Source: Lamprocystis purpurea DSM 4197
GTDB lineage: Bacteria > Pseudomonadota > Gammaproteobacteria > Chromatiales > Chromatiaceae
DNA length: 64,000 nucleotides
Reading direction: 5' to 3'
NCBI RefSeq assembly: GCF_000379525.1
Contig: NZ_KB902520.1
Coordinates: forward strand, 76,419-140,418
Numbering within the stretch: the first letter of the stretch is position 1; each line of letters opens with the position of its first letter. Below, piece by piece: positions 1 through 64,000 of this stretch. The notes beneath the pieces are model-generated. The model saw only the letters and a program-made list of their open reading frames with translations. It made no database searches and was not told the DNA's origin. A program made the translations under genes and the position numbers.

Positions 1-64
1 GCCCCACCCGTCGCCCGCAAGCGGGCTCCTACGGGTTGGATTTTTCGCGGAAATCACCTTACGT
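1..64. repeat. REP-type palindrome plus GGAAATCACCTTA motif
   Basis: A short palindrome (CGCCCGCAAGCGGGC, about 12-26) followed by CTCCTACGGG is the reverse complement of the element at 51779-51802. It is followed at 51-63 by GGAAATCACCTTA, which also forms the ends of the element at 17596-17734. The motif TAAGTCCGACAGGCTG at 120-135 recurs inverted near 51726-51740, so several repeat modules travel together. Confidence 0.6.
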
Positions 65-159
65 TAGATTGTGGAGCAACAAAAAGCCTTTATGTTGACT
101 CATACCCTAATCCTAGGGGCTAAGTCCGACAGGCTGCTAGCTCTTGTCCACGGCCTCCC

Positions 160-258
160 ACGCGGAAGCCGTCGCGTGGCGCCACCGGCCGCTGGAGCGG
201 CCGGACGGCATTCCCACGCTGGAGCGTGGGAACGAGAAAAGCGTGGGAACGAGAAAAC
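160..258. repeat. Dispersed GGAGCGTGGGAACGAG-family repeat, copy 1
   Basis: Contains the hairpins GGCCGCTGGAGCGGCC and CCCACGCTGGAGCGTGGG. Related copies are at 55417-55476 (same strand) and 59728-59790 (opposite strand). Here the last 17 bases, GCGTGGGAACGAGAAAA, are present twice in tandem (about 224-240 and 241-257). No gene is seen in 1-277. Confidence 0.65.
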
Positions 259-277
259 GGGAAAGCGATCTAAGCGC

Positions 278-1006
278 TCACACATACAGCGGCGCCATCT
301 GCCGCCAATCATGGCCTCGGTGGGCGCGTCCCTGCCACTCGTGCAGGGCGTGCCCGATGCCCTTCTCCCATAGCAACCTGCTCAGATAACGATTGTTGTC
401 GAGGAAGGGGTCCTGGTCGCCGATGACCAGAACGATGTCCATGCGCCGCAGGGCAGCGAGCCGCTCCGGGCAGTGGAGATTGGCGAGATATTGGGCCGGG
501 GTATGGAAATAGACCAGTTCATCCCGGTGCCCATTGAACAGGTCGCGGAAGCACTCGACATTCAGGGTGAGATCATAGCGCCCGGAGAAGGCCGCGACTT
601 TCTGGAAGAGATGGGGGTGGCGCAGTGCGATATTGACGGCATGGAAGGCTCCCAGGCTGCATCCGTGAGCAATGGTGCAAGGATGACGATTCTTCATCGC
701 CATCAGCGGCAGCACTTCGTTGAGGATGTAGTCCTCGAAGGCGCAGTGGCGGCGGATGCGATCCGCGGGGTGGCACCAATCGCAGTAGAACGACTCCCAG
801 TCGACACTGTCCACGCAATAGATTTGCAACTGGCCCGCCTGAATTTTGTGGGCCAGGGCCTCGACCAGACGCAGGTCTTCGTATTCGTGGAAGCGCCCGT
901 CGCGGGTGGGAAACACCAGTACTTTTGCACCGGCATGGCCAAAGACCAACAGCTCCATGTCCCGGTCGAGCCGGGCGCTGTACCAACGATGGTATTCGCG
1001 ATTCAT
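278..1006 (-). CDS. Esterase-like alpha/beta hydrolase, 242 aa
   Basis: A single-domain esterase of the PF00756 type. The nucleophile elbow is G-C-S-L-G, in the context AHGCSLGAFHAVN. An aspartate in GDQDPFLDN and a histidine near the C terminus (RAHRGHDW) fit the rest of a Ser-Asp-His triad. The reading frame stays open upstream to 1678, but that stretch is antisense to the next esterase gene; the start at 1006 (MNREYHRWYS) is chosen because the family-like sequence begins there. No signal peptide is visible, so it is probably cytoplasmic. The natural substrate cannot be read from the sequence. It lies 133 bp downstream of a second hydrolase on the same strand, suggesting a two-gene unit. 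Confidence 0.8.
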   Translation of the reverse strand: MNREYHRWYSARLDRDMELLVFGHAGAKVLVFPTRDGRFHEYEDLRLVEALAHKIQAGQLQIYCVDSVDWESFYCDWCHPADRIRRHCAFEDYILNEVLPLMAMKNRHPCTIAHGCSLGAFHAVNIALRHPHLFQKVAAFSGRYDLTLNVECFRDLFNGHRDELVYFHTPAQYLANLHCPERLAALRRMDIVLVIGDQDPFLDNNRYLSRLLWEKGIGHALHEWQGRAHRGHDWRQMAPLYV

Positions 1007-1139
1007 GATGACCTGCCTGGTGGATATCTCGAACGGAAACAGACGGATCTTAGTCCTCCAAGGTTGCGATACCGTGAACCGGGGGTCCGGTGTGTCCGCG
1101 CGGCCGGCTTGGCCGGCCCGCCCGCGTTGCACACTCGGG

Positions 1140-2114
1140 TCAGAGCGGTCCGAAGAAGGCCCACAGCTGGGACAGCAGATTCTGTTCCCGCCGCGCCCGG
1201 TCCGGATAGTCGAAGTGTCCGGCCGGCAGTACGAACAGGCGTTTGTCTCCCCGGATGGCGTTGTACACTGCGAACTGTCCGGGCGGAGCGACGGCCGGAT
1301 CGAACCGGGCGGCGGCCAGGTGCATGGGTTGCCGGATGTACCGGGCGGCGACGGCCGCATCGTAGTACGCCAGGGTCGTTTGAACGTCGCTCCGGGTCCG
1401 GGCGTAGCGCTGAACGGCAGCGGCGCTGCCGACGCTCGGCAGGGTGAGGCGCAGGGGTTGGTGGCCGAAACTGGGCACGTTGAGGTGACCGCGACCGATC
1501 CGGTGATCCCAGGCCAGGGCCATGGCCCCGATACCGCCGCCGAAGCTGATGCCCAGGTAACCGAGGTGCCCGGCCAGTTCGGGGAATAGCCCGAGCAAGG
1601 CCGAGATCCCGGTCCAGAGGTCGTCCACGCAGCCCCCGAGGATATACTGATCCCGCCGATCGATGTCATGGAGCACATGCCAGGAGGGGTCGTCGGAAAT
1701 CGGCGGCCGACGGCTGCGACTCAGGCCCCGGAAGCAGGGTATCAGGTAGGCCCCATCGTCACGGGGGAGGTCGAGCGGCGGACGGTCGACGCCGCCGTAG
1801 CCGTGACCCAGCACGAAACCGCGTCGCGGCGGCGCGGCGGTGGGTGTCAGGAGCCAGCCGCGGATGGGAAAAGCGCCGGTCGAGTCGTATTCCAGGTCAT
1901 AGACCCGGAAGCGCGGGTGGGCATCCGCCGAGGGACGCAACCGTGGGTTGGGTGTGATCGCCGTCGCGCGGTCATAGCGGGCACGCCAGAACGCGACGAA
2001 ATCGGCCGGCTCGGGCGGAGGCTCGACCGCCAGCAGGTCATCCAGGCTGTAGCCGTAACCGGGATCGAAAGGGAAGTCGTGGGCAAAGGACATGAGGTGA
2101 AACAAAACCGTCAT
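1140..2114 (-). CDS. Acetyl xylan esterase (AXE1)-like deacetylase
   Basis: About 320 aa, the usual length of the AXE1/cephalosporin C deacetylase family, which removes acetyl groups from sugars and related small substrates. Visible signatures are GHGYGG around residue 100, the nucleophile elbow GISFGG, an aspartate in AARFDPAVAPP and a histidine in PAGHFDYPD. The N terminus MSFAHDFPFDPGYGYSLDDL is typical of the family, so the ATG at 2093 is an alternative to the upstream start at 2114; neither has a strong Shine-Dalgarno sequence. No signal peptide is visible. It is transcribed towards the smaller esterase at 278-1006 and away from ppk2. Confidence 0.8.
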   Translation of the reverse strand: MTVLFHLMSFAHDFPFDPGYGYSLDDLLAVEPPPEPADFVAFWRARYDRATAITPNPRLRPSADAHPRFRVYDLEYDSTGAFPIRGWLLTPTAAPPRRGFVLGHGYGGVDRPPLDLPRDDGAYLIPCFRGLSRSRRPPISDDPSWHVLHDIDRRDQYILGGCVDDLWTGISALLGLFPELAGHLGYLGISFGGGIGAMALAWDHRIGRGHLNVPSFGHQPLRLTLPSVGSAAAVQRYARTRSDVQTTLAYYDAAVAARYIRQPMHLAAARFDPAVAPPGQFAVYNAIRGDKRLFVLPAGHFDYPDRARREQNLLSQLWAFFGPL

Positions 2115-2245
2115 AAATCGGCGTCAGGGACGATGATACAGTGTTATCACGGCAATGGCAGGCGTACCGGGGCCTGGGATGATGCGATCTTGGACGGTGC
2201 GCCCGCCGCACAGCGTGCAACCCCCATCAGGAACGGAGCGACCGA

Positions 2246-3166
2246 ATGAGCATTGATGAGAAGCAATTTGACGGCATGGATTGGATCAAGGCCGAACTCG
2301 AGGACAGCTTTGATGAAGACTTCGAGCTGGAGTTGTCCGAACCGGCGATCTCCATGGAACTGCGAAAGCTTTACAAGCGCAAACACCCGGCGACCCTGGA
2401 CCGCCTGACCTATTTCAAGGCGTTGCTGACGCTGCAGGCCGAGCTCATCAAACTGCAGGACTGGGTGGAGCACACCGGTGAGAAGGTGGCAGTCATCTTC
2501 GAAGGGCGGGATTCGGCGGGCAAGGGCGGTGTCATCAAACGGATTACCCAGCGCCTCAACCCGCGGGTCTGTCGGGTCGTGGCGCTGGTCAAGCCGACTG
2601 AGCGCGAGCGCACCCAATGGTATTTCCAGCGCTACGTGCCGCATTTGCCGTCCGGCGGCGAGATCGTGCTGTTCGATCGCTCCTGGTACAACCGTTCCGG
2701 CGTGGAGCGCGTCATGGGCTTCGCCTCACCCGATCAAGTAGAGCAATTCTTCCAGGACGTGCCTGAGTTCGAGCGGATGCTCGTCCGCTCGGGCATCCGC
2801 CTGATCAAATATTGGTTCTCGATCACCGACGAGGAACAGCAGTTACGCTTCCTGATCCGGATTCACGATCCGCTCAAGCAATGGAAGCTCAGTCCCATGG
2901 ATCTCGAATCACGGGTGCGCTGGGAACTCTATACGAAGGCCAAGGAAGAGACCTTCGCGCGGACCAACATCCCCGAGGCGCCCTGGTTCATCGTTGAAGG
3001 CAACGACAAGAAGCGCGCACGGCTCAACTGCATCCACCACCTGCTCGAGCAGATCCCCTATGAGGACGTGCCTCACGAGGAGATCACCCTGCCCGAGCGG
3101 GTCTTCAACCCGGATTATGAGCGTGCGGTGTTACCCCCGGAGTTGCAGGTACCGAACCGTTACTGA
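2246..3166 (+). CDS. ppk2: Polyphosphate kinase 2 (PPK2)
   Basis: Transfers phosphate between polyphosphate and nucleoside diphosphates, usually favouring NTP formation from polyP in this family. The 306-residue protein has the Walker A motif GRDSAGKGG at 87-95, the lid-region motif KPTERERTQWYFQRY at about 117-130 and the Walker B-like DRSWYNR at 144-150, so the catalytic residues are present. Length and single-domain layout fit a one-domain class I PPK2. The start has GGAG about 8 bases upstream. The end overlaps the convergent zinc-finger gene by 7 bases. In this phosphate-rich neighbourhood it probably links stored polyP to the nucleotide pool; no convincing Pho box was seen directly upstream. 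Confidence 0.95.
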   Translation: MSIDEKQFDGMDWIKAELEDSFDEDFELELSEPAISMELRKLYKRKHPATLDRLTYFKALLTLQAELIKLQDWVEHTGEKVAVIFEGRDSAGKGGVIKRITQRLNPRVCRVVALVKPTERERTQWYFQRYVPHLPSGGEIVLFDRSWYNRSGVERVMGFASPDQVEQFFQDVPEFERMLVRSGIRLIKYWFSITDEEQQLRFLIRIHDPLKQWKLSPMDLESRVRWELYTKAKEETFARTNIPEAPWFIVEGNDKKRARLNCIHHLLEQIPYEDVPHEEITLPERVFNPDYERAVLPPELQVPNRY

Positions 3167-3375
3167 AGCCGCTCATGTCGCTCCTGACAACGTGTGCAGC
3201 GGGTCGCGTTCGGCACGTGCAGCAAGCGCTTCGCAGGAATCTCGCAGCCACAGTCCAGGCAGGTTTCGCGACCTGGTGTGCGGCTGGTGCGCGCGCGAAT
3301 CGCGGCGATTGCCAGTTCGGTCACTTGGTCGATACGACACTGTGCAAGGTCGAGTTCGTCAGCAAAGCGTTCCAA
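3160..3375 (-). CDS. DksA/TraR-type C4 zinc finger protein, 71 aa
   Basis: A very short member of the DksA/TraR family, which binds the RNA polymerase secondary channel. The zinc ligands are visible as CLDCGC near residue 40 and CTRC near residue 62. The N-terminal helix is short (MERFADELDLAQCRIDQVTE), as in TraR-like and YbiI-like proteins, and the coiled-coil tip of full DksA is absent. It is convergent with ppk2. A Pho-box-like direct repeat oriented for this gene lies about 45 bp upstream (3418-3443), so it may be a phosphate-responsive regulator; that regulation is inference. Confidence 0.8.
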   Translation of the reverse strand: MERFADELDLAQCRIDQVTELAIAAIRARTSRTPGRETCLDCGCEIPAKRLLHVPNATRCTRCQERHERLQ

Positions 3376-3417
3376 TGTAGCCGTCTCCGGGTCTGTCGTT
3401 GCGAACCCAGAGCATCG

Positions 3418-3443
3418 CAGACGGATGTGACAACCGTATGACT
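3418..3443 (-). promoter_or_regulatory. Putative Pho box, minus orientation
   Basis: Read on the minus strand the site has GTCAT and GTCAC half-sites 11 bp apart, as in PhoB boxes. It could serve the zinc-finger gene at 3375 or, if orientation is not strict, the histidine kinase at 3461. About 25 surrounding bases are nearly identical to 7910-7941. Confidence 0.5.
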
Positions 3444-3460
3444 CTCACTACCAGCATTTC

Positions 3461-5899
3461 ATGCATATTCGAACCAAGCTCGCCGCCGGGCTGATTTCCA
3501 TCCTGTTCGTCAATCTGGCCGTTGGTCTTCACGGGTTCTCCTTGCTGACTCAGGCGTCGGACCGCGAGTCGAGAATTTGCGAGACCAGTTCACTGATCGT
3601 CACCACCGCACTGGTGGCACAGGTTCAGTTCAAGAAGCAGGTGCAGGAGTGGAAAAATATCCTGCTGCGAGGGCCTGAGGCCGGTCTGTTCGATGACTAT
3701 TTCGGTCGCTTCGAGCAGGAGGAGCAGCGTACGCGCGAGACAGTCGATCAACTGATCCGGTTACTGGCCGGCGCTGGGCAGTCGCAAGCGGACGCCGGCC
3801 GTTTTCTGGAGGCGCATCGGCGACTGGGCGAGGACTACCGCGCCGCGCTCGCACTCTATCGCCCCCAGGAACCGAGTTCGCAACGCGAGGTCGATCGGCG
3901 GGTGCGCGGCATCGACCGGGAGCCGACCGACCTGATCGATCAGATCGTGACCGACGTGCTTGGCCACAAACAACGAACCCTGGCCGCAATTGACGACGCG
4001 ACGGGGATCCTGGAGCGGCAGATTCTGGTCTTGATGGTCGGGGTCATGAGCGCCGCGGTCATCGTTCTCCTGTGGCTGATCGATCGCACCATCGGACAGC
4101 CGATCGCCATGGCCACGGTGATCGCACGCCGGGTCAGTGCCGGTGATTACTCCACCCCCATTCAGGTGAGCGGCATCGACGAGCCCGCGCAAATGCTGGC
4201 CGCGCTCAAGACGATGCAGGAGAACGTGACCGGTGCCTTGAAGCGTCTGAGTGAGAGCGAGGCCCGGTTCCGGCTGCTTCTGGAATCGACCGGCGAGGGC
4301 ATCTATGGGGTCGACGCGGAGGGTTGCTGTACCTTTTGCAACCCCGCCGCTGCACGAATGCTCGGCTACCGGGCGCCGGACGACCTCCATGGCCGCAATA
4401 TGCACGAGACCGTGCATCATTCGCAGGCCGACGGCACCCACTATCCGGTCAGTCGCTGCCAGGCCGCGGTGACCTATCGCGAAGGAATCGCCGCGCGGGT
4501 CGACGACGAGGTCTTCTGGCGGGCGGACGGCAGCCGGTTCCCCGTCGAATACGAGGCCAACCCCATCCATCAGGACGGACGTCTGGTAGGCGCGGTCGTC
4601 ACCTTCTTCGACATTTCAGCACGCAAGGATGCGGAAGCGGCCTTGCGCATGGCGCATGACGCGTTGGCGCAGGAACGAACCCAACTGGCCGAACGGGTGC
4701 GTTGCCGTACGCTGGAGCTCGACCGCGCCAACGCGGCGTTGGCTCGCACGGCACGGGCGAAAGACGAGTTTCTCGCGGCCATGAGTCATGAACTGCGCAC
4801 CCCACTCACCTCCATCCTCGGGCTTACCGAGACCATGGCCGACGGTTTGCTCGGTCAAATGAGCAAACAGCAGGACCGGGCCGTCCACATCATCCATGAG
4901 AACGGGACCCACCTGCTCGATTTGATCAATGATATCCTGGATATGTCGCGGGTGGCTTCCGGGCAGATGCAGCTCCACTGGGATCAGGTGTCCCTGACGC
5001 AACTCTGTGACGCCAGTCTGCGGCTGATCGGCCCCGCGGCCAAGTGCAAGGCGTTGACCGTCTCGACGACCCTCGACCCCAGAGCCTGTCTGGTGCGGGG
5101 CGACAGTCGCCGACTCAAGCAGATGCTGGTCAATCTGCTCGGTAACGCGGTCAAGTTCACGCCGTCGGGTGGAGCGATCGGGTTGGATGTTACCGCGAAC
5201 GTGCAACTGCAAGAGGTGCGCATCGGCATCTGGGACACGGGCATCGGCATCCCCGCCGACCAATTCGACCGCCTGTTCCAGCCCTTCGTCCAGTTGGACA
5301 GTCGGCCCGCGCGCCAGCATGACGGCAGTGGGCTCGGATTGGCGCTCGCGTCCGCGATGGCGGAACTGCACCAAGGCCGGATCGAGGTGCAGAGCGAAGT
5401 CGGGCGGGGCAGTCGTTTCGAGATCGTCCTGCCCTGGAATCCGCAGGCCCAGACCGCCGACCAGCTCGCCCAGGAACCGGACGTAGGCCGCGATCTGGAC
5501 GCCGCTGCGCCGCTGCCGCGGCGTTCGCATGTCCTGCTGGTCGAGGACAATGAAAGTACCCGGGAGATGCTGTCGGCGTATCTCCGGCTGAAAGGCTGTG
5601 AGGTCCTCACCGCCTCTAACGGCATCGATGCCATCGCGCTGGCCCGCGAGCAGCATCCCGATCTCATCCTGATGGATGTCCAGATGCCCATGATGGACGG
5701 ACTGGAGGCCACCGTTCTACTGCGCGCGGACCCGGCACTGCGGCGCATACCCATCATCGCGCTCACGGCACTCGCCATGCCGGGCGACCGGGAGCGCTGC
5801 CTGGAGGCGGGTATGGACGATTACCTGAGCAAACCGCTCGGCCTCGCAGAGTTACACCGCACTGTCATCTCCTGGATCGATCGTACCCGCGCGGTTTGA
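3461..5899 (+). CDS. Hybrid sensor histidine kinase (HAMP-PAS-HisKA-HATPase-REC)
   Basis: An 812-residue membrane sensor. The order is a first transmembrane helix at about 8-28, a periplasmic domain with CACHE/4-helix character to about 185, a second helix at about 187-206, HAMP to about 258, a PAS domain starting at ESEARFRLLLEST, a coiled coil, the HisKA box SHELRTPL with the phospho-acceptor histidine near residue 443, HATPase motifs NLLGNAVKF, DTGIGIP and GSGLGLAL, and a C-terminal receiver with LLVEDNE and the phospho-acceptor in LILMDVQMP near 739. No HPt domain is present, so a phosphorelay partner must be elsewhere. Its ligand cannot be read. It is not a PhoR orthologue by architecture. 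It shares its upstream region with the divergent zinc-finger gene. Confidence 0.92.
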   Translation: MHIRTKLAAGLISILFVNLAVGLHGFSLLTQASDRESRICETSSLIVTTALVAQVQFKKQVQEWKNILLRGPEAGLFDDYFGRFEQEEQRTRETVDQLIRLLAGAGQSQADAGRFLEAHRRLGEDYRAALALYRPQEPSSQREVDRRVRGIDREPTDLIDQIVTDVLGHKQRTLAAIDDATGILERQILVLMVGVMSAAVIVLLWLIDRTIGQPIAMATVIARRVSAGDYSTPIQVSGIDEPAQMLAALKTMQENVTGALKRLSESEARFRLLLESTGEGIYGVDAEGCCTFCNPAAARMLGYRAPDDLHGRNMHETVHHSQADGTHYPVSRCQAAVTYREGIAARVDDEVFWRADGSRFPVEYEANPIHQDGRLVGAVVTFFDISARKDAEAALRMAHDALAQERTQLAERVRCRTLELDRANAALARTARAKDEFLAAMSHELRTPLTSILGLTETMADGLLGQMSKQQDRAVHIIHENGTHLLDLINDILDMSRVASGQMQLHWDQVSLTQLCDASLRLIGPAAKCKALTVSTTLDPRACLVRGDSRRLKQMLVNLLGNAVKFTPSGGAIGLDVTANVQLQEVRIGIWDTGIGIPADQFDRLFQPFVQLDSRPARQHDGSGLGLALASAMAELHQGRIEVQSEVGRGSRFEIVLPWNPQAQTADQLAQEPDVGRDLDAAAPLPRRSHVLLVEDNESTREMLSAYLRLKGCEVLTASNGIDAIALAREQHPDLILMDVQMPMMDGLEATVLLRADPALRRIPIIALTALAMPGDRERCLEAGMDDYLSKPLGLAELHRTVISWIDRTRAV

Positions 5900-6333
5900 T
5901 TGGGGGTGTTGAGCGGCGACGATTCCTGTGCTGATTTGCGGCGGGCGTCGTCCACCTGAGCAGGTCTTGAGCCGCAACCTCGCTTGTTTCCGCAAGGTTG
6001 CATCGGATGGGTCTCGCTTCGCTGTGGTTCGCGATGCCCAGGCGGCAGCCGCGCCCGATGCGGTTTCCAGCTCCAAGCCGGTCGGGGTATGCCCCATCAA
6101 CCGCGGCGGGACGGGGCATTCGCCCCGTCCCCAACGTTTTACCCGTGGCCGAGCGTTGATTGGAACCGGCAGGTTCGGAGAAAACGTTGACCTCCTTGCG
6201 CCGGCTCGGCGGGATGCCGCCGGTCCCGCTTGGCGCCGGCGGCGTCTCCTGTCAGGGCAGGTACCCGAGCGCGCCGGGGCGGGGGGGCGAATTTGCAGAT
6301 CGAGGATACCGCTCGCGCCAGTCGGCACGACCC
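5900..6333. other. Intergenic, 434 bp, with a perfect hairpin
   Basis: No credible gene. The clearest structure is GGGACGGGGC-ATTC-GCCCCGTCCC at 6108-6131, a perfect 10-bp stem with a 4-base loop and no following T-tract, more like a REP palindrome than an intrinsic terminator. It lies between convergent genes, where bidirectional termination would be expected. Confidence 0.5.
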
Positions 6334-7644
6334 TCAGTGTCCCGCCGCTCCCGCTTCCCGCGCCGACCGCCGCTTGACCAAGCGCAGCCCGAGCCAGGCC
6401 AGGCCGACGACGAAGGGCAGCGCGATGCCCATGCCGAGCGACGCGTCGACGGGGAAACCGCCTCGCTCAAGCCCCTTGAGCGCGTAGCCGATGAGCCCCA
6501 GCCCGTAATAGCTGATCGCGATGACCGAGAGCCCCTCGACTGTCTCCTGGAGGCGTAACTGCAGGTGCGCACGGCGATCCATGGATTCCAGCAGTTGACG
6601 ATTCTGCTCCTGCAGTGAGACCTCGACGCGGGCACGCAACAGGCTGGTCAGTCTGGCCGCGCGCTCGGCAAGATCGGTCTGGCGCAATTGCGTCGACTCG
6701 CAGGTGGCGACTGCGGGTGCCAGACGGGCGTCGAGAAACTCGGTAATGGTCTGCAAGCCTTCGATGCGTTGCTGACGCAGTTGTTCGAGCCGCTGCCGGA
6801 CCATTCCGTAGTAGGCACGGGAGGCGTCGAAGCGGTAGGTCGTGCGTGCCGAGATCTCCTCGATCTCGGCCGCGAGATGGGTAAGTTCAGCCAGCAGGTC
6901 GCTCTCGAAGCTTGGCTCCGCCGATTTCCCCCGGTTGGACATCCGCGCTGCCAGCAGCGCCAGTCGACGATCGGCCTCGCTGAGCGTGGGGGAGACTTCA
7001 CGCGCCAACTGAAACCCGATCAGGGCGAGCGCCCGGTAGAAGTTGATTTCCAGTATCCGTTTGGCGAGTCGTCCGGCCTGATTCTTGGACAGGCTGCAGT
7101 CGCGCACCAGGATGCGTACGAAACCATCGGTATGGATCTTGAAATCCGTCCAGACGCGTGCCGACCCGCCAACCGCCTCGGAGCCGATGACTGGATTGCC
7201 GTCGAAGATCTCGGCCAGCGCATCGCTGTCGCGTTCCGGCATCGTACAGGAATCGACGGCCATCGCGACCGCGGACATCACCTCGCCCGGCAATTCACTG
7301 AGCCAGTCCACCGGGAGTTCCTGGAGCACGGGTGCGACGAAGGGATGCGCATAGGCGCCTTGCTTGCTGAAGGTGTAGGTGACGAATTCGGTGTGACGCT
7401 CCCAGCGCACGCGCATCGGCCCCAGGTCGGCCGAGTAGTGCTGATCGATCGTTTCCGGGATCGGCCGTCCATAGAGACCCAGCAGGCGCTTGAGATGCTG
7501 GACCTGGCGGCCGGTCTCGCGCTCACCGCACACGACGGTGAGGTGGGACACCCGTTCCGGAGCGCGGAGCGGTTCGAAGGTGCGGGCGTGAAGCTCGGCC
7601 GTGACGATGCGGCGGAGCGGATGCTCTCGGAAGACCAGGGACAT
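6334..7644 (-). CDS. DUF3422 family membrane-anchored protein
   Basis: A 436-residue protein matching the DUF3422 family in length and in its start, MSLVFREHPLRR, which decided the start over an ATG 19 codons upstream. The middle is soluble, followed by a long coiled-coil-rich part (about 250-370), and the C terminus carries two hydrophobic segments (around VIAISYYGLGLIGYA and GMGIALPFVVGLAWLGL) ending in basic residues, so it is probably anchored in the inner membrane facing the cytoplasm. The family has no established function. It is convergent with the histidine kinase. A Pho-box-like site in its orientation lies about 270 bp upstream. Confidence 0.85.
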   Translation of the reverse strand: MSLVFREHPLRRIVTAELHARTFEPLRAPERVSHLTVVCGERETGRQVQHLKRLLGLYGRPIPETIDQHYSADLGPMRVRWERHTEFVTYTFSKQGAYAHPFVAPVLQELPVDWLSELPGEVMSAVAMAVDSCTMPERDSDALAEIFDGNPVIGSEAVGGSARVWTDFKIHTDGFVRILVRDCSLSKNQAGRLAKRILEINFYRALALIGFQLAREVSPTLSEADRRLALLAARMSNRGKSAEPSFESDLLAELTHLAAEIEEISARTTYRFDASRAYYGMVRQRLEQLRQQRIEGLQTITEFLDARLAPAVATCESTQLRQTDLAERAARLTSLLRARVEVSLQEQNRQLLESMDRRAHLQLRLQETVEGLSVIAISYYGLGLIGYALKGLERGGFPVDASLGMGIALPFVVGLAWLGLRLVKRRSAREAGAAGH

Positions 7645-7917
7645 GATGTGGATGATCCGTATTGGGATGCGCGCGTCACCCGGTTGACTGACGAACGGCA
7701 TGAATTGAATGGGGGAGAGTCAGCGCTTGGTCGGCAGTGCAGTTGGTCCGGAGCGGGACACCGACGGGGTCTACTCACCCAATGGAATAAGGTTACAGGT
7801 TACGAACCTGAGTGATCGTCTATGCGGTCACAGGATCGCTGCGGAATGCATCGACGAAGCGTTTGACTGATCTTACCGTGAGCGCCGAACGCATCTCTTC
7901 CGGTCAAGATCATCGCA

Positions 7918-7941
7918 GACCGATGTGACGCCGGTATGACG
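7918..7941 (-). promoter_or_regulatory. Putative Pho box, minus orientation
   Basis: On the minus strand GTCAT and GTCAC half-sites are 11 bp apart. The surrounding sequence (CATCGCAGAC, GATGTGAC, GTATGAC) is shared with 3411-3442. In orientation it would serve the DUF3422 gene, though it is about 270 bp from that start. The rest of the 7645-8141 gap holds a second, plus-oriented site at 8026 and nothing else recognised. Confidence 0.4.
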
Positions 7942-8025
7942 CGTCGTGTTCCCATGCCCGATCGTCGGGTCTATCGTAATGAGGTGAATCGACCGGGGCG
8001 CGCCGGTCGAGTCGTTCTTCACCCA

Positions 8026-8047
8026 CTGGTCACACCACGGTCACTCA
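8026..8047 (+). promoter_or_regulatory. Putative Pho box before the first MaoC-Pta cassette
   Basis: GGTCACACCAC followed directly by GGTCACTC gives two GGTCA half-sites 11 bp apart (8028 and 8039), about 95 bp before the start at 8142. The same form, GGTCAC then GGTCAT, occurs at 33268-33283. No equivalent was found before the second cassette at 43597. Confidence 0.5.
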
Positions 8048-8141
8048 AGGGAAACGCGGGATGATTATCCTCTGTTGCAGTGCACCATCGCAACCGTGCG
8101 CCGGCTTGCCCTGACCGCGAAGCGACCCCAGCGAGGAATCC

Positions 8142-9572
8142 ATGACTGCCGACTTCATCGAGAATCGGACCTTTGACGAGATCCAGACCGGACAGAGCGC
8201 TGAGCTTCAGCGCACCCTGACGCGGGACGACGTGGCGCTGTTCGGCAAGGTCTCCGGCGACCTCAACCCGACGCACATGGATATGGCCTATGCGCTGGAA
8301 AGTGGGGCCAAGGGTGTCGTGGGGCATAGTTTGTGGGCCACCAGTCTGATTTCCAGTCTGTTGGCGAACGTGTTGCCCGGTCCGGGCACCACTTATCGCA
8401 GCCAGAGTTCCAATTTTCACCGGTCGGTCGAGCTCGGGGACACCCTGACGGCCCGTATCCGGGTGCGTGAGCGGCGCGATGACCGGGTCGTGGTCTTCGA
8501 TTGCGAGGTCCGCAATCAGTCGGGCCAGCCGGTGATGGACGGGGTTGCGGAGGTCGTGGCACCGGCCGAGCGCATTCGCGTGCGGCGGCTCGAGACCCCC
8601 GACGTGTCGGTCCATCGCCACGACAGCTTCGGTCTCTTGTTCGACGCGGTGACGGCCCTGGAGCCGGTGCCCACCGCGGTGGTTCATCCGGTCGATCAGG
8701 TTTCGCTTCAGGGCGCCATGGAGGCAGCCGCAGCCAACTTCATCCGGCCCATCCTGGTGGGGCCAACCGCCCGCATCCGCGCCATCGCCGACGCCTTCGC
8801 GATCGATCTGGGCGGCACTGAGATGATCGATGTCGCCCACAGCCATGCCGCGGCCGAGCGCGCCGTGGCCCTGATCCGCGAGGGGCGTGCCGAGATTCTG
8901 ATGAAGGGTAGCCTGCATACCGACGAGGTGCTAAGTGCCGTGCTCGACAAGGTCAACGGCATCCGCACCGCGCGGCGCATCAGTCATGTGTTCGTCATGG
9001 ATGTGCCGACCTATCCCAAGCTCCTCCTGGTGTCCGACGCGGCGGTCAATATCGCCCCCGATCTGGAGGCCAAGGCGGATATCTGTCAGAACGCCATCGA
9101 CCTCGCCCGCACGCTGGGAGTCACCTTGCCCAAGGTTGCGATCCTGTCCGCGGTCGAGACGATCCGGCCGAAGATCCAGTCCACCTTGGACGCCGCGGCG
9201 CTCTGCAAAATGGCCGACCGCGGTCAAATCCAGGGCGGGCTCGTCGATGGCCCGCTGGCGATGGACAACGCCATCAATCCGGAGGCGGCGCGGATCAAGA
9301 AGATCGATTCCGCGGTCGCCGGGGTCGCAGATGTCCTGATCGTGCCGGATCTGGAGTCGGGCAACATTCTGGCCAAACAGCTCATTTTCCTGGCTAACGC
9401 GGAAGCCGCCGGGGTGGTGCTGGGCGCGCGGGTGCCGATCGTGCTGACCTCCCGGGCCGACAGCGTGCGCACCCGCCGCGCCAGTGCGGCCGTGGCGGTG
9501 CTGCACGCGCACGCGCTGCGTCAAGGTTTGACGCCGAAGGATCTGCCCAAGGAATTGGTCAAGGGGAGCTGA
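8142..9572 (+). CDS. MaoC hydratase / phosphate acyltransferase fusion, copy 1
   Basis: A 476-residue bifunctional protein. Residues 1-140 form a MaoC hot-dog domain with the (R)-hydratase active-site pattern D-x-N-P-x-H in SGDLNPTHMD, which hydrates or dehydrates enoyl-CoA/(R)-3-hydroxyacyl-CoA. Residues about 165-476 form a phosphate acetyl/butyryltransferase domain that converts acyl-CoA and phosphate to acyl phosphate. The family is annotated as bifunctional enoyl-CoA hydratase/phosphate acetyltransferase. The ATG is preceded by GCGAGGA. The reading frame is intact although the next gene, acetate kinase, is broken in this copy. The second copy at 43597-45036 is very similar over its whole length. 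A Pho-box-like repeat lies upstream. Confidence 0.92.
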   Translation: MTADFIENRTFDEIQTGQSAELQRTLTRDDVALFGKVSGDLNPTHMDMAYALESGAKGVVGHSLWATSLISSLLANVLPGPGTTYRSQSSNFHRSVELGDTLTARIRVRERRDDRVVVFDCEVRNQSGQPVMDGVAEVVAPAERIRVRRLETPDVSVHRHDSFGLLFDAVTALEPVPTAVVHPVDQVSLQGAMEAAAANFIRPILVGPTARIRAIADAFAIDLGGTEMIDVAHSHAAAERAVALIREGRAEILMKGSLHTDEVLSAVLDKVNGIRTARRISHVFVMDVPTYPKLLLVSDAAVNIAPDLEAKADICQNAIDLARTLGVTLPKVAILSAVETIRPKIQSTLDAAALCKMADRGQIQGGLVDGPLAMDNAINPEAARIKKIDSAVAGVADVLIVPDLESGNILAKQLIFLANAEAAGVVLGARVPIVLTSRADSVRTRRASAAVAVLHAHALRQGLTPKDLPKELVKGS

Positions 9573-9582
9573 GGAAGCTGTC

Positions 9583-10334
9583 ATGAACGACCTGATTCTC
9601 ACCCTCAACGCGGGTTCATCGAGCATCAAGTTTGCGCTCTACGAAGTGGTCGACAACCAGCCGGTGGAGACCGTGAAAGGCCAGGTGGAGGGGATCGGCA
9701 CCGCTCCTCACTTCGTTGCGAAAAACCCGGCTGGGGCGCTGCTCGCCGAGAGTTATTGGGAGCGGGTGGCCGCCGGTCAAGGCCATGCCCGCGCCTTCAA
9801 GCAGATTTGGAGTTGGTTGGCGGACGCGGCGCAGGGCCGGCAAATTCTTGCCGTCGGGCACCGGGTCGGCCATGGCGGCGAAACATTCGCTGACCCGGTG
9901 CTGATCGACGCGCGGGTGCTGGAGATTCTGACTGGTCTGATCCCGCTGGTGCCGCTGCATCAGCCGAACAATCTGGCGGCCATCCGGGCGGTGGCGGCAG
10001 ACCATCCGCAGTTGCCGCAAGTCGCCTGTTTCGACACCGGTTTTCACCGCGGACGGCCGCGGGTCACCGAACAACTCGGTCTGCCGCGGGCGCTCCTGGA
10101 GCGCGGCGTCAAACGTTATGGGTGGGCGAAAACGATGCGGCGATTCGCGCCCGGGTCTGTCGGGACGCCGCCTGGCTGGGGATCAAGCTGGACGAGACCG
10201 CCAATCAGCAGCGCGGTCCGCGGATCAGCCCCGCGGGTGCCACCCCCTCGGTCTGGGTCATCCCCACCGACGAGGAGGCGATGATCGCTCGTCATACCCT
10301 GCGCGTGGTGCGCGGTCACTCGGCAATCAACTAG
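9583..10334 (+). pseudogene. ackA: Acetate/propionate kinase remnant with internal deletion
   Basis: The first 181 or so codons match the intact kinase at 45047-46264 up to VKRYG. At about 10120 the sequence jumps to the conserved C-terminal GENDA motif in a different frame, which then continues to RHTLRVVRGHSAIN and a stop at 10334. Aligning flanking codons, 10117 corresponds to 45581 and 10125 to 46037, so about 448 bp are missing. The lost part contains the motifs FHGLSYEYIA, HLGSGASM and GLPMGTRCG needed for phosphate transfer, so no active kinase can be made. GGGT at the junction could be a short direct-repeat deletion scar. Gene order and spacing match the intact cassette. Confidence 0.9.
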
Positions 10335-10343
10335 GAGTTACTG

Positions 10344-11123
10344 ATGCTCGATTCAGATTATTTCAGCCTTGACGGCAAGAAGGGGCTGGTGCTCGGCATT
10401 GCGAACGAGCACTCGATCGCCTATGGCTGCGCCCGCGCCTTTCATACCCTGGGGGCGGCGCTGGCCGTGACCTATCTCAACGAAAAGGCGCGTCCCTATG
10501 TGGAGCCGGCCGCCGCGGCCGTCGACGCCGAGATCTTCCTGCCCTGCGACGTGATGGTGCCGGGCGAACTGGAATCGGTCTTCGCGGCCATCCGTGAGCG
10601 TTGGGGCCGGCTCGATTTCGCGGTTCATTCAATCGCCTTCGCGCCGCGCGAGGACTTGCAGGGTCGGCTGGTGGACTCCTCGGCCGATGGGTTCGGGTTG
10701 GCGATGAATGTCTCTGCCCATTCCTTTCTGCGGATGGCCCAGTTGGCTGAGCCGCTGATGACCGAGGGCGGTTCACTCTTCGCCTTGACCTTCTACGGGT
10801 CGGAAAAAGTGTTGCCCACCTACCACCTGATGGGTCCGATCAAGGCCGCCCTGGAGGCGGCGGTACGTTACACCGCGGCCGAATTGGGGCCGCAAGGGAT
10901 CCGCGCTTATGCGCTCTCACCCGGTCCCTTGCCGACCCGCGCGGCATCCGGCCTCAAGGGCTTCGATGCCCTGATGACCGCCGCCCGTGAACGCGCGCCG
11001 CTGGGCCGGCTGGCGGAAATCGACGACGTGGGGGCGGTTGCCGCCATGCTCGCCACCCGCACGGGCGCCATGCTGACCGGTCAGACCATCTACGTGGACG
11101 GGGGCTTCCATATCACGGGCTGA
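10344..11123 (+). CDS. fabI: FabI-like enoyl-acyl carrier/CoA reductase, copy 1
   Basis: A 259-residue short-chain dehydrogenase of the FabI subgroup, which reduces the double bond of enoyl thioesters with NAD(P)H. Visible are the cofactor loop GIANEHSIAYG at about 18-28, the catalytic Tyr-x6-Lys in TYHLMGPIK, SPGPLPTRAASG and the C-terminal YVDGGFH. The frame is intact. It follows the broken kinase by 9 bases and precedes the broken DUF3141 gene. Its placement beside a hydratase, an acyl-CoA/phosphate transferase and a kinase suggests it works on acyl-CoA in this cassette and not in housekeeping fatty acid synthesis; that is inference. Confidence 0.88.
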   Translation: MLDSDYFSLDGKKGLVLGIANEHSIAYGCARAFHTLGAALAVTYLNEKARPYVEPAAAAVDAEIFLPCDVMVPGELESVFAAIRERWGRLDFAVHSIAFAPREDLQGRLVDSSADGFGLAMNVSAHSFLRMAQLAEPLMTEGGSLFALTFYGSEKVLPTYHLMGPIKAALEAAVRYTAAELGPQGIRAYALSPGPLPTRAASGLKGFDALMTAARERAPLGRLAEIDDVGAVAAMLATRTGAMLTGQTIYVDGGFHITG

Positions 11124-11198
11124 GCGTCTCTGCCCTGGGTCGTGTGGAGCGCCCTGTGGTCGTTCCGTAAGCACCACCTCGACTGACCGGAGTCCCCC

Positions 11199-12549
11199 AT
11201 GCACAACGTACCCGATTTCTCCGAGCGGCCTGAGGTCGCCGACACCTCGGCCGAGCTCGGTCGGTCCGTCAGCGACAGCGGCGACGCTTACGAACGCCAC
11301 GCCAGGGACCTCAGCACCATCGCCGGGGCGCACGGTGAGCGGGCGGCGCAGACCGCCGCGGCGAATCTTGAAAAGAACCTGGACGCCTGGGCCAAGGTCA
11401 CGCAGGCGCTGACCTCGCCGCAGAATGCTCCGCTGCTGGCCCGACAGTGGGCGGCTTATCTCATCGATGCGGCGCAGCGTGCCGTGCTGTTCAACGATGC
11501 GATGCGCCAGCGCGGCAACTACTTCATCGCCCATGAGCAGGGCGCGGACAAGACGGTCCTGAGCTGGGCGCATACTGTCGTCGTCGACGGCAGCACGCTG
11601 GAGCGTCCGGTCAACTACTCCCTGGTCCGCATCGTTGCGCCGGAGGGGATCAAAACACGTGAAGACGGCCGCCCCTACATCATCATCGACCTGCGTGCCG
11701 GACACGGTTCCGGGATTGGCGGGTTCAAGCAAGAGAGCGAGGTCGGGGTCGCCATCCACCAGGGTCACCCGGTCTATTTCGTGACCTTCACCCGGCTGCC
11801 CCAACCGGGGCAGACCCTGGCCGACGTGACCGCCGCGGAGGCCGATTTCGTGCGCGAGGTCCGCCGCCGTCATCCCACCGCGCCCAAGCCGATCGTCATC
11901 GGTAATTGCCAGGGCGGCTGGGCCGCCATGCTGCTGGCGGCGACCAACCCGGATATCACCGGTCCGATCGTCGCCAACGGGGCGCCGCTCTCCTAATGGT
12001 CATCGAGGCAGCGATTGGCGAAGGGGTCGAGAAGCGGTTCCATGTTGCCTTTCGGGAGCGCACCATCCCGGAAGTGATCGCCGAGTCGGGGGGGGATGAC
12101 TCGGATCAACCCTTTGCCGCGGTGGCCCGCTACTCGGAGCTTGCCACTGAGTTGTATGACCTGACCCTGGGTCCGGTGGTCCGCGCGACAAGTCATCAGG
12201 CAACCGCCGAACGGCTGGCGGCGACTAACCCGATGCGTGTCCAGCGGGCGCTGCACAGCGACAGCAATCCGTTGATGCAGCCGATCGCTGCCTTGGCCGA
12301 ACAGGTGCGTGCAGGGCGTCAGGCGGCGCCTGCCGACAATCCCTTCCGGCAACTCGAGCAGGTCGGTGCCGATCTGGTCACGCAGTGGTGGGATGGGGTC
12401 AGGGACCTGCAATACGCCATGATCGAAAGCAGCTTTCACCTGATCTGGGCGGCGCCTCCGGTCACCGCCCTGGGCCGTTGGCTTCGGTCCTGGGTCAGGA
12501 TCTGCCCGCAGCGCAGTCAGTGCCCGATAACCTGCGCAAAATCGCTTGA
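11199..12549 (+). pseudogene. DUF3141 PHA-synthase-like hydrolase, broken by two deletions
   Basis: Compared with the intact 804-residue copy at 47071-49485, the first 265 codons are conserved, including the GNCQGG lipase box, and then hit a stop at 11994-11996. Homology resumes immediately (MVIEAAIGEG, matching MVIADATGEG at 48478), so about 610 bp are missing. The second part runs to PPVTALG at 12475, where homology jumps in another frame to the C-terminal end (LASVLGQD, matching LAAVLDQE) with a stop at 12547-12549; about 406 bp are missing there. An ATG at 11996 could start a 226-residue product, but it would lack the catalytic box. No full enzyme can be made. Confidence 0.88.
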
Positions 12550-12690
12550 GGCACGGCGAACCCGCGGCTGTTGCGGAGTGGTGAAACCTCGCGGTCGCGC
12601 GGTGGACGCGGAAAAAGCGCTTCGCCCACCGTTCGACTTTGGATTATCCTTCGCGACACCGGTCGGTTCGCCCTAGCTGGAGGTTCTGTG

Positions 12691-12942
12691 ATGACACCGC
12701 TCGAAAAAGTCGAGACCTTGTATGACGAGCTCGTCGCCTGGTACGGCGAGGGACAAGACCGGGAGATTCGGGCCGCATCCAAATTGCTGATGATCGCTTT
12801 GCTCAAGCTCAAGGAGTACGGCGGGTTTGGCTGGCAGGGCTTGCTTGAGGAATATGTACTCATCCTGAAAAACGATCCCGAGCGTTATCGGGAGATGCTC
12901 GAATCCCACCGCGGGGAAGGGAAAAGTGGGATGAACCCGTAG
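12691..12942 (+). CDS. Small hypothetical protein, 83 aa
   Basis: The chosen ATG has CTGGAGG about 8 bases upstream, which is much better than the longer open frame that begins at 12571 inside the DUF3141 remnant. The protein is soluble and mostly helical (MTPLEKVETLYDELVAWYGE), charged, with no cysteines or membrane segment. I do not recognise a family. It lies between the decayed cassette and a ZIP-transporter remnant on the same strand. Confidence 0.65.
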   Translation: MTPLEKVETLYDELVAWYGEGQDREIRAASKLLMIALLKLKEYGGFGWQGLLEEYVLILKNDPERYREMLESHRGEGKSGMNP

Positions 12943-13111
12943 CCGTAGAGGCGTCGATCGCGACAGCCGGACCTAGCAGCGGGTTTTGAACCCGCCCGAC
13001 ACGGCCATGTCGCGATGTCGGGGACGATGCGATAACCGCCTCCGCCCTGAGGCGGCTTCGTCGCCGTACGGCAAGTCACGATCCGACCCATGGTTTGCGG
13101 ACACGCGCGTT

Positions 13112-13325
13112 ATGTCTGACACGTTGATCTGGACCGCCTTCTGGATCGGCATCCTGAGTGCCGTGTCACTGCCCATGGGGGCATTGGTGGCACGCTTCTG
13201 GACCCCGAGTGATCGCTGAGACCATGTTGCCCGAAGCCTACCTCAAGGGCGGCAATGTAGTGGGCTTATCGACCCTCGCGGGCTTCCTGATTGCAATCTT
13301 TTCAAAGGCCTTGGAGCCGGTTGAC
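13112..13325 (+). pseudogene. ZIP-family metal transporter remnant, ends only
   Basis: The frame from 13112 encodes a typical first membrane helix of a long ZIP-type permease (MSDTLIWTAFWIGILSAV) and stops at 13219 after TPSDR. In another frame from about 13221 the sequence resembles the last helix of the same kind of protein (LPEAYLKGGNVVGLSTLAG, then FLIAIF). The large middle part is missing. From memory of the family, full-length proteins carry a cyclic-nucleotide-binding region between these ends. The interpretation rests on recognition and not on a second copy in the window. The original stop codon is not obvious. Confidence 0.5.
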
Positions 13326-13410
13326 GCGACCGGGCACCAGCCCCGCAGCCGCACCGAGCCCGTCGTTGCGCACGTGATCCTGAGTCGCCGGGACAACCTT
13401 ATTCATCGAA

Positions 13411-13438
13411 CCGTCATGCAGGCGTCATACAACGTTAA
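13411..13438 (+). promoter_or_regulatory. Putative Pho box before the phytase-like gene
   Basis: CCGTCATGCAG then GCGTCATACAA give two GTCAT half-sites exactly 11 bp apart (13413 and 13424), with a weaker GTTA at 13434. The start codon of the secreted phytase-like protein is about 85 bp downstream. Confidence 0.65.
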
Positions 13439-13522
13439 TCTGCGGTCCGTACCATCACGCCTCGGGACGAGCCGGATCGTCAGGGCGGAGAAGCGATTGA
13501 CACACAAGCGGAGAGGTAACAC

Positions 13523-15871
13523 ATGTTGAAACAGCATCTCACCTGGGGCGCGCTGCCTGCCATCCTGGTCATGGGCGTTGCCGCGATCAGTGCAACGCCC
13601 TTACCTGAAGACGGCATGCGCCCCTCGGTGCAGGATTACAGCTCCAGCATTCCGCAACAGAGCTTTCAGCGGGTCGCGACCTTTGGCAACTACCTCAATC
13701 TCGACCCGGCAGCGCGTGACGAGGAGACGGTGTCGGAGATTATGGCCGCGACGAAAGACGGCAGGATGCTCGTCTATACCGACAGTCCCGGCGAGCGGAT
13801 CGGCTTCGTCAACATCGCGGACCCCGCGAGTCCGCTGCCGGAAGGCACACTCGCCATGGGTGGCGAACCCACGTCGATCGATGTGCTGGGCAACGAGTAC
13901 GCGCTGGTCGCCGTCAATACCAGTGAGAATTTCATCAGCACCGGCGGCAAGCTGGTGGTAGTCGATGTCAAGACCAGAACGGTAACCGGTGAGATCGACC
14001 TCGGCGGTCAGCCGGACTCGATCAAGATCAGCCCGGATCGCAACTATGTTGCGATTGCGATCGAAAACGAGCGTGATGAGGACGTGACCGTCGAGGGGGT
14101 GGAGGGCGGACTGCCGCAGCCGCCGGCCGGATACCTCGCCATCCTGGATATCAAGGGTGTGAATCCCGCGAACTGGGTGCGGCGCGATGTCGATCTGCGT
14201 GGTCTCGCGGCCTACGGCGGCGACGACCCGGAACCCGAGTTCGTCGATGTCAATATCCGTAACCAGGCGTTGGTCTCACTGCAAGAGAATAATCATCTGG
14301 TTGTCGTCGATCTGGTGAAAGGTCGGGTGATCAACCATTTCGATGCCGGTGCGGTCAGCTTGGACGGCATCGATCAGACCGAGGACGGCATCATCTCGCT
14401 GACCGAGTCACTCGCCGATGTCCCGCGCGAACCGGATGCTGTCGCCTGGGTCCCTGCCGGCGGTTATCCCTTGAGCATGATCGCGACCGCCAATGAAGGC
14501 GATCTGTTCGGCGGCAGCCGCGGCTTTACGCTGTTCGACCGCGCGGGTAAGGTGCTGTTCGATAGCGGGGCTTCGCTGGAGGCGATCGCTGTACAGCACG
14601 GTCATTATCCGGAGGACCGCTCCGAGAATAAGGGCAATGAACCCGAGGCGATCGAGTACGGGCGTTTCGGCCGAGACGACTATCTGTTTGTCGGCTCAGA
14701 GCGCGGAAGTTTCGTTGCGGTCTATCAGTTGAAGGACGCGCGTCCGGTCTTCAAGCAGCTTCTTCCCGCGCCCTTAGGTCCGGAAGGCTTGCTCGCCATT
14801 CCATCGCGTAACCTGCTGATCGCTTCCGGCGAGAACGATGACCCGAGCTTCGGTGTCCGCTCCAGTCTCATGATTTATGCACTTAAAGCCGGTCAGCCAA
14901 CCTATCCGCAGATTCTCTCCGACGATCCGTCCGGGTCCCCGATTCCCTGGTCTGCGCTGTCCGGAATGGTTGCTGTTCCCGGTGAGCGCGACAGGCTGCT
15001 GGCGGTTTGGGACTCGTATTACAGCGAGAGCATGATCTTTACGATCGATGTCTCAAGCAAGCCGGCCGTGATCACCGCGTCACTCAAGATCGAGGGTGGA
15101 AGCGGTGATTATGATCCGGAAGGCATCGCCGTGGCCCCGGACGGGACCCTCTGGATCGCCAGCGAAGGGAACGCGAGCGACTCCCGGCCCAATCGGCTAT
15201 TGCAAGTCGATTCGAGCACGGGGCAGGTCATGCAGGAAATCGGTTTGCCTCCTGACATCCTGGCCTGTCGCGGCGCGTCGGCCAGCCGGGGAACGCTCGG
15301 TTCCGGCTTCGAAGGCGTTTCCGTTCGGCCCGGCGCCGACGGCTACCGCCTCTTTGTCGCCCAGCAGCGCGGTTGGGACTACACCACACCGGAATGTGAG
15401 GCGCTTGACGACGATGCCGGCGGGTTGAACGCGCTCGGGCAGCCGAACCAGACCCGCATCTGGACTTACGACCCACTGGCGATGACCTGGAACCACATCG
15501 CCTGGGAATTGGCACCGTTACCGGAGAATGCGGATTGGGTCGGCCTCTCGGAAATCACCCGTGCCCCCGATGGGTCCCATATCCTGATCGAACGCGATAA
15601 TCTCACGGGTGACTTCGCTGGCTTGAAGTCACTGGTCAAGGTGCCATTCACTGCCACCGTTGACCGGCTGGTCAGCAGCAGCGAGAAGTCGGTCTTTGAT
15701 CTGATGCCGCGAATGAAAGCAAGCGCCGGCTGGATCACCGACAAGCCGGAGGGTGTTGCGGTCACCAACGACGGCAGAACCTTTGTCGTCACGGATAACG
15801 ACGGCGTTGAGGATTGGTCCGGTGAGACCTGGTTCCTTGATCTTGGGCGCTATCGGCAGTTGTTTCGTTAG
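13523..15871 (+). CDS. Secreted phytase-like esterase, 782 aa
   Basis: The N terminus is a signal peptide (MLKQHLTWGALPAILVMGV, then AAISATP), so the protein is exported. The body is beta-propeller-like: an N-terminal part resembling choice-of-anchor I/surface-layer propeller sequences and a C-terminal part matching the family called esterase-like activity of phytase, with EGIAVAPDGTLWIASEG, FEGVSVRP and KPEGVAVTNDGRTFVVTDND. Its likely role is release of phosphate from organic phosphoesters outside the cytoplasm. The start has GAGAGG about 8 bases upstream and a Pho box precedes it. The next gene, a glycosyltransferase, follows after 43 bp and may be co-transcribed. Confidence 0.85.
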   Translation: MLKQHLTWGALPAILVMGVAAISATPLPEDGMRPSVQDYSSSIPQQSFQRVATFGNYLNLDPAARDEETVSEIMAATKDGRMLVYTDSPGERIGFVNIADPASPLPEGTLAMGGEPTSIDVLGNEYALVAVNTSENFISTGGKLVVVDVKTRTVTGEIDLGGQPDSIKISPDRNYVAIAIENERDEDVTVEGVEGGLPQPPAGYLAILDIKGVNPANWVRRDVDLRGLAAYGGDDPEPEFVDVNIRNQALVSLQENNHLVVVDLVKGRVINHFDAGAVSLDGIDQTEDGIISLTESLADVPREPDAVAWVPAGGYPLSMIATANEGDLFGGSRGFTLFDRAGKVLFDSGASLEAIAVQHGHYPEDRSENKGNEPEAIEYGRFGRDDYLFVGSERGSFVAVYQLKDARPVFKQLLPAPLGPEGLLAIPSRNLLIASGENDDPSFGVRSSLMIYALKAGQPTYPQILSDDPSGSPIPWSALSGMVAVPGERDRLLAVWDSYYSESMIFTIDVSSKPAVITASLKIEGGSGDYDPEGIAVAPDGTLWIASEGNASDSRPNRLLQVDSSTGQVMQEIGLPPDILACRGASASRGTLGSGFEGVSVRPGADGYRLFVAQQRGWDYTTPECEALDDDAGGLNALGQPNQTRIWTYDPLAMTWNHIAWELAPLPENADWVGLSEITRAPDGSHILIERDNLTGDFAGLKSLVKVPFTATVDRLVSSSEKSVFDLMPRMKASAGWITDKPEGVAVTNDGRTFVVTDNDGVEDWSGETWFLDLGRYRQLFR

Positions 15872-15914
15872 CCTTGGGGCAAGCTCGCTTTCTGACTGGT
15901 TACGCGTCAACTGC

Positions 15915-17177
15915 ATGCATACATCACTCGCGTCGCTCCCATCGCGCTCAACCCTCGGTGCGATCAAGACCGTCGAACTGATCTGGTTCAACGCGGGAGG
16001 TGGTCATCGTGCGGCCGCGCAGGCGCTGGAGCGAGTGATTCGTGACCAAGAACGGCCGTGGCTCGTCCGTCACGCTAACCTGATGCAGGTGATCGATCCA
16101 AAAGGGGTCTTTCGCCGCTTCACGGGGATGGAGCCGGAAGATCTTTACAACAAGCGCCTAGCCAGCGGATTCACGTTAGGGCTGACTCAGGAGCTCAAAG
16201 TGCTCCAGCACGCGATACGCTGGGGTCATGGCGCTATGGTGAAACGGCTGACGGCGCATTGGCACTGCACCCGTCCGGATCTGGTCGTATCACTGATTCC
16301 CAACTTCAATCGTGCCATGCACGACAGTCTGGCGCTGGCTCGGCCGGGTGCGCCTTTCGTGACCGTGCTGACCGACATGGCGGATTATCCGCCACACTTC
16401 TGGATCGAACCAGACCTTGCGCAGCATGTGGTCTGTGGCACTGATCACGCGGTCGCTCAGGCACTGGCGGCCGGTTGCAAGCCGGGTTTTGTGCATCGCA
16501 GCAGCGGCATGATTCTGCGCCCGGATTTCTATGGGGCGGCGCCAAGTCAACGTGTCGCCGAGCGGGTACGCGAGGGACTGGACGCGCATACGCCGACCGG
16601 GCTGGTGCTGTTCGGCGGCACTGGATCGCGGGCGATGAAGGGGATTGCCGCGCGCTTGCCCGACATCCCCCTGATTCTGATGTGTGGGCGCAACACCGCC
16701 TTGGCCGATGCGTTGCGCGCGCTGCCGGCGCGGGCGCCGCGGGTGGTGGTGGGTTTCACGACCGAGGTGGCGCGGTGGATGGGGCTGGCTGACTTCTTCA
16801 TCGGCAAGCCGGGGCCGGGCAGTCTGAGCGAGGCGGTGCAGTGTGGATTGCCGGTGATCGTGACCTTGAATCCTTGGACCATGCCGCAGGAGCGCTGGAA
16901 TACCGTGTGGGTGCGTGAACATGGTCTGGGTGTCGTACACCGCAGTTTCCTGAGCGTGCGGGCGGCGGTTGACGAGGTGATTCGCAACCTGCCGGAATAC
17001 CAGGCGCGCGTCCGCCGCATCGACAATGGTGCCCTACACGAGATACCGGAGATTCTGGAGCGCATCCTCGATCAGACGCGGGCGCCGGTTTTCAATGTGC
17101 GCCAGATTCCTGTCGCGGCATCGTCATCGGGCTATCCGCGCAATGTCATCAGGGCAGCGCGACGTGCGCGGACCTAG
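15915..17177 (+). CDS. GT28 glycosyltransferase, MGDG-synthase-like
   Basis: A 420-residue enzyme with the MGDG synthase/MurG type fold. Signatures are FNAGGGHRAAAQAL at the N terminus, the acceptor-side motif VSLIPNFNRAMHD and the sugar-nucleotide motif KPGPGSLSEAVQCGLPVIV near residues 300-318. Such enzymes move a sugar from a nucleotide donor to diacylglycerol. Phosphate-starved bacteria use relatives of this family to replace phospholipids with glycolipids. The ATG at 15915 is preferred over the open frame that runs back into the phytase gene. Its position between a phytase and the pst operon supports a phosphate-sparing role, but donor and acceptor are unproven. Confidence 0.8.
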   Translation: MHTSLASLPSRSTLGAIKTVELIWFNAGGGHRAAAQALERVIRDQERPWLVRHANLMQVIDPKGVFRRFTGMEPEDLYNKRLASGFTLGLTQELKVLQHAIRWGHGAMVKRLTAHWHCTRPDLVVSLIPNFNRAMHDSLALARPGAPFVTVLTDMADYPPHFWIEPDLAQHVVCGTDHAVAQALAAGCKPGFVHRSSGMILRPDFYGAAPSQRVAERVREGLDAHTPTGLVLFGGTGSRAMKGIAARLPDIPLILMCGRNTALADALRALPARAPRVVVGFTTEVARWMGLADFFIGKPGPGSLSEAVQCGLPVIVTLNPWTMPQERWNTVWVREHGLGVVHRSFLSVRAAVDEVIRNLPEYQARVRRIDNGALHEIPEILERILDQTRAPVFNVRQIPVAASSSGYPRNVIRAARRART

Positions 17178-17206
17178 CAGATGAATGACTCTTGTCAGGT
17201 GAGATT

Positions 17207-17572
17207 ATGAACACTACGTTTGCCGCAATCGGCTGCGTTGTGCTGTCGGTGATGGCGCAATTCCTGATCAAGGCCGGTATGTCGAGTGTTGCGGTGACGA
17301 CCGCGCTCGCGCAGCCTGCCGGTTTGCATACGGCCGTGGCCGTGATGCTGGACCCCAAGATCATCGGTGGGTTTACGCTCTATACGCTCGGGGCCGTCGC
17401 CTGGCTGAGCGTCCTGGCGCGTTGGGATGTCAGCAAAGCCTATCCGTTGGAGGGTCTGGGCTTCGCGCTGGCGCTGGTTGTCGGGTTCATGATCGGCGAA
17501 CAGGTCACTCTGCTGCGTATGTTCGGAGTGATATTGATCTGTGCCGGGGTGTTCGCGGTCAGCGCGAGTTGA
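17207..17572 (+). CDS. Small 4-helix membrane protein, EamA/SMR-like
   Basis: 121 residues with four hydrophobic segments (around 4-24, 44-66, 70-90 and 97-118) and the SMR/EamA-type pattern SVMAQFLIKAG near the first helix, plus AYPLEGLGFALALVVG, which resembles the ArnE/ArnF flippase subunits and other half-size EamA proteins. The start has CAGGTGAG upstream. It lies 29 bp behind the lipid glycosyltransferase, so a role in moving a sugar-lipid intermediate across the inner membrane is plausible, but substrate and partner are not shown by sequence. Confidence 0.75.
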   Translation: MNTTFAAIGCVVLSVMAQFLIKAGMSSVAVTTALAQPAGLHTAVAVMLDPKIIGGFTLYTLGAVAWLSVLARWDVSKAYPLEGLGFALALVVGFMIGEQVTLLRMFGVILICAGVFAVSAS

Positions 17573-17595
17573 GGGTGTCTGACAACCATCCCTCT

Positions 17596-17734
17596 TAGGT
17601 GATTTCCGGAACACCGGAGACCACCCACCATCGGCTCGGATGTAGGTGCGACTTCAGTCGCACCGATTCGGACGCAGGTGCGACTGAAGTCGCACCTACA
17701 TTGACCGGTATCTCGTTTGTCGGAAATCACCTTA
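17596..17734. repeat. MITE-like element A with 14-bp inverted ends
   Basis: The ends TTAGGTGATTTCCG and CGGAAATCACCTTA are inverted repeats. The centre (17640-17700) is two copies of a GTAGGTGCGACTTCAG-type palindrome facing each other, so the whole element can fold into a long hairpin. One end motif also occurs at 51-63. It abuts element B at TTAA. Confidence 0.7.
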
Positions 17735-17818
17735 AACCGCGCCAGCTCCAGCAATCGTCGAGTCTGCCGGGGCCGATCCGATCCAAAAAACATCGCATAC
17801 CGCGCTGGGCGCGGTTTA
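17733..17818. repeat. MITE-like element B, copy 1 (86 bp)
   Basis: Bounded by TAAACCGCGCC and GGCGCGGTTTA inverted ends. A second copy in the same orientation at 53765-53849 differs at only a few positions and one base of length. The internal sequence (GTCTGCCGGGGCCGATC and a short A-run) is conserved. No open frame of useful length lies inside. Confidence 0.8.
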
Positions 17819-17838
17819 ACCCAGAGGTCGACCTTCAG

Positions 17839-18111
17839 ATGGCATACGAACAACTCATCGGTGAACACACCTATGTCTTCGATGTGGACTACGGCGAAGA
17901 GCACGAGTGCGCGAGGATCATCGTGCGCTCCGCGGAGGGAGGTCCCGAAGGATTGTTTCTGGTGGACGCCGAGGGCGCGGCGGAACCAGCCGACGACATC
18001 GAGGGTTTCGGGCCAAACCCGGCAGCGGCCGACGGCCTGTGGCCGCTGCCGCCCGATGAACTGATTGAGGATGCGCGGCGGATCGCCGTGGTCAAGGGCA
18101 GCGCCGACTAG
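17839..18111 (+). CDS. Hypothetical acidic protein, 90 aa
   Basis: The ATG at 17839 begins 20 bases after repeat element B; the open frame continues upstream through both repeats but that part is repeat sequence and not coding-like. The product (MAYEQLIGEHTYVFDVDYGE) is strongly acidic, soluble, without cysteines or membrane segments. I do not recognise a family. It may be transcribed alone or by read-through from the glycosyltransferase unit. Confidence 0.55.
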   Translation: MAYEQLIGEHTYVFDVDYGEEHECARIIVRSAEGGPEGLFLVDAEGAAEPADDIEGFGPNPAAADGLWPLPPDELIEDARRIAVVKGSAD

Positions 18112-18182
18112 GTAGCCTTTGACGCGCGAGATTCCGCTCCGCGGTGTCAGGGATCATTCCGTCCAGTCGAATGCGCCAGACT

Positions 18183-18254
18183 GTAGGGTGCGGTGAGGCA
18201 CGAACCGCACCGTTGGCGGTTGGTGCGGTTCGTGCGTCACCGCGCGCTACGAAT
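18183..18254. repeat. GTAGGGTGCGGTG palindromic repeat pair
   Basis: GTAGGGTGCGGTGAGGCACG is followed by its inverse GGTTCGTGCGTCACCGCGCG, forming a stem around GAACCGCACC. A half copy occurs at 19657-19685. It sits in the 462-bp gap before pstS, which otherwise holds the Pho box and no gene. Confidence 0.6.
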
Positions 18255-18443
18255 GATCTCGTGGCCGGAGCGATCATCAACGCCGGGTCACGCATCGGGC
18301 AGGGGCGGAGCGCTGCGAGCGCTGCCGGCTCGAAAATTGACTAAGGCCTGCAGGTTTGTCGCTGCGGTTGGACTTGTTCTTCTCTCGCTGCCGCAGTTGC
18401 GTCACCCAGTGCCGGCCGAGTACGCCGTTGACCGTTCGTCGGA

Positions 18444-18472
18444 TGTCATAAAACGGTCATATAAATGTCACA
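18444..18472 (+). promoter_or_regulatory. Pho box (three half-sites) of the pst operon
   Basis: GTCATAAAACG, GTCATATAAAT and GTCACA start at 18445, 18456 and 18467, three half-sites in exact 11-bp register and with the A/T-rich spacers of the PhoB consensus. It lies about 100 bp before the pstS start, which fits an activated promoter. Confidence 0.85.
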
Positions 18473-18573
18473 GCAATATGAGGTCTCTGCTGCGACACTT
18501 AGGGCGCTTAAGATCGATTGCGGCCGGCTCGATGCGTGCCGCCTTCCCCATCAACCCTATCAGGAATCATGAC

Positions 18574-19632
18574 ATGCAGAAAGCATCGATCATCAAAGCG
18601 GTGTTGACCGCCGGTTGCGTCGCGCTGTTCGCTCTGTCCGCGCCGGTGAGCGCCGACGTCAAGCTCAACGGCTCGGGGGCGAGTTTCCCCTTTCCGATCT
18701 ACTCGAAATGGTTCAAGGATTTCAGTAAAGAGCATAAGGATATCCGCGTCGACTATCAATCCAAGGGTAGCGGCGCCGGCATACAGGACCTGATCAACGG
18801 CACCGTGGACTTTGCCGCTTCGGATGCCGCCATGGAAGACGCCGAGATCGCCAAAGTCAAGCAGGGCGTGGTGCTGCTGCCGATGACCGCCGGTGAGATC
18901 GTGCTGATCTATAACCTGAAAGGCGTGAAGGATCTCAAGCTGTCGCGCGCCGCCTATGCCGGGATTTTCAGCGGCACCATCACCAAGTGGAACGATCCGG
19001 CCATCGCCGCCACCAATCCGGGTGTGGCGCTGCCGGATAAGGCGATCACGGTCGTGACCCGCTCCGACTCATCGGGCACCTCCTACGTCTTTTCGGGTCA
19101 CCTGGCCGCCATCAGCGAGGCGTTCGACAAGGCAGTCGGCAAGAGCAAGCAGCCCAACTGGCCGTCGTCCGGCAAGTTCGTCGCTGCCCCCAAGAACGAT
19201 GGTGTCACCGCCCAGGTGCAGCAGAACGAGGGCGCCATCGGCTATGTCGAGTATGGCTACGCCAAGCTGACCGGCTGGAAGCAGGTTGCCCAACTCGAGA
19301 ACAAGTCGGGTAATTTCGTCGCCGCGGGCCCGCAGACCGGCGCCGCCGCGTTGGCCGCCTCCGAGTTTCCCGGCACGACCCTGCCCAACAGCGACGTGCC
19401 CAACCTGATCGCCTGGAACTGGGATCCGGTGGGCGCCGAATCCTATCCCATCGTGTCCTACACGTGGATGCTTTTCTATAAGGATCAGGACGATGCCAAG
19501 GCCGCGGCGCTGCGCAAGATGGTGAAATACGGCATCGAGGAAGGTCAAAAGATTGCCGATTCCATGGGCTATATCCCGCTGCCTGAGAACGTGCAGCAGA
19601 AGGTCCTGGAGGCTGCCGAGTTCATTCAATAG
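18574..19632 (+). CDS. pstS: Phosphate-binding protein PstS (first)
   Basis: The periplasmic phosphate receptor of the Pst ABC transporter. The 352-residue precursor has a signal peptide ending near VSAD. Phosphate-contact regions are clear: GSGASFPFP, SKGSGAGIQD, DFAASDAAMED and TRSDSSGTSYVF. The ATG at 18574 is chosen because the signal peptide starts there; the upstream open frame overlaps the Pho box. It is the first gene of a pstS-C-A-B-S2-SIR2 unit. A half copy of a GTAGGGTGCGG repeat lies between it and pstC, which could lower expression of the downstream genes relative to pstS. Confidence 0.97.
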   Translation: MQKASIIKAVLTAGCVALFALSAPVSADVKLNGSGASFPFPIYSKWFKDFSKEHKDIRVDYQSKGSGAGIQDLINGTVDFAASDAAMEDAEIAKVKQGVVLLPMTAGEIVLIYNLKGVKDLKLSRAAYAGIFSGTITKWNDPAIAATNPGVALPDKAITVVTRSDSSGTSYVFSGHLAAISEAFDKAVGKSKQPNWPSSGKFVAAPKNDGVTAQVQQNEGAIGYVEYGYAKLTGWKQVAQLENKSGNFVAAGPQTGAAALAASEFPGTTLPNSDVPNLIAWNWDPVGAESYPIVSYTWMLFYKDQDDAKAAALRKMVKYGIEEGQKIADSMGYIPLPENVQQKVLEAAEFIQ

Positions 19633-19656
19633 CTGGTGCGGGGCGCTCTTTTAGCC

Positions 19657-19685
19657 GTAGGGTGCGGTGAGGAACGAACCGCACC
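19657..19685. repeat. GTAGGGTGCGGTG repeat between pstS and pstC
   Basis: Matches the first arm of 18183-18254 (GTAGGGTGCGGTGAGGAACG, then AACCGCACC). It is a short imperfect palindrome in the 157-bp pstS-pstC gap and may stabilise the pstS 3' end, as REP elements do. Confidence 0.55.
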
Positions 19686-19789
19686 GCGGTCGATTGGTGC
19701 TCTTTCATTTCCGGCAGGGCTGCCGAAGCGAGGCGGGCGGATGCCGCCCTCCTCCATCCTTTCCATTTTGTCAACCTGACAGGGTGACC

Positions 19790-20764
19790 ATGGCTAACTT
19801 ATTTGCATCAGCAGGCTCGGCGAGCAGTGTCTCAGGGCCGCCATCCGGCGGCGATTACGCGGCCGACAGCATCTTTCGCGGTCTGGCCTGGCTCAGTGCC
19901 TTCCTCATCATTGCCCTCACCGGCTACATCCTGTGGGAGATACTGCGCGAGGCGTTCCCCGCGATGCAGGCTTATGGACTGGGCTTCATCACCGGGACCA
20001 CCTGGAATGTCAATGCGCAGCAGTTCGGCGTGCTGCCCGAAATTTGGGGCACGCTCTACAGTTCGCTGCTCGCGCTGTTCCTGGGGGGGAGTTTCGGGAT
20101 CGCGATCGCCATCTTCCTGACCCAGGACTTTCTCGATCATCGGGTGGCCACGGTCTTCCGCACCATCATCGAAATGCTGGCCGCCATTCCCTCGGTGGTG
20201 TTCGGGCTCTGGGGCATTTTCGTGCTGATCCCGCTGCTCAAGCCCGGCGCGGAGTGGCTGCACAGTCAGTTCGGCTGGTTCCCGCTGTTCAGTACCGATC
20301 TGGCCGGGCCTGGTATGGCCCCGGCCGCCTTGGTATTGGCGATCATGATCCTGCCGACCGTGGCGGCGATCTCGGTCGATGCCTTCCGGCGCATTCCCTA
20401 TAAGGTCAAAGAAGCCGCCTACGGGATGGGCACCACCCGCTGGGAGGCCATCCTCAAGGTCATGGTGCCGACCGCCTCATCCGGCCTGCTGGCCGCACTG
20501 GTGCTCGGCTTCGGCCGCGCGCTCGGCGAGACCATGGCGCTCGCCATGTTGATCGGTAACGCCAACCAGATCAGCCTGTCGCTGTTCTCCCCTGCCAACA
20601 CCCTGGCCTCGCTGCTGGCCTCCACCTTCCCCGAAGCCGGCCAGCTCGAGGTCCAGGCCCTGATGTACGCCGCGCTGGTGCTGCTGGTGATCACCTTCAT
20701 CGTGAATGTGCTCGGTCTGGCGGTGCAGCAATATACGATTCGGAAGTTCGAGGGTAAGAAATGA
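19790..20764 (+). CDS. pstC: Phosphate ABC transporter permease PstC
   Basis: Inner-membrane permease of 324 residues with six hydrophobic segments and the EAA-type loop EAAYGMGTTRWEAILKVMVP that contacts PstB. The charged residues in AFRRIPYKVKEAAYG are in the usual place. The ATG at 19790 follows GGGTGACC and gives the normal N-terminal length; the upstream open frame is derived from the repeat at 19657. The stop overlaps the pstA start by 4 bases (ATGA). Confidence 0.96.
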   Translation: MANLFASAGSASSVSGPPSGGDYAADSIFRGLAWLSAFLIIALTGYILWEILREAFPAMQAYGLGFITGTTWNVNAQQFGVLPEIWGTLYSSLLALFLGGSFGIAIAIFLTQDFLDHRVATVFRTIIEMLAAIPSVVFGLWGIFVLIPLLKPGAEWLHSQFGWFPLFSTDLAGPGMAPAALVLAIMILPTVAAISVDAFRRIPYKVKEAAYGMGTTRWEAILKVMVPTASSGLLAALVLGFGRALGETMALAMLIGNANQISLSLFSPANTLASLLASTFPEAGQLEVQALMYAALVLLVITFIVNVLGLAVQQYTIRKFEGKK

Positions 20765-21666
20765 GCGACTTCGATCTCACGAAAGCGGGCGAGGCCGCGC
20801 GCCCCATGCCGCAACTGGCCCGTCAGGGCTTCGAGGTGCGGGCGCTGAAAAGCGGTCTGCTCACCGGGCTGACCTGGCTCGCCGCGTTGATTGCCGCGGT
20901 GCCGCTTATTTCAGTGATGTACCTGCTGCTGGTCAAGGGCGGCAGCCGCCTGTTTGGGGCCGATTTCGCGGAGGTTCTGACCGGGCTGCCGCCCGCCGGA
21001 TTCGAACTGGGCGGCGGCATCGGCCCGGCGATCGTCGGCACCCTGGTGATGGTCGGCATCGCTTCGGTCATCAGCATCCCCATCGGCATCCTGGCGGCGA
21101 TCTATCTCGGCGTGCTGGAGCCGCGCAGCCGGCTGGCCAATACCTCCCGCTTCCTCGCTAAGGTGTTGACCGGATTCCCTTCCATCATGGCGGGCGTGTT
21201 CGTCTATGCGGTCCTGGTCATCCACTGGGGCTATTCGGCCTGGGCCGGCGGTATCGCATTAGCGGTGCTGATGTTGCGCACCGTGGTCCTGGCCGCCGAG
21301 GAGGCGATCGCCCAGGTTCCCCAGCGGATGAAGGACGCCGCCTACGGCATGGGCTGCACCCGCACCCAGGTGATCTGGAAGGTGGTCTTGCCCACCGGTT
21401 TGCCGGGCATTCTGACCGGGGTCCTGCTGGCGGTTGCCGGTGCGGCCGGGGAGTCCGCGCCCTTGCTGTTCACGGCGTTGTTCAGCAACTACTTCATCTC
21501 CGAGTTGTCCGAGCCGACTGCCTCGCTCTCGATCCTCATTTACAACTTCTCCGGCATGCCCTTCCCGAACCAGATCGAGCTGGCCTGGACGGCGTCGCTG
21601 GTGCTGGTGCTGATCGTGCTGATGTTCAACATCCTGGCACGCCTGATCGGTCAGCCCAAGGTCTGA
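20761..21666 (+). CDS. pstA: Phosphate ABC transporter permease PstA
   Basis: Second channel subunit, 301 residues. It has six hydrophobic segments and the EAA-type loop DAAYGMGCTRTQVIWKVVLP, followed by PGILTGVLLAVAGAAGESAPL, which is typical of PstA. The 4-base overlap with pstC indicates translational coupling. It forms the pore with PstC and is energised by PstB. Confidence 0.96.
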   Translation: MSDFDLTKAGEAARPMPQLARQGFEVRALKSGLLTGLTWLAALIAAVPLISVMYLLLVKGGSRLFGADFAEVLTGLPPAGFELGGGIGPAIVGTLVMVGIASVISIPIGILAAIYLGVLEPRSRLANTSRFLAKVLTGFPSIMAGVFVYAVLVIHWGYSAWAGGIALAVLMLRTVVLAAEEAIAQVPQRMKDAAYGMGCTRTQVIWKVVLPTGLPGILTGVLLAVAGAAGESAPLLFTALFSNYFISELSEPTASLSILIYNFSGMPFPNQIELAWTASLVLVLIVLMFNILARLIGQPKV

Positions 21667-21693
21667 TTTCACAGTTTCCAAGGTATCACAACC

Positions 21694-22518
21694 ATGAACG
21701 CAGCAGCAGAATCGACGTTTGTCGCTGACCCCTACGCCGCCGTCGGTGAGGTCGTCATCGATTGCCAGGTCAATAAGATTTTCTACGGGGACTTTCTCGC
21801 CGTGCGGGACAGTCTGGTGCCCATCGAGCAGCATAAGATTACCGGTTTCATTGGGCCCTCGGGCTGCGGTAAATCCACGGTGCTGCGCAGCCTGAACCGC
21901 ATGAACGATCTGATTCAGGTGTTCCGCTTCGAGGGCAGCGTGATGTACCACGGACAGGATGTCTATGGGCCCAAGGTGGACCCGGTGCTGGTGCGCCGCT
22001 ATATCGGCATGGTGTTCCAGCAGCCCAATCCCTTCTCCATGAGCATCTATGACAACGTCGCCTTCGGGCTGCGGCTCAACCGCTTCAAGGGCGATATGGA
22101 CGAGCGCGTACAGAAGGCCCTGGAACGCGCCGCGCTGTGGAACGAGGTCAAGGACAAGCTCAAGAACAGCGGTCTGTCGCTCTCCGGCGGCCAGCAGCAG
22201 CGCCTGTGCATCGCCCGCGCCATCGCCACCGAACCCGATGTGCTCCTGATGGACGAGCCCTGCTCCGCGCTCGACCCGATCGCTACCCGCCAGGTGGAAG
22301 AACTGATGCTGGATCTGAAAAAGAACTACACCCTGGCCCTGGTGACGCACAACATGCAGCAGGCCACGCGCGTGGCGGACACCACCGCCTTCTTCTCGGT
22401 GGACATCTCCCATGGCGGACGCACCGGCTATCTGGTCGAAATGGGTCCCACCGCGCAAATCTTCGAAGCCCCCAGGGAACAACTCACCAAGGACTACATC
22501 TCCGGTCAGTTCAGTTGA
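21694..22518 (+). CDS. pstB: Phosphate ABC transporter ATPase PstB
   Basis: Cytoplasmic ATPase of 274 residues. Walker A is GPSGCGKST at 54-62, the signature is LSGGQQQR, Walker B is [13 protein letters not shown] and the switch histidine is in VTHNMQQ. No phoU gene follows, unlike the usual pst order; instead a second pstS and a SIR2-type gene follow. PhoU may be elsewhere in the genome. Confidence 0.97.
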
Positions 22519-22542
22519 TCCAAGTTGCGCGAGGGGACGACG

Positions 22543-23610
22543 ATGAAGGCTTCAAGACGATTCGCGGGGGCGGTGTTGGCGGTGCTGGCCGCCGTGGTGA
22601 TTCCGGCCTGGGCTGAAACGCCCGGTGAGCCGGCTGCGACCGCGACACCGGGGCTCACGATCAGCGGTGCCGGGGCGACCTTTCCCGCACCGCTCTACCA
22701 ACGCTGGATCCTCGACTACCGGGAGGTGCGTCCGGATCTGACCTTCACCTATGACGCCAAGGGCAGCGGCGAGGGCGTGAAGCGCTTTCTGGCCGGCACC
22801 GTGGATTTCGGGGCCAGCGATGCCGCGCTTTCGGACGCGGAGCTCAAGCAGGTCGATCCCCAGCGGGGCGCCCTGATGATCCCCATGACCGCCGGAATGG
22901 TGGTCCTCGCCTACAATATTCCGGGCGTGGCCGAGGGTCTGGTGCTCAGTCGCGAGGTTTACGTCGACATCTTCGCCGGCCGCATTCGCCAGTGGAACGA
23001 TCCGCGGATCAGCGCGGCCAATCCCGGCCTGACACTGCCCGCGAAGGCGATCGTCCCGGTCGTGCGGCGTGACTCCAGCGGCACCACCTTCGTGATGACC
23101 AATCATCTGGCGCATGTCGATCCGGGGTGGTCGCAGCAAGGTCCCGGCGTCGGCAAGCTGGTGGATTGGCCGGGTGCCGCCATGACCGCCAGCGGCAACG
23201 CCGGGGTCGCCCAGCGTGTCAAGATCACCGACGGTTCCATCGGCTATATGGAGTACGAGTTCGCCGAACGGCTGGGACTGCCCATTGCGATCCTGCACAA
23301 TAAGGCCGGTCAGCCGATCATCCCCAGCCCAGCCGCGGGACAGGCCGCACTGGCCTCGGTGACCGAGATCCCGGCGGACTTGCGGGTCTTTGTTCCGGAC
23401 CCCGAGGGGTCGGACGCCTACCCGATCGTCAGCTATTCCTGGCTGCTCTTGAACGCGCGCTATGCGGAACCGGCCAAGGCCGCGGCACTCAAGGACGCCC
23501 TGGCCTGGGGGCTCGATCAGGGTCAGTTGGTCGCGAGGGATATGGGCTATGTGCCCTTGCCCGCGGCCATGATCGCCAAGGCGAGCGAGGTGCTGGCACG
23601 GGTTGAATAG
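22543..23610 (+). CDS. pstS: Phosphate-binding protein PstS (second)
   Basis: A 355-residue secreted PstS paralogue with a signal peptide (ending near PAWAE) and the contact motifs GAGATFPAP, AKGSGEGVKRF, DFGASDAAL and RRDSSGTTFV. It is clearly diverged from the first PstS in the operon, so it probably differs in affinity or partner. The ATG at 22543 is preceded by GAGGGGA. It follows pstB by 24 bp and precedes the SIR2-type gene by 12 bp. Confidence 0.95.
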   Translation: MKASRRFAGAVLAVLAAVVIPAWAETPGEPAATATPGLTISGAGATFPAPLYQRWILDYREVRPDLTFTYDAKGSGEGVKRFLAGTVDFGASDAALSDAELKQVDPQRGALMIPMTAGMVVLAYNIPGVAEGLVLSREVYVDIFAGRIRQWNDPRISAANPGLTLPAKAIVPVVRRDSSGTTFVMTNHLAHVDPGWSQQGPGVGKLVDWPGAAMTASGNAGVAQRVKITDGSIGYMEYEFAERLGLPIAILHNKAGQPIIPSPAAGQAALASVTEIPADLRVFVPDPEGSDAYPIVSYSWLLLNARYAEPAKAAALKDALAWGLDQGQLVARDMGYVPLPAAMIAKASEVLARVE

Positions 23611-23622
23611 CGGAATAACCTG

Positions 23623-25005
23623 ATGCCCAACATCGATCCGCGGCTCATGGCGACCATCCAGGAAGGCCGTTGTGTGGCCTTTGTCGGGGCTGGCTTCTCG
23701 GCCGCGGCCGGGTTACCCCAGTGGAAGGACCTGATCCGCGCGGTCGCGGGCGATCTGCCGGCGCACGCGCGGGGACCCGAGTACGCGCTGGTGGCGTCGA
23801 TGCTCGACGACCAGCCCGCGCCGTCCAGCCGGGAACTGGCCATGGCGGCGCAACTCCTGTTCGATTCCCACGGCGAGGATGCGTTCCGTGAGCGCCTGGC
23901 CCTGGCCCTGCGCAAAGAACTGCTGCCCGCGGACATGCGGCTGCGCCTCAAGCACCTGTACGGCATCCCGTTCAGGGCGATCCTGACCACCAACTTCGAC
24001 CCGCTGCTTCCCGGCCTGCCGCCCGGCCCCGAGGCCTATCGCAAGCTCTTGCGGGGTCGGCGGCCATCGCCCTGGCGTGAGGCCCTGGCGCGGGTGGCCC
24101 TGGATCCAGGGCCGCCGGGCGGGGAGCGGGCGGATGGCGATGCGGTCGTCATCCAACTCCACGGCCGGTTGGATGTCGCCCAATCGCTGGTGCTGACGCG
24201 CGCGCAATACCAGCGGCGCCTCTACGCCGACCCCGCGTACCTCACGGTGCTGCGGTCGCTGTTCGCCACCTCCACCGTCCTGTTCCTGGGCTATTCACTG
24301 AACGACGCCTACCTCAACGAACTGCGCTCCGAGCTGGTGGAGGCCTTTGCGGGTAGCGGCCGGAGCGGCGAACCGCTGGCGTGGGCGGTGATCGAGGGCG
24401 TGTCGGAGGTCGCCTGCCGGTACTACGAGCGGCACGAAGGTCTCGGCGTGGTCGCCTACTGCCGTGGCAAGGCCGGTCGGGATCACGCCGGCTTCGACGC
24501 CATCTTGAAGGCGATCTACGATCAGACCAATCCAATCCACCGGTTGGGCGAGTTGCTCGCCGGTCGGCGGGTGTTGTGGTTCGATCCGAACCCGGCGCAC
24601 AACCACCGGGGACGCGACCTGTTACGCGCGGCCAGCGCGGAATGCGGCGACGCGGGCGATGCGTTCGGCGAGTGCTTTGTCGAGGCGCGGACGCTCGATC
24701 AGGCCTGGATGCGCTTGTTGGGCGCTGGTCGAATCGACCTTGTCGTTTGCCACTGGGGTCACGGCCTGGCGGCTGACGGACGCGCGAACGGCGAGGAGTT
24801 GCTGCGCCGCGTTGCCGGCCTGCGGGCGGGCGGGAACAATGCAGCACCGGTGGTGATCTTCTCCGGCGGCGGTGAGTATGAGTCGGTGAATCGCCGCCGC
24901 GCCCTGGATCTGGGCGCCGCCGAGTTCGTTTCCCGTTGGGAGGATCTGATCGCGGTATTGGAACGGGTGCTGGGCGAGACCTTTGCAGGTCGGGGCGGTA
25001 AATAG
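23623..25005 (+). CDS. SIR2-family protein with receiver-like C-terminal domain
   Basis: A 460-residue two-domain protein. Residues about 10-295 form a SIR2-type NAD-binding domain: GAGFSAAAGLPQWKDL at 22-37, TTNFDPLL with the family Asn at 124, QLHGRLD with the catalytic-type His at 180, and the late motif FLGYSLNDAYL. Bacterial SIR2 domains of this type often act as NAD hydrolases in phage defence. Residues about 312-455 look like a degenerate response-regulator receiver: VLWFDPNP, a central strand IDLVVCHWG where the phospho-Asp strand would lie, PVVIFSGGG and a final LGAAEFVSRWEDLIAVLERVL. It starts 12 bp after pstS2 on the same strand, so it appears to belong to the Pho-controlled pst operon. 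Its function is not established. Confidence 0.82.
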   Translation: MPNIDPRLMATIQEGRCVAFVGAGFSAAAGLPQWKDLIRAVAGDLPAHARGPEYALVASMLDDQPAPSSRELAMAAQLLFDSHGEDAFRERLALALRKELLPADMRLRLKHLYGIPFRAILTTNFDPLLPGLPPGPEAYRKLLRGRRPSPWREALARVALDPGPPGGERADGDAVVIQLHGRLDVAQSLVLTRAQYQRRLYADPAYLTVLRSLFATSTVLFLGYSLNDAYLNELRSELVEAFAGSGRSGEPLAWAVIEGVSEVACRYYERHEGLGVVAYCRGKAGRDHAGFDAILKAIYDQTNPIHRLGELLAGRRVLWFDPNPAHNHRGRDLLRAASAECGDAGDAFGECFVEARTLDQAWMRLLGAGRIDLVVCHWGHGLAADGRANGEELLRRVAGLRAGGNNAAPVVIFSGGGEYESVNRRRALDLGAAEFVSRWEDLIAVLERVLGETFAGRGGK

Positions 25006-25006
25006 C

Positions 25007-25080
25007 GAGTCAGAAATCAGTTAAACAATAAATACACTCGTTGTCGTTGTCGTTGTCGTAATCGGAGAAGCGATTCAATG
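25007..25080 (+). repeat. GTTGTC dispersed repeat, copy 1
   Basis: Begins GAGTCAGAAATCAGTTAAAC two bases after the SIR2 stop and contains a GTTGTC triplet run followed by GTAATCGGAGAAGCGATTC. The reverse complement recurs at 59817-59888 with two GTTGTC units. The rest of the 25006-25344 gap shows no gene. Confidence 0.75.
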
Positions 25081-25344
25081 TGCGCATGAGCAGCCCGCTG
25101 TCTATTGCGTTTCGATTCGCTGCCTCGCCCTGGGGTCCAAAGCCGCCAAGCTTGGAAAGGCTTCGATCGCCACGCACGAGATCAACGCATCGTTGCGCTG
25201 CTTTTAACGCAAGGACCGCGAAACGATGCAATGCGATCGAGTCGTCGCGCGTATCATAAACTCGACAGCGACAATGACTGGACGCTGACCATACCGTGGT
25301 GGGGTGCCGAGCGTCAACGGCATTATGCCTGAAAGGAGCCGTCC

Positions 25345-25941
25345 GTGACCATTTCTCAACCCCTGCTGCACCGGGTCTTTCCCTATTTCAAGTGGACAGT
25401 CTTCGCCCTGCTGGGCATCAATGTCGTCCTGTTCTTTACCCATGAGACCCTGGCGGAGGGCCTGGACGGGTTGGCCTGGGTAACGCTCCTCATGCTCTTC
25501 GAGTGGGAGACCAGCCAACTCGACAAGCCCTATAGCTCGCGGTGGGAACGATGGGGGATACACGCGGGGCGCCTCCTCGCTTACGCGGTGATCCTGCACA
25601 GCACCTGGGAATACGCTTCGGCGGACTATATTGCCGAGCACGGGACGGTGGATATCTGGAATGCCTCAACCTGGCTCGTCATTGTCCTCCTGCTGGAGTA
25701 CGACGTCTATTCACCGGGCGAGTATGCACGCTGGGAATGGTACCTGCGTAACGGTGCCAAGCTGGTCCTGTACGGCGCCCTGTTCGTCTATGCCGTGCTG
25801 TGGGGCCTGCGCGGGGATTGGCTCGACACCTATGACGCCCTGCTCTGGATCCTGTGCTTCTTCGCCATCGAGGTGAATGTGCTGGAGTTCGAGGAGCAGA
25901 TTCCCTATGCCGATGACCCGAATGCCGCGGGACTGCGATGA
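25345..25941 (+). CDS. Polytopic inner-membrane protein, unknown, 198 aa
   Basis: Hydrophobic segments at about 14-32, 38-54, 70-86, 107-123, 137-155 and 163-180 suggest five or six membrane passes with tryptophan- and acid-rich ends. Short charged loops and a final acidic tail (EFEEQIPYADDPN) are visible. I do not recognise a named family; it resembles small hypothetical membrane proteins near ion channels, but no selectivity motif is present. The start is preceded by GAAAGGAGCC with good spacing, so translation is likely. Confidence 0.75.
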   Translation: MTISQPLLHRVFPYFKWTVFALLGINVVLFFTHETLAEGLDGLAWVTLLMLFEWETSQLDKPYSSRWERWGIHAGRLLAYAVILHSTWEYASADYIAEHGTVDIWNASTWLVIVLLLEYDVYSPGEYARWEWYLRNGAKLVLYGALFVYAVLWGLRGDWLDTYDALLWILCFFAIEVNVLEFEEQIPYADDPNAAGLR

Positions 25942-26139
25942 TCGTCACTAAATCCCCGCCGCCTGCTTGAGGTGGCCTTTCAGCTTACCGTGAAAGTAGC
26001 GGCGAGCACCCGGTCTGCCTGCGCGCACCGACCAACGAGGATCTCCCGATGGCGGTGGCCCTCGGGGGCGCCGCTGTGCTCGCCGGTACACTCTGTGCCG
26101 ACTCTCATGGCGTCAACCCGGGTGTCAAAGAATCGATCG

Positions 26140-28155
26140 ATGATGAACAAACCACGAGCGACACCGCCAGTGATTGGCAGCCCGACGGCGGTGCCGGAGG
26201 TCGTCAAACCGCAATCGAAAGGTCGTATCGTATCTCGCCTGACCGCGCGCCGCGTTGCCGCGCCCACCACTGAGACACTGAGACCGCCAGCGACTATGCC
26301 TGCCACACCCGCCCAACTGTCCGCTCTCACCGCCCAGCTCGTCGCCCTGCGGGACGGTGCCCTGGCGCTGGAACAACGTTTTGCCGGCGAGCTCGCCGCC
26401 ATCGCGCCGCAGCGGCGCGACAGCGCGCGCAACCTGCTGCATTATCTCAGCGTGCGACATCACGACATCCGCGCCCTGCAACAGGAACTCAGCGCGCTCG
26501 GGTTGTCGTCGCTCGGGGTGCTGGAGCCGCATGCCCTGGCGAGCCTCAACGCGGTGATCGATGTGCTGGGGCAGATTCAAGGCACCGCGCCCGGCGCCGG
26601 GCACCCGAGCCCGCCCCCGCCCCCGGTGGACTTCAAGTCCGGCCCCCAGCGGCTGCGCGAGCACACCCAAGCCTTATTGGGACCTGATCCCCAAGGCCGC
26701 CTCGTGCGCATCATGGTCACTATGCCGAGTGAGGCGGCGACCGATGCCCAACTCGTCCAGAACCTGGTCGAGGCCGGCATGGATGTGATGCGCATCAACT
26801 GCGCCCATGATGGTCCCGCGGAGTGGGCGGCGATGGTCGACAATCTGCGCCGCGCCGAACAGACGCTGGGGTGGAGTTGCCGGGTCGCCATGGACCTGGC
26901 CGGTCCCAAGCTGCGCACCGGAACCTTGCGGGCGAGCGGTCGGGTGCAGCGCCTCGCCCCGCAGCGCGATTGCTTCGGTCGGCTGGCGCGGCCGGGACGG
27001 GTCTGGTTGACCCCCGCCGAGGCGGCCGAGCCGACGCCCTCGGACCTGCGCCTGCGCCTCGAGGTCGGCGGCGGACTGCTCGGTCACATCGCCGTGGGCG
27101 ACCAGCTCGACTTCACCGACGCCCGCGGCCAGGCGCATTGCCTGCAGGTGCGCGAGGCGCAGGGCGCCTCCTGGGTGGCCGAGATCGAGCAGACCGCCTA
27201 TGTAGAGGAAGCCACCAGCGTCACCGCCCGCCGCGGCGACGAATCCGTCGGCACCGGCGCCTTCACCAATGTGCCCGAAGTCATCCCGCCGATTGCACTG
27301 GCCGTCGGCGATCCGCTCGTCCTGACCCGCGTTGACGCACCCGGCCAGGGTGCCGAACGCGCCGCGGACGGCACCATTGTGACCCCCGCCCAGGTCCATT
27401 GCACCCTCGCGGCTGCCTTTGAGTGCGCCCGTCCCGGACACGCGGTCTGGTTCGACGATGGCAAGATCGGCGGGGTGGTCGCCGCCAATGACGGCGAGCG
27501 GATCACCGTCACCATCACCCAGACCGGACCCAAAGGGGCCAAGCTGCGTGCCGAGAAGGGCATCAACTTCCCCGACACGCCGCTCGCCATGTCCGCGCTC
27601 ACTGAAAAGGATTTGGCCGACCTGCCCGCGATCGTGCGGCTGGCGGACATGGTCCAACTGTCGTTCGTGCGCGAGCCGCAGGATATCGCCCAATTGCACG
27701 CCGAGCTCGACCGCTTGGGCGCGCAGCGGCTGGGGGTGGTGCTGAAAATCGAGAACCGCCGGGCGTTCGAGAACCTGCCGCGCCTGCTGTTGGCGAGCCT
27801 GCACCGTCCCCCGGTCGGGGTGATGATCGCGCGTGGGGATTTGGCGGTCGAAGTGGGTTTCGAGCGGTTGTCGGAGGTCCAGCAGGAGATCCTGTGGCTG
27901 TGCGAAGCGGCCCATGTGCCGGTGATCTGGGCGACCCAGATTCTGGAGGGCATGGCCAAGACCGGCGCCCCCTCGCGCGCCGAGGTGTCGGACGCCGGCA
28001 TGAGCGTCATGGCCGAGTGCGCCATGCTCAACAAAGGACCCAAGATCGTCGAGACCGTGCGTTTTCTCGCCGACATCATCGACCGCATGGATGAGCATTA
28101 CAGCAAACAGCGCGCCACCCTGCGGCGCCTGGCAGTTGCCGATTTGGAGGATTGA
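26140..28155 (+). CDS. Atypical pyruvate kinase lacking the C-terminal domain
   Basis: Resembles pyruvate kinase over residues about 190-650 of the product: a barrel start MVTMPSEAATDAQLVQNLVE, then AGMDVMRINCAHD, the catalytic-lysine region VVLKIENRRAFENL, GVMIARGDLAVEVGFERL and ATQILEGMAKTGAPSRAEVSDA. Differences from housekeeping enzymes are an extra N-terminal helical domain (about 60-150), a long inserted B domain, replacement of the usual RLNFSHG by RINCAHD, and an end directly after the barrel, so the allosteric C-terminal domain is absent. The true start is uncertain: 26140 (MMNKPRATPP) or 26296 (MPATPAQLSAL). It may be a regulatory or altered-specificity paralogue; activity is not proven. 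Confidence 0.75.
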   Translation: MMNKPRATPPVIGSPTAVPEVVKPQSKGRIVSRLTARRVAAPTTETLRPPATMPATPAQLSALTAQLVALRDGALALEQRFAGELAAIAPQRRDSARNLLHYLSVRHHDIRALQQELSALGLSSLGVLEPHALASLNAVIDVLGQIQGTAPGAGHPSPPPPPVDFKSGPQRLREHTQALLGPDPQGRLVRIMVTMPSEAATDAQLVQNLVEAGMDVMRINCAHDGPAEWAAMVDNLRRAEQTLGWSCRVAMDLAGPKLRTGTLRASGRVQRLAPQRDCFGRLARPGRVWLTPAEAAEPTPSDLRLRLEVGGGLLGHIAVGDQLDFTDARGQAHCLQVREAQGASWVAEIEQTAYVEEATSVTARRGDESVGTGAFTNVPEVIPPIALAVGDPLVLTRVDAPGQGAERAADGTIVTPAQVHCTLAAAFECARPGHAVWFDDGKIGGVVAANDGERITVTITQTGPKGAKLRAEKGINFPDTPLAMSALTEKDLADLPAIVRLADMVQLSFVREPQDIAQLHAELDRLGAQRLGVVLKIENRRAFENLPRLLLASLHRPPVGVMIARGDLAVEVGFERLSEVQQEILWLCEAAHVPVIWATQILEGMAKTGAPSRAEVSDAGMSVMAECAMLNKGPKIVETVRFLADIIDRMDEHYSKQRATLRRLAVADLED

Positions 28156-28310
28156 GCCCGGTCGCGCGGTCGGTCCTCGCCGCATTGACGGCGTTGGGCC
28201 GATTACCGTGCAGGTGACCTCACCGACCTACAAAGGCGCGGCAGTTGCCGAGCCGTTATCGTGTCCCTTCCGGGTCCGGTGTTACACTGACCAGGCAACA
28301 GTCGGAGTAC

Positions 28311-28637
28311 ATGATGGCATCTTCCTTGGCGCGGGACATCCTGGCAGACATCGCAAAGCGTATCGCTGCCGACCTCCACCCGGAGCAGATCATCCTGTTC
28401 GGGTCCCATGCCTGGGGTACCCCGACCGAGGATAGCGACATCGACTTGCTGGTTATTCTGGCCGACTCCGACGAGCCGCCCCACCGTCGAGCCGTGCGCG
28501 CGCACCGCGCTTTGCGCGGAGTTCCCGTGCCGTGTGATATCATCGTTCGCACGCGGGCCGAGATCCAGCAAACCAATCCGGTGCGTTCGTCACTGCTGTT
28601 TCGTGCCTTGACTGAAGGGCGGCGATTGAATGGCTGA
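28311..28637 (+). CDS. MNT-type nucleotidyltransferase antitoxin-like protein
   Basis: A 108-residue minimal nucleotidyltransferase. The polymerase-beta motif GSHAWGTPTEDSDIDLLV has the G-S-x10-D-x-D pattern with both metal-binding aspartates. Related MntA proteins adenylylate their HEPN toxin partners and neutralise them. The ATG at 28311 has CGGAG upstream. The HEPN partner frame starts at 28630, overlapping the stop by 8 bases, but that partner is broken here, so the pair is probably non-functional as a toxin-antitoxin unit. Confidence 0.82.
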   Translation: MMASSLARDILADIAKRIAADLHPEQIILFGSHAWGTPTEDSDIDLLVILADSDEPPHRRAVRAHRALRGVPVPCDIIVRTRAEIQQTNPVRSSLLFRALTEGRRLNG

Positions 28638-28946
28638 TTTGCAGCGCCTGGACGCACTGGCCTGGCTACGCCGCGCCCGCGATGACCATAGGTGCTGCCA
28701 AGCGACTGTCCGGAACCGACCCTTATCCGGCGAGCGCTTCCCACCATTGCCGGCAAGCAGAAGGCGCTCAAGGCGGTAATCGCCGGTACCGGTGACGCGA
28801 TCCCTAAGACTCATGACCTGCGCGTCCCGCTCGGGCGCTGTGTCGCCATCGATCGGTCACTCGACCAATTCTACGACTGGAACCGGCGCGTTTCCGCCAG
28901 CCGACTGGCTGCTTACGCCAATGTTCCGAGTGAGTCTCTGGCGTGA
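28630..28946 (+). pseudogene. HEPN-domain protein, frameshifted
   Basis: The first frame gives MADLQRLDALAWLRRARDD, a typical HEPN start, then degenerates. A second frame resumes with KALKAVIAGTGDAIPKTHDL and continues through LGRCVAIDRSLDQFYDWNRR, also typical of HEPN proteins paired with MNT transferases. The join between about 28690 and 28755 has lost or altered sequence, so no single frame encodes the whole domain. The R-x4-6-H RNase motif seen in active HEPN toxins is not evident. Confidence 0.7.
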
Positions 28947-29481
28947 CTTAGCGCCATTGGGGCCCGGCTCAATGTTAGTTCCGCTCTGCCCGCCGGATTT
29001 TAATTGATTGAACCTGGCCCCTTGTCTGCGATGTTGATCGCGCCCGCGGCCCCGGTGCCGTCGACATTGATCGCGGTATACCGGGCTGGTTTATGGATGT
29101 CTAAAGTTTCGCGCAAGGCTATAGGGATAGGTTTGTAAGTCCACCGATGACACGGGGTCGAGCCTGTGTCTATGTCCCGAAATCGCAACATTTGTCACGG
29201 GTGTCTCTTTTTTTCTCGATCGTGTTGCAAAGGATTTGTTGGCTCTCTATCATTCGCCCGACAAAAGACGATTGCTGGTGCACAAACCACCAGCTTCGGC
29301 GAGATGACTATAAGCTTCCTATTCATCTGGATTAATCGCAGATCCTGGTTGCGTTGCATCGAGCACGGTCGGCTCACGGTCTTTCCGCGCGCGCTTAGGT
29401 TTCACACACGTTGCATCATGAGTCCGATTGCGTTGGTTTATTCAGTCCTTGTTGTTAAATCCACAACATCGGAGATCACTG
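28947..29481. other. Intergenic, 535 bp, nothing firm
   Basis: No credible gene. A minus-strand frame at 29000-29191 has a repetitive GTGAAGAIN-like end but no start signal or family match. Near 29367-29386, CACGGTCGGCT is followed directly by CACGGTCTT, an 11-bp direct repeat that could be a weak Pho-type site for the porin. Confidence 0.35.
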
Positions 29482-31170
29482 ATGACCAAGAAGCTACTCA
29501 CCCTGGCCGTCGCTGCCGCCATGGCTGCTCCGGCAATCGTTTTTGCCGAAGCGATCCTTTACGGCAGGCTCAATGTTTCGCTCGACTATATCGATGTCGA
29601 TCAAAACGCCACGTTCTTCCGTCCTGGACGGCAAGTTGGCCCGACATTCAATATGGCGACGTTCACGGGCGCGGGGACTTACAACGCCGTGTCGAATCTG
29701 GGGACCTTCAGTCCCGTCTATTCGGCTATTGCCCCGAGCCTGGGCTCGCTGACGACAACAACCCTGAGTAACGAAGCGACGGCAGCCTACTACGAGGCAG
29801 CGACAGCCGCTCTGAATTCAGGCAAGACGCAGGTACAGGCGCAGGCAGCCGGTGTCGCTGCCGCGAATCTGTACAGCACCACGCTTTCGACGAACCCCAC
29901 GGTGCGCGCAGCCCAGATCGCGAACATCGAGCGTGCGCGAGAAGCTGCCTTCGCGACCGGCGGGGCCGCGGCTGGTTTTACCGCGCTCGACAACTATTTC
30001 AGCGCTCAGGCAGACTTTCTGGAACAGAACTACGCGCTGGGCCGCATGACCGAGAGCGCTTACATGGCTGAGGTTGTGCGGCTCGAAAGTCTGGCGCGCA
30101 TCGCAGTCGGATCGGCAGCTGTCGGGGCCTTCAGAACCGGCCAGTCGTTCAAGGGCTGGGGCATGGATCAGAGTTCGTTCGGCCCCGGCTCGCGCGTCGG
30201 TGTCAGGGGCTCGGAAGATCTGGGCAACGGCCTGAAGGCGGTCTATCAGATCGAACTCGGCGTTGACATCACCAACGCCACCCGCGATACCAACATCGCC
30301 AACGGCAACCGCGCAAACGGTTTTGCTTTCCGGAACACCTTCGTTGGCCTGGCCGGCGACTGGGGTACCCTCCTGCTGGGTCGTCACGACACCCCGCTGA
30401 GGCTCTCCACCAGAAATCTGGATCTGTTCTCCGACACCCTGGCGGACTACAACGGCACCATCGGCTTCCAGGATCTGCGCACCGATAGCAACGTGGCCTA
30501 TATGTCCCCGAATTGGAGCGGCTTCCAGTTCATGGCAGCCGTCATGCCGCAGGGCGGTGCGACCTTGTCCGGCGCGTTCAACCAGGATGAAGACTCCATC
30601 GCCGGCGCCTACTCGCTGGCCGCGATGTACACGAACGGACCTTTCTATGGGTCTGTGGCCTACGAGTCGCTAGGGGCCGAGAACTACGCGGTTGACGACG
30701 ACAACTACGAGTTGCTCTATGGTCCCGGCATGACCGCCGAGTCCGACAACAAGTGGCGTGTTGGCTTGGGCCTGCTGGACTGGAACGGCTTCAGCCTGAC
30801 CGCGATCTACGAAGATCGTGAGCACATCCTGGGCGCCCCGGAAGATGCCGACGGCAATTTCTTCCAGGTGCAGGCCGGCTATGCCTTCGGCAACAATATG
30901 ATCAAGGCGATGTGGGGTCGTGCCGACCTGAACCGTTGCGCCGATCCGAACAATGTCGGCTTCCGCTATACCTGCCCGTCGAGCGCCTTGGGTGAGTACT
31001 TTGCCGACAGCATCCTGGTCCAGAACAACGAGAAGAGTTCTTGGGCCGTCGGATATGACTACAACTTCAGCAAGCGCACCACCGCGTTCGCCCTGTACAC
31101 CCAGCTTACGGATAACATCGAGGATGCGGATTGGAGCGGTTTCTCGATCGGCATGGTTCACAGGTTCTGA
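29482..31170 (+). CDS. Gram-negative porin with a large insertion after strand 1
   Basis: A 562-residue outer-membrane porin with signal peptide (ending AIVFAE). The first strand LYGRLNVSLDYIDVD is at 27-40 and the classic second-strand region SRVGVRGSEDLGNGLKAVYQ begins near 237; the family normally has about 15-25 residues between them. Here about 190 residues intervene, rich in Ala, Thr and Ser and low in charge, with a helical, repeat-poor look. The rest is ordinary: LLLGRHDTPL, WRVGLGLLDWNG and a terminal Phe (GMVHRF) for BAM recognition. ATG follows GGAG with good spacing. A strong terminator follows. Substrate is not known; phosphate-limited expression is possible from context. Confidence 0.9.
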   Translation: MTKKLLTLAVAAAMAAPAIVFAEAILYGRLNVSLDYIDVDQNATFFRPGRQVGPTFNMATFTGAGTYNAVSNLGTFSPVYSAIAPSLGSLTTTTLSNEATAAYYEAATAALNSGKTQVQAQAAGVAAANLYSTTLSTNPTVRAAQIANIERAREAAFATGGAAAGFTALDNYFSAQADFLEQNYALGRMTESAYMAEVVRLESLARIAVGSAAVGAFRTGQSFKGWGMDQSSFGPGSRVGVRGSEDLGNGLKAVYQIELGVDITNATRDTNIANGNRANGFAFRNTFVGLAGDWGTLLLGRHDTPLRLSTRNLDLFSDTLADYNGTIGFQDLRTDSNVAYMSPNWSGFQFMAAVMPQGGATLSGAFNQDEDSIAGAYSLAAMYTNGPFYGSVAYESLGAENYAVDDDNYELLYGPGMTAESDNKWRVGLGLLDWNGFSLTAIYEDREHILGAPEDADGNFFQVQAGYAFGNNMIKAMWGRADLNRCADPNNVGFRYTCPSSALGEYFADSILVQNNEKSSWAVGYDYNFSKRTTAFALYTQLTDNIEDADWSGFSIGMVHRF

Positions 31171-31212
31171 TGATTTAGAAGCCTGCTTTCGGGCGGCCAG
31201 GGATGGACCAAT

Positions 31213-31245
31213 AAAAACGGGGCCTTCAGGCCCCGTCTTTTTTTG
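31213..31245 (+). terminator. Intrinsic terminator of the porin gene
   Basis: ACGGGGCC-TTCA-GGCCCCGT forms a perfect 8-bp G/C-rich stem with a four-base loop, preceded by an A-run and followed by CTTTTTTTG. It lies 43 bp after the porin stop. Confidence 0.92.
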
Positions 31246-31266
31246 TTGAGGCTAAGACACTGTCCA

Positions 31267-31650
31267 TTAACTACTTCCCGATTTGTTTGGCCTGATGGTG
31301 GAGTTCCGTCCCGACAGCGAAGGCGAATGTCGTCCCCGAACGCGTCGCCGCGGTCGCGCCTGCGACCCAGCGGAGATGCTCGCCGGATCGGCTGACGCCA
31401 CGGGGCGCTCAAGCGACTCGAAGAACTCGCGCATCGACAGCATCAGGGCCACACCGACTGAAAAGCCGATCGCAACAGGCACGAGATGACCGTCGATGTC
31501 CAGGTCCGGAAGCAGTTCGGATACGGTCGCGGCGAGTATCACCCCGGCGGTGAAGTACTGAAAGATGCTGGTCAGGGTCGGACTCGGACGCCTCCACCGC
31601 GCGACCAGCGCACTCACCCCTATACCTATGCCGGGGACCAATGCCAACAA
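31267..31650 (-). pseudogene. ZIP-family permease N-terminal fragment
   Basis: 127 codons resembling the first half of a bacterial ZIP permease: LALVPGIGIGVSALVARW, FQYFTAGVILAATVSELLPDL and VPVAIGFSVGVALMLSMREF. Full-length relatives have roughly twice the length and more helices; here the hydrophobic part ends after three segments and continues as a basic, non-membrane tail. The start has no ATG (TTG at 31650 is the best in-frame choice) and sits 14 bp after the phosphate symporter stop. Probably a truncated remnant. Confidence 0.45.
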
Positions 31651-31663
31651 GAATATGTCGGGA

Positions 31664-32958
31664 TTATTCGATCTCGACCCCCTTCTCCTCGATTTCCTTC
31701 ATGACCGCCTGGTAGACGGCCTCCTTGTGCTCCGCCTCCAGAACCTCGGGGCTCTTATTGCCGAAGAAGGACTGCGCGGCAAACACCAGGCCCGGCAAGA
31801 CGAAGAACACCCCCAGGATGTAGCCGAAGACGACCAGGCGAGAGCGCTCGGCCCCGTTGGCCAGCGCCTGGGCGGCCTGCATGGGCAGCCTCCACAGCGG
31901 CGGGATGGCGGCGAAGAGCGCCACGCCGAATCCGTTGTAGAGCAGGTGCACGAGGGCGACCTGCAACGCGAAGAGTTCATACTCGCCAGTGACCGCTGTT
32001 GCCGCGAGCAAGGCCGTGATCGGGGTTCCGAGGTTTGCCCCCAGGGTGAAGGGGTAGACCTGGGCCAAGGTGAACACCCCGGCACCCGCCATCGGCACGA
32101 TGAGCACGGTGGTCAGGGTCGACGACTGGACGATGAGGGTCACGACCAGGCCGGAGAGGACCGCCAGCGCCGCGCTCTTGCCGACGGCGGCGTTGAAGAC
32201 GCGCTGGGCCTTGCCCGTCATCACCGCCTTGAGGCTCTTGTTCAGGGCATATACCACACCCAGAACCGCCGCGATACCGACCACGATCATGACGAAGCCG
32301 CTGATCTGGTCCGGAAGCAGCCCGATCAGATCCCGCAGCGCATTGATGACCGGCCGCGTGATGGTCCGAATGAAATCGAAGTCCCGCATCGAGGCGTCGC
32401 CGCTCCCCTCGAAGAGCTTCGCCAGGTATCCCGCCAGCCGCTCCAGCGGGTGGAACAGCATCTCGATCGGCAGGAAGATCAGGATGGTGAACAGGTTGAA
32501 GAAATCGTGGACGGTCGCGGCACTGAACGAGCGGTTGAACGCCTTATCCTCCCGCAGGTTGCCCAGGGCGGCAAGGGTGTTGGTGACCGTCGTCCCCATG
32601 TTGGAGCCCATGATCATCGGAATCGCCATGGCCACCGGGAGACCGCCACCGACCAGACCCACGATCACCGAGGTCACCGCGCTGGAGGACTGCACCAATG
32701 AGGTCGCCAATACGCCGAGCAGGACACCCACGATCGGGTTCGTGGCAAACTCGAAGATCGCTGTAGCCCCAGCCGCGCCCCCGGAGACCGACCGGAAGCC
32801 CTGGCTGAGGAGCCCGACGGCAATCATCAGCGCATAGACAAGTGCAAGAACGATGAGCCACTGCACGACTCGCTGGATGTCGCTCGCCCCTTCCTCGGCG
32901 TCTCCCGCAACGCCTTGCGACACTCCAGCGCCACTCCCAACTGTGTCTTCGCCGCTCA
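31664..32958 (-). CDS. Na+/phosphate symporter, NptA/SLC34-like
   Basis: A 431-residue inner-membrane transporter of the Na/Pi-cotransporter family. The two inverted repeats carry the hallmark motifs QSSSAVTSVIVGLVGGG and QSSTLTTVLIVP, and GSNMGTTVTNTLAALG and GANLGTPITALLAATA. About eight membrane segments are visible, with a large soluble loop between the halves. The ATG at 32958 is chosen because GGAGG lies 7 bases upstream; the longer open frame starts near the divergent promoter. It is divergent from the DUF1576 gene, with a Pho box in the shared 360-bp region, giving the cell a second, sodium-driven phosphate uptake route besides Pst. Confidence 0.93.
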
Positions 32959-33265
32959 TAAAGCACCTCCAGAGGTTCAATTGCTCGGTCAATACGTTGA
33001 AAATGGCGGAACGTCCCGGGTCGCGTGGGCACCCCGACTTTCTCGCCTTGCCAAGTTTAGATGTGAAGTGTGACAATTCGCCGGGACCCTATGAAGCAAG
33101 GGTTATCGGCGCACTCAGGGGCGTGCTCGCCGATGCGTGTCGGCGCTGCAGCGTCCAGCAGGACTCGCGTGTGCGGGGTCGCCTGGGAAACGCTGATCAG
33201 ATCAACGTTGTTCGAGGTATCATCGATACGCCGAGCGCGCTCGCCATGAGTTGAATCCTCATCCC

Positions 33266-33287
33266 GCGGTCACCCCACGGTCATCCT
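33266..33287 (+). promoter_or_regulatory. Putative Pho box between symporter and DUF1576 genes
   Basis: GCGGTCACCCC then ACGGTCATCC give GGTCA half-sites at 33268 and 33279, 11 bp apart. TAATGTTAT a few bases on could be the -10 region, which places the transcript start near 33298 and favours translation from 33319 and not from the ATG at 33289. The rest of 32959-33318 shows no gene. Confidence 0.6.
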
Positions 33288-33318
33288 AATGTTATCGACA
33301 GAGACGCCCGACGACGCG

Positions 33319-34650
33319 ATGAATGAGCCGATCCGACCGGCACCAGAAACGGCGGACCGGCTGATCCTACGCGTGATCAGCGGCTATGCGGCCCTGTTCG
33401 TCGTCTTCGGTTTTCTGGTCTCCAGTCCCACCGAAATCGGCGAGGGGTTGGTCGCGATAATGACGTCGCGCGACACCCTATTGACCGATTATTTCGGCGT
33501 CGGCGGGGTAGGCGCCGGATTCGTCAATGCGGGCCTGCTGACCCTGAGTGCGTGCCTGGTCTACTTCCTCGTGGGGGCGAGGCTCAATGGTGCGGCGGTG
33601 GCCGCACTCTTTCTCCTGTTAGGGTTCGGCCTGTTCGGCAAGAATCTGCTCAATATCTGGTTCATCGTCTTCGGCGTGGCGTTGTACGCGCGTTTCAAGG
33701 GACAGCCATTCGCGACCCACATCAATGCCGCGTTCTTCGCAGTGGCGCTGTCGCCGGTTACCTCGGAGATCCTCTTCAGCTCCCTCTTGCCGGTTGAAGT
33801 CGCAGTGCCCCTTGGCATCGGTACCGGAGTCCTGATCGGATTCATCCTGCCGCCGGTGGCGGCCCAGGTGTTCAAGGCCCAGATGGGCTTCGCGCTCTAT
33901 AACATGGGATTTGCCGCGGGCCTGGTCGGGATCTTGATCGTTGCCTTATACAAATCCTACGGGTTCGTACCGGACCCCGTGCTCATCTGGACCACCGGGA
34001 ACAATCTTCTGCTGGGAAGTTTCGTCGGGTTTGTGTTGGCGACCATGCTGGCGATCGGACTCCTGCTGGATCGACACGCGCCCTGCGGCTTTGCGCGGAT
34101 CCTGCGCGAATCCGGCCAGGCGCCAACCGACTTCATCGCCATCGGCGGGTTCGGCGCGACCTTGATCAATATGGCGCTGAGCGGGGCGATCGGGCTGGCC
34201 TACGTCCTGGCCGTGGGCGGTGACCTGAACGGCCCGGTGATCGGGGCGCTGTTGTCGATCATGGGGTTCGCAGCGTTCGGCAAGCACCCGAAGAACCTCG
34301 TGCCGATCATCATCGGTGTCGTCCTGGGCTCGCTGGCAAAGCCGTGGCACTTGGCTGACCCCTCCATCCTGCTCGCCGCGCTCTTCGGCACCAACCTGGC
34401 GCCGATCGCCGGACGCTTCGGTTGGGGCTGGGGCATCGCCGCGGGCTTTTTGCACTCGTCAGCGGTGCTCAGCGTGGGTGTGATGCACGGCGGACTGAAT
34501 CTATACAACAACGGCTTCGCAGCCGGGATCGTCGCCACCGTTCTGGTTCCCATCATCATCGCGGTGCAATCCGGCAGGGCGCCGGTCGAACCGCCGCTTT
34601 GCCAGCCATCCGGCGCCTCGGGACGGCGCGTCGATGACGGTGATGCATGA
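33319..34650 (+). CDS. DUF1576 family polytopic membrane protein
   Basis: About 443 residues with ten or more hydrophobic segments and two similar halves: GVGGVGAGFVNAGLLTLSA and IGGFGATLINMALSGAIG, each followed by GFGLFGKNLLNIW or GFAAFGKHPKNLVP. This internal repeat and GFAAG motifs match the DUF1576 family, which has no assigned function and looks like a transporter. Starts at 33289 and 33319 are both possible; 33319 fits the promoter elements better. Divergence from a Na/Pi symporter behind a Pho-box-like site suggests a role under phosphate limitation, but substrate is unknown. Confidence 0.82.
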   Translation: MNEPIRPAPETADRLILRVISGYAALFVVFGFLVSSPTEIGEGLVAIMTSRDTLLTDYFGVGGVGAGFVNAGLLTLSACLVYFLVGARLNGAAVAALFLLLGFGLFGKNLLNIWFIVFGVALYARFKGQPFATHINAAFFAVALSPVTSEILFSSLLPVEVAVPLGIGTGVLIGFILPPVAAQVFKAQMGFALYNMGFAAGLVGILIVALYKSYGFVPDPVLIWTTGNNLLLGSFVGFVLATMLAIGLLLDRHAPCGFARILRESGQAPTDFIAIGGFGATLINMALSGAIGLAYVLAVGGDLNGPVIGALLSIMGFAAFGKHPKNLVPIIIGVVLGSLAKPWHLADPSILLAALFGTNLAPIAGRFGWGWGIAAGFLHSSAVLSVGVMHGGLNLYNNGFAAGIVATVLVPIIIAVQSGRAPVEPPLCQPSGASGRRVDDGDA

Positions 34651-34769
34651 CCGGGACCGCCTGCCGCGGCCCGCCTGGCGACGGCGGCGCGGTGAGGCTC
34701 GCCCGATGCTCAAGCGACCCCCGCTGTCGCCCGATGATGGGAACGGGCTCAGGAACTGACCACGCGCTC

Positions 34770-34790
34770 GGTTCACGACTCCGTAACACC
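34770..34790 (+). promoter_or_regulatory. Weak Pho-box-like repeat before third pstS
   Basis: GGTTCACGACT then CCGTAACACC give TTCA and GTAA cores 11 bp apart, about 80 bp before the start at 34870. The match to the half-site consensus is poor; it is listed because of the spacing and the gene that follows. Confidence 0.3.
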
Positions 34791-34869
34791 GCGGTGGGAT
34801 GATCCACACGCGGCGTCTCGGACGCCGCGTGAGACCCCGTCGCAACCCCTCTAGTCAGGAGCACTCAGC

Positions 34870-35901
34870 ATGCATCTGCATCGTATCGGCGCGGCCGCGC
34901 TCGCCTTGGCCCTCAGCTTACTGCTCAGCCTGCCGGCGCAGGCGCAGCAGGTCCGGATCAACGGCGGCGGGGCGAGCTTCCCGTTCCCGCTCTACTCGGC
35001 GTGGTTTCGTCACTTCAATCGGGAGAATCGGGGGATACGGATCAACTACCAGTCGGTCGGCAGCGGCACCGGCGTGCGCAACGTCATCAACCGCACCTTC
35101 GATTTTGGCGCCAGCGACGCGGCCATGACCGACGAGGAGATGGCCCAAGTGCGCGGCGGGGTGCTGGTGCTGCCCATGACGGCCGGTGAGATCGTGCTCG
35201 CCTACAACCTGCCGGGGATCGACAATGTGCGGCTGCCGCGCGCCGTCTACCCGCTGATCTTCTCCGGTGAGATCACCAACTGGAGCGATCCGCGGATCGC
35301 CGCGGCCAATCCTGGCGTGACCCTCCCCGACCGGACGATCCGGGTCGTGCGGCGGTCCGATTCCTCGGGCACCACCTTCGTCTTCACCCAACACCTGAGC
35401 GCCATCAATGAGTCCTTCCGCACGCGGGTGGGGACCGGCACCTCGGTGTCCTGGCCGAACCAGCCGAATATCATCGGCGCACCGCGCAACGATGGCGTCA
35501 CCGCCACCGTCAACCAGACGGTGGGTTCGATCGGTTATATCGAGTATTTCTTCGCCACCTCGACCAACGCTCAGGTGGCAATGTTGGAGAATGCCGCCGG
35601 TCAGTTCGTCGCGCCCAGCGACGAGTCCGGCCAGGCGGCCCTGGCCGGCGCGGACCTCACGGGCAAGGACCTGCGCATCTGGGTGACGGACCCCGCTGAC
35701 CCGGCGGCCTACCCGATCGTCACCTTTACCTGGATGCTGTTCTTCCGCGAGCACGGCAACGAACGGATCAGTGCGGCCCTGCGCGACTTCGTCACCTGGG
35801 CGCTGGCGGATGGTCAGGGAATGGCGGCCGACCTCGGCTACATCCCGATGCCGAAGGCCGTCGTGGAGCGCGTTCAGGCGGAGATCCCCAACATCCGCTA
35901 G
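34870..35901 (+). CDS. pstS: Phosphate-binding protein PstS (third, stand-alone)
   Basis: A 343-residue secreted PstS paralogue with a signal peptide ending at AQAQQ. Contact motifs are GGGASFPFP, VGSGTGVRN, DFGASDAAMTD and RRSDSSGTTFVF. No permease or ATPase gene is adjacent, so it must deliver phosphate to the PstCAB at 19.8-22.5 kb or act as a sensor or scavenger. SD-like CAGGAG is 8 bases upstream of the ATG. Confidence 0.95.
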   Translation: MHLHRIGAAALALALSLLLSLPAQAQQVRINGGGASFPFPLYSAWFRHFNRENRGIRINYQSVGSGTGVRNVINRTFDFGASDAAMTDEEMAQVRGGVLVLPMTAGEIVLAYNLPGIDNVRLPRAVYPLIFSGEITNWSDPRIAAANPGVTLPDRTIRVVRRSDSSGTTFVFTQHLSAINESFRTRVGTGTSVSWPNQPNIIGAPRNDGVTATVNQTVGSIGYIEYFFATSTNAQVAMLENAAGQFVAPSDESGQAALAGADLTGKDLRIWVTDPADPAAYPIVTFTWMLFFREHGNERISAALRDFVTWALADGQGMAADLGYIPMPKAVVERVQAEIPNIR

Positions 35902-36298
35902 CGGGTCGGGCAGCGTTCCGGCCGGCGCCGGGGCGTCGCCCACTGGAGGTCGAGGCGTTAGCCGGACCGGGCCGCGCAGACGCGATGTCGACCGGCTGAA
36001 GCCTCGACCTCCGGTATTCTAGGGGCCGGAATGACGATCAAGGCCTGCCTGACCTTCCTGTTGCCAATTCACTGCAAGGCCGACGGGGCGGCCTGAGCGG
36101 TGGCGATATCCCCGATCGCGGCCTTCTTGCGATTACCCAACGGTGCGTCGATCTTGCCTTTTACCTCGGCCCGGTCAGCGCCTTTGTAGCCCTTGATGTG
36201 CTCGTCGCCTGGGTAGCGGGACTGCGACCGGGGGAGGTGCCAGTACAGCCCGAAGTGCGACCCGGCAGTCCGCCATCCAGGCTTGGCACCCCGAGTCG
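35902..36298. other. Intergenic, 397 bp, with a long inverted repeat
   Basis: TGGAGGTCGAGGC (35944-35956) and GCCTCGACCTCCGG (36000-36013) can pair across a 43-base loop between convergent genes. A minus-strand frame at 36069-36398 ends in a basic sequence (NRKKAAIGDIAT) that looks protein-like, but it overlaps zntB and has no recognisable family; it may be a fragment. Confidence 0.45.
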
Positions 36299-37270
36299 CT
36301 AAAGCATCCGGCGCCAGTAGATTAAGACGAAGGCGACGATGACGGAGGCCAGCATGACCCCCATGACCCAGACAAACCCATTGGCATCCTCGAGCCACGG
36401 CAAGCCGCCGACGTTCATGCCGAAGATGCTGGAGATCAGGGTGATGGGCAGAAACAACGTCGCCGCAACGGAAACAAAATAGAGATTACGGTTCGTTCGT
36501 TCGGTGAGGCGTCGGTCGATCTCTTCGTTCAGCAGCCGCGCCCGCTCCTGCACGAGTTCGAGATCTTGAGTTACCGACGACAGCGCCCGGCCCAACCTGA
36601 CCAGATCCTTGGACGCCAGCCCGTCCCACCAGGGCGGAAGATGTCCCGGAAGGTCGCGCAGGGCATGGCCGTCGGCGCTGACTTGGCGTCGCAACCGAGC
36701 CATTGCCAGGCGATGCTGTCCGAAATTCATCTCGTAATCGCGACCAGAGAATACACGATCTTCGGCATCATCGATCAGATCGCCATACTTGGCGACCATC
36801 TTCTGGAACGTTGCGAGCAAATGGCCCAATAGACGGTTGAGTAAGGCCGCGGTGGTCTCGATCCGCACCCCGCGGTCAAGGTCCCCGTGTAACAGGCCCA
36901 CCGCTGAGATCGTATGATGCCGCCCAGTCACCAAGCAGGTCTGATCGGCGTAGAAGCGAAAAGCGCCGAATTCTTCGGGATTGTCGGCAAGGACGTCCGA
37001 TAAGACTCCGGCGATGGTGCGCCCGGTCGCTTCAATGCGGGTATTGTGTTCACTCGACAGGAGGAAATCCCGGCTTTCCGGACTGAGCCAGGCGCAGGCA
37101 TTGACCCACTCGACGGCACGCCGATCGTTAAGGTTGAAATGTAACCAGACGCAACCTTCGGGTGGCTGCAGCGCACTGAGCGCATGGAGATCAAGGGCGG
37201 CGGCTGGTCCTTGCGACTGAAGTTGAAAGCCGAAGATGAGTCCCCCGTCATCGTGCAGATCGACGCCCAT
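36299..37270 (-). CDS. zntB: ZntB-type zinc transporter (CorA superfamily)
   Basis: A 323-residue membrane protein. The large N-terminal cytoplasmic domain contains PPEGCVWLHFNLND and the long stalk helix, and the two C-terminal helices flank the signature GMNVGGLPW, the ZntB version of the CorA GMN motif. ZntB forms pentamers that move zinc (proton-coupled import is the current view for the family). The start MGVDLHDDGGLIFGF is typical. It reads away from the PP2C remnant. Confidence 0.92.
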   Translation of the reverse strand: MGVDLHDDGGLIFGFQLQSQGPAAALDLHALSALQPPEGCVWLHFNLNDRRAVEWVNACAWLSPESRDFLLSSEHNTRIEATGRTIAGVLSDVLADNPEEFGAFRFYADQTCLVTGRHHTISAVGLLHGDLDRGVRIETTAALLNRLLGHLLATFQKMVAKYGDLIDDAEDRVFSGRDYEMNFGQHRLAMARLRRQVSADGHALRDLPGHLPPWWDGLASKDLVRLGRALSSVTQDLELVQERARLLNEEIDRRLTERTNRNLYFVSVAATLFLPITLISSIFGMNVGGLPWLEDANGFVWVMGVMLASVIVAFVLIYWRRML

Positions 37271-37338
37271 TACGACTATTTACTCCCATCGCCGGCTCGG
37301 TCGGACTCGCGCCGCACACGGGCAGGAAATCCCACTAG

Positions 37339-37478
37339 TTACACAGAAGTATCCAACTCGCTGTCCCGGTCGTCAAGAAGGGAGACAAGCGCCGTGGTAT
37401 TGTCATCGACACCTGTCGGCAACGTCAGCACGCGCCCTGGACCCATCTGGTCAAGGCCATCGCTGACCAGCGCTAGGG
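37339..37478 (-). pseudogene. PP2C-type phosphatase C-terminal fragment
   Basis: The last 45 or so codons before the stop at 37339 read LVSDGLDQMGPGRV, then GVDDNTTALVSLL, the ending expected of a PPM/PP2C serine/threonine phosphatase (the metal-binding DN followed by T-A-L-V). Upstream on this strand the frame is only antisense to the nitroreductase remnant, so the rest of the gene is gone. Confidence 0.45.
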
Positions 37479-37479
37479 A

Positions 37480-38175
37480 TTGCCGGCTGGCCCCGCTGCG
37501 GCAGGCGGGGGTCTGAACGGTTACTTTCGATTGCCTTTGCCGGATGCGTTCTATGCAGCGGTGTGCGCGGACACTTGGCGGCTGGATGCCCGCAGTGGCC
37601 TTGACGGCGCTGCGCTCGGCCAGGAACTGGTTCGTTGTGCCACCCTGGCGCCCTCCAGCCACAACACCCAGTGCTGGAAGTTCGCGCTGGAGGGCAACGG
37701 CCGATCCATCGCGATCCTGCCCGATCTGGCGCGTCGCTGCCCGGCGGTGGACCCGGACGATCACCACCTCTTCGTTTCGCTGGGTTGTGCCGCCGAGAAC
37801 CTGATCCAGGCCGCGCTGGCCCGCGGTCTCACGGGTGATGTGCGGTTCGACCCGGCAAGCGACGCGGTGCGCGTGGCGCTCGAACCCACACGCGCGCAGT
37901 CCTCATCCCTGTTCATGGTGTTCGTCGGCCAGTCGGCCGACAAGGCGCACTGGGTAGACGTCGGGCGCTGCTACGAGCGGTTCGCGCTACAGGCAACGGC
38001 ACTGGGCATTCGCAATGCCTTCTTGAACCAGCCCGTCGAGGTTCGATCGCTGCGGCCGCAGTTCGCCGCCGCGATCGGACTGGCTGATCAGCGCCCCGAC
38101 CTGGTGGTGCGCTTCGGCCGTGGCCCGACGATGCCATCGTCACTGCGCCGACCTGTTCAGGCCGTGATGTTCTAA
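37480..38175 (+). pseudogene. Acg-family nitroreductase with internal deletion
   Basis: The N-terminal part (LVRCATLAPSSHNTQCWKF, then DLARRCPAVDPDDHHLF and LGCAAENLIQAAL) and the C-terminal part (DVGRCYERFALQATALGIR, FLNQPVEVRSLRPQFA) match Acg-type FMN-binding nitroreductases, which are usually 320-370 residues. Here the two parts join near EPTRAQSSSLF/MVFVGQSADK and about 100 central residues appear to be missing without breaking the frame. The N terminus also lacks a clear start; it begins about where the PP2C fragment ends. FMN-binding residues at both ends remain, but a functional enzyme is unlikely. Confidence 0.6.
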
Positions 38176-38253
38176 AGCTCCAATCGATTAAGCCAGTTGC
38201 GAATTGAGTCACCTTCCGGCGCTTTGGTTTTGAGTGTGCGTGGTCGGACGGCA

Positions 38254-38991
38254 TCAATCGATCGCATAGGCCTCCACGATCACGTACTGCGGGTCCTCGC
38301 TGCCTTGGTCATAGACGAAGATCAGCGGCTTGGCGGCGGTCGCGATGGCCTCGTGCGCGGCGGCGCAGACGGCGCCGAGGCGCACCGAGCCGTCCGGCGC
38401 CCATTGCGCGTTGCGGCTGCGCGACATGCGCACGTCGGCGTACCAGTCATCCTTGTGCCCCGACTGAGCGCCGGTCCAGTGGTCATCCTTCGGGCGCGTG
38501 CCGCCCTGCCAAACGTCCACCGCGAGACCGACGCGGTAGCCGTGCGACCAAACGTCCTTGAGTTCCTTCGGCGCCTTGTCGTCGCCGCAGACCTTGACCG
38601 GATTGGCGGTGGCCTTGGCGCCGGCCTTGGGGGCGATATCGATCAGCGCCCAATCGGTCTTGGCCTCCTTGATCACCCCCTTGTTCTGGGCGAGCTTGAC
38701 GATGACCGGCTGGCCGGCCAGTTGCAGCAGCTTCGGCCAGTTGTCGGCACCGGCCGAGAAGTTGATCAGGGTGTCGCCGGCCAGGCACGTGGACTCCACC
38801 GACTTCTCGGCGCTGCTGAACCAGCCCTCGTTGCTGCCTTTGAACGAGGTCTTCATCAGGTCGCAGTTCAGGATGCGCGCGACGGGCGCCGAGCCGGCCA
38901 GCGCGATCCCGGTGGTGTCGAAGGTGCCGGCCAGCAGCGGGACGGCGGCGATCAGGAACAGGGCGGATGCGATGGTGGTGGACCGTTTCAT
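38254..38991 (-). CDS. Secreted protein of unknown function, 245 aa
   Basis: The ATG at 38991 is preceded by AAGGA at good spacing and starts a signal peptide (MKRSTTIASALFLIAAVPLL), so the product is exported. Three or four cysteines (NCDLMKT, ESTCLAGD, KVCGDD, AVCAAAH) could form disulfides. No motif is recognised. It is divergent from the vWA/binding-protein operon across a 379-bp region that contains a Pho-box-like site, so it may share its regulation. Confidence 0.75.
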   Translation of the reverse strand: MKRSTTIASALFLIAAVPLLAGTFDTTGIALAGSAPVARILNCDLMKTSFKGSNEGWFSSAEKSVESTCLAGDTLINFSAGADNWPKLLQLAGQPVIVKLAQNKGVIKEAKTDWALIDIAPKAGAKATANPVKVCGDDKAPKELKDVWSHGYRVGLAVDVWQGGTRPKDDHWTGAQSGHKDDWYADVRMSRSRNAQWAPDGSVRLGAVCAAAHEAIATAAKPLIFVYDQGSEDPQYVIVEAYAID

Positions 38992-39270
38992 CACGGGTTT
39001 CCTTTAAGCAATGTGTTGGTGTGGGTATCGGTTGGCCGGACTGCTGCCGGCAAGAGGGGATCAAGTTCCGGCGGGACTCTTGCGCGACAGGCGAAACGCG
39101 CCGGCAACTCCGGGGTTTCCCGAGGACAGCCAATGCGTATCCTGGCGGAGTCTAGTCTAACCGCGATTGGTTGCGCCTTTGATACCGGGACTGGGCGGGT
39201 CCGCCGTTAGGTCAAGACGCAAGACTGCGCCAACGCGGGCGACAGAGCCGCCAAGACGGCCTGCCGGACC

Positions 39271-39299
39271 GTTACAACGCTGTCACATCTTCCTGTCAC
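39271..39299 (+). promoter_or_regulatory. Putative Pho box before the vWA/binding-protein operon
   Basis: Half-sites GTTACA (39271), TGTCACA (from 39281) and TGTCACA (from 39294) are present; the first pair is 11 bp apart and the second 13 bp. It lies about 75 bp before the start at 39371. The irregular spacing lowers confidence. Nothing else was seen in 38992-39370. Confidence 0.5.
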
Positions 39300-39370
39300 A
39301 CTTGCGCCTAAGTCTACGCGGAATCCGCGTGGCCCCGCCCGTCTATCCATCCATCGGCTTCGGAGGTCTC

Positions 39371-41155
39371 ATGTTCACGGACCTGTCGCGAACCCCGTTC
39401 GCCGCCGCCCTGGCGGTCTCGCTCCTTGGTCTTGCTCCCGGTGCCGCCTCCGCGGCGGAGGTGGAGAACCGCTGTACTCCGACGCCGAACCAGGTCGTGG
39501 TGCGCTTCACCTACGGCTCCGAGAAAGCACCCTGGATCCACGAGGTCACCGACGCCTTCAACCGGCAGGGCGAGCAGACCGCCTCCGGCAAGACCATCTG
39601 CGTCCATGCCATCCCCAAGGGGTCCGGCGATGCGGTCAACGAGATCAAGAACGGTCAGGCCGGCCCCGACGAGGTCCACGCCACCAGTCCGGCCTCGGAC
39701 CTCTATGTGAACCTGATCAATTTCGAGTCGACCGAAACGCAGGGCCAGGACCTGCTGAAGGTCGAGGGCTTTCTGGTCTCATCCCCGGTGGTGATCGCCG
39801 TATGGGAGCCGGTGCTCGCCAAGCTGGGCCCGGCCGATCAGGTGGGTTGGGCCGAGGTCTTCAAGCGCTCGGCCGCGGGCGGCTTCCGCTATGGTCAGAC
39901 CAGCCCGGAGAGTTCCAACAGCGGGCTGTCGGCCCTGGTTGCCCAGTTCTATGCGGGGGCCGAAGCGGAGGCCGGACGGTCGGTGCCGCGCCTGTCGCTC
40001 GCCAAGGTCGAGGATCCCAAGGTCCGCGCATTCGTCGCCAAGGTCCACGAGAGCGTCATCCATTACGGCCGCTCCACCGGCTTCTATGCCGAGAAGATGC
40101 GGGCCGGCGGCCCCCAGTACGCGGATGCGGTGGTGCTCTATGAGAGCGACGTGATCCAGGCCAACCAGTACATCCGTGACCAGGGACTCAAGTTCCCCAA
40201 GCTGCTGGCGGTCTACCCCAAGGAGGGTACCTTCGCCACCAATCACCCCTTCGCCATCGTCAAGCGCGATTGGGTGGACGCGGATGAGGAGGATGGCGCC
40301 AAGCGCTACTTCGCCTTCCTGATGTCCCCCCAGACTCAGGCCAAGGCGCTGCAATACGGGTTCCGTCCGAGCGTTGCCCTCGATATGGACCCGAAGATCT
40401 ATGCCATGGTGTGGAGCCCGGACCATGGGGTGCAGCCATTCGAGACGGTGCACAATTTCCTCGCCACACCCGGCGGCAACGTGGTCAAGGCCGCCCGCGA
40501 TGCCTTCCGCGCGATCAAGAACAAGTCCCAGGTCGTGCTGGTGATCGACCGCTCCGGCAGCATGGACACCAAGTTGCGCGACAACGAGCGCGGGGTGGAG
40601 CGCTCGCGGATGGAGATGGCGGTGGAGAGTGCGAACCTGCTCGCCGGAACCCTCCAGGACAAGGACCGCCTCTCCCTGCTGCTCTATGACTATCAGGTCC
40701 AGTATTCCGATTTGACGCCCAAGGGCCAGCCGATCGCCATGGATGCGGCCGGCAAGGCGCGCCTGACGGAGGCGCTCGCCAAGATTCGCCCGGCGGGCGG
40801 CACCGCCATGCGCTCGGCCATCGCCACCGCCTGGACCGACCTCTGTCAGGCGATCAAGGCCGACCCGTCGGACCGGTCGATCCGCGTCCTGGTGGTCCTG
40901 ACCGATGGGGTCGACAATGCCTCGAAGGTCTCGGATGCCGACCTGATCCGGCAGATCGGCTTCGCCCAGGGTGACGGCCGCGGTGGTTATCTGGGCGATC
41001 CGGCCTGCAAGATCCCGGTCTTCGGCGTCGCCTTCGGCGGCCAGGCGGACGACGCGCCGCTCAAGGCCGTCAGTGCCGCCGCCGGCGGCGAGACGCGCCG
41101 CGGGGACTCCGCGGAGATCCGCGAGATCTTCAAGCGCTTCAGCGAACTCCTGTGA
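39371..41155 (+). CDS. Exported substrate-binding protein fused to a vWA domain
   Basis: A 594-residue exported protein (signal peptide ending near AASAAE). Residues about 30-370 form a type II periplasmic binding domain: FTYGSEKAPWIHEVTDAFN, IPKGSGDAVNEIKNG, PDEVHATSPASDLYVN and SPESSNSGLSALVAQFYA, resembling phosphate/molybdate-type and SBP_bac_11 proteins. Residues about 385-594 form a von Willebrand A domain with a complete MIDAS: DRSGSMD near 393, GGTAMRS and LTDGVDNASK. The ATG has CGGAGG 5 bases upstream. The next gene starts within 30 bp, giving an operon of two binding proteins and a small exported protein with no permease or ATPase. The ligand is unknown. Confidence 0.88.
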   Translation: MFTDLSRTPFAAALAVSLLGLAPGAASAAEVENRCTPTPNQVVVRFTYGSEKAPWIHEVTDAFNRQGEQTASGKTICVHAIPKGSGDAVNEIKNGQAGPDEVHATSPASDLYVNLINFESTETQGQDLLKVEGFLVSSPVVIAVWEPVLAKLGPADQVGWAEVFKRSAAGGFRYGQTSPESSNSGLSALVAQFYAGAEAEAGRSVPRLSLAKVEDPKVRAFVAKVHESVIHYGRSTGFYAEKMRAGGPQYADAVVLYESDVIQANQYIRDQGLKFPKLLAVYPKEGTFATNHPFAIVKRDWVDADEEDGAKRYFAFLMSPQTQAKALQYGFRPSVALDMDPKIYAMVWSPDHGVQPFETVHNFLATPGGNVVKAARDAFRAIKNKSQVVLVIDRSGSMDTKLRDNERGVERSRMEMAVESANLLAGTLQDKDRLSLLLYDYQVQYSDLTPKGQPIAMDAAGKARLTEALAKIRPAGGTAMRSAIATAWTDLCQAIKADPSDRSIRVLVVLTDGVDNASKVSDADLIRQIGFAQGDGRGGYLGDPACKIPVFGVAFGGQADDAPLKAVSAAAGGETRRGDSAEIREIFKRFSELL

Positions 41156-41181
41156 TCACTGCCAAGTCGAGGACGATCCCG

Positions 41182-42714
41182 ATGTCACCATCCGCGAATC
41201 CCGCGCCGACCACAGGCCGCACCAACACCGCATTCGACAGACTCGGCCGCATGGCAGCCTGCACGTTGCTGGCGTTCGCCGTCGCACTCGCCGCGCCCAC
41301 GCTACCGGCGGCCGAGAAGCTGTTCGACTTCGGCAGCCTCAACGTCGACCTGTCCAAAGTCCAGGCGAAACCCGGCGCGACCCCCGATCAAGCCGGGACC
41401 CCATCGGGCACGGCGGTGAAGGAGGCGCCCGCCCAGCAATTGCCGAGCACCCCGGAGAGTCCGGCCCCGGCCGTCTTGCCGCGCGACGGTCAGGAGTCGA
41501 TCGGCGCCACGGTCAAGACGCAGGCGATCACGGTCAAGCCGGTGGAGGTGAGCGCGGCCAAAGCCGGGCAGCAGCAGGTGAACTATCCGGTGCCGGAAGA
41601 CCGGCAGGTGATCGAGGTCAAGATCGCCGCCGGCTCCGAGAAGAAGGACTGGTTCGAGGAGGCCGCCCGGCGCTTCATGGCCGACCCCAGCCTCAACAGC
41701 ATCGACGGCAAGCCCATCCGGCTCACCATCGACAAGATCGGCTCGACCGAGTCCGCGACCCTGCTGGCCGGCGGCAAGACCATGCACGGCGGGCGCAATG
41801 AGTATCAGGTGTGGGCCCCCGCCTCCAGCATCTTCCGCGGTGTGGTGGAGGACGCCTTCACCGGCGGCAAGCTGTTCGAGACCGATGACTCGGTGGCGCG
41901 CAGCCCGATGGTCTTCGTCACCTGGGAGCCGGTGCAGCAGGCGATCGATCAGAAGCTCCAGAAGTCGATGAGCTTCGATACGCTTACCGAGATTTTCTCC
42001 CGCGAGTTGGGCGGCGACAAGATCGACCCGAATGGGCGCAACTTCCAATTCGGCTTCACCCGCCCGCAGGACTCCAACAGCGGCGCGGTCGCCCTGATCA
42101 CGATGGCCTACGAGTTCTTCGCCAAGGACCGGGCGTACTACAAGATCCGGCTGGATGACTTGAAGAACCCCGACTTCCAAGCCTATCTGGCCTTCATGAA
42201 ATATCTGTCGGACCAGACCAAGGACAGCACCGGCAAGCTCGCCGAGCCGCTGATGCAGGCCGGTTACGGGGGCCAGCCGTTGTCCAGCGTCTATGTGTAC
42301 GAGAACCTGGGTGTGAAGCTCGCTTTCATCCGCAAGGCCAATGACCCGGCCGGGGCCAAGCCGGTGATCCGTTATCCCAAGTACAATCTCATCTCGGATC
42401 ATCCCTATTACACTCTGCGTCACGGCAATTCCCAGGCCCAGGTCGAGGCCGCGCGGCGCTTCAAGGACTTCCTGCTGACCCGCGACATCCAACTCCTGGC
42501 CCTGCAAAAGGAGGGCTTCCGCCCGGTCAGTACCCAAATCTCCAACCAGGAGATGAACGACGTGCTGGGCGGCGATTTCGTGACCGAGAACGGACTGGTG
42601 CCGGACCTGATCAAGGCCTCCCAGATCCTCATCCCGGCCCAGAGCGGCGAGGTCATCATGGCCCTGATCCGCACCTACCAGGGGCTTGGGGACCCGGTCG
42701 GACCCAACTTCTGA
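41182..42714 (+). CDS. Exported binding protein with Pro-rich linker
   Basis: 510 residues from the ATG at 41182, which has GAGGA upstream; a GTG overlapping the previous stop at 41152 is the alternative. The N terminus is a signal peptide preceded by a long basic region (ending TLPAAEKLFDF). A low-complexity, Pro/Ala-rich stretch (about 60-130) links to a type II binding domain: EVKIAAGSEKKDWFEEAARRF, WAPASSIFRGVVEDAF, RPQDSNSGAVALITMAYEFF and a late ADKYP-like region. It is clearly related to the binding domain of the preceding vWA protein (compare the SNSG motif) but has no vWA domain. Probably tethered or soluble in the periplasm. Confidence 0.82.
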   Translation: MSPSANPAPTTGRTNTAFDRLGRMAACTLLAFAVALAAPTLPAAEKLFDFGSLNVDLSKVQAKPGATPDQAGTPSGTAVKEAPAQQLPSTPESPAPAVLPRDGQESIGATVKTQAITVKPVEVSAAKAGQQQVNYPVPEDRQVIEVKIAAGSEKKDWFEEAARRFMADPSLNSIDGKPIRLTIDKIGSTESATLLAGGKTMHGGRNEYQVWAPASSIFRGVVEDAFTGGKLFETDDSVARSPMVFVTWEPVQQAIDQKLQKSMSFDTLTEIFSRELGGDKIDPNGRNFQFGFTRPQDSNSGAVALITMAYEFFAKDRAYYKIRLDDLKNPDFQAYLAFMKYLSDQTKDSTGKLAEPLMQAGYGGQPLSSVYVYENLGVKLAFIRKANDPAGAKPVIRYPKYNLISDHPYYTLRHGNSQAQVEAARRFKDFLLTRDIQLLALQKEGFRPVSTQISNQEMNDVLGGDFVTENGLVPDLIKASQILIPAQSGEVIMALIRTYQGLGDPVGPNF

Positions 42715-42733
42715 ATCATCGAGGAACCACGAC

Positions 42734-43420
42734 ATGAGGACCCAAGGGCCGACGCCGAGCGCTCGATGCGCGTACCTGCCCCTGCTTGCTCTGGCCGCCC
42801 TGATGGCGGCCACGGCTGCTGCCCAGGCGGCCAGCTTCGGTGATTACCTGAAGCAGTTGGGCGGCTTCTCATTCGGCGGAAGCGAGTTCAGCCCCGCCGA
42901 TATGGCCGGCAACCAGAAGCAATGGGAAGACCGCGAGCGCTGGGTCAAGGAGGCCCTGGACCAGGCCTATCTGGCCCTGGCACGCTCGGACAAAGAGGTG
43001 AATCTGTTCGATTTCCAGAACTATTACAATGTCCTGTCCATCCAGTGGACCCCCGAGTACCTGACCGACCCGGCCCATATCGGCAATCTCAACGCCTACG
43101 CGACCTTCACCGAGTACCTCTCACGGTATCTCAAGGTCAAGCAGGAACTCATCACGAAGATCGCTGAACTCAACCGTCACTATGCAGTACTGAAGCAGAT
43201 CGATCCGCGCCGCCTCACCGGTCCCTTCCAACTGGACACCGGCGGCCAGGCGCAGTCCTACACCCAGCAGGCCGCCGGCTCGGTGGACGCGACCGCCCAC
43301 CAGGCGGCCCTGGCCACTTCCGCCGGGGCGGTGGAGAAATACACCGCGGAACTGAATCGCGCCATCGACTATGGGCTCGATCTGGAAGGCCACTTCAAGC
43401 AGGCGACGGGGATTCAGTGA
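42734..43420 (+). CDS. Exported helical protein of the vWA operon, 228 aa
   Basis: The ATG at 42734 has GAGGAAC upstream and begins a signal peptide (ending near AAAQAASFG). The mature part is helical: a WVKEALDQAYLALARSDKEV segment, an aromatic-rich centre (NYYNVLSIQWTPEYL) and C-terminal coiled-coil-like sequence. No family is recognised. It follows the binding protein by 19 bp, so it is very likely part of the same periplasmic system. Confidence 0.75.
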   Translation: MRTQGPTPSARCAYLPLLALAALMAATAAAQAASFGDYLKQLGGFSFGGSEFSPADMAGNQKQWEDRERWVKEALDQAYLALARSDKEVNLFDFQNYYNVLSIQWTPEYLTDPAHIGNLNAYATFTEYLSRYLKVKQELITKIAELNRHYAVLKQIDPRRLTGPFQLDTGGQAQSYTQQAAGSVDATAHQAALATSAGAVEKYTAELNRAIDYGLDLEGHFKQATGIQ

Positions 43421-43596
43421 CGGTTTCTAAATTAAACAAGTCTTTTTGTTGTTGACGAGGTCAGCGGTCGTCGCGGCGCGGTACGTCCAGTCAGGGTTCA
43501 TCCAGGCGACACATTCGGTTGCTACCTTATTGCAATGCAATATCGCAGCCCACCGTCGGCCCGATCCCAGGGCCTGCCGCCAGCGAGGACCCCAGC

Positions 43597-45036
43597 GTGG
43601 AATCCACAACCGCCGACTTCATCGAGAACCGGACCTTCGACGAGATCCAGATCGGACAGACCGCGGAACTGGAGCGCACCCTGACCCGCGACGACGTGGC
43701 CCTGTTCGGCAAGGTGTCCGGAGACCTCAACCCGATCCACACCGACGCGGCCTATGCCGTGGAGAGCGGGGCCCGGGGGGTGGTCGGCCACAGCCTCTGG
43801 GCCACCAGCCTGATCTCCAGCTTGTTGGGCAACGTGCTGCCCGGTCCAGGTACGGTGTATGTCAGCCAGGACTCCAACTTCCACCGGGCGGTGGACTTGG
43901 GCGACACCCTGACCGCCCGCATCCGGGTCCGCGAGCGCCGCGAGGGGCGCGTCGTCCTGTTCGACTGCGAGGTCCGCAACCAGCGCCATGAGCCGGTGAT
44001 GGACGGCGTGGCGCAGGTCGTGGCGCCGGCGGAACGCATCCGCTTCCGCCGCGTGGAGGCCCCCGAGGTTTCGGTTCGGCACCACGACAGCTTCGGCGTC
44101 CTGTTGGAGGCGGTCCAGGCACTGGAGCCGGTGCCGACGGCCGTGGTTCACCCGGTCGACCAGGTCTCGCTGCAAGGCGCCATCGAGGCCTTCCAGGACG
44201 GCTTCATCCAGCCCATCCTGATCGGGCCCTTGGGCCGCATCCGCAGCGTTGCGGATGAACTCGGGCTCGACCTCGGCAGCATTGAGATCATCGACGTCGC
44301 GCACAGCCATGCCGCCGCCGCGCGCGCCGTGGCCCTGATCCGCGAGGGCCGTGCCGAGATCCTGATGAAGGGCAGCCTGCACACCGACGAGGTGCTCGCC
44401 GCCGTGCTGGACAAGGTCAACGGCATCCGTACCGCCCGGCGTATCAGCCACGTCTTCGTGATGGACGTGCCCACCTACCCCAAGCTGCTGCTGGTCTCCG
44501 ACGCGGCCGTCAACATCGCCCCGGACCTGGAGGCCAAGGCCGACATCTGCCAGAACGCGATCGACCTGGCCCACACCCTGGGAGTCGCGCGACCCAAGGT
44601 TGCGATCCTGTCCGCGGTGGAAACGATCCGGCCCAAGATCCAGTCCACCTTGGACGCCGCCGCACTCTGCAAGATGGCCGAGCGCGGCCAGATTCAGGGC
44701 GGCGTCTTGGACGGCCCGCTCGCCATGGACAACGCGATCAACCCGGAGGCGGCGCGGATCAAGAAGATCGCCTCGGAGGTCGCCGGGGTCGCCGACGTGC
44801 TCATCGTCCCGGATCTGGAGTCCGGCAACATCCTCGCCAAGCAACTCATCTTCCTCGCCAACGCGGAAGCGGCCGGGGTGGTCCTGGGCGCGCGGGTGCC
44901 GATCGTGCTGACCTCGCGCGCCGACAGCGTGCGCACGCGCCGCGCCAGCGCCGCCGTCGCCGTGCTCCATGCCCATGCGGTGCGTCAGGGGCTGATCCTG
45001 AAAGACCTGCCCAAGGACCTGGTCAAGGGTGCTTGA
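43597..45036 (+). CDS. MaoC hydratase / phosphate acyltransferase fusion, copy 2
   Basis: 479 residues, same architecture as 8142-9572: a MaoC domain with SGDLNPIHTD (D-x-N-P-x-H) and a phosphate acyltransferase domain with the conserved AEILMKGSLHTDEVL and DVPTYPKLLLVSDAAVN. The start is a GTG at 43597 preceded by GCGAGGA; at the position of the copy-1 ATG this copy has ACA. The gene begins an intact cassette (kinase 10 bp later, FabI overlapping the kinase end, then DUF3141). No Pho box was found in the 176 bp upstream, which suggests read-through from the vWA operon or another promoter. Confidence 0.92.
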   Translation: MESTTADFIENRTFDEIQIGQTAELERTLTRDDVALFGKVSGDLNPIHTDAAYAVESGARGVVGHSLWATSLISSLLGNVLPGPGTVYVSQDSNFHRAVDLGDTLTARIRVRERREGRVVLFDCEVRNQRHEPVMDGVAQVVAPAERIRFRRVEAPEVSVRHHDSFGVLLEAVQALEPVPTAVVHPVDQVSLQGAIEAFQDGFIQPILIGPLGRIRSVADELGLDLGSIEIIDVAHSHAAAARAVALIREGRAEILMKGSLHTDEVLAAVLDKVNGIRTARRISHVFVMDVPTYPKLLLVSDAAVNIAPDLEAKADICQNAIDLAHTLGVARPKVAILSAVETIRPKIQSTLDAAALCKMAERGQIQGGVLDGPLAMDNAINPEAARIKKIASEVAGVADVLIVPDLESGNILAKQLIFLANAEAAGVVLGARVPIVLTSRADSVRTRRASAAVAVLHAHAVRQGLILKDLPKDLVKGA

Positions 45037-45046
45037 GGAGGCCGCC

Positions 45047-46264
45047 ATGAACGACCTGATCCTCACCCTGAATGCCGGGTCTTCCAGCGTCAAGTTTGCC
45101 CTCTACGAGATTGTCGATGACGCACCGGCGGTGCGCGTGAAGGGCCAGGTGGAGGGCATCGGCACGGCCCCGCATTTCGTCGCCAAGGACCCCTCGGGCA
45201 AGCTGCTGGCCGAGAGCTACTGGGAAGCCGTGCCCGCCGGCCAAGGCCACGCCCGCGCCTTCAAGCAGATCTGGAACTGGCTGGCGGACGCGGCCCAGGG
45301 CCAAGCCATCCTCGCCGTGGGTCATCGGGTCGGCCACGGCGGCGAGACCTATGCCGAGCCGGTGCTGGTGGACGCGCAGGTTCTGCACGTCCTGACCGGC
45401 CTGATCCCACTGGTGCCGCTGCACCAGCCGAACAATCTGGCCGCGATCCGGGCGGTGGCGATGGACCATCCCGAGCTGCCGCAGGTGGCTTGCTTCGACA
45501 CCGGTTTTCATCGCGGGCGCGCTCGCGTGACCGAACAGCTCGGCCTGCCGCGGGCGCTCCTGGACCGTGGGGTCAAGCGCTACGGTTTCCACGGACTTTC
45601 CTATGAGTACATCGCCGGGCGCCTGCGCGAGCTGGCCCCGGAGGTCGCCGACGGCCGGGTGGTGGTGGCCCACCTGGGCAGCGGGGCGAGCATGACCGCC
45701 TTGATCGGCGGACGCAGCGTCGATACCACCATGAGCTTCTCGGCCCTGGACGGGCTGCCCATGGGCACCCGCTGCGGGGTGCTGGACGCGGGGGTGATCC
45801 TGTTCCTGATGCGTGAGGACGGGTTGGGGGTCACCGAGTTGGAGGACCTGCTGTACAAGCGGTCCGGGCTGCTGGGTCTCTCCGGGGTCAGCAACGACCT
45901 GCGCGACCTGCACGCGAGCGACGACCCGCGCGCCGCGGAGGCGATCGACTATTTCTGCTATCGCATCGGCCAGACCCTGGGGGCACTGTGCGCCTCCATC
46001 GGCGGTCTCGATGCCCTGGTATTCACCGCCGGAGTCGGCGAAAACGACGCGGTGGTCCGCGCCAGGGTCTGCCGCGACGCCGCCTGGCTCGGCATCAGGC
46101 TCGACGAGGCGGCCAATGGGACCCAAGGCCCGCGGATCAGCCCGCCGGGTGCGATCCCGTCAGTGTGGGTCATCCCCACCGACGAAGAGGCCATGATCGC
46201 CCGCCACACCTTGCGCGTCGTACGTGAACTTTCGTCGCCAACATTGGGATCAGATCATGCTTGA
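45047..46264 (+). CDS. ackA: Acetate/propionate family kinase
   Basis: 405 residues with the whole ASKHA-kinase motif set: LNAGSSSVKFAL, ACFDTGFHR, YGFHGLSYEYIA, HLGSGASM, GLPMGTRCGVLDAG and FTAGVGENDAV. It makes ATP and a short-chain acid from acyl phosphate and ADP (or the reverse). The ATG at 45047 is 10 bp after the upstream stop with GAGGAGG overlapping. The end overlaps the fabI start by 8 bases, indicating coupling. It is the complete counterpart of the remnant at 9583-10334. Confidence 0.95.
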   Translation: MNDLILTLNAGSSSVKFALYEIVDDAPAVRVKGQVEGIGTAPHFVAKDPSGKLLAESYWEAVPAGQGHARAFKQIWNWLADAAQGQAILAVGHRVGHGGETYAEPVLVDAQVLHVLTGLIPLVPLHQPNNLAAIRAVAMDHPELPQVACFDTGFHRGRARVTEQLGLPRALLDRGVKRYGFHGLSYEYIAGRLRELAPEVADGRVVVAHLGSGASMTALIGGRSVDTTMSFSALDGLPMGTRCGVLDAGVILFLMREDGLGVTELEDLLYKRSGLLGLSGVSNDLRDLHASDDPRAAEAIDYFCYRIGQTLGALCASIGGLDALVFTAGVGENDAVVRARVCRDAAWLGIRLDEAANGTQGPRISPPGAIPSVWVIPTDEEAMIARHTLRVVRELSSPTLGSDHA

Positions 46265-47036
46265 TGACAGCTATTTCAGCCTTGACGGCAAGAAGGGCCT
46301 GGTGATCGGGATTGCCAACGAACACTCGATCGCCTACGGCTGCGCCAGGGCCTTCCGCACCTTGGGGGCAGACCTGGCAGTCACCTATCTCAACGACAAG
46401 GCCCGGCCCTACGTAGAACCGCTCGCCAAGACGGTCGACGCCGAGCTCTTTCTGCCCTGCGACGTGATGGTGGAAGGCGAACTGGAGTCGGTCTTCGCGG
46501 CCGTGCGTGAACGCTGGGGCCGACTCGACTTCGCGGTCCATTCCATCGCCTTCGCTCCGCGCGAGGACCTGCAGGGGCGGTTGGTGGACTCCTCCGCCGC
46601 GGGGTTCGGCCTGGCCGTCAACGTCTCCGCCCATTCCTTCCTGCGCATGGCGCGCTTGGCGGAGCCCCTGATGGCAGACGGCGGCTCGCTCTTCGCCATG
46701 ACCTTCTACGGTGCCGACAAGGTGTTGCCGACCTACAACCTGATGGGTCCGGTCAAGGCCGCACTGGAGGCGGCGGTGCGCTACGCCGCCGCTGAGCTCG
46801 GACCCAAGGGCATCCGCGCTTATGCCCTCTCCCCCGGTCCCCTGCACACGCGCGCCGCCTCCGGCCTCAAGGGCTTCGATGCCTTGGTGGACAGCGCCGA
46901 GCAGCGGGCCCCCCTGCGGCGGCTGGCGGAGATCGACGACGTGGGGGCAGTCGCGGCCATGCTCGCGACCCGCACCGGCGTCATGCTGACCGGGCAGACC
47001 ATCTACGTGGACGGCGGCTTCCACATCACCGGCTGA
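46257..47036 (+). CDS. fabI: FabI-like enoyl reductase, copy 2
   Basis: 259 residues, same length as copy 1. Cofactor loop GIANEHSIAYG, catalytic Tyr-x6-Lys in TYNLMGPVK, SPGPLHTRAASG and C-terminal YVDGGFH are present. The ATG at 46257 is chosen because it gives the copy-1 N terminus (MLDDSYFSLDGKKG); an upstream in-frame ATG lies inside ackA. Overlap with ackA supports one transcript. A role in reducing crotonyl-CoA-type substrates made by the MaoC domain is proposed, not shown. Confidence 0.9.
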   Translation: MLDDSYFSLDGKKGLVIGIANEHSIAYGCARAFRTLGADLAVTYLNDKARPYVEPLAKTVDAELFLPCDVMVEGELESVFAAVRERWGRLDFAVHSIAFAPREDLQGRLVDSSAAGFGLAVNVSAHSFLRMARLAEPLMADGGSLFAMTFYGADKVLPTYNLMGPVKAALEAAVRYAAAELGPKGIRAYALSPGPLHTRAASGLKGFDALVDSAEQRAPLRRLAEIDDVGAVAAMLATRTGVMLTGQTIYVDGGFHITG

Positions 47037-47070
47037 CCGCCGCCAACGTCTCGACTGACCGGAGTAGACT

Positions 47071-49485
47071 ATGCACAACTTCCCCGATTTCTCCCAGCAG
47101 CCGGAGGTGGCGAATGCCCTCACCGGGCTCGGCCAGTCCGCCAAGGACAGTAGCGAGGCCTTCGTGGGCTACGCCAAGGACTTGGACTTCATCGCCAAGA
47201 CCCACGGTGAGCGGGCGGCCAAAACGGCACAGACCAACCTCCAGCGCAACCATGAGGCCTGGACCACTGTCACGAAGGCCCTGATGTCGCCCCAGTTGGC
47301 CCCGCAACTGGCCCAGCAGTGGATCGCCTATCTCACCGATGCCGCCCAGCGCGCGGTGCTCGTCACCGATGCCCTGCGCCAGCGCGGCAACTACTTCAAT
47401 GAGCACGAGGAGAACTCGAACAAGACGGTGCTGAGTTGGGACCACGACCTGGTGATCGACGGCGCCAAACTGACTCGTCCGGTCAACTACTCGCTGGTGC
47501 GCATCCGGGCTCCCGAGGGTGTGACGGTGCGCGAGAACGGCCGCCCCTACATCATCATCGACCCGCGCGCGGGCCACGGCTCCGGGATCGGCGGATTCAA
47601 GCATGAGAGCGAGGTCGGCGTCGCCATCCATCAGGGTCATCCGGTCTATTTCGTGACCTTCACCCGACTCCCGCAGCCCGGCCAGACCATCGCCGACGTC
47701 ACCGCCGCGGAGGCCGACTTTGTGCGCGAGGTGCGCCGCCGCCACCCGGACGCGCCCCGGCCGATCGTCATCGGCAACTGCCAGGGCGGCTGGGCCGCCA
47801 TGCTGTTGGCCGCTACCAACCCGGACATCACCGGCCCCATCGTCGCCAATGGGGCGCCGCTGTCTTACTGGGCGGGTCAGAAGGGCAAGAACCCGATGCG
47901 CTACATGGGCGGCCTGGTGGGCGGTGCCATGTCCATCAAGCTCATGAGCGACCTGGGCAACGGGCTCTTCGACGGCTCCAACCTGGTGTCCAATTTCGAG
48001 CGCCTGAGCCCCAGCAACACCTGGTGGAGCAAGTACTACGACCTGTGGCGGGAGGTGGACACCGAGGTCCCGCGCTTCGTCGGGTTCGAGCGCTGGTGGA
48101 GCAGTTTCTATTACATGACCGAGCAGGAGATCCGCTGGATCGTCGAGAACCTGTTCGTCGGCAACCGCCTGGCGCGGGGCTGCGCCAACCTGGACGCCCG
48201 CACCCATGTGGACCTGCGCAACATCAACTCGCCGATCATTATCTTCGCCTCGCACGGGGACAACATCACCCCGCCGCAGCAGGCCCTGGGTTGGATTGCC
48301 GATCACTACAAGGACGTGGAAGAGATCAAGGCGCGCGGTCAGCGCATCCTCTACACCCTGCACGAAAATGTGGGGCATCTGGGGATCTTCGTCTCCTCGA
48401 CGATCGCCAAGAAGGAGCATCAGGAGATCGTCTCCACCCTGAAGGCGATCGAGGCACTGTCCCCTGGCCTCTACGAGATGGTGATCGCGGATGCCACCGG
48501 CGAGGGGTTAGACCGCCGTTTCCATGTCATTTTCCAGGAGCGCACCATCCCCGAGGTCATCGCCGAGTGCGGCGGGGATGACTCCGACCGCCCGTTCGCC
48601 GCCGTGGCCCGTTACTCGGAGCTTGCGACCCACCTCTACGACCTGACGCTCAGCCCCATGGTCCGGGCGATGAGCACCCAGCAGAGCGCGGAGCTGCTTG
48701 CCGCGACCAACCCGATGCGCATGCAGCGTGCGAGCCTGAGTGACCGCAACCCGCTGATGCAGCCGATGGCGGCCCTGGCCGAGCAGGTGCGCGCACAGCG
48801 CCAGGCGGCGCCCGCGGACAACCCCTTCCGGCAACTGGAGCAGTTCGGCGCCGATCTGGTGACTCAGGGGTGGGACCAGGTGCGGGACATGCAGAACGCC
48901 ATGATCGAGATGAGCTTTCACCTGCTGTGGTCGCTGCCCCCGGTGGCGGCCCTGGGCGCGCCCATGTCCCAACTCATCAGCGAGGCCCCCCAGGAGGACC
49001 TGCGCACCTTGGTGCAGGTGCAGGATGCCCTGGACCGCATCGAGCAGGGCAGCTTCGCCGAGGGCGTGATCCGCATGCTGATTCTCATGGCCCACTCGCG
49101 CAAGGAGGTGCGCCGCTCGCGCCTGGAGCGCTCCAACCAGATGCTCATGAGCACCGAGCCGTTCGCGAGCATGAAGCCGAAGACCCGCACCCGGCTGATC
49201 CATCGCGAGTCGCTGATCGTCGGCTTCGAACCGGAGGCGGCGATCGCCGCGCTGCCCAAACTGATCGCGGGTGACGAGGACCGCCGCCGTGCCCTGGCCC
49301 TGTGCTGGGAGATCGCCGGCCCGCGTGAGGAGATGAGCCCCGAGACCCTGGTGCTGATGGCGCGGCTCGCCGCGGTGCTGGATCAGGAGGCGTTGCCGTG
49401 GCAGCGCGAGGCGAGCGATCAACCCGACCAGCCTGACCCAGCCGACCAGCCCGAGAAGGTCAGCAAGGTACGCAGGATCGCGTGA
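47071..49485 (+). CDS. DUF3141 alpha/beta hydrolase with PHA-synthase-like box
   Basis: 804 residues. The N-terminal 100 are helical and resemble phasin-like sequence. The middle has an alpha/beta-hydrolase core with the lipase-like box IGNCQGGWAAMLLA near residue 234, where the nucleophile is Cys in G-x-C-x-G-G, the pattern of PHA synthases (class III: GICQGG). Later parts contain FASHGDNITPPQQALGW (possible Asp region) and ENVGHLGIFVSS (possible catalytic His). The C-terminal 300 residues are helical and end in charged, Pro/Asp-rich sequence. The family is uncharacterised. It closes the intact cassette. Confidence 0.85.
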   Translation: MHNFPDFSQQPEVANALTGLGQSAKDSSEAFVGYAKDLDFIAKTHGERAAKTAQTNLQRNHEAWTTVTKALMSPQLAPQLAQQWIAYLTDAAQRAVLVTDALRQRGNYFNEHEENSNKTVLSWDHDLVIDGAKLTRPVNYSLVRIRAPEGVTVRENGRPYIIIDPRAGHGSGIGGFKHESEVGVAIHQGHPVYFVTFTRLPQPGQTIADVTAAEADFVREVRRRHPDAPRPIVIGNCQGGWAAMLLAATNPDITGPIVANGAPLSYWAGQKGKNPMRYMGGLVGGAMSIKLMSDLGNGLFDGSNLVSNFERLSPSNTWWSKYYDLWREVDTEVPRFVGFERWWSSFYYMTEQEIRWIVENLFVGNRLARGCANLDARTHVDLRNINSPIIIFASHGDNITPPQQALGWIADHYKDVEEIKARGQRILYTLHENVGHLGIFVSSTIAKKEHQEIVSTLKAIEALSPGLYEMVIADATGEGLDRRFHVIFQERTIPEVIAECGGDDSDRPFAAVARYSELATHLYDLTLSPMVRAMSTQQSAELLAATNPMRMQRASLSDRNPLMQPMAALAEQVRAQRQAAPADNPFRQLEQFGADLVTQGWDQVRDMQNAMIEMSFHLLWSLPPVAALGAPMSQLISEAPQEDLRTLVQVQDALDRIEQGSFAEGVIRMLILMAHSRKEVRRSRLERSNQMLMSTEPFASMKPKTRTRLIHRESLIVGFEPEAAIAALPKLIAGDEDRRRALALCWEIAGPREEMSPETLVLMARLAAVLDQEALPWQREASDQPDQPDPADQPEKVSKVRRIA

Positions 49486-49590
49486 CCCGCATCGCCGGAA
49501 GGACGGCCTTCGGGTCGCCCTCCCGCGCACGCCACCGGCCCCGGACCACGCGGCGCCGACACCGCTCCAACGCAGCAGAGGAGATCCCCA

Positions 49591-51591
49591 GTGCGCCCTG
49601 ACCGGACCCGCCACCACAGCACCGAGCGTGGCAAGTTGGTAACCGCTGCCGAAGCGGTCCGCCTGATCCGTCCGGGCGACACCGTCGCCACTGGCGGTTT
49701 CGTCGGCATCGGCGTCCCCGAGGAGATCGAGATCGCCCTCCAGGACCTCTACCTGGCGCACGCGGACGATGCCAGTGACACCACGTGCCCGCGCGACCTG
49801 ACCCTGGTCTATGCCGCCGGTCAGGGCGACGGTGACGCGCGCGGCCTCAACCACCTGGCCCCCATCGGCCTGGTCAGGCGGATCATCGGCGGCCATTGGG
49901 GGAAGGTCCCCAAGCTCCAGCAACTGGCGGTCGACAACCAGATCGAGGCTTACAACCTCCCGCAGGGCGTCATCTCACAGTTGTTTCGCGACATCGCCGC
50001 CGACAAGCCCGGGCACCTCTCGCGCGTCGGCCTGGGAACCTTCGTCGACCCGCGTTTCGGCGGCGGCAAGCTCAATGCGCGCACCACCGAGGACCTGGTG
50101 GAACTGATGCAGATCGGCGCCGAGGAGTATCTCTTCTACAAAACGTTTCCGATCGACGTGGCCATTGTCCGCGGGACCACGGCGGACCCCGACGGCAACA
50201 TCACCATGGAGCGTGAGGCCCTGACCCTGGAATCACTCGCGCTGGCGATGGCCGCCCACAACAGCGGCGGGCTCGTGATCGTGCAGGTGGAGCGGGTGGC
50301 CGAGCGTGGGTCACTCAACCCCAGGCAAGTCAAAATCCCGGGCATCCTGGTCGACTGCATCGTGGTCGCGCGTCCCGAGAACCATATGCAGACCTTTGCC
50401 AGTGCCCATAACCCGGCCTTCGCCGCTGAGGTGCGGTTGCCGCTGGACGCCGTGGCGGCCATGAGCATGTCCGAGCGCAAGGTGATCGCACGGCGCGCCG
50501 CGATGGAACTGCGGCCCAATGCCGTGGTGAACCTGGGGATCGGAATGCCGGAAGGGATTGCCGCCGTTGCCAACGAGGAGCGCATCCTGGATATGATGAC
50601 CCTGACGGCGGAGCCGGGAGTCATCGGCGGCGTCCCGGCCGGTGGCCTGGATTTCGGGGCGGCGACCAACGCCGCGGCCATCATCGATCAGCCCTATCAG
50701 TTCGATTTCTATGACGGCGGCGGACTGGACCTGGCCTTCCTCGGGCTCGCCCAGGTCGACCGGGCGGGTAACGTCAACGTCTCGAAGTTCGGCAGTCACC
50801 TCGCCGGGGCCGGCGGCTTCATCAACATCAGCCAGAGTGCCCGTCAGGTCGTCTTCGTCGGCACGTTCACCGCCGGCAGACTCGGGCTCTCCTTTGCCGA
50901 CGGGCAACTGCGGATCGAGCGCGATGGCCCGGGGTGCAAGTTCGTCAGCACCGTGGAGCAACGCACCTTCTCCGGAGCCTATGCCGTCAGCCGCGGCCGT
51001 GAGCCCCTGTATATCACCGAACGCTGCGTCTTCCGGCTGACCGCGCAGGGATTGGAACTGACCGAGATCGCTCCCGGCGTTGACTTGGAGCGTGACATCC
51101 TGGCGCGGATGGAGTTCGTGCCCATCATCCACAATCCGCAGCCCATGGACGCCCGGCTCTTCCTGCCTCAGCCGATGGGGCTGCGCGGCGCGTTGGTCGA
51201 TCTGCCCCTGCCGGCGCGGCTCGTCTACGACCCGGCCAAAGACACGCTGTTTGTCAACTTCGAGCGACTGGAGGTGAGGGACCACGCGACGATCGGCGTC
51301 ATCCGTGATCTCATTGCCGATATCTGCGAACCAATCGGGCACAAAGTGTGCGCAGTGGTCAATTACGAGGGCTTCGAGGTCGACCGCGACCTGGAGGATG
51401 ATTACCTGAACATGGTGCAGGAAGCCGTAAACCGCTACTACCGCAGCGTCAGTCGCTATACCAGCAGTGTCTTCATGCGTACCAAGCTAGGGACCGACCT
51501 GGCTGCGCGCGGTCTCGCGCCGCACATCTTCGAGTCGGCCGACGAGGCGCGGGCCTTCCTGGCGGGAGACGCCGAGCGGACCACTGGGTGA
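49591..51591 (+). CDS. Acyl-CoA:carboxylate CoA-transferase with C-terminal extension
   Basis: 666 residues. The first 520 match the propionate/3-ketoacid CoA-transferase family: [47 protein letters not shown] and the catalytic-Glu loop [18 protein letters not shown]. The remaining 130 or so residues form an extra domain with STAS-like strands and helices ([35 protein letters not shown]). The start is a GTG with GAGGAGA upstream. It is 105 bp after DUF3141 and could exchange CoA between acids released by the kinase and acyl-CoA, closing a cycle. Confidence 0.9.
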
Positions 51592-51671
51592 CGGAAGCGG
51601 TCAGGCCGACGGGCAGACTTGGTATCCTTTCGCCGACCGTCCGCTCGTCGGCTGCCATATAGCCTACGTAC

Positions 51672-51740
51672 CTGATATCCGGACAGAGCCTTGGTGTCGG
51701 GGCGGGTTTGAAACCCGCCCCTGGCAGCCTGTCGGACTTT
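51672..51740. repeat. GGGGCGGGTTT palindrome with flanking modules
   Basis: GGGGCGGGTTTGAAACCCGCCCC is a near-perfect palindrome. The upstream GATATCCGGACAG recurs inverted beside the palindrome at 58324-58352, and the downstream CAGCCTGTCGGACTTTA matches 120-135 inverted. Confidence 0.6.
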
Positions 51741-51778
51741 AGGCGATTTCCGCATTAGACGCTATCAAGAATCAAGCT

Positions 51779-51900
51779 CCGTAGGAGCCCGCTTGCGGGC
51801 GTTGATCATCGTTCCGGCCGTAGGGTGGACAAGCGATAGCGCAGTCCACCGAATCCCGCGCCGTTGCTGGTGGACTGCGCTGCGCTTGTCCACCCTACGA
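51779..51900. repeat. Two further REP-type elements
   Basis: CGTAGGAGCCCGCTTGCGGGC (51779-51800 region) is the inverse of the element at 12-36. CGTAGGGTGGACAAGCG (51820-51837) is repeated inverted as GCTTGTCCACCCTACG at 51883-51898, so the pair can form a hairpin. Together with 51672-51740 these fill the 529-bp gap 51592-52120, where no gene is seen. Confidence 0.6.
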
Positions 51901-52120
51901 TGTCCCGTGGCCGGAGCGGCGATCAAGGCCGGTCACGGCGTCGGCATGCTGGTGGATTGGTGGGTCAGCCCTCAACTTCAGTTAGAATGCGGCCGTGGGT
52001 AGGGCGAAGCGACATGGCGCAGGGTTGCCCGCGCGGGAGCCCAAGGCTGACGCCTTGGATTTCAGCGGGTCTTTTCGCGCGCCGTTTGACGTTTGATGGA
52101 CCACTCCCAAGGAGCGAACT

Positions 52121-52783
52121 TTGGCGAAACCGCGGCTGAATCTTCCCGAGATCGAGTCATCCCTGCGCGCGGTGCAGCGGGACTTCGCGCAGATCAATGC
52201 CACCCTGGACAGTCCGCGCGACCCGCTGCGGGACGAGGTGCTGGAAAACCTGTTGGCGGGTTATGAGTATGTCGACTCGCTGCTCGCGGCGGATCTGGAC
52301 CCATTCGCGCTCGGCAACTCCAAACATCTTTTGCAGCTCAATTACCTGGTGCTTTGCGGAACCCGCGATCTGGCCTATGAGGAATGTGCCCGGCACGCGC
52401 GCGAAACCGAGCAGCGCTATTACGATGACACCAACACCGGCGGCGCGCGCGCCTTCATGAATGCCATGGCCGACCAGCGCGGCAAGAGCGTCTGGCGGCG
52501 CGCGGCCGGTGCCTATATTCAGATGCTTTCGGCGCCCCAACTCTTCATCGAGGGAAACCATCGTACCGGGGCCCTGGTGATGAGTTGCCTGCTGTGTCGG
52601 GAAGGTCACCCGCCATTCGTGCTCACGGTCGGCAACGCCAAGGCCTATTTCGACCCGTCCACGGTTGTCAAGGGCTGCCGCAAGCGCAGTCTTCATGCGC
52701 TCATGGCAATCCCGAAACTGCGCAAGTGTCTTGCCAAGCTCATCGAGAAAGAGGCGGATCGACGTTTCCTGGCTCGCTCCTAA
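52121..52783 (+). CDS. Fic/DOC-like protein lacking the catalytic histidine
   Basis: 220 residues from a TTG start that has AAGGAG 8 bases upstream. The only strong motif is QLFIEGNHRTGALVMSCLL at about residue 140, close to the Fic core HxFx(D/E)GN(G/K)R. The position of the catalytic His is Gln here, while the E-G-N and the Arg are kept. The fold around it (N-terminal helices, later NAKAYFDPSTVVKG) also suits a Fic domain. It may bind but not transfer AMP, or use another chemistry. It overlaps the convergent outer-membrane gene by 4 bases. Confidence 0.7.
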   Translation: MAKPRLNLPEIESSLRAVQRDFAQINATLDSPRDPLRDEVLENLLAGYEYVDSLLAADLDPFALGNSKHLLQLNYLVLCGTRDLAYEECARHARETEQRYYDDTNTGGARAFMNAMADQRGKSVWRRAAGAYIQMLSAPQLFIEGNHRTGALVMSCLLCREGHPPFVLTVGNAKAYFDPSTVVKGCRKRSLHALMAIPKLRKCLAKLIEKEADRRFLARS

Positions 52784-53694
52784 AAGCGCACCTTCAGCGT
52801 TACGCCCGCAAAGGGGGCCGTGGCGTAGTCCGCATCCGCCAGTGTGTCGCCCTGAGCATTCTCCAGTCGCAGGTTGCCCGCCGTCTTGGCCCCGGCGATC
52901 AGGCTCAGGTTGACGAAGCGCCCGAGGGTGCGCACGACGCCCAGGTAGACCGGAATGGATCTGTCCTGGCCCACGCCGTTGGGAGCCGGGCCCTGGTCGT
53001 TCAGGCGAAAGCGCTCGTTCTCGTAACGCGCGCCCAGACTGAGGGTCCAGGCGTCCGCGGGCCGCCATTCCAGGGCCAGGCCGGGTCCGCGGCTGGCCGC
53101 AAGACCGCCGCCGGTGTTCAGGCTCAGGGTGTCGGTTATTTTCCAGTCCACCGCGAGGATCGGGAACAGGCTGGCGTCACCCTCGATCTTGGAAAAGGCG
53201 CCGAACCCCGGACCGATGGTCAGGCGATCACTGACCCGGTAACTGGCGGCGGCCAGCACGCCGCCGAACGCCCCGTCCTCCAGCGCGGCCCCGTCCTCCG
53301 CGGCCCAGCGCATGCTCGGCAGAACGAACAGGGTCCACCGGTCCCCCAGGCGAGCGTTCAGGCTGACCCCCGCCTGGGCGCTGCGGATATTCGACCAGGG
53401 CGCGGCGGCGGCGAGTTCCTGCGCACCGGCCGCGAAGTCGTACGCGAGCTCAACGTAACCCAGGTTCAGTCCGAGCCGCAGACTGGGCGTCAGGCGCCGG
53501 GAGACGCCGATGCGCAGCGCCGTTTCATCCATCGCGACGGTGCCGCCGCCATCGAGATCCGCGCTGAATTGGTGGGCGCCCAGCGCCTCGATCGACAGAC
53601 CCCAGGGTTTGGCCGGCGGTTCTGCCGCCCGGCCCCCGGATGAGACGAAGAGAAAAATCACCCCAAACCAGATAGTAGTAGTCAATGGATGCAT
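52780..53694 (-). CDS. Outer-membrane beta-barrel protein, DUF6268-like
   Basis: 304 residues from MHPLTTTIWFGVIFLF, a signal peptide ending near GGRAAE; the ATG at 53718 is an alternative with no ribosome site. The mature protein alternates hydrophobic and polar residues in about twelve strands, with TPSLRLGLNLGYVEL, RLTIGPGFGAFSKIEG and a terminal VTLKVRF ending in Phe. This fits an outer-membrane barrel of the DUF6268 type, function unknown. It is convergent with the Fic-like gene. Confidence 0.75.
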   Translation of the reverse strand: MHPLTTTIWFGVIFLFVSSGGRAAEPPAKPWGLSIEALGAHQFSADLDGGGTVAMDETALRIGVSRRLTPSLRLGLNLGYVELAYDFAAGAQELAAAAPWSNIRSAQAGVSLNARLGDRWTLFVLPSMRWAAEDGAALEDGAFGGVLAAASYRVSDRLTIGPGFGAFSKIEGDASLFPILAVDWKITDTLSLNTGGGLAASRGPGLALEWRPADAWTLSLGARYENERFRLNDQGPAPNGVGQDRSIPVYLGVVRTLGRFVNLSLIAGAKTAGNLRLENAQGDTLADADYATAPFAGVTLKVRF

Positions 53695-53764
53695 CGGAAT
53701 GCCTCGTGTGGATTTCATACGCGATGGCTAAACCGCGTCTTAAAATGTATCTTTTTTAAATCTG

Positions 53765-53849
53765 TAAACCGCGCCGGCTCCAGCAATCGTCAAGTCTGCC
53801 GGGGCCGATCTTATCCAAAAACATCGCATACCGCGTTGGGCGCGGTTTA
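53765..53849. repeat. MITE-like element B, copy 2 (85 bp)
   Basis: Same ends (TAAACCGCGCC, GGCGCGGTTTA), orientation and interior as 17733-17818. Its right end overlaps the mgtE gene: the mgtE stop (TTA on this strand at 53847-53849) is part of the terminal GGTTTA. Confidence 0.8.
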
Positions 53850-55289
53850 GAGCAGGAACAGGGTCGCGAGTCCCAGGAAGATGAAGAATCCGCCGGAATC
53901 GGTCAGCGCGGTGACCAGCACCGAGCTGCCGAGCGCCGGATCGCGGCCAAGCCGCTGGCGGATCAGCGGGATCAAGACCCCGGCGGTCGCGGCCAACAGC
54001 AGGTTGAGCGTCATGGCGCCGCTCATCACCAGACCCAGGTAGGGGTTCTGGTAGAGCCACCAGACCAGGAGCCCGACCACGCCGCCCCAGACGATGCCGT
54101 TGAGCATGGCGACGCCCAGTTCCTTGGCCAGCAGCCGCCACATGGCACTGGGGTCGACCCGGCCCATGGCGATCGCCCGCACGATCATGGTAATGGTTTG
54201 ATTGCCGGCATTGCCGCCAATGCCGGCAACGATCGGCATGAGTGCCGCTAGGGCCACCAGCTTTTCGATCGAACCCTCGAACAGGTCGATCACCCGCGAG
54301 GCCGCAAAGGCCGTGATCAAATTGATCGCCAGCCAGGCCCAGCGATTCTGCACCGAGCGAATCACAGGTGCGAAGATGTCTTCCTCTTCGCGCAGACCCG
54401 CGCTGCTCAGGATTTCCGCTTCGGACTCCTCGCGGATCTGGTCGACCATGTCGGCCACCGTGACGCGGCCAAGCACCCGCCGCTCCGCGTCGATCACCGG
54501 CACGGAAATCAGGTCGTAGCGTTCGAACGCCTTGGCAGCGTCTCCGGCGTCGTCCTCCGGGGCCAGGGTGATCAGCGACTTCCCCTTCATGACCGTGGAG
54601 ACCAGCAGGTCTTGCTCATTGATGAGCAGGGACTCCAGGGTCAGGATGCCGCGCAAACGCTCCTCACGGTCGATGACGAACAGCTTGTCGGTGTGATCGG
54701 GCAAGGCTTCGAACCGGCGCAGGTAGCGCAGCACCACCTCCAGGGTCACGTCCTCGCGCACGGTGACCATATCGAAGTCCATCAGGGCACCGACCGTCCC
54801 CTCCGGATAGGACATCGCGGCCCGGACCTGCTCCTGTTCCTCCTGGTCGAGCGAATCGAAGACATCCTGCATCACCTCCGGCGGCAGGTCGGGAGCCAGG
54901 TCGGCCAGTTCGTCCGCGTCCAGCGTTTCCGCGGCGGCTTTGAGCTCCTCGGGGTCCATGCGCTCGATCAGGGTGGCGCGGACCGCATCCGAGACCTCCA
55001 GCAGAATCTCGCCATCCTTGTCCGCGCGCACCAGGTCCCAGATGAAGCGGCGGTCATCGAGCGGCAGCGCTTCGAGGATCTCGGCGATGTCCGCGGGATG
55101 CAGGCGATCGAGCTTGCGCCTCAGCCGCGCCAGCTCCTGCCTGGAGGAAATCGATTCCACCAGATCCTGATGCGGCATGTGTTGGCGCTGGACCAGAGTC
55201 TCGACCAGCCGGTGACGCGACAGCAGATCCTGTACGTCGTGCAGGTGGCGATGCAGGGCATCCGGATCACGTGACTTCTGCTCATTCAT
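53847..55289 (-). CDS. mgtE: Magnesium transporter MgtE
   Basis: 480 residues. The order is an N-terminal acidic superhelical domain (LHPADIAEILEALPLDDRR), two CBS domains (around FVIDREERLRGIL and SVPVIDAERRVLGRVT), a connecting helix and five membrane helices with the family motifs ALMPIVAGIGGNAGNQT and LTDSGGFFIFLGLATLFL. MgtE forms dimeric Mg2+ channels gated by the cytoplasmic domains. The stop codon lies inside the dispersed repeat at 53765-53849, so the last residues may have been fixed by its insertion; the LATLFLL end is normal for the family. Confidence 0.95.
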   Translation of the reverse strand: MNEQKSRDPDALHRHLHDVQDLLSRHRLVETLVQRQHMPHQDLVESISSRQELARLRRKLDRLHPADIAEILEALPLDDRRFIWDLVRADKDGEILLEVSDAVRATLIERMDPEELKAAAETLDADELADLAPDLPPEVMQDVFDSLDQEEQEQVRAAMSYPEGTVGALMDFDMVTVREDVTLEVVLRYLRRFEALPDHTDKLFVIDREERLRGILTLESLLINEQDLLVSTVMKGKSLITLAPEDDAGDAAKAFERYDLISVPVIDAERRVLGRVTVADMVDQIREESEAEILSSAGLREEEDIFAPVIRSVQNRWAWLAINLITAFAASRVIDLFEGSIEKLVALAALMPIVAGIGGNAGNQTITMIVRAIAMGRVDPSAMWRLLAKELGVAMLNGIVWGGVVGLLVWWLYQNPYLGLVMSGAMTLNLLLAATAGVLIPLIRQRLGRDPALGSSVLVTALTDSGGFFIFLGLATLFLL

Positions 55290-55904
55290 GCGTGCGGTGC
55301 CGAGTCTGGGGGTGGCGAGCGGAGGAGGGGATACAGGCCCCCACTCTAATGGAACCGGCTACCACATGGCGAGTTGGACATGGCTTTCCGGCAGCACGCG
55401 TCGGAGCATGTCGCAACGCGCAAGCCGTTGCGTGGCGCCGCCGGCCGCTGGAGCGGTCGGACGGCATTCTCCACGCGGCTGAGATTGGGCAAGTATTCGC
55501 CGCAGCAGCCAATCCGCCGCCGCAAGGCGGCGACTGGGACCGCCGACAATCTGTCGACTCCGGTGCGACGCGCTGGGTTCTTTATCTATTTTCAACGCCT
55601 TATCAGGCTATCATCGGTTCTGAATGCCGCCTGACGGCGGCGGGCCGGCAGGCTGCCGGCGGTCCCGCACGCGGCTTCGCCGCGGTGTTGGCGAATACTT
55701 TCATAATCTCTGGAGCGTGGTGACGAGCCCCGCGCTGTCGCGGCATTTCACCCATGTGTTGCGGTATATAACGCATATGCTTCTAATCTAAATCAGGAAT
55801 ATCTAAAATTTCCACCATGGCATTCGACTGCTGAGGTATCTTCAGGCTTTTTCCGCGCTATCCTGCCGTCGGGCGGCGTTCCGGTCATGAAGGAGTCTGA
55901 ACAC
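55290..55904. other. Intergenic, 615 bp, repeats only
   Basis: At 55417-55476 is a second copy of the family at 160-222 (GCCGCTGGAGCGG core). CGGGCCGGCAGGCTGCCGGCGG (about 55640-55662) is another palindrome. Short open frames here are repeat-derived. The last 150 bases are A/T-richer and probably hold the TonB-receptor promoter. Confidence 0.5.
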
Positions 55905-58244
55905 ATGCAGTTGCGTCTGAAATCCTGTGCCGCATTTCTTGCCCTTTACGCTATGCCGGGCGTGGCAGCGGATACTACCGCCACGCTGGGCGAAGTCCTT
56001 GTCACGGCGCCCCAGGATGTCCCGCTCAGCTCCGGTTCTACGACCCTGAGCACCGCCGAGATCGCGCGTAAGCGCGCCCGCACCAGCGACACCGCCAGCC
56101 TGCTCGTGGGCATTCCTGGTGTGAGCGTCTACGGCGCCGGGGGGGTGTCCAGCCTGCCGGTTATCCGCGGACTGGCGGATGATCGCCTGCGGACCAAGGT
56201 GAATGGCATGGACCTCGTCGCGGCCTGTCCGAACCACATGAACTCCCCGTTGTCCTCCATCGATCCGACGGCGGTCGATCGCATACAAGTCTATTCCGGT
56301 GTGACGCCGGTGAGCGTGGGCGGCGACAGCATCGGCGGCAGTATCCTGGTGGAGTCGGCAGCCCCTGTCTTTGCGAATCCCGATCAGTCTCTCGCGACGG
56401 GTGACGCCGGCACTTTTTATCGCAGCAATGGGGATAGCTGGGGAGGTAACCTCTCCGGTACATTCGCCACCGAGAATTTAAGCTTTCATTACGCCGGCGC
56501 CTATGCTCAGTCGGACAACTACAAGGCCGGCGGCGATTTTAAGGACTATCACTTCACGGGTCGGGTCGGACACACCCTGCCGTTGGATGAGGTGGGCTCC
56601 ACCGCCTATGAGGCCATCAACCAATCCGTCAGGTTCGCCTGGAAAAACGACGACAATCTGCTGAATTTCACCTACGCCAACCAGCATATTCCCTATGAAA
56701 ACTATCCGAACCAGCGGATGGACATGACGGATAATCTGAGCGACCAATTCAACTTGGCCTACACGGGCAACCACGATTGGGCCACGCTGAAGGCGCGGGC
56801 CTACTACGAACATACGCAGCACGAAATGGATTTTGGTGATGACAAGCGGTTTTGGTATGGCCCCGGGAATCCGCCGAGCGGCTCCGGGGGCGATGCCGCG
56901 CTCAACGGGACGCCTTGCGCGCCGATCTCCGGCGTCAGCGTGATCAAGGGCATGATGGTAGGTTGTGCCGCCGGCATGCCGATGGCTACCGACGGCAAGA
57001 ATACCGGTGTCACGGTCAGCGCCGACATTCCGCTGGTCAAGAGCGACCTGTTACGCGTGGGCGTCGAGTACCAGAATTATCGCCTGGACGATTGGTGGGA
57101 TCCCTCCGGCGCCGGCATGTGGCCTTATGTCTTCTGGAATATCAATGATGGCAAACGCGACCGCTTTGCCGTCTTCGGCGAGTGGGAGATTCGCAAGAAC
57201 CGTTGGATGCATATCGTGGGTCTGCGCTTTGAAAACGTCGCCATGGATGCCGACCCGGTGCACGGCTACAATCTTGATACCTACCCGACCAGCGGGGTCG
57301 GCGGTCTGGGTAACCAGACCCGTGATGCGGCGCTCTTCAACGCTCAGTCACGCGAACAGACGGACAATAATTGGGATTTTTCCTGGCTCGCCCGTTTCAC
57401 CCCTGACGCCAACCAGACCTATCAGATGGGCCTTGCTCAAAAGACACGCTCGCCCAATCTCTATGAGCGCTATACCTGGTCGACCTGGCAGATGGCCGCC
57501 TTCATGAATAACTTCGTCGGCGACGGCAATGGATATGTGGGAAACCTGGAGCTGCAACCGGAAGTCGCCGGCATCCTCAGCCTCACCGCGGACTGGCACG
57601 ATGCCAACGAGGCGCAATGGGGTATCACGGTAACACCTTACTATACTTATGTGCAGGACTACATCGACGCCGTACAGTGGGACTCGACACTCAATGCTCC
57701 CCGCATAGCGCCGGTGGTCGATAATTTTACCGTGCTCAAGTATTTCAACCAATCGGCCGTGCTCTACGGTCTGGACCTCTCGGCGCACTACCTGGTGGCA
57801 CGCGGCACCAGTGTTGGCGATTTCACGGCCCAGGTCGCGGCGAGTTACATCAAAGGTGAAAATCAGGATACCGGGGATAACCTCTATAACATGATGCCGC
57901 TGAACGCGAAGCTCGCTCTCGTTCAGGAGATCGGCCACTGGCGCAATACCCTGGAGGGTGAGTTCGTGGACGCTAAGAACGAGATCTCTCAAGTGCGTAA
58001 TGAAATGCAGACCGCGGGCTATGGGCTCGCTCATCTGCGCAGCCGCTATGAGCGAAAGACCTGGAGTGTGGAGGTCGGTATCGAAAACCTGTTTGACCGC
58101 TCCTACGACCTGCCGCTGGGTGGCGCCTATGTCGGCCAGGGTACGACCATGACTATCCCGCCGGCACCAAATCAACCTCAGTGGGGCACCCCGGTGCCGG
58201 GGCCGGGCCGCACCCTTTATGCCGGCGTCAACATCAAATTCTAA
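55905..58244 (+). CDS. TonB-dependent receptor, OprC/NosA-like (copper)
   Basis: 779 residues with signal peptide (ending PGVAAD), plug domain and 22-strand barrel ending in YAGVNIKF. The plug contains VRTK-like NGMDLVAACPNHM with Cys108 and Met112 in a C-x3-M arrangement, followed by SSIDPTAVDRIQVYSGVTPVS; this is the region that binds copper in OprC-type receptors. A Met-rich loop (IKGMMVGCAAGMPM) is also present. No TonB-box is obvious. The ATG at 55905 is preferred for its AAGGAG. No other copper gene is adjacent. Confidence 0.85.
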   Translation: MQLRLKSCAAFLALYAMPGVAADTTATLGEVLVTAPQDVPLSSGSTTLSTAEIARKRARTSDTASLLVGIPGVSVYGAGGVSSLPVIRGLADDRLRTKVNGMDLVAACPNHMNSPLSSIDPTAVDRIQVYSGVTPVSVGGDSIGGSILVESAAPVFANPDQSLATGDAGTFYRSNGDSWGGNLSGTFATENLSFHYAGAYAQSDNYKAGGDFKDYHFTGRVGHTLPLDEVGSTAYEAINQSVRFAWKNDDNLLNFTYANQHIPYENYPNQRMDMTDNLSDQFNLAYTGNHDWATLKARAYYEHTQHEMDFGDDKRFWYGPGNPPSGSGGDAALNGTPCAPISGVSVIKGMMVGCAAGMPMATDGKNTGVTVSADIPLVKSDLLRVGVEYQNYRLDDWWDPSGAGMWPYVFWNINDGKRDRFAVFGEWEIRKNRWMHIVGLRFENVAMDADPVHGYNLDTYPTSGVGGLGNQTRDAALFNAQSREQTDNNWDFSWLARFTPDANQTYQMGLAQKTRSPNLYERYTWSTWQMAAFMNNFVGDGNGYVGNLELQPEVAGILSLTADWHDANEAQWGITVTPYYTYVQDYIDAVQWDSTLNAPRIAPVVDNFTVLKYFNQSAVLYGLDLSAHYLVARGTSVGDFTAQVAASYIKGENQDTGDNLYNMMPLNAKLALVQEIGHWRNTLEGEFVDAKNEISQVRNEMQTAGYGLAHLRSRYERKTWSVEVGIENLFDRSYDLPLGGAYVGQGTTMTIPPAPNQPQWGTPVPGPGRTLYAGVNIKF

Positions 58245-58323
58245 TGCTGTTGAAACGGCTGCTGTCGCAGTCGGTCGGGTTGCGGCGCCTTGGTCATATC
58301 GCCTTCGGACGTGATAACCGGAC

Positions 58324-58352
58324 GTAGGGGCGGGTTTTAAGCCCGCCCCTAC
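58324..58352. repeat. GTAGGGGCGGG palindrome
   Basis: GTAGGGGCGGGTTTTAAGCC then CGCCCCTAC is a perfect palindrome. It is followed by TCTGTCTGGATATC, the inverse of the module beside 51672-51740. The gap 58245-58475 has no gene. Confidence 0.65.
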
Positions 58353-58475
58353 ACGAAGGTCTGTCTGGATATCGGGTGCGAACGCTATAAACTCGGCCGC
58401 TTCGCGATCTGCGCGGTCGTCGGTCCGCACTGCGGACCCTACAGACCGCGGTTCTTGCGGACCGTCCGCGGCCGT

Positions 58476-58709
58476 TCAGTCGTCCCCCAAGGCTCCGCGG
58501 ATCAGCGCCGCGTCCAGCCCGTTTCTGGACGAGATCCGCAGGCCGCCGCTCTCACCCCCGCAACGGATGCCATCCTGCGCCTCGCGGACAAAACCGGCGG
58601 CCACGACCGGCATGGGGGCGAACAGGTCCGCCATGTAGCGATGGGAAAATTCCTTGGGGAAGAGGATCGGGCATTCGCGGTCACCGGTCTGCAGGACGAT
58701 ATATTTCAC
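58476..58709 (-). CDS. Small conserved-looking protein, 77 aa
   Basis: A GTG start preceded by GGAGGG at 8 bases gives MKYIVLQTGDRECPILFPKE, a compact globular protein with two or three cysteines and a Gly-rich centre (IRCGGESGGLRISSR). The strong ribosome site and balanced composition favour a real gene; the function is unknown. It is divergent from the amino acid ABC operon. Confidence 0.6.
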   Translation of the reverse strand: MKYIVLQTGDRECPILFPKEFSHRYMADLFAPMPVVAAGFVREAQDGIRCGGESGGLRISSRNGLDAALIRGALGDD

Positions 58710-58830
58710 GATGCGGCCCTCCGCGGGTGGTCAGACTCGCCCTACGGCGAGGATGGGTTCTTGTCAGGGTCCGCTGTTATGCTAGGCGCACCTGTTTGCG
58801 ACCCGATTTTAGCCTGACCGGAGCCAAGTC

Positions 58831-59721
58831 ATGAAACTTCCCCGTCTCTCGCCCCTTGTGTTCGGTGGTGTGCTGCTGGTTGGTGCGGTTCAGGTGCCCG
58901 CCGACACGCTGGAGAAGGTCAAGGATGCGGGTTCGATCACTTTGGGTCACCGCGAATCCTCGATCCCGTTCTCTTACTACGATGATCAGCAGCGGGTGAT
59001 CGGCTACTCGCAGGACATCGCTTTGCGGGTCGTGGATGCGATCAAACGTGAACTGCAACTGCGGGACCTTCAGGTCAGACTCAACCCGGTCACCTCGCAA
59101 AATCGGATTCCGCTGATTCAGAACGGGACCGTCGATCTGGAGTGCGGATCGACCACCAATAACACCGAGCGGCAGAAGCAAGTCGGCTTCTCCACCACGA
59201 TCTTTGTCGTCGGCACGCGCTTGTTGACCAAGAAAGCGTCCGGCATCCAGGACTTCAGTGACCTCGCCGGTAAGAATGTCGTGACCACCGCCGGTACCAC
59301 GTCCGAGCGGCTGCTGCGCAAGCTCAACGAAGACAAACAGTTGAACATGAAGATCATCTCGGCCAAGGATCACGGCGAGTCGTTCCTGACGCTGGAAACC
59401 GGCCGCGCTGCTGCCTTCATGATGGATGACGCGCTCCTCTATGGCGAATTAGCCAAGGCCAAGCGCCCCGGCGATTGGGTGGTGGTCGGCATCCCGCAAT
59501 CCTCGGAAGCCTATGGGTGCGTGCTGCGCAAGGATGATCCCGCGTTCAAGACACTGGTGGATACGACCATTGCCGGACTCATGACCAGCGGCGAGGCCCA
59601 GAAGCTCTATGCCAAGTGGTTTGAAAGCCCGATTCCACCCAAGGGCTTGAACCTGAATTTTCCGCTCTCGGCGGAGATGGTCGAGTTGTATCGCAACCCC
59701 AACGACCGGGCGCTGCAGTAA
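58831..59721 (+). CDS. gltI: Polar amino acid ABC transporter binding protein (GltI-like)
   Basis: 296 residues with a signal peptide (ending PADTLEK) and the family pattern AGSITLGHRESSIPFSYYDD, VTSQNRIPLIQNGTVDLECGSTTNN, TTAGTTSERLL and ETGRAAAFMMDD. This matches glutamate/aspartate-binding proteins. It is separated from its permease genes by 188 bp that contain two dispersed repeats, which may allow higher expression of the binding protein. Confidence 0.92.
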   Translation: MKLPRLSPLVFGGVLLVGAVQVPADTLEKVKDAGSITLGHRESSIPFSYYDDQQRVIGYSQDIALRVVDAIKRELQLRDLQVRLNPVTSQNRIPLIQNGTVDLECGSTTNNTERQKQVGFSTTIFVVGTRLLTKKASGIQDFSDLAGKNVVTTAGTTSERLLRKLNEDKQLNMKIISAKDHGESFLTLETGRAAAFMMDDALLYGELAKAKRPGDWVVVGIPQSSEAYGCVLRKDDPAFKTLVDTTIAGLMTSGEAQKLYAKWFESPIPPKGLNLNFPLSAEMVELYRNPNDRALQ

Positions 59722-59727
59722 GATTCT

Positions 59728-59790
59728 TTCTCGTTCCCACGCTCCAGCGTGGGAATGCCGTCCGGCCGCTCCAGCGGCCGGTGACGCGAC
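59728..59790 (-). repeat. GGAGCGTGGGAACGAG-family repeat, copy 3
   Basis: Reverse complement of 172-235, with both hairpins (CCCACGCTCCAGCGTGGG and GGCCGCTCCAGCGGCC). It follows the binding-protein stop by a few bases and could act as its transcript end. Confidence 0.7.
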
Positions 59791-59816
59791 GCTGGAGCGG
59801 GGGGATCCAGATCATT

Positions 59817-59888
59817 TCCAATTAGAATCGCTTTTCCGATTACGACAACGACAACGATTGAATTTGTTGTTTAACCTATTTTTGACTC
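59817..59888 (-). repeat. GTTGTC dispersed repeat, copy 2
   Basis: Reverse complement of 25007-25080, with GACAAC run, CCGATTAC and the end GAGTCA. Differences are one GTTGTC unit fewer and a few substitutions. It lies between the binding protein and permease genes. Confidence 0.75.
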
Positions 59889-59909
59889 CTTACAGCGTCT
59901 GGATTTTCC

Positions 59910-60647
59910 ATGAGCTATAATTGGAATTGGGATATCTTTCTCAGCCCGACGCCATCGGGTGAATCGACCTATCTCGGCTGGCTGCTCGATGGGCTGCAGT
60001 GGACCCTGACGCTGTCACTCGGGGCCTGGATCATGGCGCTGGTGCTCGGCATCGGGCTGGGCGTGCTGCGCACTGTGCCCAACCGTCTGCTGGCCGGCAG
60101 TGCCGCGGCCTACGTCGAGGTCTTTCGCAATGTGCCGCTGCTGGTGCAGTTGTTCATCTGGTATTTCGTGCTGCCCGAACTGCTGCCGACAACCTTAGGC
60201 GATGCGCTCAAGCAGACCGACCCGCTGGCGCAGCAATTCTTCGCAGCCTTGCTGTGTCTGGGTTGTTTCACCGCGGCGCGGGTCTGCGAGCAGGTGCGCG
60301 CGGGGATCGCGTCGCTGCCGCGCGGACAGCGCAATGCCGGGCTGGCGCTCGGTCTGACCCTGCCCCAGACCTACCGCTATGTTCTGCTGCCGATGGCGCT
60401 GCGTCTGATCCTGCCGCCGCTCACCTCGGAGTTTCTCAACGTCTTCAAGAATTCGGCGGTGGCGTCGACGATCGGGCTGATCGAGTTGTCGCGGCAGAGT
60501 CAGCAACTGGTCGATTACACCGCGCAGGCGTATGAGGCCTTCATCGCGGTCACCGTGCTCTATGTGCTCATCAATGTGCTGGTGATGTTCGGGATGCGCC
60601 TGCTGGAGCGGCGAACCCGCGTACCGGGCTATATTGGGAGCAAGTGA
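59910..60647 (+). CDS. gltJ: Amino acid ABC transporter permease (GltJ-like)
   Basis: 245 residues with about five membrane helices, the early motif [35 protein letters not shown] and the EAA-type loop [22 protein letters not shown]. It forms half of the channel. Its TGA overlaps the next ATG (TGATG). Confidence 0.93.
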
Positions 60648-61324
60648 TGGAGGAATTCGACTGGACTTCCATTCCCGGTGCGCTGCCGATCCTTGCCGAC
60701 GGGATGCTGATCACCCTGGAGATCACCGCGACCGCGATTCTGATCGGCATCCTGTGGGGCACCGTGCTGGCCCTGGCGCGTTTGTCGGGTAACCGTCCGC
60801 TGGCGTGGCTGGCCGCCGCCTATGTGAATCTGTTCCGCGCGGTGCCGCTGGTCATGGTGATCCTGTGGTTCTATCTGATCGTACCGACGCTGTTGCAGCG
60901 CTGGTTCGGTGTTTCTCAAAGCAGCGATATCCGCATGATCTCGGCCCTGGTCGCCTTCGCCCTGTTCGAGTCCGCCTATTATGCCGAGATCATTCGCGCC
61001 GGCGTACAGAGTGTGCCCAAGGGTCAGGTCGACGCGGCGTTTGCGCTTGGGATGCCCTACCATCTGACTATGCGTTTGGTGGTGCTGCCGCAGGCGTTTC
61101 GTAACATGGTGCCGCTGTTGCTGACCCAGGCGATCATTCTGTTCCAGGATACCTCGCTGGTGTATGTGATCGGACTGGCGGATTTCTTCGGCGCCGCCTA
61201 TAAGGTCGGTGATCGCGATGGTCGACTGGTGGAACTACTGTTGTTTGCCGGCGCGGTCTATTTCATCCTCTGTTTCGGCGCCTCGCTGCTGGTATGGCAA
61301 TTGCAGAAGAAGTACTCCACATGA
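60647..61324 (+). CDS. gltK: Amino acid ABC transporter permease (GltK-like)
   Basis: 225 residues. Motifs are [38 protein letters not shown] and the EAA-type loop [20 protein letters not shown]. It pairs with the preceding permease. The stop overlaps the ATPase start (ATGA). Confidence 0.93.
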
Positions 61325-62055
61325 GCATGATCCAGATCGAAAACGTGTCGAAGTGGTATGGCGATTTTCAGGTCCTGACCGACTGCAGCACGCACGTCAC
61401 TGAGGGCGAGGTGGTGGTGGTGTGCGGTCCCTCGGGGTCGGGCAAGAGCACGCTGATCCGCTGCGTCAATGGCCTCGAAGCCATACAGCAGGGCCGGATC
61501 GTCGTCAACGGCACCGCGCTCGCGGATCCGACGACCAATCTGTCCAAACTGCGGGCGCACGTCGGTATGGTCTTCCAGAACTTCGAGCTGTTTCCGCACA
61601 TGAGCGTCACCGATAACCTGACCATCGCTCAGATCAAGGTGCTCGGCCGCTCGACCGCAGAGGCACTGGCGCGCGGGCTGGCCATGCTCGACCGGGTTGG
61701 GCTCAAGGCACAGGCGTCCAAGTTTCCGGGCGCGCTCTCCGGCGGGCAGCAGCAGCGCGTGGCGATTGCCCGCGCCCTGGCGATGGACCCGATCTGCATG
61801 CTGTTCGACGAACCGACGTCCGCGCTCGATCCGGAGATGGTCAACGAGGTGTTGGATGTCATGGTCGAACTGGCGACCGAGGGCATGACGATGATGTGTG
61901 TGACCCATGAAATGGGGTTTGCCCGCAAGGTGGCGGATCGGGTGATCTTCATGGACCACGGCCGGATCGTCGAGGACGCATCCAAGGACGACTTTTTCGG
62001 GACGCCGCGTGCGGAACGCGCCCAGTTGTTCCTGTCCAAGATCCTTCAGCACTGA
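61321..62055 (+). CDS. gltL: Amino acid ABC transporter ATPase (GltL-like)
   Basis: 244 residues. Walker [10 protein letters not shown], signature [15 protein letters not shown], Walker [13 protein letters not shown] and the switch histidine in VTHEMGFA are intact. The ATG at 61321 overlaps the permease stop; an upstream in-frame ATG lies within the permease gene. It completes a four-gene polar amino acid uptake operon. Confidence 0.95.
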
Positions 62056-62166
62056 GCCGATCGGGCCGTCTCCGCGGCCTGTCACGAAGCAGTGGTTCAC
62101 AAGTGTCGCTATCCTTCGTATGCTCTGCGTCACCTAGAGTAGTCAACCGAAGCGGGGCTCAAGTTC

Positions 62167-62508
62167 ATGTCATCCTTACCTGTGCATTATCGGGTCGTCG
62201 GTGACGACGACTATATGCTGGAGATCACGGTCGGCAGCGGCGGTGCTTTTGTGGTCAACAGCGGTGACCACACCAGTCATAAGCCCCGTCACGGTACGTT
62301 GGACAAGGTTCAACAGGAGCGTCTGGCCGCGGTGCTGGCACCTCTGGGCCCGTCACGGGACCATCCGGCCCCAGCGGGTGCTCCCGGTTTCATGGCCGAA
62401 TTGACCCTGGGGGAGGGCGCCGCTGCGCGCGTCTTTCGTTTCTGGGAGGGTGCGCTGGACGAGGAGCCGCAGCTCCAGGCCGCGGTTCGGGAGTTGGAGG
62501 TCATCTGA
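62167..62508 (+). CDS. Hypothetical protein, 113 aa, emfourin-like
   Basis: A beta-rich, Gly-containing N-terminal half (YMLEITVGSGGAFVVNSGDH) and a C-terminal half with FMAELTLGEGAAARVFRFWE, then a final helix. The layout is similar to protealysin-inhibitor (emfourin) proteins, but no protease gene is adjacent and the match is weak. Start ATG has no strong ribosome site. Confidence 0.5.
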   Translation: MSSLPVHYRVVGDDDYMLEITVGSGGAFVVNSGDHTSHKPRHGTLDKVQQERLAAVLAPLGPSRDHPAPAGAPGFMAELTLGEGAAARVFRFWEGALDEEPQLQAAVRELEVI

Positions 62509-62644
62509 CCCGCGGACGCCGGCCGGCGGTCGTCATGCGCCGCGCCGGATCGAACTTGGATGGGTTTGGCGCGCCCGGCCGTGATGCGATCGGTCCGTGT
62601 CGGATGATAAACTTGAGCAAATCAGTCTGATGTTGCGTTGATCC

Positions 62645-63301
62645 ATGCAGAAATCTCTCAAGCCTTTCCCGCCCAAGGATGCGCCCGGTCTGGTCGGGGC
62701 CTTACGGTCGGCGACGGCCGACCTCCATCAGGCGGTGGAGCGGTTACCGGTCATGACCCGACTGACCGCGGCGGCCGCCGACCTGGCGGATTACCGCCGC
62801 TATCTCAGCGCGATGGCGCTGGTCTATGGCGGCCTGGAACCCGGCTTGTTTGCCGCTCTGACGGCCGGTCTCTCGCGACAGTGGGTTGCAGCACTTGGCG
62901 TGCGACCCAAGTATCCGGCGCTATGCGCGGATCTCGAAGTGAACGGACTGAGTGTACCCGCCAAGGTGCCCATGGTGGTCGTGACCCCTGCCGACGGCAC
63001 CCCCGGCTCGCTGGGCACCGCTTTGGGTGGGCTCTACGTGCTGGAGGGAGCGACGCTGGGCGGCCGCCTGATCGTTCGCCAGTTGCGTCGTCAGTTGGGC
63101 GGGCAGTTGATCGGCGCGTCCTTTCTGGACTTTCACGGGGACCAGGCCGCTGCTGCCTGGAAGGGTTTCAGTGGTGCCTTGGAGGGCCTTGCGATGGCGC
63201 AATTTGTCGTGTCCGAGCAGTCGATCGTCGGTGCTCGCGCGGTCTTCGGTCAGGTGTATCGCATCCTTGCGGAGGTTGACATGAGCCCTTGTGAGGCATG
63301 A
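62645..63301 (+). CDS. Biliverdin-producing heme oxygenase
   Basis: 218 residues of the bacterial heme oxygenase fold. SATADLHQAVERLP places the proximal heme-ligand histidine at about residue 28, and GGLYVLEGATLGGRLIVRQL matches the conserved distal helix. It opens heme to biliverdin, the chromophore of bacteriophytochromes. It overlaps the next gene by 4 bases, so the pair is translationally coupled; a photosensory role is inferred because no phytochrome gene lies in the window. Confidence 0.88.
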   Translation: MQKSLKPFPPKDAPGLVGALRSATADLHQAVERLPVMTRLTAAAADLADYRRYLSAMALVYGGLEPGLFAALTAGLSRQWVAALGVRPKYPALCADLEVNGLSVPAKVPMVVVTPADGTPGSLGTALGGLYVLEGATLGGRLIVRQLRRQLGGQLIGASFLDFHGDQAAAAWKGFSGALEGLAMAQFVVSEQSIVGARAVFGQVYRILAEVDMSPCEA

Positions 63302-64000
63302 TGGACGCCGACGCAGCGCCGACCCACTACACCGACGAGGCCCCCGCCCAGCCGGAGCAGAAGCCGCACTATATTGCCGGGATCGGTGCCTCCGCCGGCG
63401 GACTGGAGGCCCTGACCTTATTGGTCGGGGCCTTGCCGGCGGGGCTCAACTGCACCTTTGCCATCGTCCAGCACCTCTCGCCGCATTACCGCAGCATGAT
63501 GGTGGAGCTGATCGGGCGCGAGACCGCGATGCGGGTCAAGGCCGTGGAGGACGGGGAGGTGCCGTTGCCCGGGGTCATCTACATCGGCCCGCCCAAGTGG
63601 AATCTGTTGCTGCGCAACGGGGTCTTCGCGCTGGTCGAGCCCCGTCCCGATGTGGCTCCCAAGCCCTCGGCCAATCTGTTCCTGAAGTCACTGGCGGACG
63701 AGAAGGGGGAATACGCCATCGGCGTGGTCCTGTCCGGCACCGGCAGCGATGGCGCGGTGGGCATTCGCGCGATCAAGGCCAATGGGGGCATGACCTTTGC
63801 CCAGTCGCCGGACACCGCCAAGTACGCGAGCATGCCGCAGGCGGCGATCAACACGGTGGCGGTGGACTATATTCTGCCGCCCCATACGATCGCTCACGAG
63901 ATCGCTCAGTTCGTGCAGCGTGCGCCGGCGGCGCCCGCGACCCCGCCGGACGTGACCGACACCCAGCGGTTCGGCCGACTGCTGCTGGAGGTGCGGCGCT
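63298..64000 (+). CDS. CheB-type methylesterase domain protein, runs off the window
   Basis: An open frame from ATG at 63298 (or 63301), overlapping the heme oxygenase stop, to the window end. The visible 234 residues are a CheB methylesterase domain: GIGASAGGLEAL with the nucleophile Ser near residue 32, IVQHLSPHYRSMM with the His, and VLSGTGSDGAVGIRAI with the Asp, so the triad is complete. There is no N-terminal receiver. Proteins of this layout usually continue into a CheR methyltransferase and PAS or kinase domains. Coupling to heme oxygenase suggests a light-linked sensory multidomain protein. Confidence 0.88.
   Translation, partial: MMDADAAPTHYTDEAPAQPEQKPHYIAGIGASAGGLEALTLLVGALPAGLNCTFAIVQHLSPHYRSMMVELIGRETAMRVKAVEDGEVPLPGVIYIGPPKWNLLLRNGVFALVEPRPDVAPKPSANLFLKSLADEKGEYAIGVVLSGTGSDGAVGIRAIKANGGMTFAQSPDTAKYASMPQAAINTVAVDYILPPHTIAHEIAQFVQRAPAAPATPPDVTDTQRFGRLLLEVRR

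Follow-up and report, generated by a model that had tools for sequence, protein, structure and literature searches.

A probable NAD-destroying SIR2 enzyme joined to a degenerate receiver domain behind a pst operon of Lamprocystis purpurea

The pst operon and the gene at its 3' end

The stretch of DNA analysed here (64,000 nucleotides of Lamprocystis purpurea DSM 4197, hereafter the window) contains on its forward strand a phosphate uptake operon with the gene order pstS1-pstC-pstA-pstB-pstS2-SIR2. The gene for the first phosphate-binding protein, pstS1 (18574-19632; TIGR00975 E=3e-104), likely starts at the ATG at 18574 and not at the GTG at 18193. It is followed by the open reading frame of the permease gene pstC (19790-20764), which was named by position and sequence and not by a profile and is found in the same order and with 98.8% identity in a Lamprocystis relative (G006), by the permease gene pstA (20761-21666; BPD_transp_1 E=7.6e-18), the ATPase gene pstB (21694-22518; ABC_tran E=1.6e-28) and pstS2 for a second phosphate-binding protein (22543-23610; TIGR00975 E=1.2e-97). 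The last gene, an open reading frame for a SIR2-receiver fusion protein of 460 aa (23623-25005), begins 12 nt behind the stop codon of pstS2 (gap 23611-23622), and G006, which encodes a 95% identical protein, has the same pst-SIR2 order and an equal gap. No promoter-like site was called on the forward strand between 18000 and 25600, nor was a terminator-like site called in the gap separating pstS2 from the SIR2 gene, suggesting, together with the 12-nt spacing, that the SIR2 gene is likely co-transcribed with the pst operon. The start of the gene directly behind the second pstS, with no promoter gap, had been pointed out in an earlier sequence-only reading of this DNA and is borne out by the positions of the open reading frames.

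A three-unit Pho box is predicted at 18443-18471 on the forward strand, some 100 bp ahead of the start codon of pstS1 (units ATGTCAT, CGGTCAT and ATGTCAC, separated by AAAA and ATAA; ATGTCATAAAACGGTCATATAAATGTCAC). It agrees with the consensus at 26 of 29 positions; the best of the other independent sites in the 64-kb window agrees at 20. Since the two-unit pattern with up to three mismatches is by itself not above chance, the assignment is based on the three-unit score, which supports the proposed placement of the gene in a putatively Pho-controlled pst operon. Further downstream two weak Pho-box pairs, overlapping and offset by 11 bp, are found at 33267-33295 (forward strand), where a DUF1576 membrane-protein gene (33289-34650) begins. 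The next gene is pstS3 (about 34948-35900), and a gene for a Na/Pi symporter (31664-33076) lies on the strand opposite to the DUF1576 gene.

SIR2 proteins of this kind had been expected near other defence genes. The neighbours of the window gene are the pst genes, a membrane protein, a pyk-like gene and an MNT/HEPN locus; no defence island is recognisable and membership in one was rejected, as these neighbours yield no system. The last of them consists of an MNT nucleotidyltransferase gene (28245-28946, forward strand) with a weak match to the PADLOC candidate PDC-S09, followed by a short HEPN fragment, probably a decayed MNT-HEPN toxin-antitoxin pair, and a near-identical MNT is present in another relative (G004).

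Domains of the SIR2-receiver protein

The N-terminal domain (residues 1-302, 23623-24528, forward strand) is of the SIR2 NADase type, with the motifs GAG (22-24), TTNFD (122-126), LHG (179-181) and GYSxxD (223-228), and SIR2_2 is the sole Pfam domain called in the protein (E=1.8e-19). A scan of a genome collection yielded 25 loci. The proteins of 19 of them, one truncated at the end of its contig, share this architecture and make up, together with the window protein, an alignment of 20 members. N124, D126, H180 and G22-A23-G24 are invariant in all 20, confirming the SIR2 domain with its Asn and His in place. KomC and ThsA were both aligned, and H180 pairs with H146 of KomC, the residue mutated in the solved entry KomC(H146N). 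A profile built from the 20 homologues matches in its N-terminal part the USG protein 7uxt, KomC, ThsA, DSR2 and human FAM118B, and Foldseek returned DSR2, ThsA and KomC as best matches. Among PADLOC profiles ThsA (E=3e-19; best-matching stretch residues 169-244, inside the SIR2 domain) and LmuA (E=1.6e-18) were found. The gene has a dN/dS of 0.14 relative to the G006 copy, similar to pstS2 (0.18), and is under purifying selection.

The C-terminal domain (residues 315-456, 24565-24990, forward strand) had been read as a degenerate response-regulator receiver, and profile, model topology, Foldseek and column counts all agree with this assignment. The profile of the 20 homologues matches the receivers 6swl, BasR, KdpE and CheY, and the Pfam model Response_reg matches weakly in five of the 20 members. 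In an AlphaFold2 model of the full protein (20 sequences, pLDDT 80.7) residues 317-455 form alternating beta and alpha elements, and the models show a five-stranded (beta-alpha)5 topology. The domain modelled in isolation reached a pLDDT of 86, and its best 50 PDB matches in Foldseek comprise response-regulator receivers and receiver-like proteins only, which decides the comparison of receiver, TIR-like and SLOG folds in favor of the receiver and against the other two. Searches of the genomes of the class with the C-terminal domain alone gave weak matches only, and the two that were opened are ordinary receiver-GGDEF proteins, which is consistent with receiver identity and silent on function.

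How degenerate is this receiver? In the 20-member alignment the first acidic residue is retained (D321), the second acidic position is occupied by Pro, Ala or Ser, and the position of the phosphorylated Asp is His in 13 of 20 members (in the sequence THWG; His377 in the window protein) and Asp in a single one. At the Thr/Ser position the members have Ala or Ser, and at that of the Lys the residue varies across the family, with Arg438 in the window protein. As the phospho-acceptor is mostly His and the Lys is lost, phosphorylation and control by a phosphorelay are unlikely, and a phospho-controlled receiver was rejected. Conserved instead are W319, D321, H377-W378-G379 and W439, and we infer from this pattern that a binding pocket has been retained. 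Compared to the receivers of CheY, KdpE and XynC, the domain thus shares the (beta-alpha)5 fold and the first acidic residue but has His for the phosphorylated Asp in most members and no conserved Lys, and no kinase partner was seen.

Among known SIR2 systems, ThsA of Thoeris, a SIR2-SLOG protein, resembles the fusion protein in its N-terminal SIR2 NADase domain with catalytic Asn and His, its length of about 460-480 aa and its one regulatory domain at the C-terminus, which has a Rossmann-like topology. It differs in that this domain is SLOG/STALD or a macro domain in ThsA and a degenerate CheY-like receiver here. No ThsB/TIR gene was recognised beside the SIR2-receiver gene among the neighbours, part of which were profile-scanned for TIR. 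KomC, the SIR2 NADase of Kongming, is among the closest proteins in the SIR2 domain by Foldseek and profile. However, KomC is a bare SIR2 protein activated via KomB and dITP, whereas the SIR2-receiver protein has its own C-terminal domain, and neither KomA nor KomB was recognised among the neighbours of SIR2-receiver genes. DSR2 has the SIR2 fold and the catalytic pair (N133/H171), and its C-terminal domain controls the SIR2 pocket (PMC10973363). It differs in being about 1000 aa long, with a large C-terminal region that is not a receiver, and in acting as a single gene that recognises the phage tail tube; NF041818, the profile test for DSR1/DSR2, matches only residues 2-41 of the 460-aa protein, far under the cutoff, and the protein is much shorter than this class, whose members have some 1000-1250 aa and an extended C-terminal region.

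Distribution of the family and the slot behind pst

The SIR2-receiver fusion is a small unnamed family scattered across distant bacteria. Scans of Pfam, NCBIfam and PADLOC turned up no curated model for it, and the open-access literature searched yielded no paper on such a fusion. Members occur in Myxococcota, Actinomycetota, Nitrospirota, Planctomycetota and Pseudomonadota, the distant ones having 35-46% identity. They are infrequent, being present in 11 of the 379 Myxococcota genomes sampled (~3%) and in two of 296 in the class of the locus L031. In the tree the three Pseudomonadota sequences group with full support and are adjoined, with moderate support, by one sequence each from Deltaproteobacteria and Nocardioides, a grouping that suggests horizontal spread of the family. 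A mobile or phage-borne gene was rejected, as no homologue was found in the plasmid, phage and viral collections searched.

Among 210 genomes of the family to which the window belongs, full-length counterparts occur only in G006 and, with about 60-62% identity, in G098, whose orthologue adjoins genes for a MerR regulator and an ARPP-1 protein (L026). In G004 the pst operon stops at pstS2 without a SIR2 gene, and a SIR2 remnant of 112 codons with two internal deletions lies beside pstS3 on another contig (L017:12107-12445). Directly behind pstS2 of this genome there is a mosaic open reading frame composed of pyk-like and pstS3 pieces with several internal deletions (L073:4660-5466), and the deletions of the SIR2 remnant are clean, in-frame and of the same kind. 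The remaining homologues stand alone; their neighbours, identified by eye from sequence, include gyrB and genes for a sigma factor, alanine dehydrogenase and an AMP-ligase-like protein. No conserved partner gene was found across the homologue loci, and the one defence neighbour in them, a gene of the GmrSD type, lies 2.7 kb away from the homologue in L028. Only two of the 20 aligned genes, those of the window and of G006, are linked to pst. The search for the pstS-SIR2 pair among the 210 family genomes likewise returned these two genomes only, so that a conserved pair was rejected. With 18 of the 20 proteins encoded away from pst in unrelated contexts, the proposed tie of NAD turnover or defence to phosphate status is not supported beyond the two close siblings, and no general link to phosphate is shown. 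Such unrelated contexts had been named in the earlier reading as grounds against its own proposal.

The gene had also been said to occupy the position in which phoU is normally found. No phoU follows pst in any relative examined, and PhoU domains are encoded elsewhere in the genome of the window (C157:73156-73728, C162 and C136). In three relatives (G001, G005 and G007) the gene behind pstB or pstS2 encodes a Fic-like protein, which matches PF02661 below the cutoff (E=0.0002-0.003) and is present in 44 of the 210 genomes. Related loci are L078-L083 and L098-L121, and in the window the gene lies at 52121-52783 (forward strand), 27 kb downstream of the SIR2 gene. In 27 of 30 loci examined, from many genera of purple sulphur bacteria, pst genes lie within 1.5 kb. 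The three unlinked loci are exactly those of the window's genome, G004 and G006, the lineage with the SIR2 gene or its remnant, the G006 copy lying at a contig end with its neighbours partly seen. We conclude from these gene orders that a rearrangement in the lineage of the window parted the Fic-like gene from pst and placed the SIR2 gene behind pstS2. Active Fic enzymes have a His in their catalytic motif at a position where the Fic-like proteins carry Gln (PQL(F/Y)xEGNHR(T/A)G; PQLFIEGNHRTG). Judged by sequence, what is conserved next to pst in purple sulphur bacteria is a putative pseudo-Fic protein.

Possible roles of the protein

What could such a protein do? It is a probable NAD-destroying enzyme joined to a broken signal-receiver domain. 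The SIR2 domain would cleave NAD+ into nicotinamide and ADP-ribose, and the C-terminal domain would serve as sensor or gate, by analogy with SLOG in ThsA and the C-terminal domain of DSR2: binding of a ligand or a protein to the pocket formed by W319, D321 and H377-W378-G379 would release the SIR2 domain. The patchy distribution and the similarity to ThsA, KomC and DSR2 favor a dormancy or abortive effector. On balance we lean towards a stand-alone, receiver-gated NADase of the ThsA/KomC/DSR2 class, most likely acting in dormancy or abortive infection, that in the Lamprocystis lineage was placed recently at the 3' end of a Pho-boxed pst operon. Among the immune effectors of bacteria, SIR2 NADases form a major class in which regulatory C-terminal domains define infection sensing, and conserved fusion to a receiver fold that cannot be phosphorylated would add a sensor type absent from the curated models searched.

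A tentative alternative, to which we give clearly less credence, is NAD and ADP-ribose housekeeping, with the protein slowly hydrolysing NAD+ so as to balance NAD pools together with NUDIX ADP-ribose pyrophosphatases and NrtR, and the receiver as a sensor of a metabolite instead of infection. A NUDIX-type gene is the direct neighbour in three of 18 homologue loci: in L030 (7105-9254) the SIR2-receiver gene lies beside a divergent NUDIX gene of the NrtR type, a regulator of NAD, in L032 the NUDIX gene is 46 bp upstream, and in L033 (5931-8218) it overlaps by 4 bp. The arrangements in L030 and L033 could represent an NAD/ADP-ribose gene pair. Given the six to 17 NUDIX genes per genome (eight homologue genomes counted), adjacency in three of 18 loci is above expectation, albeit in a post hoc count, and the L032 gene may belong to what we take to be a common actinobacterial order of pyrG and NUDIX. 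These neighbours, which count for the receiver-gated NADase too, would fit housekeeping equally well. The solitary position of the homologues, their absence from the plasmids and phages searched and the purifying selection also speak for housekeeping, and the lack of a conserved partner gene, of a homologue in the plasmid, phage and viral collections searched and, L028 excepted, of a defence neighbour speaks against the effector. On the other hand, the very patchy presence, as in Myxococcota, and the loss in G004 fit an accessory effector better.

Returning to the favored receiver-gated effector, its placement behind a Pho-boxed operon would be expected to raise the dose and not the activity of the enzyme under phosphate starvation, and Pho control, if real, would be a local acquisition. 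That a SIR2 NADase gated by a dead receiver sensing a ligand or a protein was captured by Pho in Lamprocystis such that NAD depletion is armed specifically in phosphate-starved cells seems to us doubtful. The locus also advises caution in reading function from operon position, since only two siblings show the link to pst and the conserved neighbour of pst is the Fic-like protein. A regulator that replaces PhoU, sensing Pst activity and adjusting NAD turnover or Pho signalling, is highly improbable. The 12-nt spacing within a Pho-boxed operon, equal in two species, and the purifying selection would suit it, but the genome encodes phoU at other loci, orthologues are found outside the pst context, the G004 operon lacks the SIR2 gene and the slot in relatives holds the Fic-like gene; moreover, the protein has no PhoU match in Pfam, and a PhoU substitute was rejected. 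Least probable of all is an NAD-dependent protein deacylase that regulates proteins through deacylation with a receiver attached, for which membership in the SIR2 superfamily and weak matches to PRK00481/CobB, restricted to the nucleotide-binding motif, could be cited: the six cysteines (17, 265, 280, 341, 351 and 376) include no CxxC pair, so that the protein lacks the zinc module of deacylase sirtuins, the Pfam match is to SIR2_2 and not to classical SIR2, and sequence and models point to the fold of the SIR2 NADases, which are the closest solved relatives, and not to that of a zinc-dependent deacylase.

Follow-up and report, generated by a model that had tools for sequence, protein, structure and literature searches.

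A three-gene operon, whose genes are here called P1, P2 and P3, lies on the forward strand of a 64,000-nucleotide stretch of contig NZ_KB902520.1 of Lamprocystis purpurea DSM 4197, the whole of which is referred to as the window (Table 1). The genes are separated by gaps of just 26 bp (P1/P2) and 19 bp (P2/P3) and have good ribosome sites, and are thus regarded as one operon. The likely start of P2, judged from its ribosome-binding site and signal peptide, is the ATG at 41182 with its GAGGA site, the alternative being 41251. At 66-95% protein identity for P1, P2 and P3 the three reading frames and the gene order are kept across at least eight genera, which places the operon beyond chance, and the order P1-P2-P3 was invariant in every intact locus that could be checked. 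A preliminary description of this DNA had proposed a tight operon of three exported proteins with no channel or ATPase, distinct from a normal ABC transporter, and all of this has held up: the three proteins carry export signals and look like ordinary Sec-exported periplasmic proteins devoid of surface anchors, no permease or ATPase adjoins the genes in the window or forms part of the conserved three-gene unit, and no constant permease or ATPase partner was found in at least 16 genomes.

Table 1. Coordinates of the P1-P2-P3 operon and of phosphate-related features in the window.
Feature	Position	Strand	Remarks
P1-P2-P3 operon	39371-43420	+	Three genes
P1	39371..41155	+	594 aa; type II solute-binding domain (~41-385) followed by MIDAS vWA domain (~386-594); Sec-exported
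P2	41182..42714	+	Pro-rich N-terminal linker, then another solute-binding domain, related to the one in P1; exported
P3	42734..43420	+	Exported helical protein restricted to Chromatiaceae
Pho box CCGTTACAACGCTGTCAC	39269..39286	+	Precedes the -10-like region of the P1 promoter by about 10 bp; canonical 11-bp period
Triple Pho box ATGTCATAAAACGGTCATATAAATGTCAC	18443..18471	+	Pst operon of the window; perfect-looking; used as reference
pst operon (pstS, pstC, pstA, pstB)	18532..22518	+	Context in the window
Na/Pi cotransporter (-), DUF1576 protein (+), second pstS (+)	31664..35901		3.5-8 kb upstream of P1-P2-P3
Pho-box-like site at the DUF1576 gene	33267-33295	+	

The domain composition of P1 agrees with its earlier reading as a binding domain fused to a complete MIDAS-type vWA domain, since Pfam assigns residues 46-332 to SBP_bac_11 (6e-13) and residues 388-572 to VWA_2/VWA (4e-8), and the MIDAS (D393-x-S395-x-S397, T478, D512) is complete and invariant in 20 diverse homologues from several phyla. 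The binding domain has kept the loops of its pocket (G49-S50-E51, G86, S182-N183-S184-G185, Y257-E258 and R332-P333), which are among the residues invariant in 16 homologues. This concentration of conserved residues in the pocket loops of the solute-binding protein (SBP) domain and in the MIDAS suggests that P1 probably does bind a ligand and, in a metal-dependent manner, a partner. The AlphaFold2 model of P1 is good (pLDDT 82). The best fold matches of the first domain in this model are sulfate-binding proteins (5um2, Z 25.8; 1sbp, Z 25.6), and thiamin-, sugar-phosphate- and polyamine-binding proteins score nearly as high, so that the predicted fold leaves the choice of ligand wide, the phosphate or molybdate of the preliminary description being candidates among others; the second domain matches the vWA structure 4fx5 (Z 22.7). 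Neither P1 nor P2 matched PBP_like_2, the sequence family of PstS, at E values up to 1, both falling into SBP_bac_11 instead. Four cysteines of P1 (35, 77, 492 and 546) are invariant in Chromatiaceae and not conserved outside the family, which would fit disulfides in the oxidising periplasm.

P2 had been described as a related binding protein with a Pro-rich linker, and this is corroborated by an SBP_bac_11 match just over the cut-off (27.7 versus 25 bits) and by a profile comparison which ties its SBP domain to that of P1 at E 1e-29. In one of the other loci (L045, genome G089; 7723-9264) P2 is interrupted by a TGA stop while P1 and P3 are intact, and about 700 bp lie between P1 and P2 in this locus and in L047. 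P3, as had been anticipated, is a helical exported protein of no recognised family: its N-terminus is signal-peptide-like, the prediction is all-helical and no match was found in Pfam or NCBIfam. Neither P2 nor P3 showed a significant match to PDB sequences. The AlphaFold2 model of P3 is poor (pLDDT 56), and the fold search of the PDB with this model gave no significant match (best E 0.6), which makes any partner site on P3 a guess.

The distribution of the operon is narrow. A search for P3 that covered 210 genomes of the order found it in 25, Chromatiaceae only, a count that leaves out G585 with its two weak fragments. Scanning 84,980 species with two conserved P3 peptides, by which distant relatives could be missed, returned 17 loci, all of them in Chromatiaceae. 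In the sister species Candidatus Thiodictyon syntrophicum the same operon is carried on plasmid pTs417, where it adjoins pstSCAB-pstS. Another member of the Chromatiaceae (G033, locus L048) carries P1 and P2 as a pair but lacks P3, and the second SBP of this pair branches with P2 (support 99/96); the P1-P2 pair thus seems to be older than the trio.

Proteins in which an SBP domain is fused to a vWA domain are rare, being present in only 9 of 398 genomes of the phylum. Most of those examined lie within operons of the layout SBP-TelA-[SBP-vWA]-2TM helical protein (L052, L056, L063, L065 and L129), where TelA is PF05816; these operons of distant relatives occur in Variovorax, Sphaerotilus and some Chromatiaceae, and in Deinococcus without TelA. 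Like P1-P2-P3 they combine two SBPs, one of them fused to vWA, with a helical partner, but they include a cytoplasmic TelA and a transmembrane partner, and the SBP that stands alone in them does not correspond to P2. In the phylogenetic tree P1/P2 and the TelA-linked SBP-vWA proteins form separate branches (support 100/98 and 96/92), and P2 groups with P1, apart from the stand-alone SBP encoded in the TelA operons, which suggests that the two double-SBP layouts arose separately. Tree and operon content together rule out membership of P1-P2-P3 in the TelA/2TM system. P3 was also considered as a homologue of TelA or of the 2TM helical protein, and hhalign gave no match with a P3 profile that is shallow (Neff 1.6). 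On a plasmid of Sphaerotilus sulfidivorans (L065, 5257-11900) a PhoX gene is followed after 5 bp by an SBP-TelA-[SBP-vWA]-2TM operon, which is an independent phosphate link for the distant SBP-vWA relatives.

The branch of P1 and P2 also holds the G033 pair, SBP-vWA proteins of Actinomycetota and one PspA-linked protein, in whose locus (L130, 8058-8795; genome G467) a gene of the PspA/IM30 family lies directly upstream of the SBP-vWA gene. The actinomycetal proteins, annotated as "Substrate-binding and VWA domain-containing protein" (Streptomyces sp. NBC_00564, Miltoncostaea oceani), share with P1 the order of an SBP domain followed by a MIDAS vWA domain, and their genes are followed by one for a short, largely helical protein, as in the P1-P2-P3 layout. 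They differ in that there is no second SBP, in that the helical partner contains a TM hairpin and has no sequence relationship to P3, and in that no phosphate context was seen at the loci examined. No description of an SBP-vWA/TelA or SBP-vWA/Pho system was found in the open-access literature, while an earlier mention in subscription papers is possible.

Control by phosphate was addressed through the promoter of P1, for which the preliminary description had pointed to a Pho-box-like site. Such a site is indeed present, but it is not the more obvious CTGTCAC-N6-CTGTCAC pair, which has a period of 13 and was dropped in favour of the site one half-site upstream listed in Table 1. PhoB-activated promoters consist of an 18-bp box, about 10 bp and the -10 hexamer, and this is the geometry found at the P1 promoters. 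Using a weight matrix trained on pst promoters of the family Chromatiaceae only, the scores peaked at a single, constant offset from the -10 of the P1 promoters (mean 8.8, z = 7.0), and none of 2000 random anchor sets scored as high; nine out of ten diverged P1 promoters of the main branch were positive at this same offset, while no Pho box was detected in the P1 promoters of Halochromatium, Thiohalocapsa and g33. It should be said that the fixed spacing is only partly independent as evidence, because orthologous P1 promoters share ancestry, and that the site of the window is unexceptional on its own, 14 of 189 background regions scoring as high against a background drawn from the retrieved neighbourhoods, in which Pho genes are already abundant. 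Global alignment of the upstream regions became informative only once it had been anchored on the -10. A sigma-70 promoter scan found none, as is expected of Pho-type promoters, which lack a -35.

A second line of evidence comes from the neighbourhood of the operon. Of 15 genomes, 6 have a pstS gene no more than 10 kb from P1, where 0.13 would be expected (P = 1.7e-9), and when counted by genus in four out of seven (P = 3.5e-6), the linkage occurring in varying orientations and at varying distances. Other neighbours include PhoX (L042), the betaine-lipid enzymes BtaA/BtaB together with PPK2 (L045 and L047) and CHAD proteins; in about half of the carrier genomes the operon is distant from known Pho genes. 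In the window itself positions 2246-35901 make up a phosphate-starvation island with PPK2, the pst operon and a further pstS, the Na/Pi cotransporter, the DUF1576 gene and another pstS. Within this island there are also a phytase-like esterase with a Pho-box-like site upstream and a putative glycolipid glycosyltransferase with no Pfam match.

As P1-P2-P3 has no transporter of its own, is found among phosphate-starvation genes and stands behind the same control site, it is probably an accessory of phosphate limitation. We tentatively read it as a periplasmic Pho-regulon accessory module of purple sulfur bacteria which forms a ligand-regulated MIDAS complex, and give this reading a probability of about 0.45. 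The absence of a transporter from the unit makes a ligand-controlled periplasmic complex the simplest mechanism. Under phosphate limitation PhoB would activate the operon, as its Pho box and neighbours suggest, and P1, P2 and P3 would be exported to the periplasm, where the type II binding domains of P1 and P2, which are related to each other, may hold an oxyanion or an anionic phosphorus compound in their clefts. Closure of P1 on its ligand could then lead the Mg-dependent MIDAS vWA domain to engage an acidic site of another protein, with P3 or P2 as the likeliest partner, giving a ligand-regulated complex which might concentrate the ligand, hand it over to Pst or other Pho-induced systems, or report the phosphate status of the periplasm. 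Sensing is plausible, and the use of an SBP to sense phosphorylated compounds has a precedent in HptA, a binding protein whose signal passes through a two-component system and whose structure (6lkg) is a fold match to P1 (Z 24.0), although the conserved set of P1-P2-P3 includes no histidine kinase or response regulator. Whether the module goes further and is a Pho-controlled, transporter-free machine, in which the MIDAS vWA domain reads ligand closure and acts on a lineage-specific helical partner as an undescribed kind of extracytoplasmic phosphorus sensor or capture complex, is doubtful on present evidence.

The same genes might instead extend an ABC importer, with P1 and P2 as orphan binding proteins feeding Pst or another ABC permease and with the vWA domain and P3 as docking or storage accessories. 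Binding proteins of ABC importers of the PstS/Sbp/SubI type do share the type II SBP fold of P1, pst operons are often found 4-10 kb from P1-P2-P3, permease-less second pstS genes are common beside pst here, and PstC is present in every genome that carries the operon. This last co-occurrence is uninformative, however, because PstC is nearly universal, being matched in all 14 control genomes and over the cut-off in 12. P1-P2-P3 differs from such importers in lacking a permease and ATPase and in the vWA domain fused to P1, pst genes are nearby in some genomes only and in differing layouts, and P1 and P2 are nearer to SBP_bac_11 proteins than to PstS. In addition, the 3.0 Mb genome G057 (locus L041) keeps P1-P2-P3 and a PstC but has no pstS of the operon-linked type seen in other species, and the vWA domain and P3 would be superfluous for a plain delivery SBP; we consider this explanation unlikely.

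A function in envelope stress or toxic-oxyanion stress, by which P1-P2-P3 would resemble the TelA-linked SBP-vWA operons in function and have been adapted to an all-periplasmic form, draws on the TelA operons of the distant relatives, on the PspA gene adjoining a relative from P1's own branch, on the PhoX gene directly before the Sphaerotilus operon and on the presence of TelA in 13 of 17 operon-bearing genomes in a 147-genome sample of the order, a co-occurrence that is confounded by shared ancestry. It is set against the separate branching of P1/P2, the absence of TelA and 2TM partners from the operon, the TelA genes of these genomes lying elsewhere, the lack of detectable relatedness of P3 to either of these proteins, and the absence from P1 of the lipobox which some TelA-linked relatives carry, and we judge it to be improbable as well. 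The adhesion or surface-capture role that had been half suggested from the vWA domain fares worst: vWA MIDAS domains often mediate adhesion and many of the carrier species aggregate, yet these compact Sec-type proteins come with no surface anchor, sortase signal, autotransporter, repeats or export partner, and linkage to Pho gives no reason for adhesion, so that a cell-surface adhesion or matrix-capture system is very improbable.

The wider interest is that genome annotations of several phyla include SBP-vWA fusions, for which no function is known, and that a clean, strongly conserved trio with a Pho box and pst genes as a handle makes the function of the whole class testable. P1-P2-P3 also points to an undescribed part of the response to phosphate scarcity in bloom-forming purple sulfur bacteria.

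Two further observations concern the surroundings of the operon. A block composed of a MaoC-phosphotransacetylase fusion, acetate kinase, an enoyl-ACP reductase-like SDR and a DUF3141 hydrolase is duplicated in the window (8142-12673 and 43519-49485), and the copy at 8142-12673, with its shortened kinase and DUF3141 frames, resembles a decaying duplicate. Finally, a family of proteins of about 240-257 aa with no Pfam match adjoins the second pstS in several loci (window 52121-52783; L037 5719-6492) and is a possible new Pho-cluster protein.
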